Below are positions 1-64,000 of a DNA stretch of 64,000 nt, one piece after another. Origin of the DNA: a virus; the IMG/VR virus record IMGVR_UViG_3300047558_000238, positions 1 through 64,000 of that record; one strand, 5' to 3'. The position numbers and the translations under genes are program-made. Every line of letters begins with the position of its first letter. Position 1 is the stretch's first letter. Under the pieces are notes generated by a model. The model was given only the letters and a program-made list of their open reading frames with translations. It had not been told where the DNA came from and made no database searches.

Positions 1-539
1 GCGGGGAGGGCGTCAGAACTTTAGAGCAGAGGACTGATTACTAGGCAAGTGCCTCTGAAACGCCCTCTAGGGGGTCTAGGAGGGCTTTAGAGTTAGGTTA
101 CCTGTATCTGGCTTGATAGACCCTCTAGGAGCCTGGTAGCCCCCTAGAGAGCCTCTAGTCTTATCTATCTACTCATTAGAGGCAGTCAGCAGGACTTAGG
201 CAGGCACATAGTCGCCTCTACTTAGTTGTCTTAGTCAATAGTTAGAGATCGTTAGAGACAGGGAGGGGGAGGGGTAGTCAAAAAATATTTTTTCTTCGCA
301 GAGCAGTCACTTTTTTCGAACTGAAAAAGAAAGAGGGGAGGGGGGTTTTCAGGAAACAAGTTCGAAGGTGCCTCAGAACAACAACTGCCGTCTCGCACCC
401 CAAAAGCAGTTAACGTTAAGGTACCCCCTTTTTCGTTTTGTACACCCACCCCCTCTTTTGAAACGCCCCTATACCCGCTCCACAAATTTTCAAAAAATTC
501 GTCTAAAGGTACCTCTCAGTCGCAGTGTACAATTAGTAC
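1..539. other. Non-coding left-end region, CTAG-rich
   Basis: No credible gene is seen here; short open frames on either strand lack a ribosome site and have low-complexity translations. The first 260 bases are crowded with short related words: CCTCTAG at 64-70, 122-128 and 152-158, plus GGTCTAGGAGG, CCCCTAGAG and several TTAGAG. From about 260 the strand turns to G-runs and then T- and C-runs. Such a region at the extreme left fits a genome end, packaging site or early control region, but none of these can be decided from sequence alone. Confidence 0.5.
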
Positions 540-540
540 A
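526..540 (+). promoter_or_regulatory. Leaderless promoter -10 box and dyad before the first gene
   Basis: TACAAT at 528-533 is followed by exactly six bases and then the ATG at 540, so transcription would begin at the start codon. No Shine-Dalgarno sequence precedes the gene. The same stretch forms a dyad, TGTAC at 526-530 and GTACA at 536-540 with five bases between, which could be an operator. No convincing -35 is seen. Confidence 0.45.
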
Positions 541-1049
541 TGACTCGCCGCCCAGCTCGTAACCAGCCAATCCCGCCTCAAGAGGTCCAACTACTCAACT
601 CGCTCAAAGGCCCCGCCTTACATGCCCGCGTCCGAGACCTCTACAACGCCGGTTGGGCTCTTCAGGCTATCGGAGAGTGTCTCCAGCCAACTCACCCACG
701 CTCAACCATCCGCTCTTGGGTCCTGAGAGCCGCTGATACTACCTCCGACCTAGAAGTAATAGACGCCCCTATTCCAACCCCAAAGCATCGAACCCACCCC
801 GAGGGCTACCAGAAGAAGCGCACGCCTTCCAAGGAAATCTCTCCAGACGATCTGGACCAGATCCAGTCGTTAGCTCCGCTAGCCCGCCAATATCGAGCAA
901 AGATGACCAAGACCTCCGCGCATGCTGTGGCGAATGACCGCCTCACCAACCTGTGCCGCCACCTCTACGCCAAGGGCGTTGGGATTACGGCCCTAGCTGA
1001 AGCCGCCGGAGTCACCTACCGCGCCATGTATAAGCGCGTAAAGCTGTAA
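540..1049 (+). CDS. Tandem helix-turn-helix DNA-binding protein
   Basis: This 169-residue basic protein has two probable helix-turn-helix units: one near residues 28-62 (AGWALQAIGECL then STIRSWVL) and one at the extreme C-terminus (GVGITALAEAAGVTYRAMYK). Its layout and its C-terminal half (SPDDLDQIQSLAPLARQYR) match the protein at 2742-3317 (SPETLKRLLELQPYAQQVR), so I read the two as diverged paralogs. Role is inferred as transcription regulator; a small-terminase role is possible for either. The start has no ribosome site but sits six bases after a TACAAT box, consistent with a leaderless mRNA. A terminator follows at 1140-1178. Confidence 0.65.
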   Translation: MTRRPARNQPIPPQEVQLLNSLKGPALHARVRDLYNAGWALQAIGECLQPTHPRSTIRSWVLRAADTTSDLEVIDAPIPTPKHRTHPEGYQKKRTPSKEISPDDLDQIQSLAPLARQYRAKMTKTSAHAVANDRLTNLCRHLYAKGVGITALAEAAGVTYRAMYKRVKL

Positions 1050-1098
1050 TACCCACCGCCCCACCCCGCTCAAAAACACGATTTGACAGACGCCCCTA

Positions 1099-1126
1099 TT
1101 AACGCTAAGTTAACCTGTGCTAGTCT
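1099..1126 (+). promoter_or_regulatory. Extended -10 promoter ahead of the 1140 terminator
   Basis: TTAACG (1099-1104), 16 bases, then TGC-TAGTCT with an extended TG (1118-1126) make a usable sigma-70-like promoter. A perfect TTGACA lies further up at 1083-1088 and could pair with TAAGTT at 1106-1111. Either start lies only about 40-70 bases before a strong terminator. The 13-mer AGACGCCCCTATT at 1088-1100 also occurs at 761-773 and, in shorter form, at 463-472. Confidence 0.4.
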
Positions 1127-1139
1127 GTTATATGCAGGG

Positions 1140-1178
1140 AGCACATCTAGGCACTAAAAGCCAAAGATGTGCTTTTTT
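1140..1178 (+). terminator. Rho-independent terminator
   Basis: A perfect nine-base-pair stem, AGCACATCT (1140-1148) with AGATGTGCT (1165-1173), carries a 16-base loop that can form an inner GGC/GCC pair, and runs straight into six T residues. It ends transcription from the first gene or from the promoter just upstream, in which case a transcript of about 45 bases would result. Confidence 0.85.
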
Positions 1179-1273
1179 GCATCTAGATACAAAACATAAC
1201 TGAATAGCAGCCGAAACCGGCACACCAAGACAAAACACAGCCAAGTACTAACGCAAGGAAAGGTAGGCTGAAT

Positions 1274-1876
1274 ATGAAATGGTTACCATTTCTGCTAACT
1301 GCATCTACGGCGGTCTCTTCGACCGCTGCTCTCCCTACGGAGGAGCTCCATCCCCCTTTGGGGAGCGGAGTTTATGTGCAGACAGTAACCGCCCCGGACT
1401 TCTACGATGACGGCGAACTACCACTAGTTCGAATGCTCCAGAAGCTCGAGGCAAAGCAAACCCTGCTAGCTCAGCAGGCAGCAGCCGCGGAAGCAGCCGC
1501 TGAACGAGCCGAAAAAATAGACGCCACTATTAAGCGTCTACGAAAATACGTTGGCCACACGCCATACGTTTTTTCCGGTATTACCCCCTCAGGATGGGAC
1601 TGCTCAGGTCTGACGCTTTGGTTCTACGACCAAGCGCTAGGCATTGAGATCAAGCATTCTGCAGGTGACCAGGCCAAATACGGCACCGTAGTAACCGATC
1701 CCGCTCCGGGAGATATCGTTGCGTTCTACTACACAGGTCAGAAGCGCCCATACCATGTGGGCATCTATGTTGGTGACAACATGTTCATCCACGCCCCTAA
1801 GCCAGATAGACCAACGTCTATTGATAACGCTTATACTTGGGCGAATAATACAGAGGTTGCGTACATCCGGTATTAG
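1274..1876 (+). CDS. Secreted NlpC/P60 peptidase (endolysin)
   Basis: The 200-residue product probably cuts peptide bonds in host peptidoglycan. Residues 1-20 look like a signal peptide (Lys-3, hydrophobic core, small residues before the AALP junction). Residues 58-92 are an Ala/Glu-rich coiled coil. The NlpC/P60 domain spans about 93-200, with the nucleophile in WDCSG (C110), the histidine in YHVGIYVG (H161) and the third polar residue likely H173 in FIHAP. AAGGAAAGG about 11 bases upstream supports the start. Small membrane proteins follow, making a lysis cassette. The signal peptide means it may reach the wall without a holin; alternatively it could be a virion-associated or host-modifying wall enzyme. 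Confidence 0.85.
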   Translation: MKWLPFLLTASTAVSSTAALPTEELHPPLGSGVYVQTVTAPDFYDDGELPLVRMLQKLEAKQTLLAQQAAAAEAAAERAEKIDATIKRLRKYVGHTPYVFSGITPSGWDCSGLTLWFYDQALGIEIKHSAGDQAKYGTVVTDPAPGDIVAFYYTGQKRPYHVGIYVGDNMFIHAPKPDRPTSIDNAYTWANNTEVAYIRY

Positions 1877-1885
1877 TGATAGTAT
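1857..1885 (+). promoter_or_regulatory. Possible leaderless promoter of the 1892 gene
   Basis: TTGCGT (1857-1862), 17 bases, then TAGTAT (1880-1885) are followed by exactly six bases before the ATG at 1892. The match to consensus is partial, but the spacing repeats that of the genes at 540, 46276 and 46816, and no ribosome site is visible. Confidence 0.3.
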
Positions 1886-1891
1886 GAGACC

Positions 1892-2101
1892 ATGTTTGAA
1901 CACACCGAATATTCATGGCTCATATTTGGGCTGCTAACAGCAGCTATCTATGCCGTACCAACTATCTACCGCATCTGGAAGGTGCGGAGACGTAAGGCGT
2001 CTATGTCTCGCCATCCGGCAGGCAAGGCTCAACCGCAAGTCTCCGCCCTTCTAGGTGTTGTCTATCCGACACAATCCAACGACCAAGACAAAGAGAACTA
2101 A
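1892..2101 (+). CDS. Small membrane protein, holin candidate
   Basis: This 69-residue protein has one hydrophobic segment (about residues 8-28, SWLIFGLLTAAIYAVPTIY) followed by a strongly basic stretch (RIWKVRRRK) and a polar tail. That is an N-out, C-in topology typical of small phage membrane proteins. It lies directly after the lysin and is followed by two more one-helix proteins, so a holin or lysis-helper role is the best guess from context. No family is recognised. Confidence 0.55.
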   Translation: MFEHTEYSWLIFGLLTAAIYAVPTIYRIWKVRRRKASMSRHPAGKAQPQVSALLGVVYPTQSNDQDKEN

Positions 2102-2107
2102 ACCTAA

Positions 2108-2263
2108 ATGCGTCTACTACTTTTTATCCGCTCGATTGTCTGGACTGCAGTCTTTGCTGTCCTACTAGCCATCATCTCGATTGCTACCTCTTCTATTCCT
2201 GTAGGACTGGCGTCTATTACTTTCGCCGTGCTGTCTCTAACCTCAAGCCGCAGCAAACTGTAG
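2108..2263 (+). CDS. 51-residue membrane protein in the lysis region
   Basis: A short frame from ATG 2108 to TAG 2261-2263 encodes 51 residues: basic start (MRLLLFIRS), a long hydrophobic stretch (about residues 9-46) and a basic end (SSRSKL). One or two membrane passes are possible. It starts seven bases after the preceding stop, with a weak purine-rich AAAGAGAAC further upstream. Position between two other tiny membrane genes suggests a holin, antiholin or spanin-like partner. Function is inferred from context only. Confidence 0.45.
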   Translation: MRLLLFIRSIVWTAVFAVLLAIISIATSSIPVGLASITFAVLSLTSSRSKL

Positions 2264-2288
2264 CCTGTAGCCAACCTGGATTTGACAT

Positions 2289-2492
2289 ATGAACGGCCCC
2301 CTACTACTATCACTACTTATAGGCATTCCAGTAGTACTGTTCCTACTACTCCTACTACTAGCCTTCACACTTCTGGTTATTGGCGCAGCTAACTTTCCAG
2401 ATGACCTAAACGACGACCACATAGAGACGAGACAGAGATCAAATGGCAACTCACCCGCCAACACCTACTCAAAGAATTCTCAGCGTTCATAG
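2289..2492 (+). CDS. 67-residue membrane protein in the lysis region
   Basis: Residues 4-34 are a very hydrophobic Leu-rich helix (LLLSLLIGIPVVLFLLLLLL), followed by a polar, charged tail. It is the third consecutive small membrane protein after the lysin and overlaps the next gene by 50 bases in another frame. The ribosome site is weak. A holin or antiholin role is plausible by context; no family is recognised. Confidence 0.5.
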   Translation: MNGPLLLSLLIGIPVVLFLLLLLLAFTLLVIGAANFPDDLNDDHIETRQRSNGNSPANTYSKNSQRS

Positions 2493-2742
2493 CGCAGACG
2501 AACTCCGAGACGAACTACCTAATAGTGGCGTCTTCGATATGACGGACTGCACTGTAGAGCTTGGCTGTCCGCTGGACTCTCATACTGAAGAGATCGAGAA
2601 GATGGTCAATCTCATCGAGTCGATGATTCATGTTGTTGACGTCAAAGTCTCAGGAATCCCCCAGCCACACCTAAACGACCTATACACAATTACCATTACC
2701 GATGTTCCGTTCAACCGAGCGATCAACAAAAAGGAAAAATAA
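2443..2742 (+). CDS. Hypothetical protein, 99 residues
   Basis: The product is soluble and acidic in its middle (DSHTEEIEKMVNLIESM) and ends in a basic NKKEK. I recognise no domain. The frame begins inside the preceding membrane-protein gene, and its TAA shares a base with the ATG of the HTH gene at 2742 (TAATG), so the two are probably translationally coupled. Confidence 0.55.
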   Translation: MATHPPTPTQRILSVHSADELRDELPNSGVFDMTDCTVELGCPLDSHTEEIEKMVNLIESMIHVVDVKVSGIPQPHLNDLYTITITDVPFNRAINKKEK

Positions 2743-3317
2743 TGACCACCCCAACTACCACCCAGTACATTAAAAAGAACCAGCAAGTTCCTCAGCACAT
2801 TGCCGACTTCTTCAAGGCTCCGATTGACACAAATACTCGCGACAACCTAATTCGTTCGCTATGTGAGAAGCACTGGACCTACGAAGCCGTAGCAGCTGCC
2901 TGCGATATTACTCGTGAGCGTGTTCGCCAGGTTGCGCGTAAGGCTCCTGTTACTAAACTTGCAGACCTAGACGACTTCCCGTTCGAGATTCCAGAGCCTC
3001 CAGTAAAGCCAGAGCGCGAAAAGCCATCGTACGTAGAGCCGAGCCCGGAGACCCTAAAGCGTCTACTAGAGCTTCAGCCATATGCACAGCAGGTACGCTC
3101 TAACGGTAAGAAGTACCGCGAAGAAGCCGAAGAATATACAGCCTTACTAAACCACGCGCACACCGTTGAAGGCGTAACCCTATACCGTCTAGCGAAGCGT
3201 CTTGGCGTTACTCATGGTGCACTACGCTTCCGTCTTGTACGCTACGGCTACAAGCAGCCAGTTACCGCTCAGTCGAAGGTTTACACTCCGATTGTTCGCG
3301 AGAACCGAGCTAACTAA
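2742..3317 (+). CDS. Tandem helix-turn-helix protein, paralog of the first gene
   Basis: This 191-residue protein has an N-terminal helix-turn-helix at about residues 42-68 (WTYEAVAAACDITRERVRQV, resembling sigma region 4) and a second at about 145-170 (GVTLYRLAKRLGVTHGALRF). A Pro/Glu-rich linker separates them. The C-terminal half aligns by eye with the protein at 540-1049. The sigma-4-like helix makes it a candidate for the factor that recognises the phage's GGTAAAAT promoters; a small terminase subunit is an alternative because the large subunit lies one gene downstream. The start overlaps the previous stop. A strong terminator follows. Confidence 0.65.
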   Translation: MTTPTTTQYIKKNQQVPQHIADFFKAPIDTNTRDNLIRSLCEKHWTYEAVAAACDITRERVRQVARKAPVTKLADLDDFPFEIPEPPVKPEREKPSYVEPSPETLKRLLELQPYAQQVRSNGKKYREEAEEYTALLNHAHTVEGVTLYRLAKRLGVTHGALRFRLVRYGYKQPVTAQSKVYTPIVRENRAN

Positions 3318-3331
3318 TCTAAACCATTAAG

Positions 3332-3365
3332 AGAAAGCCCCCGATTAGCAGGGGGTTTTCTTTTT
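3332..3365 (+). terminator. Rho-independent terminator
   Basis: AGAAAGCCCCC (3332-3342) pairs with GGGGGTTTTCT (3351-3361) over 11 pairs including one G-T, with an eight-base loop and a T-run to 3365. It closes the lysis and regulatory block before the virion operon begins. Confidence 0.9.
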
Positions 3366-3367
3366 AG

Positions 3368-3376
3368 GGTAAAATA
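3368..3376 (+). promoter_or_regulatory. GGTAAAATA late-promoter-like element
   Basis: GGTAAAATA sits directly after the terminator and 30 bases before the heme oxygenase start. The same octamer GGTAAAAT occurs upstream of several other operons on both strands. A small hairpin (ATCCT / AGGAT, about 3380-3394) follows in the leader. No -35 box is apparent. Confidence 0.55.
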
Positions 3377-3405
3377 TAGATCCTACGAAAGGATGCACTA
3401 ACACT

Positions 3406-4011
3406 ATGTTTTCACAAGAGATACGTGAGGCTACAAAGGCAGAGCACAAGTCTGCTGAAGAAAGCCCATTCATGCAGTCCCTGCTATTCGGTAAAGTTCC
3501 ACGCGATGCATACTTCGACTACATTGCTCAGCTTGCTCCGATTTACGAAGCTCTCGAGAAGTGGGAAGGCAGCATGCCGTTCTTTGACCGTCGCCTTGAC
3601 CGATTTGAGCGCATCATTGCTGATCTTGAGTACATTGGCACTCGCGTTGTGCTCAACTCAACCATCTCCTACGTCAAGCATCTGACCGAGCTAATTAAGA
3701 CCAAGGACGAGGTACGCATTCTTGCGCATCACTACGTCCGCTATCTCGGAGACCTTTCAGGCGGTCAGGCAATAGGAACGCTCGTTGCACGTAATCTCTC
3801 GATTCCGCCAAACTTCCTATCCTTCTACGACTTCGATGATATTGGCGACCGCGTCCGCTACAAAGAAACCTACCGCGAAAACTTAAACACATATATTGAC
3901 CCGAAGGACTATGACAAGTTCATTACCGAGGCTAAGCTTGCATTTAAGTACACAGAGCAGATCTTCTCAGAGCTTGCTGACAAGTGGATTCAGAAGGACG
4001 AAGTAGAGTAA
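3406..4011 (+). CDS. Heme oxygenase (biliverdin-producing)
   Basis: The 201-residue length and sequence fit the HO-1/HmuO family, which opens heme to biliverdin, CO and ferrous iron using reductant and oxygen. The proximal iron ligand is H14 in ATKAEHKSAE, and the distal helix signature is LGDLSGGQA (residues 114-122), with the flexible GDLSGG glycines present. Helical content is continuous and there is no truncation. It lies alone between a terminator and the large terminase, four bases before the latter, at the head of the virion operon. Cyanophages use such enzymes for bilin pigments; here, with a Dps-like gene nearby, release of iron from host heme is a likelier purpose. That purpose is inference. 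Confidence 0.9.
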   Translation: MFSQEIREATKAEHKSAEESPFMQSLLFGKVPRDAYFDYIAQLAPIYEALEKWEGSMPFFDRRLDRFERIIADLEYIGTRVVLNSTISYVKHLTELIKTKDEVRILAHHYVRYLGDLSGGQAIGTLVARNLSIPPNFLSFYDFDDIGDRVRYKETYRENLNTYIDPKDYDKFITEAKLAFKYTEQIFSELADKWIQKDEVE

Positions 4012-4014
4012 CTA

Positions 4015-5415
4015 ATGGGCAAAAGTATTATGGAGCTGATTGCGATGCTCCCCGAAGAGGAGCGAGCGCAAGCTCTAGCCGACCTAGACCCCGAAGCATT
4101 GATGTGGGACTGGTCTGTTTGGGGACGCCCAGAGCAGCAAGCTCCTGAAGGCGACTGGAACATTTGGCTTGTACTTGCAGGACGTGGTTTCGGTAAGACT
4201 CGTCTAGCGTCCGAGTGGGTTCGCGAACAGGCTAAGTACACCAATACGGGCCAACGCCGTTTTGCACTTGTTGCTCGTACCGCAGCTGACGTACGTGACG
4301 TTATCGTTGAAGGTGAATCGGGCATTATGAATGTCACGCCACCTTCCGAGAAGCCACTCTACGAACCTTCGAAGCGTCGCCTAACTTGGCCTAACGGAAA
4401 TACAGCAACGCTATTCACCGCTGATGAGCCTGACTCGCTTCGTGGTCCTCAGTTCACTCATGCCTGGGGTGATGAGATCGCAGCTTGGCGTCAGACTCCA
4501 GATGCTGCAGGTATGACCGCGTTTGACAACTTGCGCGTTGGTACTCGTCTTGGTGATAAGCCAAAGATTCTTGTCACCACTACCCCGAAGCGTACGCCAC
4601 TGCTCTACAAGCTCATTGAAGAGGCAAATACTGGCCGCGTTGTGATTACCCGTGGTTCTACGATGGATAACGCAGGTAACTTGTCTGGCGCATATATGGA
4701 CACCATGCTTGGTGTTTACGAGGGAACCTCTCTTGCCCGCCAGGAGCTTTATGGTGAAATGCTTGAAGCCATGGAAGGCGCAATGTGGACAGAGGAGATG
4801 ATTGAAGCTGGCCGTGAAGCCATCTACCCACTCAGCACGCCTCTGCGCATCATTGGTGTTGACCCTAGCGTTGCAGAAAACCCTCGTGATGAGTGTGGAA
4901 TCGTAGTTGTATCGGCTACAGCAGAGTCTGACCTGTATAAGCGTCATGCTTGGGTGCTTGAAGACGCTTCAGTACTCGGTTCACCGACAGTTTGGGCTCA
5001 AAGAGTAGTTGATATGGCCCGTAAGTGGGGTTGCCCAGTTGTTGCTGAGGTAAACCAGGGTGGTGCGATGGTTAGAAACGCAATTAATACCATCGACCCA
5101 ACAATTAAAGTGCTTGAAGTCCACTCAAAGCAAGGAAAAGCCCTCCGAGCAGAGCCAATTTCGCTTGCATACGAGCAACAGCGCGTTCACCACGTTGGAT
5201 ATCTCGCAGATCTAGAGTCTCAGATGATTTCTTGGGTTCCAGGAGAGGGACGTTCACCAGACCGCATCGATGCACTAGTTCACGCACTCACTGCACTGCT
5301 CATTAAGCCACCAGCTGGCTTCTCTGGCGGAAAATTACGTGCAAAAAGCTTCGCTGACCGTAAAATTGGCATCCCAAACGGTAATCGTGGCGGAAAAATC
5401 TTCAGAATCAGGTAA
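4015..5415 (+). CDS. terL: Terminase large subunit
   Basis: The 466-residue packaging motor has an N-terminal ATPase and a C-terminal RNase H-like nuclease. Walker A is LAGRGFGKT (residues 54-62); Walker B with the catalytic glutamate is HAWGDE (149-154). ITRGSTMDN and LVTTTPK fit the coupling motif region. The nuclease begins at IIGVDPS with D283, and DRIDALVHAL near 425 supplies late acidic residues. It starts four bases after heme oxygenase and two bases before the next gene, so it is in one transcript. The small subunit is not obvious; tandem-HTH proteins are candidates. Confidence 0.93.
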   Translation: MGKSIMELIAMLPEEERAQALADLDPEALMWDWSVWGRPEQQAPEGDWNIWLVLAGRGFGKTRLASEWVREQAKYTNTGQRRFALVARTAADVRDVIVEGESGIMNVTPPSEKPLYEPSKRRLTWPNGNTATLFTADEPDSLRGPQFTHAWGDEIAAWRQTPDAAGMTAFDNLRVGTRLGDKPKILVTTTPKRTPLLYKLIEEANTGRVVITRGSTMDNAGNLSGAYMDTMLGVYEGTSLARQELYGEMLEAMEGAMWTEEMIEAGREAIYPLSTPLRIIGVDPSVAENPRDECGIVVVSATAESDLYKRHAWVLEDASVLGSPTVWAQRVVDMARKWGCPVVAEVNQGGAMVRNAINTIDPTIKVLEVHSKQGKALRAEPISLAYEQQRVHHVGYLADLESQMISWVPGEGRSPDRIDALVHALTALLIKPPAGFSGGKLRAKSFADRKIGIPNGNRGGKIFRIR

Positions 5416-5417
5416 AT

Positions 5418-5780
5418 ATGACGAAAATTATTCTAGACAGGTTCCCTTGCCACCTTGCTGCAGCTCCAGCAGGACTTTTAGAGGATGTCAGCGAGCTCAG
5501 AAGCTTCGAACCAACCCCTGGTTCGTCTTATTTAGAGATTACTCGCGTAATTTTGACAGACACTAAGGTAATTATTGCCAAAGACAGTACCGAGGGACCT
5601 CAGATTGTGTTTCAAGAGGACTATAACGAGGCAATTCTTGCTGATAAGCCTACTGACGACTCAAGAATTATCACAGCTAGCGGAAAAATGTTAGCATTCA
5701 AGAAAGATACCGGCTGCGGCTGCGGTTCACGCCTTCGAGGGTGGAATCCGTACAAGACTTTAGCCGCGATGGGAGACTAA
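5418..5780 (+). CDS. Conserved-looking hypothetical protein with a GCGCG motif
   Basis: This 120-residue protein begins MTKIILDRFPCHLAAAPA and ends with a motif, TGCGCGSRLRGWNPY, near residues 97-111, containing two closely spaced cysteines that could bind a metal. The middle is beta-like and acidic. I recognise no function. It sits between terminase and a DUF1360-like gene, a slot held by small conserved proteins in several actinophages as far as I recall. Its TAA overlaps the ATG of a short frame at 5780. Confidence 0.6.
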   Translation: MTKIILDRFPCHLAAAPAGLLEDVSELRSFEPTPGSSYLEITRVILTDTKVIIAKDSTEGPQIVFQEDYNEAILADKPTDDSRIITASGKMLAFKKDTGCGCGSRLRGWNPYKTLAAMGD

Positions 5781-5817
5781 TGACGTTTACGTGGACTGAA
5801 GATTAACCTGCTATAGA

Positions 5818-6057
5818 TTGACCAGATTTTTGGTAGAAGACGTATTTTTTGAGCCACTTAGAGAATTCGTCTGGAAAAAGTTTCCACCGAGTACTAAATT
5901 TGGGTACTTGTTCACTTGTTACTGGTGCATGGGCGTCTGGACAACTGCAGGTTGGCTAATCGCCTGGGGAATTGTACCTGAAGCAGCACTTGTGCTATCA
6001 TTATTAATGTCCATATCTGCAGTTATTGGACTAATTTCCGCTTGGACTGAGCGGTAG
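5818..6057 (+). CDS. DUF1360-like membrane protein, 5' end disrupted
   Basis: About 79 residues. FTCYWCMGVWTT (residues 32-43) with two cysteines, followed by two hydrophobic helices, matches the small DUF1360 membrane family found beside terminase and portal in many phages. The start is doubtful: the only usable codon is TTG 5818 with no ribosome site. Just upstream an ATG at 5780, coupled to the previous stop, reads MTFTWTED and then TAA; continuing that frame gives PAID, then TGA where one extra G would give WTRF in the frame of this gene. This looks like a gene whose first 13 or so codons carry one nonsense change and one single-base deletion. Confidence 0.6.
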   Translation: MTRFLVEDVFFEPLREFVWKKFPPSTKFGYLFTCYWCMGVWTTAGWLIAWGIVPEAALVLSLLMSISAVIGLISAWTER

Positions 6058-6072
6058 AGCTAGGGAGCACCC

Positions 6073-7812
6073 TTGGGAATTTTCAAACGCGAAGATAAGA
6101 AGTCGACCGGAGCTGCAAGCTCTGGCGTTCGCGCATCTGCACCTAAGAATGCAACACGAGTGGCTCCTGGAGTCTCTGTTGACTCATTTGGAATCGTATA
6201 CGCCGAACCAGCAGCGTTCAACGCGCCTCGCCCACTGACAGCTGCTGCTGCTCAGATTAGACTTGACGACAAAGGTGAAGCAGAGCAGTTTAAGTCACGC
6301 CGTCAGTCGGCTGCCACTGCCTGGCAGTCAGAAGCATGGGAGTACTACGATGCAATTGGTGAAATTAAATACGCTTTTAACCTTGTGGCGTCTGTCGTTT
6401 CGCGTATCCGTCTTTACGCAGCTGTTGTAGATAACCCAGCAGAAACTCCTGCACCTATTCGCTTAAGCGAGGCCATTGACGAGAACCTAGCTGCAGCTGC
6501 AGAGCGTGCACTTAGCCGTCTTGACAGCGCATACGGAGGCCAGGCTGGTCTTCTCAAGGATGCAGCCCTAAACCTTCAGGTTACCGGCGAGTGCTACCTT
6601 GTTCAGGTTCCAGAGCGTATCGGATCGGGCCTCCCCGAGTCATGGGACATCCGCTCTGTAGATGAGCTTCAGGTTGACGCTAAGGGCAGCTACATCATCA
6701 ATCCTCGTCGCGATGTCGGCGGTAGCAGCTCAATGATGGGCACCGGAACTAACCGAGATGCCATCCGTCTGCCAAATGGCTCATTTGTTGGTCGTGTATG
6801 GAGAAGCCACCCACGCTACTCAATGGAGTCTGACAGCTCGCTACGCGGCCTTCTAGACCTTTGTGCAGAACTACTGCTCCTGAACCGTACTTTCCGCGCT
6901 ACGGCCCGTTCTCGCCTCAATGCGGGTGCACTCTACCTACCTGATGGTCTCTCAGTAGCGGCGTCTCCAGACCCAGACTATCCATACGATTCAGAAGACG
7001 GTCTTGGTTCAGGTTTCACTGCTGAAGAAGCAGAAGATGAATTTGAAGAGCAACTTATCGATGCGATGACAACTCCGATTCGCGATGAAGAATCTGCGAG
7101 CGCGGTTGTTCCTCTTATCATTCGTGGTCCTGCAGAACTTGGTGACCGCATCAAGCAGTTCAAGTTCGAGCGTTCATTCGACCCAGCTCGTGCTCAGCGT
7201 GCAGACCGCGTACTAGAGCGCATCATGCAGGGCCTAGACGTCCCTAAGGACGTTGTGACGGGCCTAGCGAACGTTAAGTATTCTAACGCTCTTCAGATCG
7301 ATGAGGCCCTCTACAAGGCTCACATCGAGCCTCTGATGCTTCTTATCGTTGACGCACTGACAGTCATGTACTTGCGTCCATACCTGATTTCGATTGGCTA
7401 CCCAGAGTCTGAAGTTAGAAAAGTTCAGATTTGGTATGACCCATCTCAGGTTGCTACTCGCAATGACCGTGCTGCAGATGCTGACTCTGGCTTTGACAAG
7501 ATGGCAGTCAGCTTCGAAGCATGGAGACGTGCTCACGGATTCTCGGATGCAGATGCTCCGACTCCAAACGAAGTTGCAACTCGCCTACTGATGTCTCGAG
7601 CTATGTTCACTCCAGAGTTAACTCAGGCACTACTTGGAACGATCGCGCCTGACATCATGAAGAGCGCTCGCTCTGCATCTCAGGAAGCTTCTGGTGCAGA
7701 GATTCCACCAGAGGTAGATAAGATTCTCCAGGAGGCTACTGGTGTAGCTGCTCCTGGCGGTACCGAAGCCGTAGAGACTCCACCACCACCACTAGCTGAA
7801 CCAGAGGCATAA
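6073..7812 (+). CDS. Portal protein
   Basis: The 579-residue length, position just after terminase and typical content (EYYDAIGEIKYAFNLVASVV, then a basic central region and IMQGLDVPKDVVTG followed by KYSNALQIDEALYKAHIEPL) fit a siphovirus portal, the dodecameric ring through which DNA enters the head. The start is TTG 6073, preceded by AGGGAG. The N-terminal 60 residues are Ser/Ala-rich and disordered; the C-terminus is Pro/Glu-rich. The next gene starts two bases after the stop. Confidence 0.85.
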   Translation: MGIFKREDKKSTGAASSGVRASAPKNATRVAPGVSVDSFGIVYAEPAAFNAPRPLTAAAAQIRLDDKGEAEQFKSRRQSAATAWQSEAWEYYDAIGEIKYAFNLVASVVSRIRLYAAVVDNPAETPAPIRLSEAIDENLAAAAERALSRLDSAYGGQAGLLKDAALNLQVTGECYLVQVPERIGSGLPESWDIRSVDELQVDAKGSYIINPRRDVGGSSSMMGTGTNRDAIRLPNGSFVGRVWRSHPRYSMESDSSLRGLLDLCAELLLLNRTFRATARSRLNAGALYLPDGLSVAASPDPDYPYDSEDGLGSGFTAEEAEDEFEEQLIDAMTTPIRDEESASAVVPLIIRGPAELGDRIKQFKFERSFDPARAQRADRVLERIMQGLDVPKDVVTGLANVKYSNALQIDEALYKAHIEPLMLLIVDALTVMYLRPYLISIGYPESEVRKVQIWYDPSQVATRNDRAADADSGFDKMAVSFEAWRRAHGFSDADAPTPNEVATRLLMSRAMFTPELTQALLGTIAPDIMKSARSASQEASGAEIPPEVDKILQEATGVAAPGGTEAVETPPPPLAEPEA

Positions 7813-7814
7813 TT

Positions 7815-8270
7815 ATGGATGAAAAAAATACACCGCTAGCTAAGGCTCTAGCAATCACTCTTAGTGACCTAGTTACCTTCAGCTTCATCGCTCAGGGGTA
7901 CCACTGGAACGTTATTGGCTCTGACTTCAAGGAGTACCACGGTCTTTTTGGTGACCTATACGGTGATGTCTCTGGCTCAATTGACCCAATTGCAGAGAAC
8001 ATCCTTAAGCTTGGCTTCGAGGCACCATACCTACTAGCAGACTTCCAGTCAATGACTCGTATCAACGAAGAGCGTGTTGTTGGTGGCGAGCCAGTCCAGA
8101 TGGTCGAGTCACTAGTACGAATCAACGAAGGCTTGATTGAAGAGCTTAAGGCCCTATTCCGCCTAGCTAATGAGCTAGACGAGCAGGGCATTGCAAACTA
8201 CACTGCTGACCGCATTGACGCCCACCAGAAGTGGCAGTGGCAGCTCAAGGCAACTCTAGGTATTCGCTAA
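7815..8270 (+). CDS. Dps-like ferritin-family protein
   Basis: The 151 residues follow the Dps pattern: a helix leading to GYHWNVIG (H30), then FKEYHGLFGDLY (H42) 12 residues later, and DPIAEN giving D57 and E61. These correspond to the inter-subunit ferroxidase ligands; the position of E. coli D67 is G46, with D47 beside it. The C-terminal helix DRIDAHQKWQWQLKATL also fits. Dps proteins oxidise ferrous iron, store it and often protect DNA. Lying between portal and head proteins, it may be packaged in the virion or shield DNA in the cell. It pairs logically with the upstream heme oxygenase. Oligomerisation and iron binding are inferred. Confidence 0.8.
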   Translation: MDEKNTPLAKALAITLSDLVTFSFIAQGYHWNVIGSDFKEYHGLFGDLYGDVSGSIDPIAENILKLGFEAPYLLADFQSMTRINEERVVGGEPVQMVESLVRINEGLIEELKALFRLANELDEQGIANYTADRIDAHQKWQWQLKATLGIR

Positions 8271-8289
8271 ATCTTAAGGTAAAAGAACA

Positions 8290-8790
8290 ATGAAAGCTTG
8301 GGAATACTACATCACCCGAGATGATCTAGTTAGCCTACACGAGGAGCTAACTTCAGAAGTCTCTGAGTCTCGTAGGATCTCTTTGGAGTCACTCGAGGAA
8401 GTTGCTCTACGTGCATCTGCTGCGTATGAGCACCTCGACTCAGCTGAAGAAGTACAGAATGCAATCCTCTGGGATGCAACTAACCTAGCTGAATACTCGG
8501 CACTAGGAGCATCAGAGATGGCCGAGGATTTGCTAAGCAGATACTCAGACCTTTTGCCTGCTGGACACCCAAACCATGAGTCGCATTCTCTAGAGGAGCG
8601 GGCTAGATGGACAGCAGGTGCTCCAGAGCTAGATGAGCTAAGCAGAGAGGCCATCCTGGCTGCGATGCTACCAACTGAAGATAAAATTCAGGAACTGCAC
8701 GCCACTGCTAGAGTCCGTGCAATGATTGCTTCTGGGAAGTTGTCTTCCGAGACTGCACGCTTGATCTATTTAGCAACAGAGTCAGAATAA
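8290..8790 (+). CDS. Hypothetical helical acidic protein
   Basis: A 166-residue, Glu/Ala/Ser-rich, apparently all-helical protein (WEYYITRDDLVSLHEELTSE at the start). I recognise no domain. It starts 20 bases after the Dps-like gene, with AAGGTAAAAGAACA just upstream serving as ribosome site. Its place among head genes suggests a minor virion or assembly role, unproven. Confidence 0.6.
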   Translation: MKAWEYYITRDDLVSLHEELTSEVSESRRISLESLEEVALRASAAYEHLDSAEEVQNAILWDATNLAEYSALGASEMAEDLLSRYSDLLPAGHPNHESHSLEERARWTAGAPELDELSREAILAAMLPTEDKIQELHATARVRAMIASGKLSSETARLIYLATESE

Positions 8791-8848
8791 ATTCAGATCA
8801 GCGAAGCTGGTGTAGTGGTACAATCCTACTAGGTTAGTCACCACTTAG

Positions 8849-8858
8849 GGTAAACTTA
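8849..8858 (+). promoter_or_regulatory. Variant late-promoter-like element
   Basis: GGTAAACTTA, with TATATG just after it, lies 35 bases before the giant gene at 8894. It resembles the GGTAAAAT element of other operons but is not an exact copy. A 6-bp dyad AGTGGT/ACCACT lies just upstream within 8815-8847. Confidence 0.3.
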
Positions 8859-8893
8859 TATGTAGCCCTTAACTACTTCGTAGAGGATCTTTA

Positions 8894-11728
8894 ATGTCTG
8901 ACATCCTTCTTGCCCTTCTAGCTGCCGACGGTAACTCAGCCGCGGCTCGTAGAGCCCGCGTAGCGCTTCAGCCTCGAGACAAGTACGGCCGCTGGGTCAC
9001 TACTGGAGCTCGACTATTCGCTAGCCTAGACCTTGGCAATGGTGCCTTTGGTAAGGTAAAGGGCCGCGCTATTGGTGGTACTAATAAAAAGGGCGAAATC
9101 CGTATGCTCGTGGGCAAGGGCTACGAGAAGTTCGGCATCCCTGAGAACACTGTACTGACAGTTAAGTCAACTAACGGTGAGCTATTTGCTGCAACTCTTG
9201 ATGCAGACTTCCTAAAGAAGAAGGGTATCGACCCTAACCTAAAGCACGCGCTACCTAAGGCTCTAGAGAACCAGCCTCAGACTCTGGCTTCGATGGACCC
9301 TCAGCCAGCTGACGCGCTTGACATTGATCTTGCTACAAACGGTCTTAGCGACGCTGAAGACAAGGAGCTCCGTAAGGAGCGTGACCAGGAGCCTCTAGCT
9401 AAGCTCCCGCCTGCAATGGAAGTTGCAGAAGGTCAGCAGGTTAAGGACATCGTTGAGTCTGCAGAAGCTGGCACACCAACTCCTGAAGCAACTCCTGAGG
9501 CTGAGACTCCTGTAGAAAAAGCAACTCTAGCTCCTGCCAGTTCTGCAGATGACGCTATTGCAAATGCACTTGCCAAGGTAGCTCTAGGTTACGATGCTCC
9601 AAACCTTGACACTCTGATTCAGGCAGCTCAGACTCCTGGAGCTAAGCCTAAGCTAATCAACACATCAATCAAGGACATTAAGGCTGGAGATATTATTCAG
9701 CTAACCCCTGTTAAGGGCGCTCCACCGGTTGACTATCGAGTTGTAAGCAATGCTCCTAGAACTACGCTAAATGGCGATACTGTATACGACCTTAAGATTG
9801 ATGACAATGGTCGAGTAGCTACTGTAATGAAGAACGGTATTGGTCCTCAATACTCGATTGGTCGCTACGATATTCCAGCCAAGCCAGCCGCTGCTCCTGC
9901 AGCAACTGCGCCTGCTAAGTCAGCCAAGCCAGCCAAGCCAGCCAAGCCAGCCAAGCCAGCCAAGCCAGCTGCTAATGCCCCTGCAGCTCCAGCTGCTCCA
10001 GCGGCTCCTGCAGCTGACGGCTCAGCTGCACTCACTCCTAAGAAGAAGGTGACTACTGGAACAAAGAAGCCTAAGAATCAGGCAATCCAGGCAGCACTTG
10101 CTAAGGGCCGCAAGGACGATGGTAAGGACATTACTCCAGACCCACTAAAGGGTCTAGATGACTACCGCAATAAGATAATCACTCCACTCTTTGATGAGAA
10201 TGGAAAGCCACTTCTTACTGGTAAGAAGGATGACAAGGGCAACCCGATTGCAGTTGAAGATCCAGACGCAATTGTCAATGCCCTTCTTGAAGAGAACCCT
10301 CAGGCAAAGGTTGACAAGGATGGCGCAATCATCCTTGAGCGTGGAGACTACACAGACGCTGATGGCACTGCCTTCAAGTATGAGGTAGCTGTCCAGAAGA
10401 CCCACGACAACAAGTTCATGGAGCGATACAGCTTCATCAATGCTGCAACTGGTGATCGCCAGGACTTCTACCACTACGACTACAAGGATAGCTTCAAGGG
10501 TATCTACGGAGAAAAGAACGGTGTAATGGTCTTTAGAGACCAGCTACTTGGTAAGTCGACTCCTGGAAACCCTAACAGCCCTGAAATCCAGAAGTGGTTT
10601 GGAAAGTACACCTCGCTAGAGCGTCGTATTCGCTACTTCCGTAACAAGTCAGGTGTTGGCAAGCAGATCGATGACCAGACTCTTGCTGAAGCAAAGAACA
10701 TGAAGCTCCTCACTCCTGATGAGGTAATCCGTAAGTACCTACACGGTAGACCTAGAACCCTTAACCGCAACGGTACTGTTGACCAGAAGTTCCTACAAAG
10801 CTTCTGGGAAATCCTAGATCAGGATGCATCAGCAACTAACCCTCAGGCTCTTGAGGCAATGGTACAGCTACTAGGTAGACTACCTGACAATGACAACTCA
10901 AGAGGTCTACTGATCTCTAACCTGAGAAAGACTATTGCTACCCGCTATGCAGGTAAGCCTGGTGCTCAGAAGCTAGCAACATTTGCTAAGAACATCGAAG
11001 TTCAGATCATGAATGGTGACTTCGACCTTCGCGACATCCAGCGCCGCCCATGGGCATCGCGTGATGGTAGAACAATCATCGAGCGTGGCGACAAGGTTCG
11101 CTACTATAACAACGAAGGTGAGACTTCTGTCGGTACAGTTCTTGGCTTGAACCCTTCAGTAGCAGGGTATGACGACACTGTTCGTATTCGCTTTGCTAAC
11201 GGAGTTGTATCTAACATTCTTGCAGCTAAGTACTTGGACCGTTTGACTGGCACTGATGAGGAAGATACTCCAGCATCTAAGTACATACCATCACTGAGAG
11301 GCGATGCTATGCGTGCTGCCCGTGGTGTTGTAGTCACACCAGGAGCACCTGCAGGTAAGGCTAAGTCTGAGAGAAATAGCAGCAACCCTAGCGTTGACTT
11401 TGGAGATAAGTCGAGACAGCAGGATGACGGCACTGATGGTCAGTCTTCTGACGTAGCAGATCCATACCTAGGAAACTCCGGTGCACCTGCTGATCAGGCT
11501 CCTGCCGCAGATGCCACTCCAGCAGCTCCAGTCGGAAACGTAGTACTGCTAGACACTGGAGACGCCTTCTATGGTCCTGATGGTAGCTACCTAGGTACAG
11601 TTGTAGAGACCATTGAAGTTGAAGCTAAGGATGGCGGAGAGCCTGGACTAGCTGTCTACTACATGGATGAAAATGGCGACGAGCACTACGACGTTCTAGA
11701 GAAGAGCGAGAACCGCGGCCCAAAATAA
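8894..11728 (+). CDS. Large virion protein, N-terminal part of a frameshifted polyprotein
   Basis: The 944-residue frame opens with a helical segment and the motif QPRDKYGRWV near residues 26-35, shared with the proteins at 15663 and 17788 and typical of actinophage head-maturation proteins. A low-complexity linker of Lys-Pro-Ala repeats (about 335-380) follows. Later come a charged alpha/beta region, and an SH3/KOW-like stretch (GDKVRYYNNEGETSVGTV, about 735-790). The last codons CCA AAA TAA lie in a canonical slippery heptamer with a downstream stem-loop, so a fraction of ribosomes should continue in the -1 frame to give about 1946 residues. The ribosome site is GAGGATC. Function unknown; packaged minor head protein is likely. 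Confidence 0.7.
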   Translation: MSDILLALLAADGNSAAARRARVALQPRDKYGRWVTTGARLFASLDLGNGAFGKVKGRAIGGTNKKGEIRMLVGKGYEKFGIPENTVLTVKSTNGELFAATLDADFLKKKGIDPNLKHALPKALENQPQTLASMDPQPADALDIDLATNGLSDAEDKELRKERDQEPLAKLPPAMEVAEGQQVKDIVESAEAGTPTPEATPEAETPVEKATLAPASSADDAIANALAKVALGYDAPNLDTLIQAAQTPGAKPKLINTSIKDIKAGDIIQLTPVKGAPPVDYRVVSNAPRTTLNGDTVYDLKIDDNGRVATVMKNGIGPQYSIGRYDIPAKPAAAPAATAPAKSAKPAKPAKPAKPAKPAANAPAAPAAPAAPAADGSAALTPKKKVTTGTKKPKNQAIQAALAKGRKDDGKDITPDPLKGLDDYRNKIITPLFDENGKPLLTGKKDDKGNPIAVEDPDAIVNALLEENPQAKVDKDGAIILERGDYTDADGTAFKYEVAVQKTHDNKFMERYSFINAATGDRQDFYHYDYKDSFKGIYGEKNGVMVFRDQLLGKSTPGNPNSPEIQKWFGKYTSLERRIRYFRNKSGVGKQIDDQTLAEAKNMKLLTPDEVIRKYLHGRPRTLNRNGTVDQKFLQSFWEILDQDASATNPQALEAMVQLLGRLPDNDNSRGLLISNLRKTIATRYAGKPGAQKLATFAKNIEVQIMNGDFDLRDIQRRPWASRDGRTIIERGDKVRYYNNEGETSVGTVLGLNPSVAGYDDTVRIRFANGVVSNILAAKYLDRLTGTDEEDTPASKYIPSLRGDAMRAARGVVVTPGAPAGKAKSERNSSNPSVDFGDKSRQQDDGTDGQSSDVADPYLGNSGAPADQAPAADATPAAPVGNVVLLDTGDAFYGPDGSYLGTVVETIEVEAKDGGEPGLAVYYMDENGDEHYDVLEKSENRGPK
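9921..9968 (+). repeat. Five-fold 9-bp tandem repeat coding for Lys-Pro-Ala
   Basis: CAGCCAAGC is repeated about five times without interruption and codes for the AKP linker of the large virion protein. Identical codons suggest recent expansion by slippage. Confidence 0.85.
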
Positions 11729-11776
11729 ATAGGGCTGCGGTACCGTCGACTCCAAACGACGGAACTTCAGCCCAGG
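11719..11776 (+). promoter_or_regulatory. Programmed -1 ribosomal frameshift signal
   Basis: The heptamer CCCAAAA (11719-11725) lies in the required phase C-CCA-AAA, immediately before the TAA at 11726. After a six-base spacer, GGGCTG (11732-11737) pairs perfectly with CAGCCC (11768-11773 region), and inside it CCGTCG pairs perfectly with CGACGG around an eight-base loop. This is the classic pattern of slippery site, spacer and stimulatory stem. The -1 frame is open from here to 14733. Confidence is high for the pattern, lower for efficiency. Confidence 0.85.
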
Positions 11777-14733
11777 CTCCTGCGGCAACTGTTAAGAGCA
11801 CTAGCGGTCGTGAGTTTGATACTAGTGCACTACGCGCACCTAGAAAAGTAGGTCCAGGTAGACCACCAAAGGTCATTAACCCACCTGATATGAAGCCACT
11901 TGAAGACCTCAAGAAGGCTATCTATGACAGCATTCCTGGAAACCATGACTCAGACAAGTTGAATAATCTTATCGATGCAGCAAAGGCTGCTCGAGAGGGT
12001 AACGATGAGCCAGCATATGTTAAGGCACTATTAGACCTAACTACCTTCCACAAGGATAGTTTTGCCGATGACGAGACGTACACTCCTCTCTCAGTTAAGG
12101 GCGACTCTTTCCTAGAGAAGAAGAGCGTGGCAATCATCACCGCCAGAACTCAGAAGTACGCTAGATCAGGTAACAAGCCTCAGACTGTAGCGGACGTACT
12201 AAAAGAGTCAGAGCGTTCACTGCGTAACAGACTGCCAAATATTTCGGCACTATTCGCAACCCATACTGGATGGGATGTCATCGGTCCTAGCCGTGAATCG
12301 CAGCGCCTCCAGGCCGAGTTCTCTGAGATCTACAAGAAGCTAGGAGCTTCAGACTCAGAGGCGTCATACAAGGCAATGACTAGCACCACTAAGGAGCTAA
12401 ACCGTCGCCGTGATGATGTTAACGCTGCAGTAATCACCGTTAAGAATGCTGGATCGAACAACGAAATCTATGTCCACATGGATGCAGACTCGTACGACCC
12501 AACTGACCCTAATGCTGGCTACATGCCTAAGGCTACTCAGGCTGACATCGACAATACAATCGACGCCATGAGAACTGCCACTAAGGGTGGTCTGTTCAAG
12601 GACCGCGTAGTAGTTCACTTATTGCCAGAAGCCTACAAAGTACCTAATTCAGACGGCTCTAGTGAGAAGAATACAGCAGCTTTTACCTATGACGGCTCTG
12701 ATCACATCTTTGCATTCGTAGATCGAATTAACGCACTTCCTGGCTCTACAGCAGCTCCAGCTGATTGGTGGTCAACAGATATTGTTGACTCTAAGACAGC
12801 ATATGGTCACATCATTTCGCACGAAGTTGGTCACCTACTAAAGAACAAGCTATATGGTGCCAAGAGCGGTAAGTCAGAGACTGACTTCAATACTGATGTT
12901 GAAAACTTCTCTGCTGGAAAGTACACTCCTGTAGCTACCCCTGAAGCTGCAACCTCTAAGAGCTCAATAAACATTGACCCTGTAGCTGATCTAGGTATCG
13001 ATACTGACGGCATTGTAAAATCTAAGACCACTGCTGGCTCGGACCTATCAGGCCAGACATTGACTAGACAGCTGGGCTCTAACCCAGGCGGGTTTACAAC
13101 TGACCCTACTACTGGCGAGACAGTCTACGTTAAGGTGCAAAAGAGCGAGCTACATGCTCAGAATGAGACTCTAGCTGCAGCATTCTATGCTAAAGCTGGT
13201 CTGATGTCTGCCGATACTCGACTAGGCACTAAAGATGGTCAGGTAATTACTTACGCACCGAATATCCCTAACGCTCAGACTGGTATCGACTATAGCGATA
13301 AGGGCTTCATCGAGAAGCTACAGAAGGGCTATGCAATGGACGCTCTTCTAGCTAACTGGGATAGCATGGCAAACGATGCCAATATCATGCGCGACATGAG
13401 CGGTAATCCTATCTGGATTGACCCAGGCGGCTCGCTACTGTTCAGAGCTCAGGGTGCTCGTAAGACCAACTTTGGTGATACTGTATCTGAACTTGACAGC
13501 CTAATCACTTCTACTTCTACTGGAACTAGAGTGTATGGTTCGATGACACCTCAGCAGAAGACTGACAGTGCAAAGCTAGTACAGCAGATTACTCATGCTG
13601 ATATCGACATTCTAGTTAATGGAATCATTACAGATCCAGTTGAAGCCAAGCGCCTGAGAGATACTCTCAAGAACCGTCGAGACTATATCCTTAAGCGTTT
13701 CAACCTAGAACTAGATCTAGATAAGGCGAGAGCAGATGCTCATGCTAGAAGTAACCAAGCTACTCCGACGAAGACTTCCACTAAGCTAGGAACCCCTAGC
13801 GGCAAGCCAGAACCAGTGAGCGGCCGTGGCACTGAAGACTTTGACGAGAACTTCGCCGAGCTGTATGCAAGATTTGTTCAAACTGATGATGAAGTTCCTC
13901 AGTGGTTTGTTGATCTTCTTGCAAGCCACGGCATCTCGAAGAGAACTGCTAGTAAGCTGTGGAGAGCTAACCACTCTGCAGAGGTACAGCACCTTCATGA
14001 TCAAATTGACAAGATGCTAGACCCTACCTTCCTCGGTGAGTTTAGCCAGCTTCGCGCTCAGAACCCTGGCATGCGTCAAAGTATTTATGGTCAAATGATT
14101 GCAAAGCTAAATGGCACCGATGGCGAAAAGCCAGAAGTAGTCAAGACACTAGACTCTAAGAAAGCTACAGTCTATCGTGGAGTTCACTCGGATAGTCATA
14201 GAAGAGGTAGCGCTGCTGCTAAGGCAGAGGTTGCTAAATTTAGAGATGAGTTTATAAATGGACTCATAGCTTATATGTCTAATACGACTGTGTACGGTAG
14301 CGGAACCTACTCCTCTACAAATAAGTCAACATCTCTGAGCTACTCCAATGGCGAGTCAGATCATGACCACCTATGGCAGATGAACATTAAGCCAGGTGCA
14401 AAGCTAGTAACATATGGTGGCCAGAGCAATATCGATCCAACGTTCCCGGACTTTACAGGAACCATCGATACCCTCAAGCGCAGCATGAAGTCGACACTCG
14501 CAGAGCGCGTTCAAAACGAGATGTTCCCCGACCTTGACACTACTGACCCTCAGGTAGTAGCCGAGGTGGACCGTCTTATGAAGGAGCTTCCACTAAGTGT
14601 TGGTGACTCTACCTCTAATATTGCTGGACTATTGGGCTATGATGGGGTAGAGTTGGTCATGGGCCGAGAAAGCTATGTGATTTACTTCAACCGAGGTATC
14701 TTCCAGATCCTTGACCCAGGGACAACCCCGTAG
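11725..14733 (+). CDS. Frameshift extension: zincin, kinase-like and ADP-ribosyltransferase-like domains
   Basis: In the -1 frame, 1002 residues follow the slip site. The first in-frame ATG (11890) has no ribosome site, so independent translation is unlikely. Visible regions: a zinc-protease motif ISHEVGHLL (HExxH at 12821) and a later DFDENFAELYARF (13841) that could give the third ligand; between them a kinase-like domain with glycine loop QLGSNPGGF, lysine in VYVKV, ANWDSMANDANIM and IDPGGSLLFRAQG; and a C-terminal ADP-ribosyltransferase-like region with VYRGV, a GSGTYSSTNKSTS motif and GYDGVELVMGRESY. Such enzyme-laden head proteins are known to enter the cell with DNA in other phages. 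Catalysis is inferred from motifs only. Confidence 0.7.
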   Translation: MNRAAVPSTPNDGTSAQAPAATVKSTSGREFDTSALRAPRKVGPGRPPKVINPPDMKPLEDLKKAIYDSIPGNHDSDKLNNLIDAAKAAREGNDEPAYVKALLDLTTFHKDSFADDETYTPLSVKGDSFLEKKSVAIITARTQKYARSGNKPQTVADVLKESERSLRNRLPNISALFATHTGWDVIGPSRESQRLQAEFSEIYKKLGASDSEASYKAMTSTTKELNRRRDDVNAAVITVKNAGSNNEIYVHMDADSYDPTDPNAGYMPKATQADIDNTIDAMRTATKGGLFKDRVVVHLLPEAYKVPNSDGSSEKNTAAFTYDGSDHIFAFVDRINALPGSTAAPADWWSTDIVDSKTAYGHIISHEVGHLLKNKLYGAKSGKSETDFNTDVENFSAGKYTPVATPEAATSKSSINIDPVADLGIDTDGIVKSKTTAGSDLSGQTLTRQLGSNPGGFTTDPTTGETVYVKVQKSELHAQNETLAAAFYAKAGLMSADTRLGTKDGQVITYAPNIPNAQTGIDYSDKGFIEKLQKGYAMDALLANWDSMANDANIMRDMSGNPIWIDPGGSLLFRAQGARKTNFGDTVSELDSLITSTSTGTRVYGSMTPQQKTDSAKLVQQITHADIDILVNGIITDPVEAKRLRDTLKNRRDYILKRFNLELDLDKARADAHARSNQATPTKTSTKLGTPSGKPEPVSGRGTEDFDENFAELYARFVQTDDEVPQWFVDLLASHGISKRTASKLWRANHSAEVQHLHDQIDKMLDPTFLGEFSQLRAQNPGMRQSIYGQMIAKLNGTDGEKPEVVKTLDSKKATVYRGVHSDSHRRGSAAAKAEVAKFRDEFINGLIAYMSNTTVYGSGTYSSTNKSTSLSYSNGESDHDHLWQMNIKPGAKLVTYGGQSNIDPTFPDFTGTIDTLKRSMKSTLAERVQNEMFPDLDTTDPQVVAEVDRLMKELPLSVGDSTSNIAGLLGYDGVELVMGRESYVIYFNRGIFQILDPGTTP

Positions 14734-14743
14734 GAGATAAATT

Positions 14744-15031
14744 ATGATATTGACTAGCAAAATTACAGTAGACCAGAGACTAGGTCTGGTCTACAACAAT
14801 GCTCTGGACTCAGACTACTACAGTAGAGACGGCCTCACCTGGGATGAGACTGCTGATGCTCCCGAGTATTCATTTACCTCTTACGATTTCAAAGTGTCGA
14901 TTGGCGATGCTATTAGAACTATTGACCCTTTTGGGTATAGCCTAAAGGGGCTGCCAAACGAAGTCTTGCAGTGGGTAGATCGAGTAGAAAAGCGTATGGC
15001 TGCTTCGATAGAGGAGTCTGCTGATGCCTAA
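14744..15031 (+). CDS. Hypothetical protein, 95 residues
   Basis: A soluble protein rich in Tyr and Asp (NNALDSDYYSRDGLTW). GGAGATAAATT precedes the ATG, ten bases after the polyprotein stop. The last eight bases overlap the next gene. No domain recognised; it probably belongs to the same virion-assembly transcript. Confidence 0.55.
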   Translation: MILTSKITVDQRLGLVYNNALDSDYYSRDGLTWDETADAPEYSFTSYDFKVSIGDAIRTIDPFGYSLKGLPNEVLQWVDRVEKRMAASIEESADA

Positions 15032-15227
15032 CCTAGAGAGAAACTTTAGAACCAAGTTCTCGTACACACTAGACACTACTGATGAAAACGGACCTGTCAA
15101 GGGTGAGATAGACTTAACTCAGATGACTGATGAGGAACTTTCTGGGCTCCTCTTCGCTATTCCTGAGGTAACTTCCGAGATTGTCTTCAGGGAACTAAGC
15201 AAAAAAGTAAATAACACTAACGAATAA
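15024..15227 (+). CDS. Hypothetical protein, 67 residues
   Basis: A small acidic protein (LERNFRTKFSYTLDTTDENG, then TQMTDEELSGLLFAIPEVTS). It overlaps the preceding gene by eight bases, suggesting coupled translation. No family recognised. A GGTAAAATA element follows just after its stop, so a new transcript starts there. Confidence 0.5.
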   Translation: MPNLERNFRTKFSYTLDTTDENGPVKGEIDLTQMTDEELSGLLFAIPEVTSEIVFRELSKKVNNTNE

Positions 15228-15231
15228 TAAT

Positions 15232-15240
15232 GGTAAAATA
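15232..15240 (+). promoter_or_regulatory. GGTAAAATA late-promoter-like element
   Basis: GGTAAAATA lies five bases after a stop codon and 49 bases before the ATG at 15289. The leader contains a perfect palindrome TTTCTGCGCAGAAA (15267-15280); GCGCAGAAAGA is shared with the leader of the gene at 27594. Confidence 0.55.
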
Positions 15241-15288
15241 GACTAATTAGCCATGTATTAGATACGTTTCTGCGCAGAAAGAGTAAAA

Positions 15289-15654
15289 ATGGCACAGCCT
15301 AAAAGCAGCATTGTAGACATCTGGTTCTACGTCAACCCTGAAACTGAAACAATCGATGGGGTTTACTGCTTCTCTCTACTTGGCATCACCAAGCGCCAAG
15401 ACAGCAGCTGGATGCCAGTAACTCGCGAAGAGAGTGGCATTAATGACCTCTCGGGTGACGATGTTTATCAGTTTGATTGGGACTCTGATACTTCAGTTAT
15501 GACTGAAGACTTTGACTTCGACAGCTACGACGCAACCACCCCCGAGCCTGTAAAGCTATATGACAACGGGTCATTGACTCTAGAAGAGTTGCAGAACACT
15601 TCTGACCTAGTTATGAGTGGGTCCAGCGAAGCAGACGAGCTTCCTAACGAGTAA
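15289..15654 (+). CDS. Hypothetical acidic protein, 121 residues
   Basis: Strongly acidic, especially in its second half (DWDSDTSVMTEDFDFDSYD). It begins with a short beta-like region (SSIVDIWFYVNPETETIDGV). GCGCAGAAAGAG provides a ribosome site. It sits immediately before the capsid maturation genes, where a scaffold accessory or DNA-mimic role would be conceivable, but nothing in the sequence proves it. Confidence 0.55.
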   Translation: MAQPKSSIVDIWFYVNPETETIDGVYCFSLLGITKRQDSSWMPVTREESGINDLSGDDVYQFDWDSDTSVMTEDFDFDSYDATTPEPVKLYDNGSLTLEELQNTSDLVMSGSSEADELPNE

Positions 15655-15662
15655 GGTACACC

Positions 15663-17795
15663 ATGAACTTCTTGGGCTCTTCCGAGAGATTTGCACTTTT
15701 TTCCCTCGATGGATACACGGTAGCTGTAGATATCGAGGCTAATGCAATTGCAGAGGTCACCAGCTCTGCAGTTTTAGCATCCCTAGAAGGATCCCTAAGC
15801 AAGGAAGAAGTTAGCGAAGCTGTCGCTAATACCGCTAGACAGGCACTAGAGTCCGTCATTGCCGCAGCGAATGAGACAGACCGCATGTACACTATCCCCG
15901 GTGGGGTTCAGGCAGAAGCTAAGAAAGCACTAGCTTGGCGCAAGGAACACCGTCGCGGTGGAACTCCTGTAGGCATTAATACTGCCCGCACTCTTGCAAA
16001 GGGTGGCCAGATTGGCATCAAGAAGATTCGCCACATTGCCAAGTATTTCCCTCGTCACGAGGTGGATAAGCAGGGCAAGGGCTGGAAGCCTGGAACATCT
16101 GCATTCCCGTCAAATGGCCGCATCGCCTGGGCACTTTGGGGTGGAGATGCCGCATGGCGCTGGGCAGAAGCTATCGTAGAGCGCGAGAATAAGAAGGTGC
16201 TCACTGCTAGTGGCTACGATACCGTCGAGCTAACATCCGTAGATAGCCCTTCATACTCATCTGAAGTTAGCCCTTTCAAGATTGCTCATGAACTAGACAT
16301 CAATGCTGGTCCAGAATTTATGGCTAGAGTCCGCATGGATGGTTCTGGGATCGATCGACTCTACAAGATTGATATCGATGGTCGTGTATTTGTCTGGGAC
16401 GACTGCGGCTGGGACACTCTAGGCCACGTTGATGGCGATGTTTATACCTACGATGCTGCACTAGATGATCCGTACGACATGGTCGAAAAAGATTATGTGA
16501 TTATTGATCCTAGTTCGGCAGTAATTATTTCTGCATTTATGCAGGAGCGCCCATTCCAGCCAGTATCTATCGATGAGATTGACCCAGAAGAGGCATCAAT
16601 CGTATACGACGGGCTAGCTGACGAGGACTTCACGCTAGTGGATCGAGTTCTTCTTGCTGCTGGCCCTGCAGGGTCTGCTTCAGATGCTCCAACCTCAGAT
16701 GGTCAGTACACTCCTGAAGAGCGAGCTAAGAATGTTAAGGCTCAGCCTAGAGATGCTCGCGGTCTATTTGTCAAGGTAGGTGCTAGAACTATAGTTGGCG
16801 GTGACCCAGTACGCGGTCAGGGAACTATCTCAGCTATCAATGAGGATAAAGGCACTGTATCAGTACGTCTAGACAATGGTAGAACTGTAGAAGTTGACCC
16901 TAAGCACACTAAGGCTCCAGGTCTAGGCCTTAAGAGCGGGCAGAACTTAGTGCCTAGCCAGGAAGACTATCCACTAGATATGTCTGGCATTATTGGTGAG
17001 CCTAGAACTCCACACAACCAGCCAAAGGCGCATCTGCCTGGCACCTTAAAGCCTCTAACCGACAAAGAGATCAACCTTATGGTCTCAAACTTCCCTAAGT
17101 ATGTCCAGCAGATGCGTGCATCATACAAGGCAAAGGATGCAGCAGACAAGGCTAGAGTCCAAAAGAAGTGGGGCAAGGATGTCGGAAGCGACTTCAGCAT
17201 CACTGCTGCTGCCACTGAAGAAGAGGCTCTAACCCCTAAGACTTCAGATGTCCCTGCGAAATACCTAGCAATCGTATCGCCAGACGATAAGTCAGCTGTA
17301 ATGGATGTTGTTGCAATTGTCCCTAAGACTGTGACTACCACTGAGCCAATGCTATATGAGCGCAAAGATGGCAAGTGGGTAGCCAACGAGCAGATTCTAG
17401 GTGACCTAAAGTCAGCAACCCCACCTCCAGTAGTTGAGCTGGACGAGAAGGAGGTACTAAATGATGTACTCCTTCAGGTGGACGATAAGGTAGGCGTAAC
17501 TGCTTCAGCTAACTTAGACTTCAGCCAGTTCTGGAGCACTGTAGTCGAGCCTCTTCTTTCAGCAGGCGGTCTAGATCACAACCGTGGCAACGCAGAAAAG
17601 CTTCGCCGCTACTGGGTCCACGGAGAAGGCGCTGCCAAGATTCGTTGGGGTCAGCCAGGTGACTGGAAGCGCTGCGTTAAGCATCTATATAAGTACATTG
17701 GTCCAAGAGCTAAGGGCTATTGCCAGCTTCGTCACAAGGAAGCTCTAGGCTACTACACCTCAACACACGCTAAAAAGGATCGCAATAATGGCTAA
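15663..17795 (+). CDS. Capsid maturation-associated protein
   Basis: A 710-residue multi-part protein. Residues about 76-178 form a conserved-looking unit (YTIPGGVQAEAKKALAWRKE, later KIRHIAKYFPRHEVD and WALWGGDAAWRWAEAI) found in structural proteins of several phages as I recall. A QPRDARGLFVK motif near 358 precedes an SH3-like stretch (GQGTISAINEDKGTVSV). The C-terminus (about 634-700) carries the module GGLDHNRGNAEKLRRYW to GYCQLRHKEALGYYT, repeated near the N-terminus of the next protein. The genes overlap by eight bases. It probably acts in head assembly; no catalytic residues are obvious. Confidence 0.6.
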   Translation: MNFLGSSERFALFSLDGYTVAVDIEANAIAEVTSSAVLASLEGSLSKEEVSEAVANTARQALESVIAAANETDRMYTIPGGVQAEAKKALAWRKEHRRGGTPVGINTARTLAKGGQIGIKKIRHIAKYFPRHEVDKQGKGWKPGTSAFPSNGRIAWALWGGDAAWRWAEAIVERENKKVLTASGYDTVELTSVDSPSYSSEVSPFKIAHELDINAGPEFMARVRMDGSGIDRLYKIDIDGRVFVWDDCGWDTLGHVDGDVYTYDAALDDPYDMVEKDYVIIDPSSAVIISAFMQERPFQPVSIDEIDPEEASIVYDGLADEDFTLVDRVLLAAGPAGSASDAPTSDGQYTPEERAKNVKAQPRDARGLFVKVGARTIVGGDPVRGQGTISAINEDKGTVSVRLDNGRTVEVDPKHTKAPGLGLKSGQNLVPSQEDYPLDMSGIIGEPRTPHNQPKAHLPGTLKPLTDKEINLMVSNFPKYVQQMRASYKAKDAADKARVQKKWGKDVGSDFSITAAATEEEALTPKTSDVPAKYLAIVSPDDKSAVMDVVAIVPKTVTTTEPMLYERKDGKWVANEQILGDLKSATPPPVVELDEKEVLNDVLLQVDDKVGVTASANLDFSQFWSTVVEPLLSAGGLDHNRGNAEKLRRYWVHGEGAAKIRWGQPGDWKRCVKHLYKYIGPRAKGYCQLRHKEALGYYTSTHAKKDRNNG

Positions 17796-20700
17796 TGAAG
17801 AGTTTATGATGGAAGAAGTTTGGGGCGAAAATATCGGTACACCTACAGAAGTCACCGATGAAGATATGCTTATGCCAATCGAGGACATTCTCGATGAGGT
17901 AGATGACTTATATGAGGACTCATGGGCTCCAGACGAGGAGACATGTAAGAATCTAGAAGATCTGGCAGAGTGCACTGATGAGGAGTTTGCACTACTTGCA
18001 GCCGGTGGCCTTGACCGCAACCGTGGCAATGCTGAGCAGCTCAGACAGTACTGGACCAGAGGAGAAGGCGCTCTTAAGATTCGTTGGGGAACTCCTGGCG
18101 ACTGGACCCGTTGCGTTCGTCAGCTTTCGAAGTACATGGGCCCTCGTGCAAAGGGATACTGCCAGCTTCGTCACAAGGAAGCTACCGGTCTTTACACTGG
18201 AAGCAAATTCAATCCTGGAAATAGAGACTCTCTAACTTCGTCACTGTTTGCGTCTGAAGACGAGATGGTGGATAAACTCATTACGAAGAGCGCCCTTACC
18301 GCTAGAGCTAACGATGCTAAGGCTAAGTTTGGTCTAGTTGCCGCTGCTCCACTGGCAGCTGAAGGCGCTAAGTTCCGTATTCCTCTCCTAATCCCGGAGC
18401 AGCTAGAGTCTGGCGATGGTCGTAGCTTTAAGAGAGATGCTATCTCTATTCGAGAGCTCCCTCTACCTCTACTATGGCAGATTAAAACTGGTGACGGTCA
18501 CGCTGGCTCAGTTGTAGTTGGTCGAATTGACTATGTAGAGCGTACTGAACAGGGCATCGGAAATGCTTATGGCGTATTTGATACTGGTGTATACGGGCAA
18601 GAAGCCGAGAGATTAGTGCGTAACGGATTCCTCCGTGGAGTTTCTGCTGACCTAGACCAGTTCCAGGCTACTGAAGAGAAGCAGCCAAAGAAGGCTGAAG
18701 CTTCAGATCTAGAAAATGCAGGCGAGATTGGCAAGGATAAGCTTGTAGTAAATAAGGCACGTGTAATGGCTGCTACAATTGTAGCTAAGCCTGCATTTCA
18801 AGAGTGCACTATTTCTATTGAAGAATCTGGGGACCAGGAGGAAACTATGACCCCTAACGACGGTATTTACGAGGAGTCAGTGGACTTCAGCACCGTCGAA
18901 CCGATTACTGCCTCTGGATTCCTTTCAGAAGAGATTCCGGTTACTCCTCCTCAGGAGTGGTTCGAAAACCCTAAGCTAACTAAAGCTACTCCACTTACTA
19001 TTGAGCCAGATGGTCGTATCTATGGCCACATTGCCGCATGGCACGTGAATCACATCGGCATGCCTCGCTCAACTCGTCCTCCACGCTCTAAGAGCAAGTA
19101 TGCTTACTTCCACACTGGCGTTGTTCGTACCGACTCTGGCAAGGACATCCCTGTTGGTCAGCTAACCCTAGCTGGTGGACACGCTGACTTACGTGCAAGT
19201 GCAGCCCAGGCTGCTAAGCACTACGATGACACCGCATCTGCTATTGCTGATGTTCACGCTGGTGAAGACGAGTATGGAATCTGGGTAGCAGGCTCACTAA
19301 GACCAACCGCTACCGAAATGCAGATTCGCGCTCTTCGTGCTTCCGCTCCTTCAGGTGACTGGCGTCCAATCAACGGCTCGCTTGAGCTGGTTGCAGTGTG
19401 CCAGGTAAATGTTCCAGGATTCCCGATTGCCCGTGCTCTTGTTGCTTCTGGCAAGGTTATGTCTCTGGTTGCAGCTGGAGCTAGCTTCCTAGCCATGATG
19501 AAGAGCGATGCTGTAACCCACTTTGCTGTTAAGGCTCAGGAGCTTGGCGAACTAGCTACATCTACTCCAGACTTGAAGGACCGCGTAAAGGCCAAGAAGG
19601 CTAACATGCGTAAGTTTGCTATCGAATCTGCAGCTACCAAGGTAGAAGACATGCGTCATCGTGCTCTTGTTGCATCTGCAGTTGCTGAGCTTGCAAAGTT
19701 CTCGGATGAAGAACGCGCTAAGCTCGCTGAGACTGGCGAAGCTCTTCCAGATGGCTCATACCCAATCCGCAACGAGCAGGATCTAAAGAATGCAATTCAC
19801 GCATACGGAAGATCTACTCCTAAGGACCGTGCAAAGGTTCGCACTCACATTCGTAAGCGTGCTAAGGCTTTGGGTCTTGCAGCACTTGTTCCTGAAGAGT
19901 GGAAGGCTGCAGCCTCTATCGAAGCTGCTACCTCTGTAGCTCAGATGCGTGCTTCTATTACTGCTGCGCTAATTGCTTCTGCATCAGCATCAGCAGAGCC
20001 TGCTGAAATGGTTCTCCTAGATACAGTGGAGCTATCAAGCGATGACTATTTGTCTACAATCATCGAGAACAACGCTCAGGACTCTGACCCAAAAGCATCT
20101 AGCTACCCAGCTGTAACTGCTGCACTACCTGCAGAAAGCGAGTTCGCTGAGGTAGCTAAAGATCAGATCTCTGATGTAGAGCTAGAGAAGCTTCGTAAGG
20201 CAAAAGAAGAAGCCGATAAGCAGACTGAAGATCAGATTAAACTAGCAGAAGACATTAAAGCTGGTAAAACTACAGTTCAAGACTTGTACGACGAAAAAGG
20301 TCGTCAGAAGTATGTATCTGGAGTGAACCAGCCTCGTGATGCTAAGGGTAAGTACCGTAAGGTTCTAGCCAGACTTAAGCAAGACCTAGGTGTTGCTGGT
20401 CTTCAGAAGGCTCTAAAGAAGGTAGAAGACGCTGAGAACATGGATTTTGCGGGTAACTATGCAGAATCTGCTAAGGCCAGCGAAGAACTTCTTGGAATGA
20501 TTGACCGTCTAGATGCTAAGGCACTTAACCCTAAGGCGCTAGAGAATGTTAAAGCTACTGCAGCTGAACTAGGCAAGGTAATCTCAAACCTACCTTTGCC
20601 TTTCGGTGAAGATGCAGAAAAAGTTAGATTTAGCGATCTACCAGCGGGACTCAAGGATCTCATCGACTCGATGATTACTAGAGTCGAAGCAAAGATCGGT

Positions 20701-20817
20701 AAAAAGGATGCAGATGTTGCCACTCAAAATCTGCGTTCATTTATGTCTGGAGCAGACGTTTATTCTCAGGGCGAAGTTCAATCTGAGATGAGCAAATTGC
20801 TCCGACTCCTTACCTAA
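17788..20817 (+). CDS. Capsid maturation protease with scaffold-like C-terminus
   Basis: A 1009-residue protein. After an acidic N-terminus comes the GGLDRNRGNAEQLRQYW module (73-138). About 190-300 is a prohead-protease-like domain (FRIPLLIPEQLESGDGRSF, DGHAGSVVVGRIDYVE, FLRGVSADLDQF), where the His and Ser are candidate catalytic residues. About 375-570 matches a known actinophage maturation-protease region (GRIYGHIAAWHVNHIGMPRS, VNVPGFPIARALV). A helical basic piece (STPKDRAKVRTHIRKRAK) and a QPRDAKGKYRKVLARLK motif lead to a helical, scaffold-like end. The assignment as protease is fair; the exact catalytic set is not certain. Confidence 0.75.
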   Translation: MANEEFMMEEVWGENIGTPTEVTDEDMLMPIEDILDEVDDLYEDSWAPDEETCKNLEDLAECTDEEFALLAAGGLDRNRGNAEQLRQYWTRGEGALKIRWGTPGDWTRCVRQLSKYMGPRAKGYCQLRHKEATGLYTGSKFNPGNRDSLTSSLFASEDEMVDKLITKSALTARANDAKAKFGLVAAAPLAAEGAKFRIPLLIPEQLESGDGRSFKRDAISIRELPLPLLWQIKTGDGHAGSVVVGRIDYVERTEQGIGNAYGVFDTGVYGQEAERLVRNGFLRGVSADLDQFQATEEKQPKKAEASDLENAGEIGKDKLVVNKARVMAATIVAKPAFQECTISIEESGDQEETMTPNDGIYEESVDFSTVEPITASGFLSEEIPVTPPQEWFENPKLTKATPLTIEPDGRIYGHIAAWHVNHIGMPRSTRPPRSKSKYAYFHTGVVRTDSGKDIPVGQLTLAGGHADLRASAAQAAKHYDDTASAIADVHAGEDEYGIWVAGSLRPTATEMQIRALRASAPSGDWRPINGSLELVAVCQVNVPGFPIARALVASGKVMSLVAAGASFLAMMKSDAVTHFAVKAQELGELATSTPDLKDRVKAKKANMRKFAIESAATKVEDMRHRALVASAVAELAKFSDEERAKLAETGEALPDGSYPIRNEQDLKNAIHAYGRSTPKDRAKVRTHIRKRAKALGLAALVPEEWKAAASIEAATSVAQMRASITAALIASASASAEPAEMVLLDTVELSSDDYLSTIIENNAQDSDPKASSYPAVTAALPAESEFAEVAKDQISDVELEKLRKAKEEADKQTEDQIKLAEDIKAGKTTVQDLYDEKGRQKYVSGVNQPRDAKGKYRKVLARLKQDLGVAGLQKALKKVEDAENMDFAGNYAESAKASEELLGMIDRLDAKALNPKALENVKATAAELGKVISNLPLPFGEDAEKVRFSDLPAGLKDLIDSMITRVEAKIGKKDADVATQNLRSFMSGADVYSQGEVQSEMSKLLRLLT

Positions 20818-20824
20818 AAAGTAA

Positions 20825-20833
20825 GGTAAAATT
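20825..20833 (+). promoter_or_regulatory. GGTAAAAT late-promoter-like element for the capsid gene
   Basis: GGTAAAATT follows the previous stop by seven bases and precedes the major capsid start by about 103 bases, the longest leader of this class. It probably drives strong capsid expression. Confidence 0.55.
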
Positions 20834-20893
20834 AGTGGTGGGTAGAGCGCCTCTTGCTTTTTGCACAGAGTCCCTCCACCTTGACTGTAAATC

Positions 20894-20910
20894 GGGTACA
20901 ACCAGTACCC
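20894..20910 (+). promoter_or_regulatory. 5'-leader hairpin of the capsid gene
   Basis: GGGTAC and GTACCC form a perfect six-pair hairpin around a five-base loop, 16 bases before the AAGGAGG ribosome site (20926-20932). A larger GGTGG/CCACC pairing spans the leader upstream. It may stabilise the message or tune initiation. Confidence 0.45.
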
Positions 20911-20935
20911 AATAATAACTGGCCAAGGAGGTACA

Positions 20936-23005
20936 GTGTACGACCAGATCAAGACTCAGCTTGACACTATCACTGAACTTAGCGACGAACAGGTCGCTGA
21001 GCTACAGGCAGATATTGTCAGCCAGTTTGAAATGGTTGAGGGTGAAGACCCAACTCCTGAGACAGTTGATGCTATGACGTCGCTAGCCGACTCTCTTGAC
21101 ATCGTACGTGGCGAGCTTTCTCGTCGCGAAGCAGCTGCTGCAGAACTTGCAGCTAAGGCTGCAGAGGCTGTTGCCCGTGTCAAGGGCGAAGCAGCTGACG
21201 CTGGAGAGGAAATGGCTATGACCGAAGACATGCCGATGGAAGAGGAGACTCCTGTAGAGGAAGCTCCAGCAGCTGAAGAGGAAACTCCAGAAGTTGCTCC
21301 AGAGGAAGAGGTCGAGGTAGAGGCAGAAGAGGAAAAGGAAGAGGAGAAGGAGCCTGTAAAGGCTTCTGGCGAATCTGAAGTTCCTGCTGAAGCAACTGCT
21401 GAAGAGGTCGCTACCGAGACTGTGGCTGACGCCCCAGTTGAGGCTGAGGCCGCTGCTGAAGAAGCAGCCGTCGAGGTTACTGAAGAAGTTACAGAGCTTG
21501 CTGCTGATGCAGTAGAGACTACTGAACTTGCTTCAGAGGCTATTACCGAAGCATCAACCGATCAGGTAGATGGATCTGAACTATCAACCGAAACCACCGT
21601 AGAAGAGACCGAAGAACTAGCAACCGAGGTTGCTGAAGGTTCAGAGGCTTCTGCAGAAGAAATCAACGAAACATCAATTGCTCTTGAAGAGCAGGAAGGG
21701 CAGGCATCCGTGACCGCCGCAGCAGAACAGCCATTCGAGGCTCCAGCTGACCGCCAGCCTGTAGTTCAGGTTAACGAAGCACCAGTAGCAATTACTGCTG
21801 GAGCAGACATCCCTGGTTACACCGCTGGTAGCACAATTAACGACATGTACGAAGTAGCTCAGGCTATGGAGAAGCGTATCCACTCGCTTCGCCGTGTCAA
21901 TGGTGGAGATGGAGAGCAGCACATTGTTGCATCTGTAACCACTTCATTCCCAGAAGAGCGCACTCTAACCACAGACGCGCTGTCAAACGCAGCTAAGATC
22001 GAGGCTGTTGTTGGCCAGGACGCACTTGTTGCTTCTGGTGGACACGCTGCTCCATTCGAAGTTAAGTACGACATCTTCGCACAGGGTTCAACCACTGTTC
22101 GCCCAATCCGCGATGCACTGCCTCGCTTCCAGGCTGACCGTGGCGGTATCCGCTTCGTAACCCCACCTTCATTCGCTTCAGGTGACTACGCTAACGCTGT
22201 AGGTCTTTGGACCGCTGCTGTTGACGCAGACCCACAGGGTGCAACCAAGACCAGCTTGACTGTCTCGGCTGCTTCTGAGAACACCGTTTCAACTGACGCT
22301 GTAACCCTACAGCTACAGTTCGGTAACCTCATGACCCGTGCTTACCCAGAGCTAATTGCTCGTCACAACGAGCTTGCTCTTGTACAGCACGCTCGTGAAG
22401 CAGAGCAGAACCTTCTTTCGAAGATTGGTGCTGGTTCGACCGCTGTTACCACCTCATCGCTAATCGGTTTCGGCCGTGACTTCCTTGTACAGGTTCGTCG
22501 CGCTGCAACTGCTTACCGTTCACGTCACCGTATCTCGCCAGACGCTCGCCTGAAGGTAATCATCCCTGCATGGATCTACGACGCAATGGCAGCTGACCTT
22601 GCTCTTGCAATGCCAGGTGACGGTACTCTAGCAGTTTCGAAGGCTGAAATCGAGGGCTACCTAGCTACACTAAACGTGGACCTAGTTACCTCGCTAGACG
22701 CTAACGTATTCGGTGCACAGGGTGCTGGTGCTCTTGTAGAGTTCCCAGACTCATTCACCTGGTACCTATTCGCTGAGGGAACCTTCTTGTTCCTTGACGG
22801 CGGAAACCTAGACCTAGGTATCATCCGTGACTCGTCACTTGTTGGAACCAACGACTACAAGATGTTCGTTGAGACCTTCGAGAACGTTGCCAAGGTTGGT
22901 ATCTCTAGCAATCACCTCGACCATCTCGGTCAACGGTGTTGCTGCTGCTCTACGCGACACCACTGGTGGCGCAGCTGCAGCTGCTATCGAGCTCTAAGCC
23001 GATAG
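20936..23005 (+). CDS. Major capsid protein with fused acidic scaffold; frame change near 3' end
   Basis: The 689-residue frame starts at GTG after a strong AAGGAGG. Residues 1-265 are helical and very acidic (Glu/Ala-rich), like a fused delta-domain scaffold that the protease would remove. From about 285 on it is HK97-type capsid (ADIPGYTAGSTINDMYEVAQ, FEVKYDIFAQGSTTVRPIRD, FLVQVRRAATAYRSRHRISP, FLDGGNLDLGIIRDSSLVGT). The last 32 residues (SNHLDHLGQRCCCC...) are clearly out of frame. In the +1 frame the same DNA reads AITSTISVNGVAAALRD and ends at TAA 22995, a normal capsid C-terminus. The shift falls within 22901-22911. It is a programmed +1 shift, a natural indel or an error. Confidence 0.85.
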   Translation: MYDQIKTQLDTITELSDEQVAELQADIVSQFEMVEGEDPTPETVDAMTSLADSLDIVRGELSRREAAAAELAAKAAEAVARVKGEAADAGEEMAMTEDMPMEEETPVEEAPAAEEETPEVAPEEEVEVEAEEEKEEEKEPVKASGESEVPAEATAEEVATETVADAPVEAEAAAEEAAVEVTEEVTELAADAVETTELASEAITEASTDQVDGSELSTETTVEETEELATEVAEGSEASAEEINETSIALEEQEGQASVTAAAEQPFEAPADRQPVVQVNEAPVAITAGADIPGYTAGSTINDMYEVAQAMEKRIHSLRRVNGGDGEQHIVASVTTSFPEERTLTTDALSNAAKIEAVVGQDALVASGGHAAPFEVKYDIFAQGSTTVRPIRDALPRFQADRGGIRFVTPPSFASGDYANAVGLWTAAVDADPQGATKTSLTVSAASENTVSTDAVTLQLQFGNLMTRAYPELIARHNELALVQHAREAEQNLLSKIGAGSTAVTTSSLIGFGRDFLVQVRRAATAYRSRHRISPDARLKVIIPAWIYDAMAADLALAMPGDGTLAVSKAEIEGYLATLNVDLVTSLDANVFGAQGAGALVEFPDSFTWYLFAEGTFLFLDGGNLDLGIIRDSSLVGTNDYKMFVETFENVAKVGISSNHLDHLGQRCCCCSTRHHWWRSCSCYRALSR

Positions 23006-23008
23006 AAA

Positions 23009-23049
23009 CTCGTGAGGGGGAGGTCAGCAATGGCCTCCCCCAATACGAG
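23009..23049 (+). terminator. Strong hairpin after the capsid gene
   Basis: GGGGGAGG (23016-23023) pairs with CCTCCCCC (23034-23041), flanked by CTCGT/ACGAG pairing. No T-run follows, so it may stabilise or process mRNA, or partly terminate, between two highly expressed genes. Confidence 0.55.
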
Positions 23050-23087
23050 ATAAAATCAGATTTTCAACTTAGGTAAGGAACCTACAA

Positions 23088-23963
23088 ATGGCTTTCACAA
23101 AGACTGGCGTTGTATCAGCGCCTACGATTGTGCCTTCTGCATTCGGCCTTCTTGCCGTAGTCAAGCCTCAAAATGGTCCATCAGAGGACCAGTGGGTCCG
23201 TGGATTCTCGCAAGAGTGGGAAACAGAACTTTACTCAGCCACCAACTACGATGACACCAACAACACTTCTGCTACTGTTGTAACCGCTGGTGTGCCTAAC
23301 TACTTCACTGAGATTAAGCCTTGGTTCATCGAGGCAGAAGAACTTCGCTCTACCCTAGGCTTTACTGGTCTAGATCGTATTGAGCGCTTGAAGCGCCAGC
23401 TCGAAGGCGTAACTCAGCATGCTATGGAACTTGAGCTTTGGGATGGAGAAGTTCGCATTGCAGAGGGCCACGACAACCGAGCACTAATCTCCACTGGAGT
23501 CACCATTCTAAATGCTGGCGCAGCTCTATCGCCTCGCCGTGCCCTCGCGCTTCTGGAGCACCAGATTGGTCTAGCATCTGATGGTGGCGAACAGGGCATC
23601 ATCCACATGACTCGTGATGTTGCAGCTCTTCTTGCTAGCAACTCAAACATGCTATTCCACGAAGCTGGCAAGGAGCACCTACAGACTCTAGGTGGTACTC
23701 CAGTTATCGTTGGTTCCGGTTACACTGGAAATGGCCCTGTAGGAGATGCAAACCGCGTAGCTACAGACACCAACAAATGGATTTACGCCACCGGCACTGT
23801 GCGCACTTTTGTGGGCGAGGTCGATGTCGTGAATGACAATCTAAGCCAGGCTTACGATGTGTCAGGTAATGCGAATGACATGCGTCTCAAAGCAATCCGC
23901 CCGGCTGCGGCTTACTTTGATACTTCAATCCACCTCGCTGTTCGAGTCGATCTAACAGCCTAA
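23088..23963 (+). CDS. Second capsid-like structural protein
   Basis: This 291-residue protein follows the major capsid gene with a clear ribosome site (AGGTAAGGAACC). It has a long helix (RIERLKRQLEGVTQHAMELE), a central region with GTPVIVGSGYTGNGP and a C-terminal strand-rich end (KWIYATGTVRTFVGEVDVV, YFDTSIHLAVRVDL), reminiscent of the peripheral domain of HK97-type capsid proteins. Some actinophages have separate hexamer and pentamer capsid proteins, and this could be the pentamer; a minor capsid or head-fibre role is an alternative. The family call is tentative. Confidence 0.55.
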   Translation: MAFTKTGVVSAPTIVPSAFGLLAVVKPQNGPSEDQWVRGFSQEWETELYSATNYDDTNNTSATVVTAGVPNYFTEIKPWFIEAEELRSTLGFTGLDRIERLKRQLEGVTQHAMELELWDGEVRIAEGHDNRALISTGVTILNAGAALSPRRALALLEHQIGLASDGGEQGIIHMTRDVAALLASNSNMLFHEAGKEHLQTLGGTPVIVGSGYTGNGPVGDANRVATDTNKWIYATGTVRTFVGEVDVVNDNLSQAYDVSGNANDMRLKAIRPAAAYFDTSIHLAVRVDLTA

Positions 23964-23981
23964 ACCAAGGAGAATAGCTAA

Positions 23982-25091
23982 ATGGCTACTCAAGAATATG
24001 CAGCTAGCATCCAGGGTGTGTCAATTCGTGTCACCCGCCTGGACGCTACTGGAAACTTGATGGCAGGCCCTGGTGACTCGTACACCACATCTGCTTTCAT
24101 GAGAATCTCATTTACCCCTGAGTACGAAGAGGGCGACGAGATCACCGAGAAGGGTGCTAACGGCGTTGTCTGCGTGACCTACAAGGCCCCAGACACCCTA
24201 AAGCGTATCACCATGGAGCTCGCTATCTGTGAGCCAGACCCTGAGCTTTCTGCTCTTCTTTCTGGTGGTCTTCTTCTTCGTAAGAACCTAGGAACTGCTG
24301 GCCAGCCAGACCACAAGTCTGTTGGTTGGGCTGCCCCTGGTGTTGGCGATGACCCTGCTGGCAACGGTGTTGCCATTGAAGCTTGGTCACACGCTGTGAA
24401 GGATGGAAAGCGTGCAGGCGTTCTTCCTTACTTCCACTGGGTATTCCCATACGCTAAGTTCCGTCAGTCTGGCGACCGCGTTATCGAGAACGGCCTTATG
24501 GCTAACACCTTCGAAGGCTTTGGTCTTGGAAATGTTAACTTCCAGTCAGGTATCGATGGCCGCTGGGAGTTCCCACAGGCTGCAGAGCGTCCATATGCAT
24601 ATGCACGCACCAACTGGGCTCCAACTGGTCTAAACGGTTTCTACACCTGGACCGACGGTTCTGGCCCTGTTTACTTCACCTCAGCAACTGCTACTGACCC
24701 AAGCACCATTACTTTGGTTAGCGCAGCTTCTACTGGTGCAAGCTCATCGAACACCTCTGTTCTTACATTCAGTGCTGACCCTGGCATTGTTGCTGGAGAC
24801 CAGATTGTTGTTAGCAACGTAGGTACTGGATTCAACGGAACTCGCACCGTAACAGTTGCTAGCGGAACTACAGTTCAGTTCGTCAACACTGCAGCTACAG
24901 CAGACATCGCTGAGTTCAACGTTGGCAAGAGCGCTAAGGTAACTGTTGCTAACAGTGCAACCGAGACCTTCCCTGCTCCAACTCCTGTAACTTCACTTGC
25001 TACCACTGGAACTACCTACAACGTTCCTGGTAACACTGGCTACAACGCTGATGTTGCAATCGACAACGTAATCGTTTCGAACGAGCAGTAA
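23982..25091 (+). CDS. Major tail protein
   Basis: The 369-residue product has an N-terminal tail-tube-like domain (YAASIQGVSIRVTRLDATGN, RISFTPEYEEGDEITEKGAN, LKRITMELAICEPDPELSAL) and a Thr/Ser/Val-rich C-terminal domain from about 235 (STGASSSNTSVLTFSADPGI), probably Ig-like and surface-exposed. Position between head and joining genes is standard for tail tube. AAGGAGAATAGCT precedes the start. A long hairpin follows the stop, in line with high expression. Confidence 0.75.
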   Translation: MATQEYAASIQGVSIRVTRLDATGNLMAGPGDSYTTSAFMRISFTPEYEEGDEITEKGANGVVCVTYKAPDTLKRITMELAICEPDPELSALLSGGLLLRKNLGTAGQPDHKSVGWAAPGVGDDPAGNGVAIEAWSHAVKDGKRAGVLPYFHWVFPYAKFRQSGDRVIENGLMANTFEGFGLGNVNFQSGIDGRWEFPQAAERPYAYARTNWAPTGLNGFYTWTDGSGPVYFTSATATDPSTITLVSAASTGASSSNTSVLTFSADPGIVAGDQIVVSNVGTGFNGTRTVTVASGTTVQFVNTAATADIAEFNVGKSAKVTVANSATETFPAPTPVTSLATTGTTYNVPGNTGYNADVAIDNVIVSNEQ

Positions 25092-25102
25092 TACCTAAAA
25101 AA

Positions 25103-25148
25103 TAACGGGTGGCGATCTGGGCAAACTAGCTTAGGTTGCCACCCGTTA
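25103..25148 (+). terminator. Long hairpin after the major tail gene
   Basis: TAACGGGTGGC (25103-25113) pairs perfectly over 11 bases with GCCACCCGTTA (25138-25148), with a 24-base loop. A-runs lie outside the stem on the left and AAATTAT on the right. It may act as a partial terminator or mRNA 3'-end barrier. Confidence 0.6.
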
Positions 25149-25170
25149 AAATTATCTAAGAGGTTTAAAT

Positions 25171-26283
25171 ATGACTAACAACTTATGGATTCAACCAGAA
25201 GAGATGGGCGACTACGCGTACACGGAGTTTACGCTCGAGGCCGCTCAAGTTGCGTCGTACCTGCTATGGGCTATGTCTGGTAGAAAATATACTGGACTAA
25301 CTACCGTTACTGAACGCTACACATGCGTACTGAGAAATAACCGAATGGGGCCTTCTACTAAGACGACTAGTCCGGTCCTATTTGGTGGAGATGTTTACAA
25401 CATCCCTTCTGGCGACTATGACGAGTACTCGGAGTTAACTTCTGACGGTATGTCCCCTGATGCTCGCATCAGACTCCGTGGTCGTCCTGTAACTAAGATC
25501 CACGCCATCAGAAATAAGACTGGCCAAATTATTGACCCTGCTAACTACTATTTAGTTGACCACTCTACGATTCATATCAAGGCCGGGACCCCGTGGACTC
25601 CTTGTAATACTGAAATAACTTACTCCTACGGCACTCCAGTACCTATGGCTGGAAAGATGGCTGCTAGAAAGCTAGCAATCGAATTTTGCCGACTATGGAA
25701 CGGCGATGAGTCCTGTGAGCTACCTCAGCGTGTTACTTCTGTATCACGTCAGGGCGTTTCTTATACCATTCTTGATAACCAAGAATTTATCGATGAGCTC
25801 CGCACGGGCCTCTACGAGATTGACCTATTTCTAAAGGTAGTGAACCCAGATAATGCTCGCCGTAAGTCGCGTGTATTTTCTCCAGATCAGCCACGCGCTC
25901 GTAGATACTCGCCTAAGGCTCCAGTACTAACTGCAAATGCTGATTACGATTTGACCTTGGTTAAGGGGGCAGAAGCTACGTGGTCATCTGCTGGTCTTGT
26001 TGCCGTTAACCTAAGTAACTTCTTCCCAGATAGCGGATGGACCCCATCTGTCTCACTACGAAACTACTCCGGGTCTAAATCAGTAGAGCTAGATGCCGCA
26101 AGCATCTCTCTTAATACTGGTGCTGAAACTCTAGAGTTCACTGTTCCGTACGCTAAGGCCAATGCTGCTCTAGGTATGGTCGACCCAGGAACCTGGGCAC
26201 TTTATGCCACTAAGACTATAGATGGCATCCCTAATGTTGTAGAGCTTGCTTCTGGAAACCTCCAGATCAAGATGTATGAATAA
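25171..26283 (+). CDS. Head-to-tail adaptor-like protein
   Basis: A 370-residue protein whose first 240 residues resemble phage head-tail adaptor proteins (TEFTLEAAQVASYLLWAMSG, MAGKMAARKLAIEFCRLWNG, YTILDNQEFIDELRTGLYEI). The C-terminal 120 residues (VLTANADYDLTLVKGAEATW onward) are beta-rich and Ig-like. The Arg-rich stretch RRKSRVFSPDQPRARRYSPK connects the two. AAGAGG precedes the ATG. The assignment rests on pattern and position. Confidence 0.65.
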   Translation: MTNNLWIQPEEMGDYAYTEFTLEAAQVASYLLWAMSGRKYTGLTTVTERYTCVLRNNRMGPSTKTTSPVLFGGDVYNIPSGDYDEYSELTSDGMSPDARIRLRGRPVTKIHAIRNKTGQIIDPANYYLVDHSTIHIKAGTPWTPCNTEITYSYGTPVPMAGKMAARKLAIEFCRLWNGDESCELPQRVTSVSRQGVSYTILDNQEFIDELRTGLYEIDLFLKVVNPDNARRKSRVFSPDQPRARRYSPKAPVLTANADYDLTLVKGAEATWSSAGLVAVNLSNFFPDSGWTPSVSLRNYSGSKSVELDAASISLNTGAETLEFTVPYAKANAALGMVDPGTWALYATKTIDGIPNVVELASGNLQIKMYE

Positions 26284-26297
26284 AGAAAGAAGAAACT

Positions 26298-26495
26298 ATG
26301 TCAATCCAGACTAACTTTCGTGCTGTAGACATGCTAGGAACTGCTAAGCCTGTTTCTGCTGCTAAGCCAGCTGCTAAGAAGGCTGCCCCTAAGGCTGCTC
26401 CTAAGGTAGAGGCTCCAGTAGTAGAGGCTCCAGTAGTTGTTGAAGCAGTTGTCGAAGTTCCAGTAGTAGAGATAGAAGCTCCAGTAGAGGAGTAA
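26298..26495 (+). CDS. Small Lys/Ala/Pro then Val/Glu/Pro low-complexity protein
   Basis: In 65 residues the first half is basic and histone H1-like (AAKPAAKKAAPKAAPK) and the second half is acidic (VEAPVVEAPVVVEAVVEV). AAGAAGAAAC precedes the ATG. Disordered linker-type proteins like this sit among joining genes in some phages; the role is unknown. Confidence 0.55.
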   Translation: MSIQTNFRAVDMLGTAKPVSAAKPAAKKAAPKAAPKVEAPVVEAPVVVEAVVEVPVVEIEAPVEE

Positions 26496-26499
26496 TCTT

Positions 26500-27006
26500 A
26501 TGCCTACTCAAATTGATGTCACTGGTGTATCCGAAGGTGCAACCAACCTTCGCGATATGATGCAGGGCGTCCTAGAGCGCGTTGAGTCCATATTCCAGTC
26601 ATATAACGTAAATCTGCCTGAACGGCGATACTGGATTATGGGCCAACCCGCTATTGACTGCGAACAGCTTGTAGTATCTTTTGTTCAAATGTATTTAGGT
26701 GCGCCCGGAGCTCAGGTAGCTGAACCTCAGCGTTGTCACGTGCCTAGAAGCGCCACGCTAAATATTATGATCTCTAGAGCTACCCCGATTGTAAACCAGA
26801 ACGGTAGACCGCCTGCTGCGGATAAGATTCAGAGTTCCTCAGAGACTATCGCGATTGACTCATGGGTACTGATGGAGTCCGTCAACCTACTGGACCAGTG
26901 GGACGAGAGCGGTTATGGTGTAGGTGTTGTAGCTACGTTAGAGACGGCTGGCCCCGAGGGCGGATTCCAGACAACAAGCCTAACTATTACGATGGCGGTA
27001 CCATAA
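26500..27006 (+). CDS. Neck or tail-terminator-like protein
   Basis: A 168-residue protein with an N-terminal helix (NLRDMMQGVLERVESIFQSY) and alternating strands ending LETAGPEGGFQTTSLTITMA. Its size and place between the adaptor and an HK97-gp10-like gene fit a head-closure or tail-terminator protein. The next gene starts one base after its stop. No diagnostic motif is visible, so the call is by synteny. Confidence 0.5.
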   Translation: MPTQIDVTGVSEGATNLRDMMQGVLERVESIFQSYNVNLPERRYWIMGQPAIDCEQLVVSFVQMYLGAPGAQVAEPQRCHVPRSATLNIMISRATPIVNQNGRPPAADKIQSSSETIAIDSWVLMESVNLLDQWDESGYGVGVVATLETAGPEGGFQTTSLTITMAVP

Positions 27007-27007
27007 A

Positions 27008-27535
27008 ATGCCAGCCTGGGGATTAGTACCTGACAGCCCTTGGATCTACGCTGCTCAAAAGCTTGCGCATAAAAGTGCCGTTAGGTACACCCCTCACAAA
27101 TCTGGTTGGGGCAGCAGCCTTTCTGTTGGGTTCAGATTTAATAGCTCTAAAGTCATAATTTATAAGTCGGTTCTTAACTTTGAAACTCATGCCGCTGAAG
27201 GTATGGTCGGTAAGCACCTAAATAAAATAGGTAACCGCATCGTTCGCGGGGCAAAGCGTCAAGTTGGTGTTCAGACCGGATATCTTCGTAAAAGTATCCA
27301 GCTCAGCCATATCACCTTCAGAGAGGGCGCGGCAATCAAAGTCGGCTCTAACGTTAAGTATGCCTACATGCACCATGAGGGTACTAAGCCGCACATCATT
27401 ACACCGAATCCGCCTAATAAGGTTCTTGTTTTTGGTAAGGGCTCGAGAGTAGTCCACGCCCAGGTCGTTAAGCACCCTGGAACTAAGCCAAACCGGTACC
27501 TATCTGACCAACTCAGAATCCACATAAGAGGGTAA
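27008..27535 (+). CDS. HK97 gp10-like tail completion protein
   Basis: The 175 residues include the pattern seen in HK97-gp10-type proteins: RQVGVQTGYLRKSIQLSH, then VGSNVKYAYMHHEGTKPHII and HPGTKPNRYLSDQLRIHIRG. It is basic, as usual for this family, which joins the tail to the head. It begins right after the preceding stop, and a GGTAAAATA element overlaps its own stop codon. Confidence 0.7.
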   Translation: MPAWGLVPDSPWIYAAQKLAHKSAVRYTPHKSGWGSSLSVGFRFNSSKVIIYKSVLNFETHAAEGMVGKHLNKIGNRIVRGAKRQVGVQTGYLRKSIQLSHITFREGAAIKVGSNVKYAYMHHEGTKPHIITPNPPNKVLVFGKGSRVVHAQVVKHPGTKPNRYLSDQLRIHIRG

Positions 27536-27539
27536 AATA
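27531..27539 (+). promoter_or_regulatory. GGTAAAATA late-promoter-like element
   Basis: GGTAAAATA overlaps the stop of the gp10-like gene and lies 54 bases before the tail-chaperone ATG. The leader has a hairpin GCTGC/GCAGC around TAAATG (27546-27561) and the word GCGCAGAAAGA also seen before the 15289 gene. Confidence 0.55.
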
Positions 27540-27593
27540 GAAGTGCTGCTAAATGGCAGCCTATCAATAAGCGCAGAAAGACATACATAGAAT

Positions 27594-27929
27594 ATGACTA
27601 AATTCAGAGACTTTGGTTCAGGCCCAGACCTAACCAACGTAGAGCCAATCTCGTTCTCTATCCATGGCGAGACATTCGAATGTGTCAAGGCCGTTCAGGG
27701 TAAGGTACTCCTAGAGCTAGTAGCTAAGTCTAAGTCAGATGACCCTAGCGAAGCAGCTTCTACCATTGACAACTTCTTCTCTCAGGTTCTGACCGATGAG
27801 AGTTACGCAAGATTTGATGCACTACTACTAGACAAGAACCGCGTTGTTACTGTAGAAAGCCTTGGTGAGATTTCTGGCTGGCTAGTAGAGCAGTTCAGTG
27901 ACCGCCCGGAAGAGCAGCCAGAGGCTTAG
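27594..27929 (+). CDS. Tail assembly chaperone, upstream part
   Basis: A 111-residue acidic, helical protein (TKFRDFGSGPDLTNVEPISF, LLELVAKSKSDDPSEAASTI, LGEISGWLVEQFSDRPEE) just before the tape measure gene, the standard place for the G/GT chaperone pair. The following frame is open in the -1 phase from 27902 and a stem-loop lies at 27917-27953, so a minor extended product is expected. Confidence 0.7.
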   Translation: MTKFRDFGSGPDLTNVEPISFSIHGETFECVKAVQGKVLLELVAKSKSDDPSEAASTIDNFFSQVLTDESYARFDALLLDKNRVVTVESLGEISGWLVEQFSDRPEEQPEA

Positions 27930-28288
27930 CTGAGTGGGCTATTGACCTCTGGCCATATGTAAACGGAAAAGCTTTGACATCTGGAATCAACCTAAAAGAA
28001 GCGACAATGTCGGACATGCTTGACATTGTCCACTTCTTTTTTGAGGAAGATTCTAGGTATGGCTCTCAAGAAGAAGTCGAGTCTGTCAGTGCTGTTCGTA
28101 GCCAGATATACGAGACTTTGTATGGAGTTCCATATGCATACAAAGTTAAGTCTGGCGGCAAGACTAGATCTACTACCACTAGTGACATCCCAGATGTAGA
28201 TGAAGTTAAGCCGTATATACCTCCAACGGAGTTTGATCCAGGATCATCAAACCCTTTTGGAGCCGTCCTCGAAGCACCGCTTCGATAA
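27902..28288 (+). CDS. Tail assembly chaperone, frameshifted downstream part
   Basis: In the -1 frame after the first chaperone the sequence reads AEWAIDLWPYVNGKALTSGI and continues to VHFFFEEDSRYGSQEEVESV. The only internal start with some ribosome-site support is TTG 27974 (after GGAAAAG), so the product is made either as a G-T fusion, the norm in long-tailed phages, or alone from that TTG. It ends 17 bases before the tape measure gene. Confidence 0.6.
   Translation, partial: PPGRAARGLAEWAIDLWPYVNGKALTSGINLKEATMSDMLDIVHFFFEEDSRYGSQEEVESVSAVRSQIYETLYGVPYAYKVKSGGKTRSTTTSDIPDVDEVKPYIPPTEFDPGSSNPFGAVLEAPLR
27905..27953 (+). promoter_or_regulatory. Possible -1 frameshift region of the tail chaperones
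   Basis: The shift must occur between 27902 (after a TGA in the -1 frame) and the TAG at 27927. CCCGGAA at 27905-27911 is in the right phase but is not a canonical slippery heptamer. Five bases later GCCAGAGG (27917-27924) pairs perfectly with CCTCTGGC (27946-27953). Confidence 0.45.
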
Positions 28289-28305
28289 CTTAAGTAGGTG
28301 AAGAA

Positions 28306-31179
28306 GTGGCCCTAGTAGGTGAAGCCCACATTCTCGTTCGTGCGATTACCACGAACGTAGATAAGGATATCCGCAAGGCATTTAGCAATGTCAATGGCAA
28401 TGCTGCGTCGAATGCCGGTGCTGCCCTAGGGTCCTCTTTTTCTAATGGACTTAGAAATAACATAAACGGAAACGTTTTCTCTAAGCTAGCAAGTAATATT
28501 GCTGAACTTGCGCCCAACGCTGACGGGGCTAGAGAAGCCTTCCAGAGTATGGTCAAATCGTCGTACGTCACTGGTACGGCGATTTCCGTACTACTTGGCT
28601 CAATCTCGTCACTTATCGGCGGTCTTGGTGCATTGGTAGGTGCTGCTGGCCAAGCTGCAGTTGGGCTTGTAGCAGTTGCCGGTGCTGCAGTAGCACTTAA
28701 GGTCGGATTTAGTATTGCTGGACTAGCCTTCAAAGGAATCAGTCAAGCTGTATCTGCAGCAACTACAGCAAATAAGAGCTATTCTCAGTCGCTGAAGCAG
28801 GCAAAGTTTGATGCTGAGGAAGCAGCCCTTGCAGTAGATGATGCTGGCCTGGCTCTCGAGAGGGCTATCGAGGCTAGAAATAGGGTAGCTGATCTGCCTG
28901 CTAACAGCAGAATTAGGCGTCAGGCTGACTTAGATGTCAAGAAAGCAGAACTAGCTCTACGTAAAGCAAAAGATGCAGAAAAGAACGCAGGAAAAAATAC
29001 TTCTGGAAGTGCCGGGCAAGACCCGTATGCTGGCCTAACTCCAGCTCAGAAGGATTTTGCTAAATTCCTAGTGAGCATTAAGAGCAAGCTAGACGGAATT
29101 AAGGACGCTGCTGCCAAAGGCTTCCTACCGCTACTTCAGACTCAGATGGAGCGCCTAATTAAGATTGGCGTTCTTGACATCATAAAAGCTAGATTCTACG
29201 ATATCGGCCGCGGCATGGGATTCGCCGCCAAGAACTTTACAGATGTAGTCATTGCTAGGGATACCTTAAAGACCATGGACGAGGTGCTTAAGAACATCTC
29301 TAAACAGCTCCCGCCGATGGGAACTATTCTAGGTAATCTATTTGACGGTTTGCTCGGAGCACTACGACTAGCCGACCCTGCTACTAGAAACTTCATCAAA
29401 TATTTAGAAGGTAAGTCTTCTGCTTTTGCTGATTTCTTTACCTTTAAGGGTAATGCTAAAGATAGCCCTATCTCGAAGTTTCTCGTAGAGTCTGAAAAAA
29501 TGCTAGAGAGATTCTTTGGTATCTTTGGCAATATCTTTAAGACAATTGGCACGCTGGTAGAGGCAAACTTCGGTCCTGGTTCTGGTGGCGAGATCATGGT
29601 CCAGTATCTAGAAAAGATTACTACTGGCTGGTCAAACATGGGTCGCGATGTGAACGGTAAGGTTACTCCAGCGTTTAAGAAGTTCTTTGCTGATGCTGCT
29701 ACCAACACCACTAAAATTCTTGATGCTGTAGGTGCTCTGGTTAAGGAGTTCTTAAAGCTTGGTGATATGCCTGAGATCGGCGAAACTTTTGACATCCTAA
29801 AACAGGGTGCACCAGCTATGGGCGAGCTTATGAGAGCTGGAGTCGAGGCAGGTCCGGCTCTTGCTCGTCTAGTAGTTCAGCTAACTAGAATTTTTGCTGC
29901 CGTGGCCGACTCAGAAGGCCCTAAGGTATTCTTCGACACTCTTGCTTCGATCGCGTCTAAAGTTGCAGACATCCTTGAGAGCGAAGTTGCTCAGAAGATT
30001 ATGGCAGTTACTGGAAAAATTCTAGCTTTTGCTCTAGCAATTGGCACTGTGACAAAGATTGCCACCTTCTTCGGAAACGTTTTTATGGGTGCGTTCGGCA
30101 ACATCTTCAAGATTTTTGGCAATATTGGCGGTGCTTTAGGTAAGGTTCAGACCTTTTTTATGCAGATGAACCTGGGTGCAAAAGACCTAATCGGCAAGGG
30201 TGGCTTTCTAAATAATATCTTCGGTAAGTTTGGCCTGGGAATAAGCCGACTAGGCGGATTCTTTACATCATTCCCTGGAATTGCAGTAATCACAACGCTG
30301 ATTACCTTGTTTGTGGACCTCTACAATAACTCCGAAACATTCCGTCAGACTGTAACCGACACTCTTTCTGGCATTGGCGAAGCATTTGGACGCCTCTGGG
30401 ACTCGCTCATGGGGCTGTTTGACCAGCTATTCGGTGGAGAGGGTCTTGGCGGAATCATGGAGGCTATCCGCCCAGTGACTGAAATTTTGCTAGGAACTCT
30501 GTTCCCGATGTTTGGTGCTGTAATTAATATCATCATCGATACTGTGTCTACTGCAATTAACTTCATAACAACAGTTGTCAGAAGCGTTATGAATGGTGTT
30601 AAGCCGCTTATTAGTGGAATCATGGACCTATTCAAGGGTAACTTTGGTCCTGGTCTTGCAAAGATTTTTGGTGGTATCGGAATTATGCTTCTAGGCATTA
30701 TGGAAGGTATCGTAAACGCAATTATCGGTGGAATCAACCTAGTTCTTGGCGTAATCAATAACCTACTAAAAGCAATTGGAGATGGCCCGCTGGGTCAATT
30801 CTTGAAGACAATTTCTGGTGGAGCGATTAACCTATCTAAAGTTAAGATGAAGGTTGACTATGTAGACTGGACCAGTAAGGCTAAGGCTAACTTGGCAAAG
30901 GTTGGCGGAACCAAGATGGCAGAAGGTGGAACTGTATTCCCTACTTCTGGTGGATCTATGGTTACAGTTGCTGAGGCAGGCCGTCCAGAACGCATCGAGC
31001 CACTGCACCCTAATGGCCTATCAGATAGAGATATAGCCATTATCAATAAACTTTCCGGTGGAGCTGGAGGACCTAAGGTTCAGGTTATCGTAAACCCTAG
31101 CGCCGGTATGGATGAGCGAGAGCTCGCGGAAATAGTTTCTAGAAAGATTGCATTTGCTATGACTAAGGGTGGCTACTAA
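28306..31179 (+). CDS. Tape measure protein
   Basis: At 957 residues this is the usual long, helical, Ala/Gly-rich protein that sets tail length. Hydrophobic segments near residues 88-145 (VLLGSISSLIGGLGALVGAA) and again at 560-620 and 770-850 are typical and may form the DNA channel. A coiled-coil region lies near 150-220. The start is GTG 28306, behind AGTAGGTGAAGAA. The gene follows the chaperones and its stop overlaps the next ATG. By the common 0.15 nm per residue rule the tail would be roughly 140 nm. Confidence 0.88.
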   Translation: MALVGEAHILVRAITTNVDKDIRKAFSNVNGNAASNAGAALGSSFSNGLRNNINGNVFSKLASNIAELAPNADGAREAFQSMVKSSYVTGTAISVLLGSISSLIGGLGALVGAAGQAAVGLVAVAGAAVALKVGFSIAGLAFKGISQAVSAATTANKSYSQSLKQAKFDAEEAALAVDDAGLALERAIEARNRVADLPANSRIRRQADLDVKKAELALRKAKDAEKNAGKNTSGSAGQDPYAGLTPAQKDFAKFLVSIKSKLDGIKDAAAKGFLPLLQTQMERLIKIGVLDIIKARFYDIGRGMGFAAKNFTDVVIARDTLKTMDEVLKNISKQLPPMGTILGNLFDGLLGALRLADPATRNFIKYLEGKSSAFADFFTFKGNAKDSPISKFLVESEKMLERFFGIFGNIFKTIGTLVEANFGPGSGGEIMVQYLEKITTGWSNMGRDVNGKVTPAFKKFFADAATNTTKILDAVGALVKEFLKLGDMPEIGETFDILKQGAPAMGELMRAGVEAGPALARLVVQLTRIFAAVADSEGPKVFFDTLASIASKVADILESEVAQKIMAVTGKILAFALAIGTVTKIATFFGNVFMGAFGNIFKIFGNIGGALGKVQTFFMQMNLGAKDLIGKGGFLNNIFGKFGLGISRLGGFFTSFPGIAVITTLITLFVDLYNNSETFRQTVTDTLSGIGEAFGRLWDSLMGLFDQLFGGEGLGGIMEAIRPVTEILLGTLFPMFGAVINIIIDTVSTAINFITTVVRSVMNGVKPLISGIMDLFKGNFGPGLAKIFGGIGIMLLGIMEGIVNAIIGGINLVLGVINNLLKAIGDGPLGQFLKTISGGAINLSKVKMKVDYVDWTSKAKANLAKVGGTKMAEGGTVFPTSGGSMVTVAEAGRPERIEPLHPNGLSDRDIAIINKLSGGAGGPKVQVIVNPSAGMDERELAEIVSRKIAFAMTKGGY

Positions 31180-32246
31180 TGACTTACTATGACATCCCGG
31201 AAAATCTTACGGTTTTAGGCTCATACACCACACTAAACGATCTAACAACGGCACATCCAACTGGTGTATATGGCCAGGTATATGTTGTTGCAGGGGAGTA
31301 CTATACCTGGTCTAGAGATTCGCTATCCTGGGTAAAGCTTCCTTCTCAGGCTGTTGAGAACAGACTAGTAAATCTTGCGTTAAGTAAGGTGCCGCAGCCG
31401 CACATCACTGGGCTAAAGCTGAAAGCTGATGTTGCTCTTGGCGACTTAGTTCTAAATACAATTGACGATGCCGGTGTAGTTTGGGTAGTTACTGATATTG
31501 ACGGTTGGTGGAGACTCCCGGAGGTGGAGACCCAGGACCTAGCTCGTGGTTGGGGTGACGGTTCGTATGACGCTAAAGGCCGATATGCTAATAGGCTCAT
31601 CACTCTTACAGGGAGCTTCCTGACTCAGACGGCTGATCAGGCTGCTGCTGCTAGAGACAGACTATTTAGAGCAATAGATCTTGTCTATAAGGGTGGCTGG
31701 CTAATTGTACGGGAAAGCCCAGATAAGTATGCCTGGGTTCGATTAAGCGGAACCCCTGAGGTGCAGAACGTATCTGCTAGAGGTAGGACAGACTTTAGCA
31801 TAGGTCTAAAAGCTGTAGACCCTATCAAGTATGAGCTTGTAGGCAACGATGTCAACTCATTAAATGATGAAGTTATTGCTATGAATGGCAGCGTTACCGT
31901 AACAAATATCGGTAATACTCCAGTGCCAGTGATGTTTGAAGTGAGCGGAGCGCTAACAGCATCTCCGGCATCTCCGGCAAGCATTAAACTTACGTCTGCA
32001 GAACCAGACAAGGTTATTAATATCGTTGTGTCCCAGAGTGCTGGTAATCAACTTGAAATAGACACCTACAAAAGAGAAGTGCTCTATAACGGTCAAGGAT
32101 ACGAGACAGGTGTAGGCGCAGCCCGCAGGCGAGTAAGTACTATTGTTGACTGGTTTGAGCTGCAACCTGGAGCTAATACAATCTCATTCACTGGAACTGG
32201 TCAGGCTACGTGTACCGTACTGTTCAGATCCGGTTGGATTGGCTAG
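31179..32246 (+). CDS. Distal tail protein-like
   Basis: The 355-residue product begins with a short motif LTTAHPTGVYGQVYVVAGEY leading to WSRDSLSW, which recurs twice between collagen segments of the giant fibre at 58292-62623. The main part (LTGSFLTQTADQAAAARDRL, VSARGRTDFSIGLKAVDPIK) resembles the distal tail (Dit) family that forms the hub ring below the tube. The start overlaps the tape measure stop (TAATG). After it, GTGTAAACTAATATAAAG may be a weak promoter for the next gene. Confidence 0.65.
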   Translation: MTYYDIPENLTVLGSYTTLNDLTTAHPTGVYGQVYVVAGEYYTWSRDSLSWVKLPSQAVENRLVNLALSKVPQPHITGLKLKADVALGDLVLNTIDDAGVVWVVTDIDGWWRLPEVETQDLARGWGDGSYDAKGRYANRLITLTGSFLTQTADQAAAARDRLFRAIDLVYKGGWLIVRESPDKYAWVRLSGTPEVQNVSARGRTDFSIGLKAVDPIKYELVGNDVNSLNDEVIAMNGSVTVTNIGNTPVPVMFEVSGALTASPASPASIKLTSAEPDKVINIVVSQSAGNQLEIDTYKREVLYNGQGYETGVGAARRRVSTIVDWFELQPGANTISFTGTGQATCTVLFRSGWIG

Positions 32247-32282
32247 TGTAAACTAATATAAAGACGTTTACGAAAGAGAACA

Positions 32283-34307
32283 ATGCCATATAAGTACTCT
32301 AATAATGCAGTGGTATATAAGTACATCACCACTGACCTCCTAACTGACTCTATCTTGGCTGAACTACCTCTGCAGGATGTATCCTTCACTCGAGCACTAA
32401 AAGATGCTGGCTCTTTTAGTGGCAGTATCCCAGTTATCCCTGATAACGACTACTTGGATCTATATGAGACAACGATCCCCGGTAGGACTGCCCTATACGT
32501 TCTTCGCGATGGGGTATGTGTCTGGGGAGGGATTATTTGGTCTAGAAACTATGACATTAAGTCTAGATCTTTGACAATTAATGGTAGTGAGTTTACTAGC
32601 TACCTACACCGTCGTGTTGCCTGGAAGACCTGGAACCAAGAGCTAGACGCTACTATCTCGACTACTGGCAACGGTAGAGAGGCAAAGATTACTGTAACTA
32701 GTGGTAGTTTTGGCTTTGAAGGTGCCATGCCTATTCAGCTTAACTTCACTGATAAGCTGGTCTACTTCTCGGGTATCTATAGCGTAAAAGATACGCCTAT
32801 TCCGACTTCAATCGAATTCTACGTAACTCTTCCTGCTGTGACTGGTATGGAAAACATCACTATGGTAGATATTCCGATTACTGTCTATCCTCAGGTAGAT
32901 ACTTATGACTACCTAACTAGACTTCTTAGCTATATCAACACTGACTTTAGCACTATCCAGTTCCCTAACGCTGAGATTACTCCTGAGTATAACGTCTATG
33001 CAGATATTGCTAGCTACTCTCGCACGTCTAATGTTGCAACCATAACCACTACAGGCGAGCACGGGCTGATTTATGGACAAACTGTAGACATTAGCGGCTT
33101 GCCAGTGGGCTTCAATTCAAAGGGTATGAAGATTATTTCTACCCCTACAGCAACTAGTTTTACTTATCAGTCTATTGGCGGAGATATGTCAACCACCAAT
33201 ATTACTGGAACATCTAGAGGGGTATCTTCTGTAAAGATCGCATCTCTTAGTGAGACCTCTATTACTCAGGATGTCACGATTAAGACCGCCACTCCGCACT
33301 CTTATGCCGTTGGCGGCATCCTAAAGGTAACTAACGTTGATCCAGATATTGATGGTACACATATCATTACCGCGATTACTAGCGATACCGTTACCTATCA
33401 GCTAACCGGGTTACAGGATGCAGCAGAAAACTTCGAAGTCACTGGCACGGTGTCTTCTGGGCCTATTGCTAAGTTTGGTACATACGGCAGCTACATGAGC
33501 CATAGTAATATCGGCATTACAGTTAAGACTCCTAATGACGAGCCTTATAGTAATAAGTTCATTAAGACAACTACAATGCGTGGGTCTAGTCTCCAAAATA
33601 TTGGAGATCACCTAGATGTCTATACCAATACTTTCGAAGGTTTTGAGTACCGTATTGACTGCTCCTACGATGTAGCTACAAATACTTTCTCTAAGAAACT
33701 AGTTGTAATTCCATTGGATCCAGTTTCAGATGCGCAAAAAGAAGCCAACACCATCCCATACCCGCTGGAAGTTTTTGGTGCGGACAAGATCGTGTTCGAG
33801 CATCCAGGAAATATTTTGGAAGCCAGTATGGAAGAAAACGCTAGTGATGCTGCGACTAGATTCTGGGTACAAGGCAAAAACGAGAGCGGAATTAATAGCG
33901 AAGCAGGCGAGCCTTATTCTGGTGTAGCTATGTCAGGCCTTCTGGCGGATGGCTGGCCGATTCTCGACGATGTCGAGACCTACGACTCTAATGATGAGTA
34001 TGTACTGGCTGAATATGCCACTCGATACCTGCAGGAGTCAGTCCCGCCTATCTCGAACTTTACCGTCACCGTAAATGGAAGCGTCACGCCAGTGGTTGGA
34101 ACATACTTCCCTGGAGACTGGTGCTCAGTAATTATTGATGACGTGTTTGTACAGCTGCGTATGGCTAGTGGGCTAGAGCCTCGCGATCAAGTATTGGTAC
34201 GTAAAATCGATGCTTATACCGTCAATGTGCCAAATAGCCCGACCTACCCAGAGACTGTCTCGCTAGAGCTGTTCCGAGAATCAGGAGTCGATCCAATTGG
34301 GAATTAG
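32283..34307 (+). CDS. Tail-tip protein, Gp37-like
   Basis: A 674-residue protein placed where the tail-associated Gp37-like or Tal protein is expected. The start (TDSILAELPLQDVSFTRALK, then GSFSGSIPVIP) resembles the Siphovirus Gp37-like family. The central part contains two related beta repeats (SNVATITTTGEHGLIYGQTV and TSITQDVTIKTATPHSYAVG). ACGAAAGAGAACA supplies the ribosome site. The last 11 bases overlap the next gene. Likely a baseplate hub component. Confidence 0.65.
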   Translation: MPYKYSNNAVVYKYITTDLLTDSILAELPLQDVSFTRALKDAGSFSGSIPVIPDNDYLDLYETTIPGRTALYVLRDGVCVWGGIIWSRNYDIKSRSLTINGSEFTSYLHRRVAWKTWNQELDATISTTGNGREAKITVTSGSFGFEGAMPIQLNFTDKLVYFSGIYSVKDTPIPTSIEFYVTLPAVTGMENITMVDIPITVYPQVDTYDYLTRLLSYINTDFSTIQFPNAEITPEYNVYADIASYSRTSNVATITTTGEHGLIYGQTVDISGLPVGFNSKGMKIISTPTATSFTYQSIGGDMSTTNITGTSRGVSSVKIASLSETSITQDVTIKTATPHSYAVGGILKVTNVDPDIDGTHIITAITSDTVTYQLTGLQDAAENFEVTGTVSSGPIAKFGTYGSYMSHSNIGITVKTPNDEPYSNKFIKTTTMRGSSLQNIGDHLDVYTNTFEGFEYRIDCSYDVATNTFSKKLVVIPLDPVSDAQKEANTIPYPLEVFGADKIVFEHPGNILEASMEENASDAATRFWVQGKNESGINSEAGEPYSGVAMSGLLADGWPILDDVETYDSNDEYVLAEYATRYLQESVPPISNFTVTVNGSVTPVVGTYFPGDWCSVIIDDVFVQLRMASGLEPRDQVLVRKIDAYTVNVPNSPTYPETVSLELFRESGVDPIGN

Positions 34308-37269
34308 ACGTCGTCGTAAAAAAGTAAATACTATCCTGACTACGATTGACCGCAGACTGCGGTCTGTCGAACTTCAGCGCGTTCCTAGGGTTGTAAAAGA
34401 CGGAACAATCACCAAGCAAATGCTTGATAAGTCAGTGCAGATAGCCCTAGATACCGGAGCTGACGCAGCTACTGACACTCCGGGTACAGCCACTGCGCCT
34501 ACAGTGCCAACATTTAAAGATAGACCATTCACTAATATTGTGAAGATTGTCTATCGGGGGTATAACGAAACTGGCACAGCTAATGATAAAGACCGCGCAC
34601 GAGTCTACTTTGAGTCCGACCCTGGACTAAACGTTGGCGATAAGATCAAGTTTGCATCCCTCACCGGATCTCTAGACGTTCCAACTAAAACTACCGAGTA
34701 CGTAGTTAAAGAAGTTTCTGTAGTTGATAGCTACAACACTATTGTCTATTATCCAGGCAGAGCAACTATTGTTGACGGCGCTAAAACATATGACAAGGGT
34801 TGGAGAGTGCGTGCAGCCAATGTCTCAGTTACTGGGGCAATTGTCGATGGTACAACTACTAAATATAAGTATGGTCAAATTATTATTGACGGTAAGGATA
34901 CAGCTCCTACTGCAAATGATGACTATAAATATGGACCTACCTGGCCAGCTGGCATCGAAACAACTTCTGGTTTACACTTCACTGGTGGCGGGTTCCAAGA
35001 AGGCGATCTAATTAATTTAGATGGTCTAGGTAGTCCATTCGATGGTGTCCACAAGATCACTTCTAGCGTTACTTCTGGTAAGAGGATCACACTTCAGTTC
35101 GAGTTTAAGGACTATCCGACTGCGCCAGTACAGTTGCCTAATAGTAATGGTGCAATTAGAGGTGCTGCTGGTCGCTATCTTCGAGATGGCGAGACCTGGG
35201 TAGACACTAGTGTTACTCCTGCAATTACTTGGATCTGGGATGATAGTCTTCAGCGTTGGTGGAATGCAGCAGATGGTGCCAACCTACCAGAAGGTGTAGT
35301 AGTAGATGACGGTGTACCGCCTTCACCACCTACTGGACTATCAGGCTCCAGTGAGGGTTATGTTGATGGTAGTAAGCCATATTCTAAGGTGAACCTAACA
35401 TGGACTGCACCAACGACCAACTCAGATGGTAGCAATTTAAGTGACCTGAAAGGGTATGCGGTCTTCTATAGGTACAGTACTTCTGATGCTTGGACATATT
35501 ACTCTGATACGGCTAGTGCATCAGAGACAGTCACTGAACTAACTCCAGAAAAAACTGTCTATTTCGCTGTGAAAGCATATGATGCTACAAGAAATATGTC
35601 TAGCTATTCTGCTACATATAGTTTGAATACCGTACCTGGAACAACCGGGATTAATGCCCCCTCGCTACCTCTGGCTACAACTAGACTTGGCCAAATCAGG
35701 GTCACTTGGGATGGCCTAGATAGCTCTGGAGCAACCCCACCATCCGCCCTAGTCAGCTATGTTGAGGTTCACTGGTCTACTACTGCCGGATTTACCCCTA
35801 GTGATAGTACAAATAAGGGCAAACTTTTTGGTAAGAATGACTTTTTTGCGGATATTACTCCAGAGTACGGGGTCAACTACTACTTTAAATTTGTGTTTGT
35901 AGACGTATTCGGTAAAAAATCAGCAGCATCAGCTCAAAAAACTGCAACAGTCCAGCCTTTAGTGGATACCGACCTAATTACCGGGTCTCTCACTAGATGG
36001 CCATTTGGTGCCAACACTGTCGACACTAACTCGCTCGCTGATGGTTCTATTTCGGCTACGTACTTGGTATCAGGAAATGATGCCGACGGAACTGCTGTAC
36101 GAGTTCAAGGAAAAATCGCTGCTGGAAGCATTGGCGCTACATCGATTGCAGCTAACTCTATTGTTGCTGGAAAGATTGCTGCCGAGGCGATTACTGCTAG
36201 AGAGATTAAAGCTCTTAGTATCGAAGCTGGAAATATTAAAGGTAACACGATTACTGGAGATAAAATCCTTGCTGGATCTGTTTCCGGAGCTATCTTTGAT
36301 GCAACAACCAGAATTAGATTAGGTGACTCTAACAGCACTAATCCCTCTAATTATATTGAATTTGGTTATGTAACGCTACCTGGTAACCAATCCGCCCCTG
36401 GAATTATTGGGCAGTATGGTGGAGCTCGCACATTCTACGTTGGTGGATGGAACAGCGGTTATGGAGGTACGTCTGGAGTTGCTCTAGGTGTAGTAGGCAA
36501 TAACGGTAGCACTGCCGTGGATGTTTTAACAGCTGGTGGTTATGATAACGGAATCGCGCTAGCTAGCACTGTAGAGCTTACTGCTGGTAGGGTAAACATA
36601 ACTAGCTATGGTGGAAACTATAGCGATAGCTCATTTGGAGATTTAACACTAAATTCTACTGGCTATGGTGCCATCAATCTAATAGCACCTAGCGGTACTG
36701 ATGCTCAGGGTAGGTATCTTGGAGTCTATGTCTCCCCTGCGCTATTGATCGGTAAGACAACTACAGCTAGCTGGCAGGGTGTAGAAGGTACTCACATAAG
36801 TAGCGGCTTTGTTGCTTCAGCAAACGTTAGCGGCAACGCTTTCAGCATGTCCCGCATGAGTACTAACGGAACTGTATGTGTTTTCTATAGAGGTAACACT
36901 ACTGCTGTAGGAAACATATCTTTAACTACAACAGCTACTGCCTTTAATACATCGTCTGACTATAGGCTCAAGGAAAACGTTACTTCTCTAACTAATAGCC
37001 TTACTAAATTAAAAGCACTAAAACCTAGAACGTTTAACTTCATCGTGGAACCAGATGAAATAGTAGATGGTTTTATTGCCCACGAGCTTGCCGAGGTTAT
37101 ACCTAATGCTGTATCTGGCGAAAAGGACGCAGTCAAAGAGGATGGTGAGCCAGAGTATCAAGGAGTAGATATGTCAAAGCTTGTACCTGTATTGACTGCA
37201 GCTCTTCAAGAGGCTGTAACTCAAATAGAATCATTATCTGCTAGACTAGATGCTCTAGAGACGAAGTAA
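34297..37269 (+). CDS. Tail fibre-like protein with fibronectin-type and S74 chaperone domains
   Basis: The 990-residue protein starts at TTG 34297 inside the previous gene. Fibronectin-III-like segments lie around residues 345-460 (PPSPPTGLSGSSEGY, YSKVNLTWTAPTTNSDGSNL) and 465-565. An Ala/Ile-rich repeat (GSIGATSIAANSIVAGKIAA) at about 605-665 is a trimeric fibre element. The C-terminus has the intramolecular chaperone S74 signature SSDYRLKENVTSL followed by a coiled coil; S74 domains cut themselves off after folding the fibre, with the Ser-Asp of SSDYRLKENV catalytic. It probably contacts the host surface. Confidence 0.8.
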   Translation: MGIRRRRKKVNTILTTIDRRLRSVELQRVPRVVKDGTITKQMLDKSVQIALDTGADAATDTPGTATAPTVPTFKDRPFTNIVKIVYRGYNETGTANDKDRARVYFESDPGLNVGDKIKFASLTGSLDVPTKTTEYVVKEVSVVDSYNTIVYYPGRATIVDGAKTYDKGWRVRAANVSVTGAIVDGTTTKYKYGQIIIDGKDTAPTANDDYKYGPTWPAGIETTSGLHFTGGGFQEGDLINLDGLGSPFDGVHKITSSVTSGKRITLQFEFKDYPTAPVQLPNSNGAIRGAAGRYLRDGETWVDTSVTPAITWIWDDSLQRWWNAADGANLPEGVVVDDGVPPSPPTGLSGSSEGYVDGSKPYSKVNLTWTAPTTNSDGSNLSDLKGYAVFYRYSTSDAWTYYSDTASASETVTELTPEKTVYFAVKAYDATRNMSSYSATYSLNTVPGTTGINAPSLPLATTRLGQIRVTWDGLDSSGATPPSALVSYVEVHWSTTAGFTPSDSTNKGKLFGKNDFFADITPEYGVNYYFKFVFVDVFGKKSAASAQKTATVQPLVDTDLITGSLTRWPFGANTVDTNSLADGSISATYLVSGNDADGTAVRVQGKIAAGSIGATSIAANSIVAGKIAAEAITAREIKALSIEAGNIKGNTITGDKILAGSVSGAIFDATTRIRLGDSNSTNPSNYIEFGYVTLPGNQSAPGIIGQYGGARTFYVGGWNSGYGGTSGVALGVVGNNGSTAVDVLTAGGYDNGIALASTVELTAGRVNITSYGGNYSDSSFGDLTLNSTGYGAINLIAPSGTDAQGRYLGVYVSPALLIGKTTTASWQGVEGTHISSGFVASANVSGNAFSMSRMSTNGTVCVFYRGNTTAVGNISLTTTATAFNTSSDYRLKENVTSLTNSLTKLKALKPRTFNFIVEPDEIVDGFIAHELAEVIPNAVSGEKDAVKEDGEPEYQGVDMSKLVPVLTAALQEAVTQIESLSARLDALETK

Positions 37270-37277
37270 GGACAATT

Positions 37278-37469
37278 ATGGAAGACCAAAAAACAGTAGA
37301 AGAGCTAGTAAAGAAGCTTCGTGAACGCGTTAGCTCGTATGCCGTAGCTATTATTGATCTCGAAACCCTCCTCGAGATTGAGACAGCTAAGGTAGCTGAA
37401 CTTCAGAAAAAAGTCGAAGACCTAGAGTCATCTACTAAAGCTGAAGACAAGAAGACATCTAAGGGCTAG
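37278..37469 (+). CDS. Small coiled-coil protein
   Basis: 63 residues, nearly all a charged coiled coil (VEELVKKLRERVSSYAVAII, then TAKVAELQKKVEDLESS) with a Lys-rich tail. It follows the S74 fibre by eight bases with AAGTAAGGAC as ribosome site. Possibly an accessory for the fibre; no family recognised. Confidence 0.55.
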   Translation: MEDQKTVEELVKKLRERVSSYAVAIIDLETLLEIETAKVAELQKKVEDLESSTKAEDKKTSKG

Positions 37470-37473
37470 TACA

Positions 37474-37944
37474 GTGCTGGAAGTAAAAGACGGAGCCAGA
37501 ACTTTACAGTTCAATGGCTCTTTATTAGGTAAATCTAGCTCGAAGAGACGAGACTCTACTAGATGGATTGAATTCGAGCTGTATCGAACAGAGAGTGGCT
37601 CGTACGTTCTCTCACGTGTCGGAGTCTCTCTAATTTTTCATGGGGCAGCATGTCCGCTAGTTAGCAGATATAACCTCCAAGAGAAACCGTCAAGCATGCT
37701 ACAGGATGCATCCCTCCCATGTGAAGAATGCAACCCTGATTACAGCCTTGCTCTAGTTTTTCCTGAGAAATATCGTCATTGGGCGCAGATCAGCGACAAG
37801 CCTGAAGCTGTGCTCGATGCTCTATATAAGTACGATGATAACGGTGCTAGATATCTGACTGGTGTCGCTCAGAGACTGCTTCAAGAGGCCGCAAAACTTG
37901 ACTCTGGTATTGCGGATATCTATAATTATGAAATAATTCCATAG
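37474..37944 (+). CDS. Hypothetical protein with a CxxC motif
   Basis: A 156-residue protein starting at GTG 37474, with LPCEECNPDY near residues 87-96 and RVGVSLIFHGAACPLVSRY upstream; these cysteines and the histidine could bind zinc. Last gene of the rightward structural block. No function recognised. A different leader (AAATAAATACGAAAGAC) then precedes the polymerase. Confidence 0.55.
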   Translation: MLEVKDGARTLQFNGSLLGKSSSKRRDSTRWIEFELYRTESGSYVLSRVGVSLIFHGAACPLVSRYNLQEKPSSMLQDASLPCEECNPDYSLALVFPEKYRHWAQISDKPEAVLDALYKYDDNGARYLTGVAQRLLQEAAKLDSGIADIYNYEIIP

Positions 37945-37974
37945 CATCACCCTAAATAAATACGAAAGACACTA

Positions 37975-39798
37975 ATGACAACAGGACTAGAAGGCGTACG
38001 CCTTGAGCTGGTTGATAGCGTTGCTCAGGCTGAGAAGTTTATCTCTTGGCTCGGTGAGCGTCGCCCCCACAATGCTTTGGCTATTGACACAGAAACTGGC
38101 GAACTGCCTGGCAAGCCGCGAGCGCACGCTCTATCTCCTTGGCATGGTCGCCTACGCCTTGTTCAGGTCGGCGATGCTATGACCGGATGGTCAATTCCTT
38201 GGGATGCCTGGAAGGGCGTCTTTTATGAGGCAATGAATAAGTTTGATGGCCCCCTCGTCTGCCACAACATTGCGTTCGAGGCTCGCTGGTTTGAAATCCA
38301 GTCCGAGTGGTCATTCCCTTGGCATCGAGGCCACGACACAATGATTATGGCTCAGCTTTTGGATCCGCTGGGCTCTGGAGCGCTAAAGAAGCTTACTCAG
38401 CAATACATCGACCCTCAGGCTGCTAGCCTCCAAAGTGTCCTCGATAGTGGAATGGTCGACAATGGTTGGACCTGGGGTACCGTTCCTATGAACTTTGAAC
38501 CATACTGGGCATATGGTGCACTAGACCCTGTGCTGACTATGCGCCTCTGGGAGAAGTTCTGGGAGAAGTGTGGCCCGGGGCAGCCTTATTCTCAGGCATA
38601 TGAGCTTGAGATGAATACTCGCCGTATCGTGACTCGCATGGAACTCAACGGGGCTCGACTAGACCTTAACTACTCTCAGAAGAAGTATGACGAGCTTGTC
38701 GGCTATACCGAGCAGGTAAAGGATTGGGCAAAGACAACCTACAACGGATTAGCTGTAGGCAGTAACCAGCAACTTGTATTCCAGTTCGAGAAGCTTGGTG
38801 CTGAAATTACTGAGCGTACAGACTCTGGCCAGAAGTCAGCTTCCGCGGACCAGCTCAAGATGCTTGTACGTGATGGCTCCCCCGAGGTTAGGCAGCTAGC
38901 TGAAACCGTCCTAAAGTATCGAAAAGCAGGCAAGCTAGCCAGCACGTATTTCTTGAACTTCATTAATGACAATGTTGATGGATTTGTTCACCCGTCTGTG
39001 AAGACCATGGGCGCTCGTACCGGACGTATGTCCATCCAGAACCCTGCGCTGCAGACTTTGCCTAAGGGTGACGATACTGTTCGTCGTGCGTTCTTGCCTA
39101 AGGATGACGACCACGTAATTATTACCTCGGACCTTGACCAGGTTGAGTTCCGTATGTTCTCGTCTCTATCACAGGACCAGAACCTGATTACGCTATTCAA
39201 TAACGCTGATGCGACTGGCTCAGACCCGTTTACGGAGATTGGTCGAGAAATCTACCAGGATCCAACTATGCAAAAGTCTGATAAGCGTCGTGCGCTCATT
39301 AAGGGCGTTGTGTATGGGCGTCTATATGGTGCAGGTGTGTCTAAGCAGGCTCTAACCGCAGGTGTGCCTGAAGAGCAGATGCGTGCAGTATCGAATGAAT
39401 TTGATAAGCGATTCCCTGGAATGGCAATGTTCCAGAAAAAGGTCGAAGATATCGGCATGCGACGCCTCCAAGCAGAAGGCCAAGGATATGTCAATACCTG
39501 GACTGGACGTCGCCTACCTTGTGATGATGACCGTGTTTATACCTTGGTCAACTACCTAATCCAGGGTGGTGCAGCAGAGGTGTTCAAGTCGAACCTGGTT
39601 AAACTTGACCAGGCTGACCTAACCGAACTACTAATTGTTCCTGTGCACGATGAAATTGTGCTCAATGCTCCTCGGAAGGATGCTGAAGAGATTAAAAAAC
39701 TAGTAAGAGAGTGCATGACAACCCGAGAGGGTTGGGCCGTACCACTTACTGCAGATGTCGATGGTCCACTAGAAAACTGGGGTCAAAAATATGCCTAA
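37975..39798 (+). CDS. DNA polymerase I (family A) with 3'-5' exonuclease
   Basis: At 607 residues it lacks the 5'-3' nuclease of bacterial Pol I, as usual for phages. The exonuclease starts at ALAIDTETGE (D38, E40). Polymerase motif A is SDLDQVEFRMFS near 386, motif B RRALIKGVVYGRLYG near 438, motif C VPVHDEIVL near 556. It is the phage replicase. ACGAAAGACACTA precedes the ATG; the same TAAATACGAAA word precedes the helicase at 40330. The next gene overlaps by eight bases. Confidence 0.95.
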   Translation: MTTGLEGVRLELVDSVAQAEKFISWLGERRPHNALAIDTETGELPGKPRAHALSPWHGRLRLVQVGDAMTGWSIPWDAWKGVFYEAMNKFDGPLVCHNIAFEARWFEIQSEWSFPWHRGHDTMIMAQLLDPLGSGALKKLTQQYIDPQAASLQSVLDSGMVDNGWTWGTVPMNFEPYWAYGALDPVLTMRLWEKFWEKCGPGQPYSQAYELEMNTRRIVTRMELNGARLDLNYSQKKYDELVGYTEQVKDWAKTTYNGLAVGSNQQLVFQFEKLGAEITERTDSGQKSASADQLKMLVRDGSPEVRQLAETVLKYRKAGKLASTYFLNFINDNVDGFVHPSVKTMGARTGRMSIQNPALQTLPKGDDTVRRAFLPKDDDHVIITSDLDQVEFRMFSSLSQDQNLITLFNNADATGSDPFTEIGREIYQDPTMQKSDKRRALIKGVVYGRLYGAGVSKQALTAGVPEEQMRAVSNEFDKRFPGMAMFQKKVEDIGMRRLQAEGQGYVNTWTGRRLPCDDDRVYTLVNYLIQGGAAEVFKSNLVKLDQADLTELLIVPVHDEIVLNAPRKDAEEIKKLVRECMTTREGWAVPLTADVDGPLENWGQKYA

Positions 39799-40252
39799 AT
39801 ATGTACTATCAGTCGATCCAGGTAAGGCAACCGGCATGGCTCTATTTAGCCTTGAGCCGGGCCAGGAGCCTGTTTTAGTCTGGTCTAAAGAGTTACAGCA
39901 AGAGGAGTATGCAGAGCCTATACGGGCCACTCTAGCCTCTGTAGACGTAGCTGTAGACGTAGTCTGCGAGCGCTTTACTATCAATGCACAAACTGTGCGT
40001 AACTCACAGGCACCTTACTCGCTAGAGCAGATTGGTATCCTCAAGCAATGCCTAATGGATGTGGGGCGTCCAGCAAATGACATCTACTTCCAGGCACCAG
40101 CCGATGCAAAGGCAATGTTCACTAACGAGACCCTAAAAAAGTTGGGCTATTGGCACAAGGGTGGCGAAGGCCACGCACTTGATGCAATACGACACGGGCT
40201 ACTTAGACTTGTCAAATTGGGCTGGAAACCTGTAAGATTATTAAAAGAATAG
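39791..40252 (+). CDS. RuvC-like Holliday junction resolvase
   Basis: A 153-residue RNase H-fold nuclease: first strand YVLSVDPGKATGMAL with D9, VVCERF with E60, and GHALDAIRHGL with H128 and D131 fit the RuvC active site. It overlaps the polymerase gene and should resolve recombination or replication junctions before packaging. It ends just before the long inverted repeat at 40254-40298. Confidence 0.8.
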   Translation: MPKYVLSVDPGKATGMALFSLEPGQEPVLVWSKELQQEEYAEPIRATLASVDVAVDVVCERFTINAQTVRNSQAPYSLEQIGILKQCLMDVGRPANDIYFQAPADAKAMFTNETLKKLGYWHKGGEGHALDAIRHGLLRLVKLGWKPVRLLKE

Positions 40253-40253
40253 G

Positions 40254-40298
40254 TATTATCAGAAAAAAGTACTTGATAACAAGATTTTTCTGATAATA
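40254..40298. repeat. 14-bp perfect inverted repeat with TGATAA half-sites
   Basis: TATTATCAGAAAAA (40254-40267) is matched by its reverse complement TTTTTCTGATAATA (40285-40298) across a 17-base spacer. The spacer holds a third TTGATAAC site. A TTGATA-like -35 (40273-40278) and AT-rich -10 (about 40297-40302) overlap it. It could be an operator, a terminator for the resolvase message, or an AT-rich origin element. Confidence 0.7.
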
Positions 40299-40329
40299 TA
40301 TAAATACGAAATGACGAACGGAGGCCTTT

Positions 40330-42144
40330 GTGCCTATTAGTGTAGAGCTCGACTCAACGGGCAAACACATTGTAATCAACGCTGAGTGGCGTCTCAAAGA
40401 AGTCTGTAAGGCACTTCCTGGCGCTTCATGGAGCGCTAAGGAGCAGATTTGGCGTATTCCAGTCTCGTGGACTGGTTGCTTAGCACTACGCTCTACCTTT
40501 AAGGATGAGCTAGAAATCGGACCTAACCTAGCAGCATGGGCACGAGAAGAACGTGCTCGCCGAATCGAGCCGTCTAATGCTCTACGAGAGCTTGAAGTTG
40601 CTGAAGATGGCGATGAAGACCTCTTCCCGCACCAGCGTGCTGGAGTTAAGTTCCTTACTACTGCTCGTCGAGCTCTTTTAGCTGATGAGCCAGGTCTAGG
40701 TAAGACCGCTCAGGCAATTCGCTCACTTAAGAAGTTGCACGATGATGGCGAAGATATCTTCCCGGCACTAATCGTCTGCCCGAATACTCTGAAGAGTAAC
40801 TGGCAGCGCGAGTTTGATAAGTGGTGGCCTGGAGTCAACGTATCTGTAATTAAGGGATCTGCCGTTCAGCGCAGAAAGGCTTTTGAAGATCCTGCTGATG
40901 TCTACATCATCAACTGGGAGTCACTACGCACTCACTCAAAGCTTCTTTCTTACGGATCTATTGCTCTTGCACGCTGCGAAGAGTGTGGTGGGCATGACTC
41001 TCGAATCACGGCTACTCGCTGTGAAGTGCATCAGCGTGAGCTAAACACGATTGACTTTAAGGCTGTAGTTGCAGATGAGATTCACCGCTCTAAAGACCCT
41101 AAGTCTAAGCAAACACGTGCACTATGGGCAGCTACTGGAGATGCCGATGTTCGTTTTGCAATGACTGGAACTCCTATTGCTAAAGATGTAGTGGACCTAT
41201 GGCCTATCCTTCACTGGCTTGACCCAGCTGAATGGCCTAGCAAGACTAAGTGGATTGACCGCTATGTCAACACGATGCTCAATGCATTCGGTGGAATGAT
41301 GGTCATGGGCCTAAAGCCGGAGATGACAGATGAGTTCTATGCTGGAATCAACCCACGTATGCGACGCATGCTCAAGGCTCGAGTACTTCCATGGCTACCA
41401 GAGGTTATCAATGACCGACGCGATGTCGAGATGGGTGCTAAGCAACTTAAGGCATATAAGCAGATGCTAGAGAACATGATCGTTCTTCTAGAAAATGAAG
41501 GTACGGTCTCTTCTACTGGAGATGTAGTAGTTGCACCTAACCCGCTAACTCAGACTCTGCGTCTGCTTCAGTTTGCAAGTGCATATGCTCAGATCGAACT
41601 TCAAGAGAATGGCGAAGAAAAAGTTCTTTTGTCAGACCCTTCTTGTAAGGTTGATGCTCTGATGGATGACATTGAGAATGGTGACTTTGGCGATGACTCT
41701 GTAGCAGTATGTGCAGTATCACGTCAGCTCATCGAGCTTCTAAGTGCACGTCTGACTAAAGAGGGCATCGCTCATGGCCTAATCACTGGTGCCCAGGATG
41801 GCGACCAGCGACAGCAGGCTATTGACGACTTCCAGTCTGGCAAGACTAAGTGGATTCTGTTTACTGCTCAGGCTGGTGGTGTAGGTGTCACCTTGACAAC
41901 TGCACGAAGACTTGTTATGCTTCAAAGACCATGGTCACTCGTTGACTACAAGCAGGCTCTCGACCGCGTACACCGTATCGGCTCCGAGATCCACGACTCT
42001 GTAATCATCACTGACTATGTAACTGAAGGAACCATCGAAGAGCGTGTTATTCAAGCTCTAGACGTCAAGTCCGAAAACTTCGAAGAGATTGTTAAGGACA
42101 AGGCTAGGCTTCTGGATATGCTCAAGAACGGACTACCAAAATGA
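40330..42144 (+). CDS. SNF2-family DNA helicase/translocase
   Basis: A 604-residue SF2 protein. Residues 1-75 form a HARP-like N-terminal unit (SWSAKEQIWRIPVSWTGCLA), as in SMARCAL1-type annealing helicases. Walker A is ADEPGLGKT (about 118-126), Walker B DEIH (249-252), motif III MTGTPIAKD, and the C-terminal lobe has QAGGVGVTLTTARRLVML and DRVHRIG. A four-cysteine pattern (CEECGGH, CEVH) sits at about 217-237 and may bind zinc. GTG start with GGAGG seven bases upstream. It likely remodels forks. Its end overlaps the next gene. Confidence 0.9.
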   Translation: MPISVELDSTGKHIVINAEWRLKEVCKALPGASWSAKEQIWRIPVSWTGCLALRSTFKDELEIGPNLAAWAREERARRIEPSNALRELEVAEDGDEDLFPHQRAGVKFLTTARRALLADEPGLGKTAQAIRSLKKLHDDGEDIFPALIVCPNTLKSNWQREFDKWWPGVNVSVIKGSAVQRRKAFEDPADVYIINWESLRTHSKLLSYGSIALARCEECGGHDSRITATRCEVHQRELNTIDFKAVVADEIHRSKDPKSKQTRALWAATGDADVRFAMTGTPIAKDVVDLWPILHWLDPAEWPSKTKWIDRYVNTMLNAFGGMMVMGLKPEMTDEFYAGINPRMRRMLKARVLPWLPEVINDRRDVEMGAKQLKAYKQMLENMIVLLENEGTVSSTGDVVVAPNPLTQTLRLLQFASAYAQIELQENGEEKVLLSDPSCKVDALMDDIENGDFGDDSVAVCAVSRQLIELLSARLTKEGIAHGLITGAQDGDQRQQAIDDFQSGKTKWILFTAQAGGVGVTLTTARRLVMLQRPWSLVDYKQALDRVHRIGSEIHDSVIITDYVTEGTIEERVIQALDVKSENFEEIVKDKARLLDMLKNGLPK

Positions 42145-43088
42145 CAGAAATGACAAATGAACCAATCAGAATCTCTAACTCTGAGATTCAAACTTTCAAG
42201 GACTGCCGTCGCCGGTGGTGGTTTACCTACTACCGTCGTCTCAAGCCGAAGCTAAAGGACTTTACTGGCGCACTTGCACTAGGTTCTCGTATTCACGAGG
42301 CCCTAGACCGCTACTACACTTCTGGCATGGAGCGAGACCTACTTCAGATTCACGCAGAACTAGTTGCGGAAGACATGAAGAAGATGACTGACGACTACCG
42401 AGACACCTCGTCACTTGAGACAGAGGCAGAGCTTGGTCGAGTCATGCTTGAAGGCTACCTAGAGTGGATTGAGCTCGAGGGTATCGACGCAGAGCTTGAG
42501 ATGATCTCTACGGAAGAAATCATCGAGCGTCCTATGCTGGACGGTCGTGTAACTCTTCAGGGAAAGATTGACATGCGTGTTCGTCGCAAGATTGACGGTG
42601 TTCGTATGTTCCGTGACTTCAAGACTGTTGGTGGCTCTTTTGCCGACTTCGGCTCTATTGCTCACATGAATGAGCAGGTTCTAACCTACATGCTCCTTGA
42701 AGAGGCGCAGAATCAGGATGGTGAACGTTCCGAGGGAGGCATCTTTACAATGCTTCGTAAGGTTAAGCGCGGTGCTTATGCTAAGCCACCGTTCTATGAC
42801 CAGATTGAAGTTCGCCACAACCGATTTGCTCTTCGCTCGTTCTACCAGCGTCTAGAGGGAACTCTAGAAGATATCATGCGAGTCCGTGATGGTCTCGATG
42901 CTGGCGAGAGCCACTACAAACTTGCATACCCAAAGCCGTCTCGCGACTGCAAGTGGAAATGCCAATTCTTCGCTATTTGCCCGCTAGTTGACGATGGTTC
43001 GGCAGCTGAAGCAGCAATTAGCGATGCGTTCGAGGTCTCCGACCCGTACGGTTACTATCTATCAAATGAACAGAAAGGAAGTGAGTAA
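42141..43088 (+). CDS. PD-(D/E)XK nuclease, Cas4/RecB-like
   Basis: The 315-residue enzyme has the RecB-type signature: RISNSEIQTFKDCRRRWWF with C22, GSRIHEALDRYY, a catalytic region with RDFKT near 157-161, and a C-terminal DCKWKCQFFAICPL. The single N-terminal and three C-terminal cysteines fit the 4Fe-4S cluster of Cas4/AddB-type nucleases. It probably resects DNA for recombination with the ATPase and single-strand binder that follow. Confidence 0.85.
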   Translation: MTEMTNEPIRISNSEIQTFKDCRRRWWFTYYRRLKPKLKDFTGALALGSRIHEALDRYYTSGMERDLLQIHAELVAEDMKKMTDDYRDTSSLETEAELGRVMLEGYLEWIELEGIDAELEMISTEEIIERPMLDGRVTLQGKIDMRVRRKIDGVRMFRDFKTVGGSFADFGSIAHMNEQVLTYMLLEEAQNQDGERSEGGIFTMLRKVKRGAYAKPPFYDQIEVRHNRFALRSFYQRLEGTLEDIMRVRDGLDAGESHYKLAYPKPSRDCKWKCQFFAICPLVDDGSAAEAAISDAFEVSDPYGYYLSNEQKGSE

Positions 43089-43090
43089 AG

Positions 43091-43858
43091 ATGTCTGAAG
43101 TCGACCGCAGTTTAACAATTATGGTTTATGGCGAATCGAAGGTCGGTAAATCTACGTTTGCCGTCACAGCACCTTACCCACGCCTAATGCTCGACGTTGA
43201 GGGAGGCCACCGCTTCCTGCCAATCAACGTAAAGTATTGGGACCCAATGACCCAAGAGCCACCGCTAGCGGATGGCACCTGGGACACCGTTGTTGTCCAG
43301 GTTCGTGACTACGATGTAGTTATGAAGGCTTTCCAGTGGCTTCAGAGCGGAAAGCACCAGTTCAAGTCGCTTATTATCGACTCGATCTCGGAGCTTCAGG
43401 TCAAGTGTATGGACAACATCGCTGGCACAGAGCAGATGAAGATGCAACAGTGGGGAGAGCTACTTCGCCACATGGGTGCGCTTCTTCGTGACCTGCGTGA
43501 CCTCACCATGCACCCAACTCAGCCGCTTGAGGCTGTAGTTCTTACTGCTATGGCTCGTAAAGGTCAGGATGGCGTATACCGTCCTTACCTGCAGGGTCAG
43601 CTAGCAATTCAGGCACCATACTTCTATGACATCCTTGGAGCGGTTACGGTAGAAACAATGCCGAATCCAGACCCACTCCAGCCACCATACAAGGTGCGAC
43701 GCATGTACGTTGAGCGCACACCTGAGTACGAGGCCGGAGAGCGTGTCCAGGGTCGTCTAGGTAAAGTAGTCGAGCAGCAAGATCTAGGTATCGAGCGTAT
43801 GCTAGACATGGTTTTCGGAGAGAAGACCACCGCAACAACAACAAGTAAAAAGGCATAA
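43091..43858 (+). CDS. Sak4-like RecA-fold ATPase
   Basis: A 255-residue P-loop protein with Walker A YGESKVGKST (residues 13-22) and Walker B SLIIDSIS near 94-101. Size, RecA-like core and position between a RecB-like nuclease and a DUF669-like single-strand binder fit the phage Sak4 single-strand annealing group. It starts two bases after the nuclease gene. Confidence 0.8.
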   Translation: MSEVDRSLTIMVYGESKVGKSTFAVTAPYPRLMLDVEGGHRFLPINVKYWDPMTQEPPLADGTWDTVVVQVRDYDVVMKAFQWLQSGKHQFKSLIIDSISELQVKCMDNIAGTEQMKMQQWGELLRHMGALLRDLRDLTMHPTQPLEAVVLTAMARKGQDGVYRPYLQGQLAIQAPYFYDILGAVTVETMPNPDPLQPPYKVRRMYVERTPEYEAGERVQGRLGKVVEQQDLGIERMLDMVFGEKTTATTTSKKA

Positions 43859-43871
43859 GGAGCCATAACTA

Positions 43872-44474
43872 ATGAGTACTATTAACTGGGCAGACCTCGT
43901 CAAGCAGGCGGGCGATGCAGGATCAAGCACCAACTACGAGCCACTACCAGAGGGCGACTACGAGCTTAAGGTAGTCGACGCTCAGGCAACCACCACCTCG
44001 ACTGGAAAGGTGATGTTCAAGGTCACCAACGAGGTTCAGGGTGGCCCATACAACAAGCGTCGCGTTTGGGACCAGCTTGTTGTAACCACTGACAACCCAA
44101 AGGCCATGAACATGTTCTTCATGAAGGCCAACGCAATGGGTCTGGGACGCACCTTCTGGGATGCAAACCCTACCAATGCTCAGGTTGAGCAGGCGCTAAT
44201 GGGACGCGCATTCCGTGCGACTCTAGGTACCCGTACTTACAACGGTAACGTTAGCAACGAGATCAAGAAGTATTTCCCTGGCCAGGCTGCAGTTGCTGCA
44301 ACTGCCGCTTCAGCTGCTCCAGCTGCTGCTCCAGCACCAGCTCCAGCTCCAGCACCTGCTGCTGCTCCAGCTCCTATTGCTACCCCGTTTGACGGTCCAT
44401 CGATCGCTAACGCGCCAGCACCAGCGCCAGCACCAGCACCGGCTGCTCCTGTAACCGCAGAAGAGCCGTTCTAG
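43872..44474 (+). CDS. Single-stranded DNA-binding protein, DUF669-like
   Basis: Residues 1-140 (NYEPLPEGDYELKVVDAQAT, GPYNKRRVWDQLVV, VEQALMGRAFRATLGTRTYN) resemble DUF669-type OB-fold phage proteins. An Ala-Pro repeat linker covers about 145-185, and the extreme C-terminus is acidic and ends in EEPF, like the protein-docking tip of bacterial SSB. It should coat single strands for the polymerase and Sak4-like ATPase. A terminator follows. Confidence 0.75.
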   Translation: MSTINWADLVKQAGDAGSSTNYEPLPEGDYELKVVDAQATTTSTGKVMFKVTNEVQGGPYNKRRVWDQLVVTTDNPKAMNMFFMKANAMGLGRTFWDANPTNAQVEQALMGRAFRATLGTRTYNGNVSNEIKKYFPGQAAVAATAASAAPAAAPAPAPAPAPAAAPAPIATPFDGPSIANAPAPAPAPAPAAPVTAEEPF

Positions 44475-44488
44475 TAGTTAGCTAAAGT

Positions 44489-44524
44489 AGGCGACGGGGC
44501 ATCTTTTAGGTGCCCCGTTTGCCT
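44489..44524 (+). terminator. Terminator-like hairpin
   Basis: ACGGGGCA (44494-44501) pairs with TGCCCCGT (44511-44518), extended by AGGC/GCCT at the base. The T-run is short (TTT). It separates the replication block from the glycosyltransferase gene. Confidence 0.65.
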
Positions 44525-44538
44525 CATAGGGAGATAAT

Positions 44539-45549
44539 ATGAAAGTTCTATTTACTGGTATGGCTTCGCACCATTGCAGCCCGTCAGCGAATGTTGGATT
44601 TTTCAACACGCTAGCCGAGGTAGTCTCCAGGTCCGCTCAGATTACCTGGGCTAGCCCAAAGTTGACTTGGACTAAAGCTGAGCTAGAGTCATATGATGCT
44701 ATCTTTTTAGGGTTTATTCCACCAACTGCTTTAGGTGCAAACAAAATTTATGGGGCTATGCATGTTCTTGGCCTAATGTTTGACTCACCTAAACTCCATT
44801 TAGTAGCGGATAGCGCTCAGATTTGGCAGTACAAGAACAGCCTTGAAGCCGTAAAGAGGGACATCTCCGGGCTATTTACGCCTTTTTACTCGAAGAGGCT
44901 AGACTACTCTAAGGCTAGAGAGCCTAAATACATCAAAACAATTGTTGCTGCAGCGGAAAAAATGTCTAGCAGCGCTTGGCCAAAAATCCTATACCCGATT
45001 CTTCCATGGCAGAGCCCTGAAGATTCTTTTAAAAAGCTAGGGTTTGGCTCTCAGAGCAACTCTCTCGGTCTCAACCTGGACTCGGTTTTATTGAGTAATA
45101 GCTCTTACGGGCTGGATCGGTCGAACCAGTGGGCCGCTGACAACACAAAAAGTTCTTGGCTCGCTACCCTCGAGGCTACCTTACAGTTTCCAATTGTAAG
45201 CACCAAACTAGCTAGAGTTTCTTCTGATGCTGATGCTATCTCGGTTATGTCATCTAGCATCGGACTGATTGTTCCCCCTCAGGACCGCGGCCTGGGAACA
45301 TGGTGGTCATATCGGTACGTTCAAGCATTGAACTCAGGTACTCCGGTTTTGACCTACTGGCAAGATACTGCAAACTTTGACCAGTCTTGGTCTCAGCTGG
45401 CTTACCAAGTAGAAGACATGCACCCGACTGGACGAGTGGGGCTGGCTCGAGAGCAGTATGAAAGCTATAGAGCCTCGCTCCTACCAAAACTAGAACTTAT
45501 AAGCCACGTAAACACTGAACTGCTAGAATCAATCAAGGAGAGGATCTAA
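44539..45549 (+). CDS. GT-B-like glycosyltransferase
   Basis: A 336-residue protein with a Rossmann-like start (MKVLFTGMASHHCSPSANVG, ESYDAIFLGFIPPTALGANK) and a C-terminal part with GLIVPPQDRGLGTWWSYRYV and QALNSGTPVLTYW, the arrangement of GT-B enzymes that bind a nucleotide-sugar in the second lobe. It is placed after replication genes, so it could modify DNA bases as T4 glucosyltransferases do, or decorate a virion protein; no base-hydroxymethylating gene is in the window. GGGAG precedes the ATG. Last base shared with the next gene. Confidence 0.6.
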   Translation: MKVLFTGMASHHCSPSANVGFFNTLAEVVSRSAQITWASPKLTWTKAELESYDAIFLGFIPPTALGANKIYGAMHVLGLMFDSPKLHLVADSAQIWQYKNSLEAVKRDISGLFTPFYSKRLDYSKAREPKYIKTIVAAAEKMSSSAWPKILYPILPWQSPEDSFKKLGFGSQSNSLGLNLDSVLLSNSSYGLDRSNQWAADNTKSSWLATLEATLQFPIVSTKLARVSSDADAISVMSSSIGLIVPPQDRGLGTWWSYRYVQALNSGTPVLTYWQDTANFDQSWSQLAYQVEDMHPTGRVGLAREQYESYRASLLPKLELISHVNTELLESIKERI

Positions 45550-45986
45550 TGCCTGAATTAAATCAAGAGTGGATTAAAGAGCAGCTAACTGCTGCAAAAG
45601 TTAAAGTAGCGTCTGGTAAAGCTGTTCTCAAGCTATTGGCAGCCTGGGAAGAGCTTCCCGAGCTTTCCCCTGCAATTGTAGAAGAAGTTCTATCAGTATT
45701 CCCTGTGCTAGCTAGGGGCCATGCTTTAAAGCAGGAAGAGTCAGACGATGACTATCGCTGGATAGATGCTCAGCCTGGTGGGATTATTGTCGGTGATGTT
45801 GTCCGCGTTAAGGCTGATGCATACACCGAGAAGCTAGGCACTGTCCACAATGGTAGAGTCGGAAAAGTTATTGCCGTTAGATACGGCGACATCATTGTAA
45901 ATTCAACAGATGATAAGAAGCCTCCCCTAGCCGGAGCTCACTACTCGCCGTATAAGCTAGAGAAGCGCGTAAGGAAGGCTAACTAA
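45549..45986 (+). CDS. Hypothetical protein with KOW/SH3-like C-terminal half
   Basis: 145 residues: a helical N-terminus (QEWIKEQLTAAKVKVASGKA) and a beta half (GGIIVGDVVRVKADAYTEKL, NGRVGKVIAVRYGDIIVN) that looks like a KOW or SH3 barrel. It is coupled to both neighbours by one-base overlaps. Nucleic-acid binding is conceivable but not shown. Confidence 0.5.
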   Translation: MPELNQEWIKEQLTAAKVKVASGKAVLKLLAAWEELPELSPAIVEEVLSVFPVLARGHALKQEESDDDYRWIDAQPGGIIVGDVVRVKADAYTEKLGTVHNGRVGKVIAVRYGDIIVNSTDDKKPPLAGAHYSPYKLEKRVRKAN

Positions 45987-46240
45987 TGCGAACATCATTT
46001 GATCTAAAAATAGTTGCGTCTACTATTGAAGAAGCAAAAACACTTGCTATCGGCGAGATTTCAAAGTTTCTTGGAATCCCCGAGAGTGAAGTTCCGGATC
46101 GAGTCTCGATGGAGCTTAAGGTCTCTTACCCTAAGGCAGAGACTGTTAGTGAGATCGAGCAAGCTGTCTCTGCTGGAATCTTCCAAGTAATTGCCTTTGG
46201 CACCGTTAAGCAGGGAGTTGTAAAACATTTCGGTGTCTAG
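45986..46240 (+). CDS. Hypothetical protein, 84 residues
   Basis: A compact alpha/beta protein (SFDLKIVASTIEEAKTLAIG, MELKVSYPKAETVSEIEQAV). The ferredoxin-like strand-helix pattern is common in small phage proteins. Overlaps the preceding stop by one base. The next gene has its own promoter, starting immediately after this stop. Confidence 0.5.
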   Translation: MRTSFDLKIVASTIEEAKTLAIGEISKFLGIPESEVPDRVSMELKVSYPKAETVSEIEQAVSAGIFQVIAFGTVKQGVVKHFGV

Positions 46241-46297
46241 TTGACAAACTAAAAAGTAAGCGGTACATTTGTTTTATGCAAACATTTGTACCGCTTA
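46241..46297 (+). promoter_or_regulatory. Consensus promoter, leaderless start and overlapping operator-like dyad
   Basis: TTGACA (46241-46246), 17 bases, TACATT (46264-46269), six bases, then ATG 46276. An inverted repeat TAAGCGGTACA (46257-46267) and TGTACCGCTTA (46287-46297), with inner TGTTT/AAACA, is centred on the start codon. A protein bound there would block the -10 and the start. Confidence 0.75.
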
Positions 46298-46767
46298 TTT
46301 CTTCTTTTGACGACATGGCTAAAACGCTTGACCGCGCTCGGCTCAATAAACAAGCCCTTGAGGGGTGGCAGATTCTTATGACTCTGCTGGAGCTGGACCC
46401 TCAGGGAAATCACCGAACTCCAAAAGGTTGGGTAAACCACCCAGCAGTGAAAATGTGGCGTGGCTACGAGACTGCACTATACCTCTACATTCAGGCTATG
46501 GTAGAAGAGTGGCTCGACCGAGGCTATAAGTCGACTATTGGCATAAAGGCAAAAGCAACGTTTGATGCTGCACTTAGTGCAGGGTTGGCACACTTTAGTC
46601 CGACAGAAGCCCCCGAGTGGATGACCAACAGGGAACTATTTGACTCAATTGCATCTAGTCACCGTACTGCGCTGCTAAATAAGGACTACGAGTGGTATTC
46701 TCAGTTTGGTTGGCCAGAAGATACTGGCAAGCGACCAGAAACTTACGAGTATATTTGGCCTATCTAA
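46276..46767 (+). CDS. Pyrimidine-dimer DNA glycosylase-like protein
   Basis: The 163-residue sequence fits the actinobacterial/phage Pyr_excise family (T4 endonuclease V relatives): MQTFVPLISSFDDMAKTLDR, LNKQALEGWQIL, NHPAVKMWRGYETALYLYIQ, and the C-terminal ASSHRTALLNKDYEWYSQ ending EYIWP. T4 enzyme uses its N-terminal Thr2 amine as nucleophile; here residue 2 is Gln, so the chemistry may differ. Role: repair of UV dimers. It is expressed from a near-consensus promoter as an apparent leaderless mRNA with a dyad over the start, so it is probably tightly controlled. Confidence 0.7.
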   Translation: MQTFVPLISSFDDMAKTLDRARLNKQALEGWQILMTLLELDPQGNHRTPKGWVNHPAVKMWRGYETALYLYIQAMVEEWLDRGYKSTIGIKAKATFDAALSAGLAHFSPTEAPEWMTNRELFDSIASSHRTALLNKDYEWYSQFGWPEDTGKRPETYEYIWPI

Positions 46768-46803
46768 TTTAGTAATTTACACTATTTAAGACATACCGCA
46801 CGG

Positions 46804-46809
46804 TAGAAT
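46804..46809 (+). promoter_or_regulatory. Leaderless -10 box of the 46816 gene
   Basis: TAGAAT (46804-46809) is preceded by GG and followed by exactly six bases before the ATG at 46816, the same geometry as at 528 and 46264. There is no good -35 at standard spacing. GGTAGAAT also resembles the GGTAAAAT element. Confidence 0.4.
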
Positions 46810-46815
46810 CCTAGT

Positions 46816-47166
46816 ATGAAGGATTCGCGCGTAGGAGAGTCGCTCTGGGATATCTGGGAAGGCTCTGGATATACCCAGGGGTTCGCAGACTCTATTGTGT
46901 ACTATACCGAGGGCCACGTAGACATCGAACATGATGTAGTACGAAAAGCCCTTGCCTCCTCTATCCAGCGAGATGGTATTACTTACTCACTATTCTCTGC
47001 TTTTGGGCTAATAGATACTGGTATCTGTTCCCAGGGGTGGGTCGGGTTAGATACTACATACGAGGTATACCAAGAGGTATGCGACGAATCTGGACAAACA
47101 TATAGCGGAACCATGCTCAATGCTGTGGTGCCAGTAACTTTCGTCGAGGTTCAAGACATTGATTGA
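46816..47166 (+). CDS. Hypothetical protein, 116 residues
   Basis: An acidic, aromatic-rich protein (GESLWDIWEGSGYTQGFADS, VVRKALASSIQRDG). No recognised domain. Its start has no ribosome site and looks leaderless. It overlaps the WhiB-like gene by eight bases, so the two are co-transcribed. Confidence 0.5.
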   Translation: MKDSRVGESLWDIWEGSGYTQGFADSIVYYTEGHVDIEHDVVRKALASSIQRDGITYSLFSAFGLIDTGICSQGWVGLDTTYEVYQEVCDESGQTYSGTMLNAVVPVTFVEVQDID

Positions 47167-47650
47167 TACACCTGATTGGCATGAAGATGCTGAGTGCTCT
47201 AAGCCTGCCAACAATAAGTTTATTGATAACTTTTTTGCAAATAAACCTTCCCAGCAATGGGAGGCTAAGAAACTATGCGGCGGATGCCCTGTGCGACTAG
47301 AGTGCGCTAAGTGGGCACTAGATAATAAGCAGCTTTGGGGCATCTGGGGCGGTCTAGATTACAAAGAGATTAGACGAACTCTCTCGGTTAACTGGGAGGG
47401 GCAAGAAATGCGTCACAAGCGTTTCCCGCTATGCCCAGGGTGTAAGGCAAAAACTAAGCATCTAAAAACTGCAACTATTGATAGGCCAGATGGTGGCAGA
47501 TGGTCAACTATGAGAGTAGTACGTTGCGATCTATGCCACTTCACGTGGCAGAGCAGAACAAGTGCTAATGCTGTAGACGCATACCATGTTGGTGTGACTA
47601 AGAAGCAGAGCTCAGCAAAGCCTGACGATAGTAGTAATTATTTGTTTTAA
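47159..47650 (+). CDS. WhiB-family regulator with extra C-terminal zinc ribbon
   Basis: Residues 1-75 are a WhiB domain: C13, then C40-x2-C43-x5-C49 (CGGCPVRLEC), and the turn GIWGG (61-65). These bind a 4Fe-4S cluster and act with host SigA. Unusually, the protein continues with CPGC (92-95) and CDLC (123-126), a zinc-ribbon-like unit, reaching 163 residues. WhiB proteins are restricted to Actinobacteria and their phages, which fixes the host phylum. Start is TTG 47159, overlapping the previous gene. The 3' end overlaps the convergent glycosyltransferase by 53 bases. Confidence 0.85.
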   Translation: MIDTPDWHEDAECSKPANNKFIDNFFANKPSQQWEAKKLCGGCPVRLECAKWALDNKQLWGIWGGLDYKEIRRTLSVNWEGQEMRHKRFPLCPGCKAKTKHLKTATIDRPDGGRWSTMRVVRCDLCHFTWQSRTSANAVDAYHVGVTKKQSSAKPDDSSNYLF

Positions 47651-48674
47651 GTCTCTCATCATTGGGGGCTAGCAACTCTGCCTGTTCCCCGTAAGATACT
47701 GATTCTTTGTTGAGACCAAGATTGTGCGCTGAGATTGCTGCAAGATCGTATGGTAGTGCTCCCCACGCAAACTCCTCGCATAGGTAGTCGAGAGGTTTCT
47801 CTTTGATTTCTAGTGCCTTCAGTGCAGTTCTAAAGCACTCTGCCCAGTCTTGCTGCTCATAGAGGTGCTGAGCTAGCTCGACTAGTGCTTCTCGTCTTCC
47901 GGGAGCTTGGTCTATAGCTTTTAGTAGCCAATCGTGTCGATTATTTGGCTCTATCTTAGCCAGATACCTCATCGAGGCTGCTCGCTCTGGTGCCCAGGTG
48001 GCGCTAGGTAGGTTAAGATGGCGTCTAAACTCGGCAGAAGCTTCTGCATACTTTCCGTAGAAGTAGAGCTCTCTAGCGTAGTAGAAAGCGTTCCTATCGT
48101 CATGTAGGTCTTCTTGTACTGCAATCTTTAGCAGCGGGAGGTATTGCGAGCGTGGCTTAGAGTTGTCAGCATGGTGGTGAATCTCTAGTCCATACCACCC
48201 CTGAGTCTCCGCAGTCTCTCCATATGAGACTAGGACCTCGTGGACTGGGTGCTTCCATCTATAGCCAAATCTGGTGTGTATCTTATCTCCGCCATACTGT
48301 AGCCCTGGCACTGTCTCGGCATCGTCTTTCCAGTTCCACGTGTACTGGTATCTTGGCCTACTAACACCGTCTGCATAGGCTTTATCAAGCTCAGAGCGCC
48401 ATCCTGGTATGAGGATCTCGTCCATGTCGAGCGCGATGCAGTAGTCGATATCAGCTGGTAGAGCAGCTAATGAAGCATTTCGAGCTAAGTCAAATCGCCA
48501 AGGTTTAACCGAGACATCTATAATATTTATGCCTAGTGACTTAGCAAGCTCTATAGTTCCATCTGAGCTACCTGTATCTGCAATAAGTAGGTAGTCAGCA
48601 TCTTTTGCAGATTCATACCAACTTTTTACAAACTGCTCTTCATTCAGTGCAATAGTGTAGACAGCTACTTTCAT
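47598..48674 (-). CDS. GT2-family glycosyltransferase with TPR-like C-terminus
   Basis: The 358-residue enzyme starts MKVAVYTIALNEEQFVKSWY with ADTGSSDGT (32-40) and the metal-binding DMDE (83-86), all GT-A/GT2 features. KHPVHEVL and LEIHHHADNS near 145-170 fit the acceptor side. From about 180 to the end it is helical repeats (TPR-like: YARELYFYGKYAEASAEFRR, ALVELAQHLYEQQDWAECFR). This build occurs in bacterial enzymes that glycosylate proteins or cell surface; in a phage it may decorate the tail or alter host sugars. The 3' end overlaps the convergent WhiB gene. Confidence 0.8.
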   Translation of the reverse strand: MKVAVYTIALNEEQFVKSWYESAKDADYLLIADTGSSDGTIELAKSLGINIIDVSVKPWRFDLARNASLAALPADIDYCIALDMDEILIPGWRSELDKAYADGVSRPRYQYTWNWKDDAETVPGLQYGGDKIHTRFGYRWKHPVHEVLVSYGETAETQGWYGLEIHHHADNSKPRSQYLPLLKIAVQEDLHDDRNAFYYARELYFYGKYAEASAEFRRHLNLPSATWAPERAASMRYLAKIEPNNRHDWLLKAIDQAPGRREALVELAQHLYEQQDWAECFRTALKALEIKEKPLDYLCEEFAWGALPYDLAAISAHNLGLNKESVSYGEQAELLAPNDERLKTNNYYYRQALLSSAS

Positions 48675-48889
48675 TTACTAGCCTTACTCTTTCGTATCTC
48701 TAGCATGTTCCAGAGTCTCTCATGGGCATAGTAGTAGCCAAGCTCAAGTAGCGAGCCAGTAACCGCTATACCAGCTGCTGTGGCTGGGTTACCTGACCAA
48801 CCCCATGCAATAAAAAAGAAAATAAGCTCGTGAGTAACGATATAGCTTACGCTTTTTATTGCTGACTTTACTCTAGACTCTTTAGACAT
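48671..48889 (-). CDS. DUF2061-like small membrane protein
   Basis: 72 residues with two hydrophobic segments (YIVTHELIFFFIAWGWSG, ATAAGIAVTGSLLELGYYYA) and the motif YYYAHERLWN followed by a basic tail. The pattern KSVSYIVTHE plus HERLWN is that of DUF2061. Function unknown. The gene overlaps the glycosyltransferase start by four bases. Confidence 0.7.
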   Translation of the reverse strand: MSKESRVKSAIKSVSYIVTHELIFFFIAWGWSGNPATAAGIAVTGSLLELGYYYAHERLWNMLEIRKSKASK

Positions 48890-48891
48890 AA

Positions 48892-50088
48892 TTAAATCGG
48901 TAAGACGCTAATGAACTCTCGTGGGTCAAAATCTCCACCAAACACCATTGTCAAAAGTCCTGGCTTAGATTCAAGACCGGCACGATCACGGAACCATTCG
49001 GACCCTGGGTCAGTGGTAGGGCACTGAAGCCATAGGCGATCACCAATATCCATAGTGCGGAAGTTGTGGAAGTGCCCGGAGATCCAAATATCAGCGTTGC
49101 CTAGCGCGGTCTGCCCTGCAGCTTGACCAGAGATATATCTTAGGACATTATTCTGGTTAGCCTGGTGCCCGTGGAACATACCGATGTGCGTCCCGCAAAT
49201 CTCTGTAACTAGTGTCTGATGCCCTGAAGCCGGGAACCTAAACTGTACGTGCTGTAGAGCTGGGTTCTCAGCGCAGGCATCTGCCACTGCTGCTGCGATC
49301 TCGACATTCCAGCCATCTGCTGGATCCGCGGCTACCTGACGAGTTACCTCGTCGTGGTTGCCGTTGATAACAGGAACAATCATATTCTCGGCTAGAGGAG
49401 CCAAAGCTTTGATCTGAGCCATAAGAAGACGACGCGCTACACGCACCTGCTCGGTGATGCCTAAGTCAGATGCAGCAAGACCCTGTAGTCGACCATTCTG
49501 AGATACGTTACCTTCTACGTGGTCTCCAGGAAGTCCTAGGGTGATGGTTCCTAGCCCTAGGCCCATCTTTTGGTACATCTTATATCTGGCAACTGCCTTT
49601 TCGGTCAGCGTTAGGATTCTAGCGACAGACTGCTCGCTGCCTCCGCTTCCAGTCTTTTTTCCTAGCTGCTGGTCGCTAGGGAAGGCTGCAAAAGAGCCAT
49701 TTCCAGTGGACTGCTTAGTTCCACGCTCTGGACGCCACTTCTTGACCTCGTCAATTAGCTTTTCTACGTCTAGCTGATCTGCATAAGTCGGCCCAGCGGG
49801 AGTTAGGTTTACCCGCATAGACTCTAAATACTCGCCATCGTACTTCTGCCACTTACCTCGGCGAAGTGATGTCACTACCCATTCATTTGGGTCTAGGCCA
49901 AATTCTTCAACCACAGAGGTGGCGTCTGATAGTTGGCCTTCTGGCTTAGGTTGCGAAATTACAAAGCCACCTTTGATGGTGTCTATGTCCATTCTTGAGC
50001 GCCACTCTTCTGGCACTCCTAATTTCTTAAAGTCTGATCCAGAATGTCCTGGACTACGAAATTGCTCTAGCTTGTCAGAGAGACTCAA
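48892..50088 (-). CDS. Calcineurin-like metallophosphoesterase
   Basis: A 398-residue protein whose residues 180-345 hold the binuclear-metal motifs: GLPGDHVEG (186-193), VINGNHDEV (241-248), MFHGHQ (305-309) and ISGHFHN (337-342). The first 150 residues include a piece like a DNA-binding or HTH-type accessory region (SVVEEFGLDPNEWVVTSLRR). Related actinophage proteins are described as phosphoesterases or MRE11-like exonucleases. Substrate unknown; DNA processing or nucleotide hydrolysis are both open. Confidence 0.8.
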   Translation of the reverse strand: MSLSDKLEQFRSPGHSGSDFKKLGVPEEWRSRMDIDTIKGGFVISQPKPEGQLSDATSVVEEFGLDPNEWVVTSLRRGKWQKYDGEYLESMRVNLTPAGPTYADQLDVEKLIDEVKKWRPERGTKQSTGNGSFAAFPSDQQLGKKTGSGGSEQSVARILTLTEKAVARYKMYQKMGLGLGTITLGLPGDHVEGNVSQNGRLQGLAASDLGITEQVRVARRLLMAQIKALAPLAENMIVPVINGNHDEVTRQVAADPADGWNVEIAAAVADACAENPALQHVQFRFPASGHQTLVTEICGTHIGMFHGHQANQNNVLRYISGQAAGQTALGNADIWISGHFHNFRTMDIGDRLWLQCPTTDPGSEWFRDRAGLESKPGLLTMVFGGDFDPREFISVLPI

Positions 50089-50089
50089 G

Positions 50090-50362
50090 TCACTTCACCA
50101 ATCGTCGGCAAGAACATTTGTTCCCGCGGTGTCTATCCACAGCGCTTGCACTTATATCGTAGCCCTCTGCACGAAGCAGAGCTGCAAGGTGTGAATTTGG
50201 AATATATCCGTCGTCATTTGGTTTTAAGTCTATAACACTTTTTAGTGCAGCTTGGTCTGCTTTAGGTACTTTAGGGTCTACAGTCAGTGCTGCTAGTTTG
50301 CAAGTAGATATGACTTGCTTATATGCTTCTGAGGCAGATGCGAGTTTCTGCATTAGCGGCAT
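50090..50362 (-). CDS. Small DNA-binding-like protein
   Basis: 90 residues, with a C-terminal segment GYIPNSHLAALLRAEGYDIS then ASAVDRHRGNKCSC that reads like a helix-turn-helix with a basic recognition helix. AAGGAGAAACT is a strong ribosome site. One base separates it from the phosphoesterase gene. A regulator or small terminase-like role is possible; not assigned. Confidence 0.5.
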   Translation of the reverse strand: MPLMQKLASASEAYKQVISTCKLAALTVDPKVPKADQAALKSVIDLKPNDDGYIPNSHLAALLRAEGYDISASAVDRHRGNKCSCRRLVK

Positions 50363-50413
50363 AGTTTCTCCTTAAATAGGCCTATGCCGTTATGCTACTA
50401 CATATTTATGTAT

Positions 50414-50785
50414 TTAGCTAGACTTTTTTCTAGCTGGTCTTGTTGTCTTTTTTAGTACTGGCTGCTCTGAAGGATAAAAAACAGTGTTTGTTGTAGGAAT
50501 GCTGTGAAGACCTAGAGCTAAGTCTTTGATTAAGTCAATCTCTGTTGAAGTCTTGATTACGTGCTGCTCAATGTTATTAACACGGTCAGCTAGAGAACTT
50601 CCGCCATTCTCCCAGAGCTGGTGTTCGACTCTGCTTAGACGGTCTGATATGGTTCGACCCTCGTGGTCTACTCCAAGCGCATCATCGATTCTTCTAGCTA
50701 GTCGATATATAGCCATGAATGACCCTATAATTACACCAATAGCAGTTATAACGGCAGCGACAGTTAGAATAAGCTCGGCGGTCAT
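50414..50785 (-). CDS. Membrane-anchored coiled-coil protein
   Basis: One membrane helix (residues 3-26, AELILTVAAVITAIGVIIGS) followed by basic residues and a coiled coil (ISDRLSRVEHQLWENGGSSL, ADRVNNIEQHVIKTSTEIDL), ending in a Lys/Arg-rich tail. Phage holin-like or tail-membrane proteins often look like this. It is first in a leftward transcript with a GGTAAAATA element about 52 bases upstream. Confidence 0.55.
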   Translation of the reverse strand: MTAELILTVAAVITAIGVIIGSFMAIYRLARRIDDALGVDHEGRTISDRLSRVEHQLWENGGSSLADRVNNIEQHVIKTSTEIDLIKDLALGLHSIPTTNTVFYPSEQPVLKKTTRPARKKSS

Positions 50786-50836
50786 GTCCTATAATAGTTT
50801 CTACTTGGAAGAAAGCGATTAGATTCGCATTTCTAC

Positions 50837-50845
50837 TATTTTACC
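50837..50845 (-). promoter_or_regulatory. GGTAAAATA element, leftward
   Basis: On the minus strand GGTAAAATA points to the gene starting at 50785. Exact copy of the element before rightward virion operons, so the leftward genes at 47.6-50.8 kb are probably expressed with them. Confidence 0.5.
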
Positions 50846-50984
50846 TTATTAAGGTGCCCCTGATTAGTGGGTAAAGTCGTTAGTTCGACCGTCTCATGTC
50901 AATTTTTAGTAAATTTTAGTGTAAATTTGCATTTGCAGCATTTCTGTGTATGCTGTACGGTAAGTCTTATTGGCGGAGAGTTTT

Positions 50985-51020
50985 ATGTATTTCTTTAGTG
51001 ACGAACGGGTCGGTGCGTAA
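50985..51020 (+). CDS. Eleven-residue leader ORF coupled to the primase gene
   Basis: ATG 50985 is preceded by GGCGGAGAG at ideal distance and encodes MYFFSDERVGA, ending in TAA whose last base begins the ATG of the next gene (TAATG). The primase start itself has only a weak ribosome site, so ribosomes probably arrive via this leader. Confidence 0.45.
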   Translation: MYFFSDERVGA

Positions 51021-53635
51021 TGGGAGACTGGGAGTCTGCAAATGGTCGCCTTGGTAAAGGTGCTTTGTGGTATGCCAACCAAGGCTGGAAGATTCTTCCA
51101 GTGCACGGTATCTCGAGAGATGGTCGCTGTACCTGCGGTAAGTCGCACGCTGACCCTAAAGAGATCGGTAAGCACCCGGCTATCCCTTCATGGAACTCTG
51201 AAGCATCATCAGATACAGACAAGATAAGCGCGTGGTGGTCCGAGAACCCAGACTACAACGTAGGTGTTTTCTGTAAGGCATCTGGATTTTTAGTCATCGA
51301 TATTGACCCACGCTCCGGCGGAGATGAGTCGTTCCTAAAGCTCGAAGAACGTGCCGAGGGAGCACTTCCGCCAACTGTTGAAGCTATTACTGGCGTATAT
51401 ACAGTACGTGGAAAAGCTGTTCGTGGACGTCACCTAATTTATAGGTGTGACCCTGATGAAAAATTCATTGGTAACTTTAAAAAAGAAGGCCTAGACGGTA
51501 TTGACGTCAAGCACAATGGGTATATTCTTCTTTCCCCGTCACGCCACTTTTCAGGACTCACCTATGACTGGAAGCCTGGCCATGCACCGTGGGAGCGAGA
51601 GATTGCTGAAGCACCTGAAGAACTTCTTGCTGTAGTTCGTGCCAAGTCTCTGCGCCGTAATGCTACGGGGGGTAGCTCAACTTACCGCGATGGTAGCTGG
51701 GATTGGCTGACCGACCTGGAGTTTGCTGGCGAAAAAGTTGACGTCGACAAGATTATGGAAGAAGGCCTCGTTGAAGGCCAGCGTGCGGTTGAGATTTATC
51801 GACTAGCCTGCGCTCTTGCAAATAAGTACGGAACAACTGAAACAGACCGTCTCGCAATTGAATCGATGATGATTCGCTTCAACCACGAGATGGTTAAGCC
51901 CCCTATGGAGCTTGAGGGCCAGAACTCTCTACTTATGCACGTTCACCGTGCTATCGATTTTGTGGCTGCCAACCCTAAGGTCAACCTCAAGTGGGATGGT
52001 CTGGGTGAATGGGTAAGCAAGCAAGGTATGTCATGGGCCGAGCGTTCTCAGGGGGAGGGTGTTCCTAATGCCGCTTCACCATCTGTAGGTCCTGATTTTG
52101 TAGGCAATCAGATTGCCATCAATATCGAGCAGGGTATGTCAGTTTCCGAGGCAGTTAGCAACGGCAACCTAGATGTTCCTCAGGATGTCGATGCTATTGA
52201 AGCTGAAGATGGTGGACGTCCTGGCTACCGTACCCTCACTGATGTTGGTAATGGACGTCGACTTGTCGACACGTTCTCATCATCAATTCGCTATTCTGCT
52301 GGTCTTGGCTGGTTCTATTGGGACGGCAACTATTGGAAGCCAGACGTTGAAGAACTTGAAGTTCGAGAGCTCTCTAAGCGTGTAGCTGCAGTTATTGCAG
52401 GTGAAGTAGTTCAGTTCCCTATGAACGACTCTAAGGTCAATGAGCTGGTCTCCTGGGCGAAGCAGGCTAAATCAAACACTCGTCTGAATAACATGCTGAA
52501 GAGCGCCAACACAGATAAGCGAATTGTCGTAGATGTAGAACGCTGGGATAGCGATGCTCAGCTTCTCGGTGTTGCCAATGGTGTTGTAAACCTAAAGACT
52601 GGTGAGCTCTATAAGGGCAGGCCAGACCTCTACATCACTCGTAAAGCACCTGTTGCGTACACTCCTGGCCTCCGTAATGTCCGCTGGGAGCAGTATGTTG
52701 ACTTTGTTACTGGTGGCGATAAAGAGCTTCAGGATTGGCTACAGAAGGCTGTAGGCTACACGCTTACAGGTCTAAATAGCCAAGACGTGCTCTTCTTGGT
52801 TTACGGCCCTCCAGGCTCTGGTAAGACTACTTTCGTTGAGACAATCTATAACGCACTTGGTATGCATGAATACGCTTGGAAGCTGAACTCTGATGTTCTC
52901 GCTGCTGGCGACAGCCACGGCAGTCGTAGCGACGAGTATCACATGGCAGAGCTTCGTGGTCGTCGCATGATCTGGGTAGATGAGCTTCCTGAGTCAGAGC
53001 GTCTAAAAGAAAACAAGGTTAAGCAGCTAACTGGTTCTGGCCAGATTGAAGCTCGATCACCTGGTGGACGTCCATTCACATTCAGCTCTCAAGGCAAGAT
53101 GTGGATTACCACAAACCACCGCCCTATTATTACGGACGATGCTATGTGGCGTCGTCTACGTCCTATCCCGATTACCAACATCCCTGAGAACCCAGACCCT
53201 GAGCTGCGTCCGTATCTTTCTGACCCAGATGGCGGTCTTCCTGCCGTTCTAGCCTGGGCCGTTGAGGGTGCAATTAAGTATCTAAATTCTTCAGCAAAGG
53301 ATCCGCTTGGCTGGTGTAGCGTTGTTGGCGAGGCTGCCGAGATGTATCGCAAGAATGAAGACCGTATTGGTACCTTCTTGGAGGAAGAGACTAATGCTTC
53401 TCACGGTGGCAGTCTGCAGCTAAAGCAGCTGTACGCTATCTACCGTATGTGGTCAGAAGAGCGTGGTGAGCGTGCAATGACCCAGATTGGATTCCAGCGT
53501 AAACTTTCAGACCGTGGCGAAACTATCATTGGTCAAGGCTCGCGTGCTGAGATTAAGAACCGTGTTCTGATTCCACGAGTAGTCTCTAGCGGAGAAGTTG
53601 ACTGGTCAATGCAGACAAGATTTGCTGGGCTATAG
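51020..53635 (+). CDS. Primase-polymerase / SF3 helicase fusion
   Basis: The 871-residue protein joins an archaeo-eukaryotic-type primase-polymerase (residues 10-215: ALWYANQGWKILPVHG, catalytic DID at D94/D96 in LVIDIDPRSGG, GRHLIYRC) to a D5/P4-type superfamily 3 helicase. Walker A is YGPPGSGKTT near 594-602, Walker B IWVDELPE with D653, then WITTNHRP. The pair synthesises primers and unwinds at the fork, working with the family A polymerase. CTCG near 38-40 with following His may bind zinc. Rightward gene isolated between two leftward blocks. Confidence 0.92.
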   Translation: MGDWESANGRLGKGALWYANQGWKILPVHGISRDGRCTCGKSHADPKEIGKHPAIPSWNSEASSDTDKISAWWSENPDYNVGVFCKASGFLVIDIDPRSGGDESFLKLEERAEGALPPTVEAITGVYTVRGKAVRGRHLIYRCDPDEKFIGNFKKEGLDGIDVKHNGYILLSPSRHFSGLTYDWKPGHAPWEREIAEAPEELLAVVRAKSLRRNATGGSSTYRDGSWDWLTDLEFAGEKVDVDKIMEEGLVEGQRAVEIYRLACALANKYGTTETDRLAIESMMIRFNHEMVKPPMELEGQNSLLMHVHRAIDFVAANPKVNLKWDGLGEWVSKQGMSWAERSQGEGVPNAASPSVGPDFVGNQIAINIEQGMSVSEAVSNGNLDVPQDVDAIEAEDGGRPGYRTLTDVGNGRRLVDTFSSSIRYSAGLGWFYWDGNYWKPDVEELEVRELSKRVAAVIAGEVVQFPMNDSKVNELVSWAKQAKSNTRLNNMLKSANTDKRIVVDVERWDSDAQLLGVANGVVNLKTGELYKGRPDLYITRKAPVAYTPGLRNVRWEQYVDFVTGGDKELQDWLQKAVGYTLTGLNSQDVLFLVYGPPGSGKTTFVETIYNALGMHEYAWKLNSDVLAAGDSHGSRSDEYHMAELRGRRMIWVDELPESERLKENKVKQLTGSGQIEARSPGGRPFTFSSQGKMWITTNHRPIITDDAMWRRLRPIPITNIPENPDPELRPYLSDPDGGLPAVLAWAVEGAIKYLNSSAKDPLGWCSVVGEAAEMYRKNEDRIGTFLEEETNASHGGSLQLKQLYAIYRMWSEERGERAMTQIGFQRKLSDRGETIIGQGSRAEIKNRVLIPRVVSSGEVDWSMQTRFAGL

Positions 53636-53642
53636 GTAGATC

Positions 53643-53658
53643 AAACCTATATAGGTTT
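53643..53658. terminator. Palindrome between convergent genes
   Basis: AAACCTATATAGGTTT is a perfect 16-base palindrome between the primase stop and the end of the leftward 53657 gene; TATAGGT/ACCTATA pairing nearby gives an alternative hairpin. It may serve as a weak bidirectional terminator. Confidence 0.3.
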
Positions 53659-53923
53659 ATAGCTCTTTTGGCGCTGTGCCCCAGTGGCCGATTGGGCAGT
53701 AGGCATTAGGTAGCTTAGTTTTTAGATTCATAAAACAGCCGCACTTCCTGCACTGCTTGCTGATCTTAAATAAAAATGGGCACTGTAAACATATCGACAT
53801 GCGCTCTTCAGCTACTTCATCAGATACTCTACCTACCTCAGAGTCTAGTAGGTCCCATGGCTTTGCGCTTTTTCTTAGCTCTTCTGGGCTCGGTAGCGGT
53901 GGGATCTCAGGTAGTTGGCTCAT
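53657..53923 (-). CDS. Small zinc-binding-like protein
   Basis: 88 residues with CLQCPFLFK (near 45-53) and CRKCGCFM (58-65) plus a late Cys and His (NAYCPIGHWG), a treble of cysteines that should hold zinc. Similar short Cys-rich proteins occur beside fibre genes in cyanophages and other environmental phages as I recall. Function unknown. It overlaps its upstream neighbour by 17 bases. Confidence 0.6.
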   Translation of the reverse strand: MSQLPEIPPLPSPEELRKSAKPWDLLDSEVGRVSDEVAEERMSICLQCPFLFKISKQCRKCGCFMNLKTKLPNAYCPIGHWGTAPKEL

Positions 53924-54284
53924 TGTCTATAAACTTTCCGTCTATATATCTAGATCCTATTTTAGCAGTAGCTGTAGTATCATCAACTAGAACAAATGTT
54001 GGCTGTGCCAAAAATATATCTGCTAGAGAGTCCTGGGCTCTTAGGATATCATAAACTTCACCATCTAGAACCATTGCAATGGTATGTACCGATGGTCCGC
54101 TTAGGTTCTTCTTCTGTTCCAGTGAGTACTGACTCTCTGTGCCGCTGCCATGGCTGTGTTGATGTTCCTTCGAAAAAGTATTTTTTAGCTTCTGCAGGAA
54201 TGATACTTGACTGGCTAATCCAGCCTGCTTTGGGGTAGGTATCTTATGTCTTGGCTTCATTAGTCGTACTTTTTTCTGTGCCAC
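53907..54284 (-). CDS. Virion-like protein, paralog of the 54954 gene
   Basis: 125 residues: a basic N-terminal half with KEHQHSHGSGTE, then a conserved unit HTIAMVLDGEVYDILRAQDS, LADIFLAQPTFVLVDD and a final YIDGKFIDNEP. That unit matches the 77-residue protein at 54954-55187 (FALIINNVVYQRMRTDAQLA, SVFSGQPTFIQVDV, YDPVTGTF). Likely small beta-containing adaptors of the fibre module. Role unknown. Confidence 0.55.
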   Translation of the reverse strand: MAQKKVRLMKPRHKIPTPKQAGLASQVSFLQKLKNTFSKEHQHSHGSGTESQYSLEQKKNLSGPSVHTIAMVLDGEVYDILRAQDSLADIFLAQPTFVLVDDTTATAKIGSRYIDGKFIDNEPTT

Positions 54285-54949
54285 ATGGTGCGCTTATAGT
54301 TAAAGTCTTTTGTTCGTGCTAGATAAGCAAAGTAGCCTAAGTTTCTAAGGGCCTTGCTGCTAGCTGAGCGTATCTGCATTTTCCAGTCGTAGCGCTTGAT
54401 AGGGATCAACTGGGCTATAGGAGTTCCTTTAGGGATAACCCCTTCAAAATCTTCTTTTATGAAAAACGGAATGTTGCCAGCGTTAAAAAATACATCTGAA
54501 TCGATGATACCAGAGGTCACGTGGAAAGGTAGATCTTCTCTATTTAGTGGATGGGTCAGTAACACACTGAATCCACGGGGAGCCTTAAAATTCCAGAAAC
54601 CTGTAAATGCGAGATGGTTTGGCGCGAATCCTGGCAGTCTAGGCATTGTCTCGCCTAGTGCTGCTGGACGTTCGTTAATTATTTGACCAAGAGGGTTTTC
54701 CGGGTATGAAAAAAATATGTTTCCATCTTTTTTAGAGACTTCAATATCAAAAGGAATAGTTAACACATATCCGGTAATCATCGCATCTAAAAAAGGCATA
54801 CACTGTTTAAGTCCAGCTGATTTTTCACCTGTAGCGGTTAAAAAATGGCTTTCTGCAGACTTATACCACCCGGGTAGCGCTCTTTTAGTAGGTACTGGTC
54901 TTCCGTATTCAACTAAGTCTTTAGCGATAAAAAACTTTAGAAGTTTCAT
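54260..54949 (-). CDS. Conserved phage protein of unknown function
   Basis: Starting at ATG 54949 (MKLLKFFIAKDLVEYGRPVP) gives 229 residues; an in-frame ATG at 55021 would lie inside the preceding gene and looks too early. Features such as RALPGWYKSAE, LKQCMPFLDAMITGYVLTIP, FKAPRGFSVLLTHPLNREDL and GTPIAQLIPIKRYDWKMQIR resemble a hypothetical protein family I associate with T4-like cyanophages and pelagiphages. Function unknown. Overlaps the next gene by 25 bases. Confidence 0.6.
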   Translation of the reverse strand: MKLLKFFIAKDLVEYGRPVPTKRALPGWYKSAESHFLTATGEKSAGLKQCMPFLDAMITGYVLTIPFDIEVSKKDGNIFFSYPENPLGQIINERPAALGETMPRLPGFAPNHLAFTGFWNFKAPRGFSVLLTHPLNREDLPFHVTSGIIDSDVFFNAGNIPFFIKEDFEGVIPKGTPIAQLIPIKRYDWKMQIRSASSKALRNLGYFAYLARTKDFNYKRTMWHRKKYD

Positions 54950-54953
54950 AAAC

Positions 54954-55187
54954 CTATGGCTTGCTGAAAGTTCCAGTAACTGGGTCGTAAATGTCGCCAG
55001 CCTCCACTGGGTCGTTAACATCTACCTGAATAAATGTTGGCTGGCCACTAAAGACCGAAGCAAGTTGAGCATCTGTTCGCATTCTTTGGTAGACAACATT
55101 ATTGATAATTAGTGCAAAACCATATTCGTTTGCGCTCTGCTGAGGCTGGCCTGGCGATTCTAGAGGCGGAATGCTTGGTAAAGTCAT
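54954..55187 (-). CDS. Small virion-like protein
   Basis: 77 residues: a Pro-rich start (LPSIPPLESPGQPQQ) and the unit FALIINNVVYQRMRTDAQLA then SGQPTFIQVDV, shared with the protein at 53907-54284. Lies one base from the lectin-like gene upstream. Structural accessory by context; unknown function. Confidence 0.55.
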   Translation of the reverse strand: MTLPSIPPLESPGQPQQSANEYGFALIINNVVYQRMRTDAQLASVFSGQPTFIQVDVNDPVEAGDIYDPVTGTFSKP

Positions 55188-55188
55188 T

Positions 55189-56028
55189 TTAGTTCCTATC
55201 TATTGATATCTTATTAATTGTACTACCCTGGCCGTATGAGCTAGGGCTGATTGCTAATCCAAATCGTTTTGTTTTTGTTGGATTGTCTGCTGCATAAGTT
55301 AGGTCAGAGCCAATTTGGCTAGAAAAATTGTAGTCAGAGTAAGCTTGAATCGTAATAACATTATTTGAAGTTTTTACTCTAAATGCCGAGATTAACGTAG
55401 ATACAGCCTGAGACCACATGACGGATATCGAACCGGATACTGACTTAAGTATTCTCAGATACTGGGGGTAGCAGGTGCTACATGAAGTTCCAGAGCAGGT
55501 GCTACATGAAGTTCCAGAGCAGGTTTGACAAGTAGTTGTTGTGCCCCCGCCGGTATAGTAGATGCAATAGAAGCCAGTCCAAAATCCGCAGGTAGGTGCA
55601 GTATAGGAGTCAACACAGTTGCAACTATATGAGTAGTTGTAGCAGTTGCAACTATATGAGTAGTTGTAGCAGTTGCAACTTTCTGCTTGACTATATTTTT
55701 GTACCCCCCACCAACTATTGGATTCAGTCACCCAGAGGGAGACCATGGCCCCTTGATCTGGAGCGGCTAGTTCTACAGATACATTTTCTACGCCCATGTC
55801 TGTAGTCATCATTGGATATGTTCCAGCACCAGTAACTGTAGTCAGCTTATTGCTTACAATGCTAAATGTTCCTGCTGCTATATCCCATTTGCTGCCATCA
55901 GTAGCAACTCCAGGACTGTTTGTTATGTCAGCTCTAGTGAAAGTATCAACAAACTTTTTTCTTACAGCTTGAGCTTTGATGCCTATTGACGGTCTCACTA
56001 TGCCACCGTATCCCCAAACAATACCCAC
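55189..56028 (-). CDS. Lectin-like tail protein with a Cys-rich repeat insert
   Basis: The 279-residue protein looks like a LamG/concanavalin-type jelly roll ([38 protein letters not shown], later [20 protein letters not shown]) interrupted at about residues 115-190 by an insert unlike anything else here: CNCYNYSYS twice and CSGTSCST twice, with some 17 cysteines. The insert is encoded by 27-bp and 24-bp tandem repeats. Clustered cysteines could form disulfides or bind metal. It sits in the adhesin module and is probably surface-exposed. Overlaps the preceding collagen-like gene by 31 bases. Confidence 0.65.
55471..55518. repeat. 24-bp tandem repeat, two copies
   Basis: Two identical 24-base units (beginning GCAGGTGCTACATGAAG) plus a short partial third encode CSGTSCST on the minus strand. 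Perfect identity suggests recent duplication. Confidence 0.9.
55616..55680. repeat. 27-bp tandem repeat, 2.4 copies
   Basis: Two identical 27-base units beginning CAGTTGCAACTATATGAG, and an 11-base partial third, encode the CNCYNYSYS repeats of the lectin-like protein on the minus strand. Confidence 0.9.
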
Positions 56029-56714
56029 AAGTCAGTGCCGCGCTTGTAAAGCGTAGCGGATGACCACTGAGCACGCAGTTTATTTCCAGGAGTATAGTTT
56101 AGGGTTACACCAGCACCCGGTGACACGGTAACTTGACCTGCTCCAGTTTGCATAATTGATATCGTTGATCCAACTGCTATAGCAGCTGAAGAATTAGGCG
56201 GAACTGTGACAGTTATTGCAGCCGAGTTGTTTAACTCGATAAAGTAGGCAACATCGCCTGCAACTAAAGTATATGAAGTTCCAGTTTGGTTGTTTACTGG
56301 ATAAGTAAGTGAGGCTTTAGAGTTCAACTGTGTCTGTATCGGTGAGGTTACACCGCTAGCGTAGTTTAGCTCAGTGGTGGTTACAGTTGCGCCATCTAGA
56401 ATGTTAAGTTCTGCTGCTGTTGCCGTAACTCCCTCTACACCGGGGCCTGTCGGTCCAATCGGTCCTTGAATTCCGTCTGCTCCTGCTGGTCCAGTTGGTC
56501 CCATTGGGCCAGCTGCTCCATCTGCACCTGGTAGCCCATCGGCACCAGGTAGCCCGTCAGCACCCGTGGCACCAGTGGGTCCAGTTGGTCCGGTAGGGCC
56601 AACCACCATAGCTGTATTTGATGCCTTCCAGAAGGTGCCATTCCATGTCCAAGACTGGTCACCTAAAACATACGTCTGCCCTACAGTAGGGGTGTTAGGG
56701 AAATTGATTGGCAT
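55998..56714 (-). CDS. Short collagen-like tail fibre protein
   Basis: 238 residues: an N-terminal attachment motif ([27 protein letters not shown]), a collagen-like Gly-X-Y run at about 39-92 ([20 protein letters not shown]), then a [14 protein letters not shown]-type trimerising repeat and a C-terminal beta domain ([34 protein letters not shown]). Collagen-like runs form trimers in phage fibres. Prolines precede Thr or Ala in Y, so a prolyl hydroxylase would have many possible targets. Confidence 0.75.
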
Positions 56715-56715
56715 A

Positions 56716-57045
56716 TTACACTAGACCTCTCGATAAAGCATCAATCTCTAGGTCGGTTAGCCCAGCGATATCTTTTAATTTCTGTCTAGCAGTAATAGGG
56801 GCTGATATTTTCTCTAACTCTTCTGTAGTTAGATCACGTAAAGTCCATACTTGACGCCATACCCCATCAATTTCCTGTGGAAAGAGCTCCTGAAGAACTT
56901 TACCATCTATCAATGCAGGTGGATCAGTTGGTTTTACTAATGTCCACCCTGTAGGTAGACCAAACTCTGGTTCCCAGTCGGGGTTGGCAACTTTGATATC
57001 ACCAATGTGTCGTGGATACTCATTATTAGGGCTGATGTATAGCAT
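56716..57045 (-). CDS. Tail fibre accessory or chaperone-like protein
   Basis: 109 residues: [20 protein letters not shown], then [20 protein letters not shown] and a helical C-terminus. The phrase [16 protein letters not shown] resembles small fibre-associated proteins of T4-like environmental phages. It overlaps the beta-propeller gene by one base and precedes the collagen-like gene by one base, a position used by fibre chaperones. Confidence 0.5.
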
Positions 57046-58283
57046 TATCCTACTTCCGTACCTATATAGTTTACCGCTGCGCTAACCGACTGGTTGGTCA
57101 CAGAATATGACGATGCAACTGAAGAAAATCCTGGGTTTGCATAGCTAAATCCAGCGGTATTGTAATTAAATGATGGGGTAGTCACTTGTAGTGATGACGT
57201 GGCGTAGCTAAATCCTGAGTATGCTCCTAGCCCGGAGCCGTCGCCTTTTAATTTTGTAACGGCCGCTGTTCCCATTATTGCCACGGTACTATCTGGAGCA
57301 ACGTGCATTCTGAGCCAGCCCATGATAACGTTGAGCTTTCTAATGAACTGAATTGTTCCGCTACTGTTGAATTTAGCAAATCCGCCACCATAGTTTGGGT
57401 AGTCGGTATTGTTGTTGTCCTGATAAAAGCTTATATATACGTTTCCAGCACTATCTACTCCAGGAGTAGCATAGTCATTATAGCTATATACACCTGGAAT
57501 CTCTAGCTGCCTTGCCCACTGCATGGTGCCTGAGCTGTTGTACTTAACAATAAATGAGTGCCTTGTAGAGCCAGACATCCCGGAGACGTACACATTCCCG
57601 GAGGTATCTACAGTGCAGCCCATCCCCCACATTGTCTGTCCATCGGTTGGAGTTATGGTTCTTTGCCACTGAACTACGCCGTTACCTCCAGCATACGCTG
57701 TAACGTGAACTCCGGCTCCACCGCTATATGTTCCTGCTGCTACAGCAATCCCTGCGGATGCACTATAACCTATACCGTTATAGTAGCTACTTGGTGTAGT
57801 TAGGTACTGCGACCAAACCATATTTCCACTACTGTCTAGGCAAGATACGACAGGGTAGTCTGATCCACCAGTATTGTATTGTCCGCAGATGTATGTGGTT
57901 CCAATAGTGTTAGTTACGCTAGCTTGAGCAGAGCTTACAGTGGCATTTGTTGCTAGCTGCCTCTGCCACTGAATTACTCCATCAGAGTTATACTTAGCTG
58001 CAAAAAATGATCCAGAACCGGCAATATATACATTTTCTGAGCTATCTAGACTCAACCCTTGAGTATTGCTCGGGTTAATTCTTCTACCCCAGACAACTTC
58101 ACCATTTTTATTTAGCTTTATGGTTGTGCTGTATGTTTGGTAGTAGACATTTCCTAGTGCTCCAGTAGTTGCTACACCATACCCAGAGCCAGTTCCCTGG
58201 ACCACCCAGTAAAGTCCGAGTATGCGTTTTAGTCTGCCCCATGCGGCAGCTCCGCTATTCCCTAGAGTCTGTAGTAGTGGCAT
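57045..58283 (-). CDS. Beta-propeller-type tail protein
   Basis: The 412-residue sequence holds repeated blades of the form ITKYNSDGVIQWQRQL: IKLNKNGEVVWGRRI, AAKYNSDGVIQWQRQL, SCLDSSGNMVWSQYL, VKYNSSGTMQWARQL and FAKFNSSGTIQFIRKL, alternated with DSSENVYIAGSG-type strands (SBBP/PQQ-like). Five or six blades suggest a closed propeller, suited to receptor binding. The C-terminal 70 residues (GSGLGAYSGFSYATSSLQVT) are Ser/Tyr-rich and probably an attachment tail. Confidence 0.7.
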   Translation of the reverse strand: MPLLQTLGNSGAAAWGRLKRILGLYWVVQGTGSGYGVATTGALGNVYYQTYSTTIKLNKNGEVVWGRRINPSNTQGLSLDSSENVYIAGSGSFFAAKYNSDGVIQWQRQLATNATVSSAQASVTNTIGTTYICGQYNTGGSDYPVVSCLDSSGNMVWSQYLTTPSSYYNGIGYSASAGIAVAAGTYSGGAGVHVTAYAGGNGVVQWQRTITPTDGQTMWGMGCTVDTSGNVYVSGMSGSTRHSFIVKYNSSGTMQWARQLEIPGVYSYNDYATPGVDSAGNVYISFYQDNNNTDYPNYGGGFAKFNSSGTIQFIRKLNVIMGWLRMHVAPDSTVAIMGTAAVTKLKGDGSGLGAYSGFSYATSSLQVTTPSFNYNTAGFSYANPGFSSVASSYSVTNQSVSAAVNYIGTEVG

Positions 58284-58291
58284 ATGTAATC

Positions 58292-61200
58292 CTACGCGAA
58301 CTTAGCTTGGCTAGCTAGAACAGTAAATGTGTTAGTAGCTGTCTTAATAATAGTGTAGGTGTACATGTCAATAGAGCTAGCGTTTCCGCTAGAAGGAGCA
58401 GTTCCACCTACCCATTTAGGGGTCACAGCCGTTCCATCGATTTGGTACGACGTTGGGTAGTATGGGGTAGTTCCGTTTGTAATCAGTAGTGCGCATGTCA
58501 CTGACTGATTTACTGACATAAATGCATCCAGGCTTGTGGCACCATCGTAATAGAAGTTAACTATTCCGTTGCCAGCTGCCGCTACAGTGTAGAACTGAAC
58601 TGCACCATCTACTAACTTAAATGCACCTCCAGCAAATCCAGTAGCTGTTGCATATACGCCTTCCTTGGTTTGTGAAGTCAGCACTGGGCTAATGAGTGTC
58701 TTATTAGATAGCGTCTGCGTTCCAGGAATTGTTACATATGTAGATGTGTCTGGAGCAGGGCCAGTTGCACCAGTAGGTCCAATTGGACCTTGAATACCTT
58801 GAACACCCTGAGGGCCTGCAGGGCCAGTGTCTCCAGTTGCACCAGTTAAACCCTGAACACCTTGAGCACCAGTTGCTCCAGTTGCTCCAGTTGGGCCGGT
58901 CGGGCCCATATCTCCGGCAACAGCTTCTGCCCAGAAGCCGTCGATATATGTGAGTAGAGTTCCAGTCGCGGTGTCGACCCATACGTCTCCTACGGAAGGC
59001 GATGTCGGGGCTACGTCTGAAACATAGAATTTACCGTCTGCACCTGTAGGACCAGTTGGTCCATCTAGTCCGTCGATACCGGCCGCGCCAGTAGGCCCAG
59101 TAGGGCCAGTTGCTCCTTGAACTCCAGTTGCACCAGTTGGACCTGTCGGACCAGTTGGGCCAATAGCACCAGCACTAATGGTTGTCCTAACGTTTGATGC
59201 CTTACCGTCTTCAAAATAGATGGTGGTAGTGCTATTAGAGTTTCCATATCCAGTAGGTCGGATTGCATAGTACTTAAAGACAAGTCTGTCAGTCAAATCA
59301 ATTGATGCTGCAACTGATCGTACATACTGATAAGAAATCTCTTCAATGGTAGTGTTGCTGTGCAGTTCAGAGTCTACAGTTGAAAGTAGAGTCTCGCTCC
59401 CTCCGCTAGGTCCGCACTTATAGACTTCAGTGCGGAACTTAACACTGCCAGAGTCTACAAGCATGTGTAGGGAGTTGACTCCGATTCCTGTTGGAATATT
59501 AGTCACACCAGGAACTCCGACTGGAGTGGCAAATGCTCCAATTAGGTATGGAGTATCTGCCAGAGATAGCTGAATAGTGTAGCTAGTAAGCGCATTTACT
59601 GAAGGGCTTTCACCTGCAATAAAGTATCCAGTTAGGTCAGAGGTATCAGTTCTATTTAGATAGAAAGTTCTACCAGCTGCACCACCCTGAGGTCCTGTCG
59701 GTCCAGTGGCACCAGTCGGTCCGGTCGGGCCAACTACCTGAGAGTTAGTCCAGACGCCAGTAGCCGAGTTATATCTAAGAACGTCACCATCAACTAGAGT
59801 GCTTAGATTTACATCGTGAAGCTCGTCTAGCTCTAGACCATTGGCTACCTTTACATAGATAGACCCGGTTGTGGCTGATTTACGGACTAGGACACCAACC
59901 ATAACCCCATGAGCTGGAGCTTCTGGCCGCTGAGTAGTCATGGTTCCAGCAGTTTCTGATAGCCAAAGGACTGCACCTTCGCTATAGTTACTAACTATTC
60001 CACCGAATCCAACATAGTTAGATGTATCTATGTCTCTAACTAGACCATTAAGGGTCACATATCCTTCACCAGCCACTGCAATATCTTCTGTAGCGATACC
60101 AACAGTAGCTGTAGACTGCAACTCGGTAGAGGCGTCTGCCAAAATAACTTCTGGTCTAGTGCCATTTGCGCCACTAAGAGCGACAACTGACCCATTGGTG
60201 ATAGTTGACCCGGTAGCGTTGTAGACCTTCATCACGAACTCTTGGCCAACCTGGAGGGTTACGTTGTTACCGCCAAGACGAAGGTTTAGCGTACCATCAG
60301 CCTCGTTCCAGGCTAGCTCGCCTGGATTCGAGACACCGTTAACATACGTGGTGTCAAATCCCAGCTTGTCTAGTCCAGAGATTGAAGTTATTTCGGTAAC
60401 AGCTCCGGATGGCATAGGCCCTGTTGCACCAGTTGCACCAGTTGGTCCAGTTGGTCCAGCAACAGTCGAAGCTGCACCAGTCGGTCCAGTCGCACCAGTC
60501 GGACCAGTTGGTCCAGTCGCACCATCAGCGCCAATGTATCCATCTGCACCCTGAGGACCAGTCGCTCCGGTTGGGCCAGTCGGACCTTCTACACCTTGAG
60601 CACCAGTTGGGCCAGTTGGGCCTACCGGTCCAACAGAACCAGTAGGACCAGTCGGACCATCTACACCCTGAATTCCAGGGACACCTTGAATACCAGCAAT
60701 ACCCTGAGCACCGGTAGGGCCTGTTGCTCCGGTAGGACCAGCCAAAGTGCCTGAGTCGACCCAGGATAGTGTTGTCTCTGACCAGATATATAGAACACCA
60801 CCAGCGATGCTTGCATCGCCTGGAGTTCCAGTAGGGTGCGCTGCAATGAGCTCTGCATAAGTGTTATGAGCGTCAATGATCTGAATACCTTGACCCTGCG
60901 CACCAGTTGGGCCTGTCGGACCCTGAGCTCCAGTTGCACCTGTCGGTCCAATATTCCCCTGAACACCCTGAGCACCAGTAGCACCCGTTGGTCCAGTAAC
61001 CCCTTGGGTTCCAGTTAGGCCTTGAGGCCCCTGAGCTCCCGTCGCACCAGTTGGACCGGCAATACCTTGAATACCTTGAGGACCTGTTGCACCAGTTGGG
61101 CCCTGGACACCTTGAGCGCCAGTTGCACCAGTTGGTCCAGTGACCATCGATGGGGCACCAGTCGGACCGGTTGGACCCTGAGCTCCTGTTGCACCAGTTG

Positions 61201-62623
61201 GACCAGTTACACCCTGAATTCCTTGGAATCCAGCCACGCCCTGAGGCCCCTGAGGGCCAGTAGGTCCAGTTGGTCCCTGTAAGTTTCCATTAGCTTCCCA
61301 GGCTAGGTTGTCCTGAGACCAGATGTAGATTGTACCGTTTACAACGTGCACGTCTCCGACGTTACCAATTGGGTGATCAGTGACAAGCTCTTGGTACGTA
61401 GCATAGGAGTCTAGAATAGTTAGGCTTTGACCCATTGGCCCTGTTGCACCAGTTGGTCCAGTTATACCTTGTACACCTGCGGCACCAGTTGCACCTGTAG
61501 GGCCTGTAGGGCCTTGAATACCCTGTAAACCAGTAAGACCCTGAGCTCCCTGGGCACCAGTTGCACCAGTTGCACCAGTTGCACCAGTAGCTCCAGTTGC
61601 ACCGGTTGGTCCAGCTGGACCCTGCGTACCTTGAGCACCAGTTGGGCCAGTAACACCTGCTGGTCCTTGAAGACCGCTTGCTCCAGTAGGGCCAGTTGGC
61701 CCTACGGAACCAGTTGCACCAGTGGCACCAGTTGCACCCTGAGTTCCAGTAAGACCCTGAGGGCCAGTTGCACCGGTAGCTCCAGTAGCACCTGTTGGCC
61801 CCTGGATACCCTGTGTACCAGTAGGGCCTGTTGCTCCGATGGGACCCGTTGCTCCAGTAGGGCCTTGAATGCCCTGTGCACCCTGAGCTCCAGTCGGTCC
61901 GGTTGCTCCAGTAAGACCTGCTGAACCAGTAGCACCTGTTGCACCAGTTGGTCCAGTAGCTCCAGCAGACCCTGCAATACCCTGAGGACCAGTAGCTCCA
62001 GTCGGACCAGTCGACCCGGTTAGTCCTTGAATACCTTGAGGACCAGTTGCACCTGTTGCTCCTGTTGCACCAGTTGGACCAGTTACACCCTGAATTCCTT
62101 GCTCGCCCTGAGGACCAGTAGCACCAGTTGCACCCTGAGTTCCAGTAAGACCCTGAGGGCCTGTAGCACCAGTAGGACCCTGAGGGCCAGTAGAACCAGT
62201 AGCTCCGGTTGGCCCTGCTTGCCCTTGAATACCTTGAATACCCTGCGCACCAGTAGGACCAGTTGCCCCTTGAGCTCCTGTTGCGCCAGTAGCTCCAGTA
62301 GCGCCCGTTGCACCAGTTGCACCAGCTGCACCAGTTGCACCTGGTGTTCCTTGAATACCAGTTAGACCCTGTGGTCCAGTTGGGCCCTGGATACCTTGAG
62401 GACCAGTTGCGCCAGTAGGGCCTGGAATAGTACTAGCTGCACCAGTAGCACCAGTTGCACCAGTTGCACCAGTTGCACCAGTTGCACCAGTAGGACCAGT
62501 AGATCCTGGAGCGCCTGTAGGGCCAGTTGGCCCTCCCGCAGGGCCAGCAGGGCCAGTAGGTCCAGCAGGGCCTTGAGCCCCTACGCCCTTAACTTCTAGA
62601 TACGCAAAGTCATCTGAAAACAT
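58292..62623 (-). CDS. Giant collagen-like tail fibre protein
   Basis: At 1443 residues this is the largest single-frame gene here. Gly-X-Y runs (mostly GPT, GAT, GPQ) fill about 17-395, 451-577, 628-738, 957-975, 1153-1195 and 1236-1285. Two interruptions (about 396-450 and 578-627) carry the motif [13 protein letters not shown] / [10 protein letters not shown], also at the start of the distal tail protein. Non-collagen beta domains lie at 739-956, 976-1152 and the C-terminal 1292-1443. A trimeric triple-helical fibre over 200 nm long is possible. Two oxygenases of prolyl-hydroxylase type are encoded just upstream in the same direction. Confidence 0.85.
62441..62491. repeat. 9-bp tandem repeats inside the collagen-like gene
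   Basis: ACCAGTTGC-type 9-base units are repeated about five times perfectly, coding for Gly-Ala-Thr pairs on the minus strand. Similar but less regular repeats extend through 58.7-62.6 kb. Length variation by slippage is likely. Confidence 0.85.
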
Positions 62624-62982
62624 TAGTAAGTAATCTCCGCTCTAACGGTAAACTTTCCAGCAATAAATTTAGTAACGTCTCCGTCAGGGCTTTCAAGTTC
62701 TATATCATATGTGTAGATGCCAGCTGCTAGTGCCTCAGTTTGAGCTGGAGTAAGTAGAACTTCAACTTTTCCGGTGAGCGGCTCTATCACTAGACTTCTA
62801 GTTCCAGTAACTAGTGAGAGCGCAATCTCGGAGCTATTGGCTGAAGTTCTTATCTGCATTCGACCGGAGTACCCAGTCAAGTTGATAGGAGTCTTAGTAG
62901 ATGTCTTAAGAATTAAGACGCGATTCAGTGTAGCACCTTGATCGGCTATTATATCATAGTAATTGTTCGTTGCGCAATACAC
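62623..62982 (-). CDS. BppU-like or fibre N-terminal baseplate protein
   Basis: 119 residues with the order [80 protein letters not shown]: the Ig-like domain seen in phage baseplate upper proteins and fibre-joining proteins. Start is GTG with AGAGGA upstream. Its stop shares a base with the collagen-like gene, so the two are coupled; it probably anchors that fibre. Confidence 0.65.
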
Positions 62983-63012
62983 GGGAATCCTCTGGAGAAA
63001 AGGCTAGTCCTT

Positions 63013-63023
63013 TATATTTTACC
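63013..63023 (-). promoter_or_regulatory. GGTAAAATATA element for the fibre operon
   Basis: Minus-strand GGTAAAATATA lies 31 bases upstream of the 62982 start. It is identical over 11 bases to the element at 3368-3378, and would start the fibre transcript after the oxygenase gene. Confidence 0.6.
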
Positions 63024-63038
63024 GCAATAAGTGTTTTC

Positions 63039-63638
63039 CTAGTTGCTTAGCCTTTTAATCCAGAAAGCTGGCGACATGTATTTAACTCCTGAGACTACCG
63101 GAGTCGACCTGTGATAGTAGGGCTCTACAGATGGGAAGACCACAATACTTCCAGCTTCTGGCTTTATTTTTATATCGAACTCAGTGAAATGTAGCTCGCC
63201 GCCGTCCATATCGTCATTTAGGTAGATAACAGCTGACATTATTGGCTCTAAATGCGGCTCCCCGTGGTAGTCAACGTGAGGGCCCATCTCTGCTCCGCTA
63301 ATGTATTTAGAGATACTTATAGGCGCTGGGTCGATATAGTCTATGCCATTCTTTTTGGCATAATCTCTTCCCGCCTCGGTTAAAGCGGTTTTTAGATTTA
63401 GATATATTGACTTGACGCTATCAGAGCTGGTGCTTAGTTTAGATTCATCAGTAAATTTTTGCTGACCAAATACGTAAGGCTCTCCATCGCCAGAAGCCAA
63501 CCATTGATGCCATTTTTGTATAGCATCGTTGGTAGTCAGATTAGCATCTGTTGTCTCGATGAGCTCTATGATCTTTTCTGGGCTCTCTACAATACCCTTG
63601 TAGTAGTAAATTTTGTCAGCAAAAATCTCGGGGTTCAT
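63039..63638 (-). CDS. 2OG-Fe(II) dioxygenase, prolyl 4-hydroxylase-like
   Basis: Using ATG 63638 (its A is the last base of the upstream TAA) the protein has 199 residues. Iron ligands are visible: H121 and D123 in MGPHVDYHG, and H176 in PYYHRSTPV; the later basic residue in GVKYMSPAFW is where 2-oxoglutarate binds. YLNDDMDGGELHF is typical of the P4H-type double-stranded beta helix. P4H enzymes hydroxylate prolines, the classic substrate being collagen, and collagen-like fibre genes lie directly downstream. Substrate is inferred from that context. Confidence 0.8.
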   Translation of the reverse strand: MNPEIFADKIYYYKGIVESPEKIIELIETTDANLTTNDAIQKWHQWLASGDGEPYVFGQQKFTDESKLSTSSDSVKSIYLNLKTALTEAGRDYAKKNGIDYIDPAPISISKYISGAEMGPHVDYHGEPHLEPIMSAVIYLNDDMDGGELHFTEFDIKIKPEAGSIVVFPSVEPYYHRSTPVVSGVKYMSPAFWIKRLSN

Positions 63639-64000
63639 TAGGCGAACTTGTTGCCCTTCTCCCACTCTATTTTCTGCTCGGCCTGTGCCTTACGTACCTC
63701 TTGGATTTCGGCTTCCCAAGCTGCCTTTTTCTCATCAGAGTACACGGCATCGGCAAAGTCCCAGAAGGAGACCATGGTATATCTAGTTCCCTTTAGAATC
63801 TCTTTAACTCCGTGAATGTTTTCTATTCCGCCAGGGAAGCAGATGTACGAGTAGGCAGCTGGCTTAAACTCTAGGTTGTGGTCAGGAAAATAAAGCTCTC
63901 CACCCTCGTAATCGTCATTTAAGTACAAGATACCTACATACTTATTAATCTCAAAAGCGTTTGGCGAGCCGTCGAAGTCCGAGTTATCTGAGTGTGGCGC
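63638..64000 (-). CDS. Second 2OG-Fe(II) dioxygenase, partial at window edge
   Basis: The frame is open to the last base of the window and so is truncated at its N-terminus. It begins inside APHSDNSDFDGSPNAFEI, giving the H-x-D iron ligands (HSD), continues YVGILYLNDDYEGGELYFPD, and has the distal histidine in NIHGVKEILKGTRYTMVSFW. The C-terminus is a charged helix (EIQEVRKAQAEQKIEWEKGN). It is a paralog of the next gene, to which it is coupled by TAATG. Same inferred role. Confidence 0.75.
   Translation of the reverse strand, partial: APHSDNSDFDGSPNAFEINKYVGILYLNDDYEGGELYFPDHNLEFKPAAYSYICFPGGIENIHGVKEILKGTRYTMVSFWDFADAVYSDEKKAAWEAEIQEVRKAQAEQKIEWEKGNKFA

What the first reader, a model, noticed from the sequence alone, without database searches (positions are those of the whole stretch)
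11719..11776. Canonical -1 frameshift signal joining two giant ORFs into a 1946-residue protein
C-CCA-AAA in phase directly before TAA, a six-base spacer and a nested perfect stem (GGGCTG/CAGCCC outside, CCGTCG/CGACGG inside). The -1 frame is open for 1002 codons and its first ATG has no ribosome site. Programmed shifts are known in tail chaperones of phages; here the setting is a giant head-region protein, which I have not seen described.
Basis: seen in the sequence. Interest (0 to 1): 0.85.

Follow-up and report, generated by a model that had tools for sequence, protein, structure and literature searches.

The report
Frameshift adds enzymes to phage protein
A bacterial virus, like at least 27 relatives, carries a conserved signal predicted to make some ribosomes slip back one base at the end of a large head-region protein and add a second large part bearing enzyme domains, much as retroviruses join Pol to Gag.

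Summary
C CCA AAA TAA (11719-11728) is followed after 6 nt by a nested hairpin, and the -1 frame then stays open for 1002 codons. It is not a one-off. In IMG/VR, all 28 contigs (window included; about 20 distinct signals) whose homologue of ORF1 stops at this junction carry an in-phase CCCAAAA or AAAAAAA 0-1 codons before the stop, a hairpin just downstream, and a -1 ORF (262-1002 codons where complete). The hairpin inner sequences differ but still pair. Seven relatives, forming one clade, instead run through the same RGPK peptide in frame and lack the heptamer. The background rate of such heptamers at other gene ends is about 0.2%. The gene lies between portal and capsid protease/major capsid genes of actinobacterial phages. 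The -1 part is modular: a zincin-like metallopeptidase with, in different phages, a CtkA/HipA-like kinase, ADP-ribosyltransferases, GNAT-like domains or a DEDD exonuclease, as in 'polyvalent' injected proteins. A second junction further upstream is bridged by similar signals in two other relatives. Best reading: programmed -1 frameshifting, probably to load a minority of head-associated carrier protein with effector enzymes. Expression, packaging and injection are not shown.

The parts
8894..11728 (+). ORF1 (944 aa), head-region carrier: conserved N-terminus with QPRDKYGRW motif, several small beta-barrel-like segments, last one at about residues 890-936 just before the shift site
   Evidence: homologues in at least 35 viral contigs; sits between portal (phrog_776) and protease/major head protein (phrog_859/18402, phrog_777)
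11671..11728 (+). overlap in which both the 0 and the -1 frame are open
11719..11725 (+). slippery heptamer C CCA AAA
   Evidence: invariant in the type-1 group
11726..11728 (+). 0-frame stop TAA directly after the heptamer; also the first half of the 6-nt spacer
11732..11773 (+). stimulatory hairpin: outer stem 11732-11737/11768-11773, middle 11739-11741/11764-11766, inner 11743-11748/11757-11762
   Evidence: outer stem invariant and inner stem different but paired in relatives
11719..11889 (+). -1 frame coding before any start codon (PKINRA...FDTSALR), conserved in relatives
11719..14733 (+). -1 frame extension (1004 codons counted from the heptamer, 1002 past the stop) giving a 1946-aa fusion
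12820..12834 (+). HEVGH motif of a zincin-like metallopeptidase (residues 368-372 of the -1 product)
   Evidence: invariant H368 E369 H372 in 9 homologues
13069..13707 (+). CtkA/HipA-like kinase domain inserted in the metallopeptidase (residues 451-663)
   Evidence: Foldseek PDB hits CtkA 3akl E=3.8e-4 prob 1.00; tblastn hits in Gordonia phages, DSL-LC01 and others; absent from six homologues
13846..13863 (+). ENFAEL, putative third zinc-ligand region of the metallopeptidase
   Evidence: invariant E710, F712, A713, E714
14131..14730 (+). PARP-like ADP-ribosyltransferase domain
   Evidence: Pfam PARP E=3.4e-4 in homologue L087, below the gathering cut-off; conserved R820, G860-x-G862-x-Y864
8290..8790 (+). 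separate upstream gene (166 aa) in the position of the first 172 residues of the DSL-LC01 giant protein; joined by a second frameshift in L036/L057
   Evidence: gene order, and for L036/L057; homology of the window gene itself was not tested

Best explanation
Programmed -1 ribosomal frameshifting. Most ribosomes finish ORF1 at TAA 11726 and make a 944-aa head-region protein. A fraction, slowed by the hairpin and by the stop codon next to the slippery pair, re-pair from CCA AAA to CCC AAA (or slip with AAA in the P site, which gives the same peptide) and continue in the -1 frame. This makes a 1946-aa protein that carries a metallopeptidase with an inserted CtkA/HipA-like kinase and an ADP-ribosyltransferase. 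Shown by comparison: the signal, its conservation, colinearity with in-frame relatives, and modular variation of the -1 part. Inferred: that the 944-aa part is built into the head, that the fusion rides along as a minority species, and that the enzymes are injected with the DNA to act on the host, as T4 Alt and polyvalent proteins are thought to do.
For: 28 of 28 contigs whose homologue ends at this junction have the in-phase heptamer plus hairpin plus a -1 ORF, and none of the 7 in-frame relatives was found to have it. Background is 2 of about 924 other gene ends. Hairpins of four sequence types fold better than shuffles, mostly z -2 to -6 (L098 -0.5 and L099 -1.5 are weak). The first -1 frame start codon lies 10-132 codons past the shift site and only 1 of 22 first starts has SD-like sequence, while the -1 peptide before it is conserved. 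In-frame homologues encode the same RGPK with CGT GGA CCT AAG and continue into the homologous metallopeptidase. DSL-LC01 has the N-terminal and kinase parts in one 3289-aa ORF. Domain content of the -1 part. Location between portal and protease/MCP.
Against: No proteomic or reporter data. All close relatives are metagenome contigs. Shift efficiency in the actual host is unknown. The N-terminal carrier has no recognised fold or virion annotation and its model is of low confidence. Zincin and ART assignments rest on motifs and weak profile hits. Injection is by analogy.
Confidence: 0.87

Rival explanations
1. ORF2 is an independent gene started at ATG 11890, or by re-initiation after the ORF1 stop; the heptamer and hairpin have no recoding role.
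For: The distance from stop to ATG (about 160 nt) would allow it in principle; an ATG exists.
Against: No SD at 11890 and no start codon for 105-132 codons in several relatives, where re-initiation would delete conserved residues. The -1 peptide before any start is conserved. It does not explain heptamer plus hairpin in 28 of 28.
Confidence: 0.05
2. The frame break is a sequencing or assembly error, or a decayed gene, of an ancestral single ORF such as that of DSL-LC01.
For: Some relatives have single ORFs. L017 shows what looks like a true assembly frame error nearby, in the same gene as intact L018.
Against: The break lies at the same residue in 28 contigs down to about 30% identity, always with a slippery site and hairpin, and both ORFs are intact over about 900-1000 codons in the window.
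Confidence: 0.02
3. RNA polymerase slippage on the A run gives mixed-frame mRNA rather than ribosomal shifting.
For: A large minority of the signals use AAAAAAA.
Against: The window and many others have only four A in CCCAAAA, shorter than the runs known to promote slippage (general knowledge). Phase with the codons and a hairpin a few nt downstream are ribosomal-shift features.
Confidence: 0.03
4. The hairpin is an attenuator or terminator that ends transcription after ORF1.
For: A G+C-rich hairpin lies right after a stop codon.
Against: No T run follows the hairpin (CAGCCCAGGCTCC). It would not explain the in-phase heptamer nor the conserved coding sequence within the hairpin.
Confidence: 0.02

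Closest known systems
Phage capsid and tail frameshifts (T7/T3 gp10B, Lactobacillus phage A2, Listeria phages PSA/A118/A500; reviewed in PMC5009743)
   Same: A shift near the end of a virion-protein gene gives a minority C-terminally extended form of a head or tail protein.
   Different: There the extension is a short Ig-like or similar domain on a major capsid or tail protein. Here it is 262-1002 codons of enzyme domains on a giant head-region protein, and the module changes between phages.
Tail assembly chaperones gpG/gpGT of lambda and actinophages (PMC5009743, PMC10885494)
   Same: Canonical -1 signal, minority fusion, late gene cluster of tailed phages.
   Different: Chaperone products are not in the virion and have no enzyme domains. 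In this genome the presumed tail-chaperone pair (27594-28288) is a separate locus.
Polyvalent proteins (Iyer, Burroughs, Aravind 2017, PMC5512222)
   Same: Large multi-domain phage proteins with metallopeptidase as hub, plus ART, kinase and GNAT domains, encoded near virion genes and thought to be injected.
   Different: A text search of that paper's main text found no use of the word frameshift. Here carrier and effector lie in different frames joined by a signal, and the kinase matches CtkA/HipA rather than being shown to belong to the polyvalent kinase group.
MuF polymorphic toxins and MuF-VIP2 ART fusions (PMC5576092; Microbacterium phages Percival and Goodman, PMC7302621)
   Same: N-terminal head protein with a variable C-terminal enzyme module; in actinophages, ART cargo.
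   Different: Those are in-frame fusions and use a MuF domain; no MuF domain was detected here. PRFect (PMC10885494) listed VIP2-ART and MuF-like genes among its unannotated frameshift predictions but only as a possibility.
Gag-Pol frameshifting of retroviruses and totiviruses (PMC5009743)
   Same: Logic: a set fraction of the structural protein carries enzymes into the particle.
   Different: DNA phage, unrelated proteins; packaging of the fusion not shown.

Membership tests
Programmed -1 ribosomal frameshift sites | X XXY YYZ heptamer in phase within the ORF overlap | tested here: met
   C CCA AAA at 11719-11725
Programmed -1 ribosomal frameshift sites | stable structure 5-9 nt downstream | tested here: met
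   hairpin 6 nt downstream, z = -6.4
Programmed -1 ribosomal frameshift sites | conservation of site and structure in diverged relatives | tested here: met
   28 contigs, about 20 distinct signals
Programmed -1 ribosomal frameshift sites | trans-frame product made in vivo | not testable with these tools
   needs reporter or proteomics
Polyvalent proteins (PMC5512222) | several enzymatic domains in one polypeptide near virion genes | tested here: met
   metallopeptidase motif, CtkA/HipA-like kinase, ART-like domain; between portal and protease/MCP; one polypeptide only if the frameshift occurs
Polyvalent proteins (PMC5512222) | statistically significant match to a described polyvalent domain family | tested here: inconclusive
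   Pfam hits below cut-off (PARP 3.4e-4, ATLF 0.0066). BFVD fold hits include phage proteins named ADP-ribosyltransferase, E 1e-5 to 5e-5; PolyVal-named hits only at E about 7e-3
Polyvalent proteins (PMC5512222) | delivered into the host with the DNA | not testable with these tools
   inferred from position and analogy with T4 Alt
MuF polymorphic toxins | N-terminal MuF domain | tested here: not met
   no Pfam or PHROG match in ORF1
MuF polymorphic toxins | variable C-terminal effector behind a conserved carrier | tested here: met
   at least five module architectures behind one carrier family
Tail assembly chaperone gpG/gpGT | located just before the tape measure gene | tested here: not met
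   gene lies between portal and protease; a separate pair of small ORFs lies before the 957-aa ORF at 28306

The most novel reading that the evidence does not exclude
A family of actinobacterial tailed phages uses recoding as a standard junction between a conserved head-associated carrier and exchangeable injected effectors. A fixed minority of carriers bears an enzyme module (peptidase, kinase, ADP-ribosyltransferase, acetyltransferase or exonuclease), the tailed-phage counterpart of Gag-Pol. The junction lets modules be swapped without changing the carrier, and it has arisen at two different module boundaries of the same giant-protein architecture.
Probability: 0.6. Interest if true: 0.88.

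Novelty: new variant of a known kind. Interest (0 to 1): 0.8.

Why it matters
Phage frameshifts are known mainly for tail chaperones and short capsid extensions. Here one controls whether a giant head-region protein carries a second giant, enzyme-bearing half, and what is attached differs between phages. That gives a direct, testable answer to how phages set the dose of injected effectors, a family-wide correction for annotation (two 'hypothetical' ORFs are one product), and a natural set of about 20 diverged signals of several types for studying -1 frameshifting in Actinobacteria.

Tried and rejected
Single-protein scans of IMG/VR with ORF1 or ORF2 found almost nothing, and tblastn of ORF1 against cultured phages found nothing; the portal alignment opened the family. 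The portal scan of bacterial and archaeal genomes found no relatives, so there is no prophage or host evidence. Two alignments were too divergent for genome scans. PDB sequence search with the ORF2 profile gave nothing usable. The ORF1 fold search gave only short Tudor/SH3-like barrel matches with E above 0.1, not used for function. L135 (GGGAAAT) looked like another site but its second ORF starts at an overlapping ATG; L056/58/60 (AAAAAAG) have a weak structure; both were dropped as background. Formal pair-by-pair covariation counts were not made, because outer stems are invariant and inner stems differ in length and register; the claim rests on independent folding of each. Discordance between carrier and module trees was considered as evidence of module exchange but rests on the place of one long branch (L113), so it is only suggestive.

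Full report
What is there. The window is part of a 107,309-base virus record. ORF1 (8894-11728, 944 aa) ends ...GGC CCA AAA TAA. The heptamer C CCA AAA occupies 11719-11725 in phase, and after six bases a hairpin of three nested helices follows (11732-11773). The hairpin is far better than shuffles (z = -6.4), and only 1 of 400 random 55-mers of the same genes folds as well. The -1 frame is open from 11671 to 14733, 1002 codons past the stop. No ATG, GTG or TTG occurs in that frame between the heptamer and ATG 11890 (codon 57), which has no SD. The fusion is 1946 aa.

Where it is. Terminase (4015-5415), portal (6073-7812, phrog_776, E 9e-103), a Dps/ferritin-like protein (7815-8270) and a 166-aa protein come before it. 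Two large proteins, the second with head-protease matches, and the major head protein (phrog_777) follow. A WhiB gene (47159-47650, E 2e-17) and portal relatives almost all in actinophages point to an actinobacterial host. The closest named phage is Actinomycetia phage DSL-LC01 from a lake metagenome (portal 73%).

Conservation. A scan of IMG/VR with a portal alignment, an exact-signal scan and scans with ORF1- and ORF2-family alignments gave a large family. Its members fall into two states at one point of the protein, right after a small beta-barrel-like segment and the peptide RGPK or its equivalent. State A: the 0 frame stops there. All 28 contigs in this state (window included) have CCCAAAA or AAAAAAA in phase, 0 or 1 codon before the stop, a hairpin just downstream and a -1 ORF of 262-1002 codons where complete. 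State B: the frame simply continues for about 360 residues. The five representatives of the 7 contigs in this state that were put in the tree form one clade (100/100 support). Those inspected at DNA level encode RGPK with CGT GGA CCT AAG and similar, with no heptamer. No third state was seen. Among 947 distinct ends of ORFs of at least 150 codons in the window and loci, 25 have a heptamer within two codons of the stop; 23 are at the junctions described here, so the background is about 2 in 924.

The hairpins. Four sequence types occur: (1) CCCAAAA TAR ATA GGGCTG...CAGCCC with variable inner stems (window, L161, L162, L116, L121, L089-L092, and shorter in L113); (2) AAAAAAA Gnn TAG followed by CCCCT...AGGGG-like stems (L097, L109, L110, L098, L126, L020); (3) AAAAAAA TAG and a long CCAGCCCY...RGGGCTGG stem (L101, L103); (4) CCCAAAA GCC TAA with GCCTTC...GAAGGAGGC (L026). 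Inner stems differ in sequence yet pair in each. Most fold well below shuffles; L098 (-0.5) and L099 (-1.5) are weak. Of the 22 first in-frame start codons (junctions 1 and 2 together), only one has an SD-like sequence upstream. In several relatives the first start lies 105-132 codons in, inside conserved sequence.

Colinearity. DSL-LC01 has one 3289-aa ORF in which residues 186-287 match the start of ORF1 and residues 1676-1893 match the kinase domain of ORF2. The in-frame relatives continue into the same metallopeptidase-like segment that the -1 frame encodes in state A.

A second junction. In L036/L035 and L057, CCCAAAA (0-1 codon before TAG) plus a hairpin lies further upstream in the architecture. 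In L057 the 0-frame protein matches DSL-LC01 residues 11-172 and the -1 protein matches residues 172-335, so the pair is colinear with the single DSL-LC01 ORF. The window has a separate gene in that position (8290-8790). Recoding has therefore been used at two module boundaries of one giant-protein architecture.

What the -1 part is. In nine homologues it holds an invariant HExxH and a downstream ENFAE/ESFAE block (zincin-like) and a C-terminal domain with weak PARP similarity (Pfam 3.4e-4 in L087). In the window, L161 and L162 a kinase is inserted between the two zincin blocks; AlphaFold plus Foldseek match it to Helicobacter CtkA (E 3.8e-4, prob 1.00) and more weakly to HipA, and tblastn finds it in Gordonia phages and elsewhere. 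Other phages carry peptidase alone (L113, L026), peptidase plus GNAT-like (L020, L098, L126), peptidase plus an ART with R, S and E motifs read by eye (L101, L103), GNAT-like alone (L097, L109) or with peptidase (L110), or a DEDD exonuclease (L099, RNase_T 5.6e-13). L109 and L110 have nearly identical carriers but differ by a whole peptidase module. This is the domain vocabulary of polyvalent proteins (PMC5512222).

Mechanism. Tandem slippage of the Pro and Lys tRNAs, or P-site Lys slippage with the stop codon in the A site, gives the same PK-INRA junction. The stop codon next to the slippery pair and the hairpin would both slow the ribosome. The product would be a mix of carrier and carrier-plus-enzymes. 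Head location of the carrier is supported by gene order only. A QPRDxxGR[WFY]-like motif shared with two neighbouring head-region proteins hints at common targeting or processing. Packaging and injection are inferences from T4 Alt and the polyvalent-protein literature.

Known or new. -1 shifts in phage capsid and tail genes are known (PMC5009743). MuF-ART in-frame fusions in actinophages are known (PMC7302621). PRFect reported VIP2-ART and MuF-like genes among unannotated predictions and suggested they may shift (PMC10885494). In seven text searches of the open library I found no report of a conserved frameshift joining a head-region carrier to exchangeable enzyme modules. I call it a new variant of a known kind.

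Limits. No expression data. Relatives are metagenome contigs. E-values and folds for peptidase and ART are weak. Gene-tree discordance between carrier and module is only suggestive.

Noticed in passing
window 8969, 16743, 20329: The motif QPRDxxG[RLK][WFY] occurs once in each of three head-region proteins (ORF1, 15663-17795, 17788-20817), and similar motifs occur in DSL-LC01 and other relatives; possibly a capsid-targeting or maturation signal.
   Followed up: partly
window 27594-28288: Presumed tail chaperone pair: a second ORF in the -1 frame is open across the stop at 27929, but no XXXYYYZ heptamer was seen by eye; the shift site there, if any, is non-canonical.
   Followed up: partly
L013 7221-7892, L015 4436-5107: The kinase module of ORF2 recurs (41%) upstream of the portal gene in phages whose -1 module lacks it: the same effector domain sits in different genes.
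   Followed up: no
L036 13206, L057 13891: A second frameshift junction between an N-terminal domain and the QRRDRYGKFAEMGG domain; the two ORFs are contiguous in the single DSL-LC01 giant ORF.
   Followed up: partly
L017 5607-5649: An extra frame break compared with near-identical L018, probably an assembly or sequencing error.
   Followed up: no
window 3406-4011 and 7815-8270: A heme oxygenase (Pfam 1e-37) and a Dps/ferritin-like protein (4e-14) lie among the packaging and head genes of this actinophage.
   Followed up: no
window 58292-62623 (-): A 1443-aa protein with long collagen-like GPTGATG repeats, probably a tail fibre.
   Followed up: no
L099 9408-10331: The -1 module of this phage begins with a DEDD-type exonuclease (RNase_T, 5.6e-13), an unusual candidate cargo.
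   Followed up: no

Follow-up and report, generated by a model that had tools for sequence, protein, structure and literature searches.

What is a dense run of cysteines doing in the middle of a phage jelly-roll protein? The question is raised by a 279-aa protein encoded in the first 64,000 nucleotides (hereafter the window) of the 107,309-base virus record IMGVR_UViG_3300047558_000238. An initial annotation had described a cysteine-rich tandem-repeat insert in a lectin-like protein, and had proposed disulfide linkage, metal binding or variation in repeat number as its possible significance. The insert is real, and AlphaFold2 modelling and structure comparison give a jelly roll for its carrier (Table 1). 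It lies where it was annotated (55500-55690), although the cysteine stretch is slightly wider (55471-55677), and it contains 14 cysteines rather than about 17 (residues 118, 120, 127, 129, 136, 138, 147, 155, 167, 170, 175, 178, 183 and 186). With a background cysteine frequency of 0.67%, taken from the window's stop-to-stop frames over 300 aa, such a density (14 in 69 residues) has a binomial P of ~4e-17.

The DNA repeats within the insert are indeed perfect (2.4 copies of 27 bp and 2.3 copies of 24 bp, each at 100%). What had been missed is that these two arrays appear to encode two facing arms of one structure: three times a CNC stands opposite CSTC or CQTC, and YNYSYS, of six residues, opposite SGTS, of four.

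Table 1. Coordinates in the window of the jelly-roll gene, its parts and its neighbours in the fibre cluster.
Feature	Position	Strand	Remarks and basis
phrog_7084 protein of unknown function, downstream of the jelly-roll gene	54260..55021	-	PHROG match
Jelly-roll protein gene with cysteine-ladder insert (putative)	55189..56028	-	279 aa, GTG start
Jelly roll, C-terminal half, residues 189-279	55192..55464	-	Alignments, AlphaFold2
Insert, residues 112-188, at the family's fixed insertion point	55465..55695	-	Comparison of relatives
Perfect 24-bp tandem repeat, C-arm unit CSGTSCST	55470..55524	-	Repeat analysis
C-arm, Cys 167, 170, 175, 178, 183, 186, in mirror order facing the N-arm	55471..55530	-	AlphaFold2 strand 169-186
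Predicted hairpin tip, residues 139-166, inner pair Cys147/Cys155	55531..55614	-	AlphaFold2, low confidence at 140-164
N-arm, Cys 118, 120, 127, 129, 136, 138	55615..55677	-	Cysteine positions; AlphaFold2 strand 116-135
Perfect 27-bp tandem repeat, N-arm unit CNCYNYSYS	55616..55680	-	Repeat analysis
Jelly roll, N-terminal half, residues 22-111, ending in the conserved WVTxxNxWWGV strand	55696..55965	-	Alignments, AlphaFold2
Collagen-like protein with C-terminal domain of phrog_8780 (minor tail protein), directly upstream of the jelly-roll gene	55998..56714	-	PHROG/Pfam search, relatives
SBBP beta-propeller protein	57045-58283	-	Domain search
Collagen-like protein, 1443 aa	58292-62623	-	Domain search
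Protein matching the L-shaped tail fibre assembly family	62623-62982	-	Domain search

Genomic context of the jelly-roll gene

The gene is part of a fibre gene cluster on the minus strand (54-63 kb), which includes two collagen-like proteins and a beta-propeller protein. Its immediate surroundings recur elsewhere: the phrog_8780 C-terminal domain also terminates the upstream gene in relatives of different lineages, and the phrog_7084 gene adjoins the jelly-roll gene in the closest relative too. A gene of ~230 aa similar to the phrog_7084 protein follows the cysteine-rich gene in many relatives, and the two proteins may therefore work together. The start region of the 279-aa protein is likewise shared by relatives, for example L163 ('MGTIRRYGGVMRPH...').

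The larger collagen-like protein consists largely of Gly-X-Y triplets (mostly GPT/GAT) with small domains in between. The collagen-like fibre genes are adjoined by a gene resembling 2OG-Fe(II) oxygenases (63039-63665; PF13640, E 1e-12), and prolyl hydroxylation of the fibres by its product is a possibility. Beyond the window, the record also carries a glutaredoxin-like gene (77256-77432, plus strand; PF00462, E 1e-14), which it would be speculative to tie to the thiol chemistry of the insert; no thioredoxin was found in the record. The nearest primase/helicase to the record's own is that of DSL-LC01, a lake phage of an actinomycete, and the host is therefore likely a freshwater actinobacterium. 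Gene neighbourhood and fold similarity are the two grounds on which we speak of a tail protein and of host contact, and the 279-aa protein is presumably located in the virion.

A jelly-roll scaffold

The AlphaFold2 model of the protein, made with 26 sequences as input, is a jelly roll with a mean pLDDT of 84 and a core above 90. According to VIA-align, its best matches among solved folds are the C-terminal domain of the central fibre of mycobacteriophage Douge (gp20, Z 17.4), CBM66 (Z 16.9) and the receptor-binding domain of TM4 gp23 (Z 16.7), while the viral predicted structures that match come from uncultured Caudovirales (uncharacterised proteins) and from actinophages (minor tail proteins). 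The modelled protein has the two-sheet jelly-roll fold of the concanavalin-A/CBM66-like phage receptor-binding domains. Binding to cells of M. smegmatis and to the glycans of their cell wall is described for recombinant Douge CFP-tip-CTD, in a paper whose main text makes no mention of a disulfide (PMC13033339).

At the sequence level, the window protein has no match in Pfam, nor in PHROG at E<=1. The 26 family members have no Pfam match either, two of them giving a marginal match to phrog_16673 (E 0.0075) as the only PHROG hit, and there is no sequence match between the family and PDB chains. The tail carbohydrate-binding jelly rolls of actinophages (Douge gp20 CTD, baseplate CBMs, TM4 gp23 RBD) and CBM66 are thus alike to our protein in predicted fold (Z 16-17), and the former are likewise set among tail-fibre genes. 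However, their identity to the window family is ~10%, and the cysteine-rich insert is a feature of the latter. It is by predicted fold only that we group the scaffold with the phage tail carbohydrate-binding jelly rolls.

The insert across uncultured phages

Relatives were found first through a short pattern around WWGV in viral contigs, which gave nine related phage loci; further members came from profile scans of viral contigs with the N-terminal half of the protein, the profile of the C-terminal flank being too divergent for use in scanning. This yielded 149 distinct inserts from uncultured phages, all located at one site right after the conserved W-W strand and followed by the conserved second half of the domain. 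The insert is present and in frame in relatives, so that this refuting condition of the initial annotation does not apply, and the idea that it is young does not hold for the insert as a whole, the same site being occupied in all 149 sequences.

What fills this site is strikingly different from one lineage to another. Inserts range from 66 to 453 aa, with up to 64 cysteines, and their sequences are unrelated between lineages, being made of repeats of CYQT, GCTGY, NPGNC, NYGTC and others. Cysteines are present in 145 of the 149 (82 clusters at 60% insert identity, 65 at 45%), and the four inserts that have none are rich in Tyr and Thr. Among the first 58 members, inserts contain 8.3% Cys, 11.9% Tyr and 0.6% His, whereas the scaffold is almost free of cysteine. 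The insert is also less conserved than its flanks in 545 of the 577 pairs whose scaffold identity exceeds 45%.

Several members deserve mention in their own right. One branch of the family (L098, L099, L115, L131 and L148) has Tyr/Thr-repeat inserts (YTSGATTYTSSAP) at the same site, with no or hardly any cysteine. The largest cysteine count is that of L280, 64 in a 453-residue insert, which is even and has a spacing that is not obviously a simple ladder. In two contigs of separate sample origin, L182 and L187, the gene goes out of frame at the tip that separates the arms (4435-4560, with the ORF end at 4489) and the C-arm goes on in another frame, the arms apparently having 10 + 10 cysteines over both frames; this may represent an assembly error, a real break or a frameshift. 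Finally, a different protein of the same fibre cluster (L174:1662-2453) has a PASTA-like start and a cysteine-rich C-terminal part with 14 cysteines, an even number; other scaffolds may carry this kind of insert.

Five family proteins, one of them also with its insert removed, gave no convincing relatives by tblastn in isolate phage records, the two marginal matches both lying outside the jelly roll. A search of the genomes of 84,980 bacterial and archaeal species gave no member. The peptide-spacing pattern CxCYxYxYxCxC gave 67 matches over viral contigs, none of which is a cysteine-rich open domain like the one described here. No account of such an arm was found in the papers searched on cysteine-rich, hypervariable or disulfide-ladder phage tail proteins.

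Cysteine number

None of the 149 distinct inserts has an odd number of cysteines, in counts that leave out the cysteines found after the insert (a single one in a few members, six in one). The even-count rule was set down after 58 sequences and then applied to 91 new ones, where it held in 28 of 28 and subsequently in 63 of 63. Thirteen clusters (60% identity) vary internally in cysteine count, always to another even number. By comparison, 48 unrelated ORFs from the same loci with at least four cysteines split into 30 with an even and 18 with an odd count. Repeat units that contain two cysteines are ruled out as the source of the parity by several lineages with one cysteine per unit (L139, L145, L164).

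Spacing of the cysteines

Even parity extends to the whole family, whereas a ladder-like arrangement concerns part of it. Mirror-symmetric cysteine spacing (p<0.05 against shuffled gaps) was observed in 36 of 81 insert clusters, with a Fisher combined p of ~5e-37 that shows strength rather than an exact probability, the clusters being related by descent and not independent draws. When the two halves were compared in the same order, 7 of 81 clusters reached this level (combined p 0.14), a control that partly covers the tendency of CxC and CxxC to sit at both bases, which gap shuffling ignores. The window insert alone gives a mirror p of 0.02, against 0.94 in the same-order control. The symmetry is visible in the gap lists of inserts such as L085, whose gaps are 2,4,5,5,5,7,5,5 / 11 / 5,5,7,5,5,5,7,3, or L145 (46 cysteines), with mirrored blocks of 10s, then 7,4,7,4,7,4, then 8,8. 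An inverted repeat in the DNA was ruled out as the cause of the mirror, the N-arm scoring within shuffles against the reverse complement of the C-arm.

Facing positions also follow a rule of complementarity. CxC lies opposite CxxC 54 times (13 expected), whereas CxxC opposite CxxC occurs once (5.0 expected), and in nine clusters CxC and CxxC face each other in both orientations within one ladder. In 45 of the 81 clusters the mirror test is not individually significant; some lineages, among them L229 and L236, combine even parity with another spacing, and therefore would pair otherwise than by a ladder.

Paired changes between relatives

Close relatives allow the two arms to be compared as they diverge. 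Facing (mirrored) segments co-vary, with a mean rank correlation rho of 0.59 versus -0.27 in the same-order control. Between L164 and L165, whose scaffolds are 98% alike, the arms have exchanged two units at mirrored positions (SPSYPC on one side, YYYAC on the other), and L171 has gained one cysteine per arm at matching places. A simple gradient of change from base to tip would also make facing segments co-vary; against it stand pairs with conserved tips (L164/L165, L189/L190), which are few in number.

Repeat number varies between relatives, as had been suggested. L197 is built from the same unit as the window insert, with six CxC facing six CxxC where the window has three facing three, and has the same repeat periods of 27 and 24 bp in degenerate form. 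From the perfect copies of the window it therefore seems that each arm has recently gained one unit, and in this respect the earlier idea of a young insert stands, for the last duplicated units.

A predicted disulfide ladder and its alternatives

A two-stranded antiparallel arm with nested disulfides is the simplest structure to account for all four regularities, namely even counts, mirrored spacing, CxC opposite CxxC, and paired changes. Two strands would exit the jelly roll side by side and antiparallel, stapled by disulfides that nest as Ci-C(2n+1-i), with every CxC pairing with a CxxC of the opposite strand. The rungs predicted for the window are 118-186, 120-183, 127-178, 129-175, 136-170 and 138-167, with 147-155 at the tip. 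Independently of these patterns, the AlphaFold2 model extends two jelly-roll strands (116-135 and 169-186) into a hairpin whose tip, at 140-164, is of low confidence, and thereby the jelly roll and the window's hairpin strands are supported by prediction. The hairpin strands of the longer L197 (6+6 arms) are not resolved, its arm having a pLDDT of ~35.

The thiols would be oxidised, presumably once the protein has left the reducing cytoplasm. Tandem duplication and substitution would be the source of variation: units may be duplicated or lost in both strands and substitutions paired, so that every cysteine stays paired; the jelly roll is conserved. The arm would most likely show to the host surface, from the tail fibre, a stiff, protease-resistant and fast-changing tip, which presumably touches the host. 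We consider it likely that a tail adhesin carries the insert as a disulfide-ladder hairpin, whose variation involves no retroelement and probably serves host contact. Of the roles first proposed for the cysteines, disulfide linkage is the one that parity and spacing favour.

The alternative that survives best keeps the disulfides and changes the function: the arm might be structural, stiffening or cross-linking the fibre or protecting it from proteases without receptor contact, or the bonds might form between subunits. Even parity and a place among collagen-like fibre genes are silent on the role of the tip, and the non-mirrored lineages (L229, L236) point to other bond patterns. However, an insert that diverges fast while its scaffold, with a phage receptor-binding fold, stays conserved suits host contact better, and mirror spacing within one chain suits intramolecular pairing, and we regard this alternative as unlikely, while giving it some weight.

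Metal binding, through metallothionein- or zinc-type sites, is suggested by the motifs CxC and CxxC, which are typical metal ligands. Yet such sites need no even count in every member, histidine is scarce in the inserts, and CxC opposite CxxC is the pattern of facing strands in a hairpin ladder. Moreover, among the 82 cysteine-bearing clusters the count is a multiple of four in 44 and is not in 38, a split that would be expected from pairing and that disfavours Cys4 sites only. The metal-binding role suggested in the initial annotation thus becomes very improbable.

Slippage of low-complexity DNA in a tolerated loop, with cysteines incidental, could account for the perfect repeats of the window and for the tandem arrays present in 35 of 86 inserts versus 2 of 86 flanks. 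A neutral process would not hold every insert to an even count, the lineages with single-cysteine units included, nor keep the spacing mirrored across the arms; this explanation is already contradicted, and we give it hardly any credence. Least plausible of all is a variable region written by a diversity-generating retroelement (DGR), for which a hypervariable site in a phage adhesin would be the usual target, since the 107-kb record, which may be incomplete, has no reverse transcriptase (PF00078 search, with positive controls), the inserts vary in how many repeats they have and by changes of whole blocks, and the domain folds as a jelly roll, not as a C-type lectin.

If the disulfide-ladder hairpin is correct, the disulfide connectivity of a whole protein family would be legible from sequence, through parity, mirror spacing and co-variation. 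Phages would have evolved an expandable, covalently stapled loop, probably for host recognition and new among the natural scaffolds of hypervariable binding, and many uncharacterised cysteine-rich proteins of viral metagenomes would find an explanation. It would then have to be asked how as many as 64 cysteines find their correct partners for particles built in a reducing cytoplasm.

Comparison with known systems

Regular disulfide rungs on beta structure are known from cystine-ladder peptides such as theta-defensins, granulins and the Tenebrio antifreeze protein, which are small proteins of fixed form in which the number of rungs is constant. In the phage arm, by contrast, the number of rungs changes (from 2 to 32 predicted disulfides) and the strands co-evolve. 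DGR targets, for example Mtd of Bordetella phage, offer a hypervariable receptor-binding surface on a conserved scaffold; the phage insert differs from these in having no reverse transcriptase in the record, another fold, and variation in length and repeat number.

We regard the ultralong CDR H3 of cow antibodies as the nearest parallel in action, and not as a relative. It is made of a stalk and a disulfide-bonded knob, and even numbers of cysteines are favoured, although odd cases occur (PMC7366855). It is a long disulfide-containing arm that ends in a knob, stands on a beta scaffold that is conserved, is rich in Gly, Tyr, Ser and Cys, and is diversified by changing cysteines; the phage insert would work in a similar way. 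However, fold and origin are unrelated, parity is a tendency in the cow whereas it has no exception in the 149 phage inserts, the predicted ladder runs along both strands of the phage arm, and its diversity comes from phage evolution rather than from somatic mutation. On balance, we incline to the wider view that uncultured phages possess a large family of tail adhesins in which the hypervariable part is an expandable disulfide-ladder hairpin with up to 32 predicted disulfides. Its two strands would follow pairing rules that resemble those of the bases in an RNA stem, with CxC set against CxxC and swaps that compensate each other, and this retroelement-free hypervariability would be convergent with the ultralong CDR H3 of cows.
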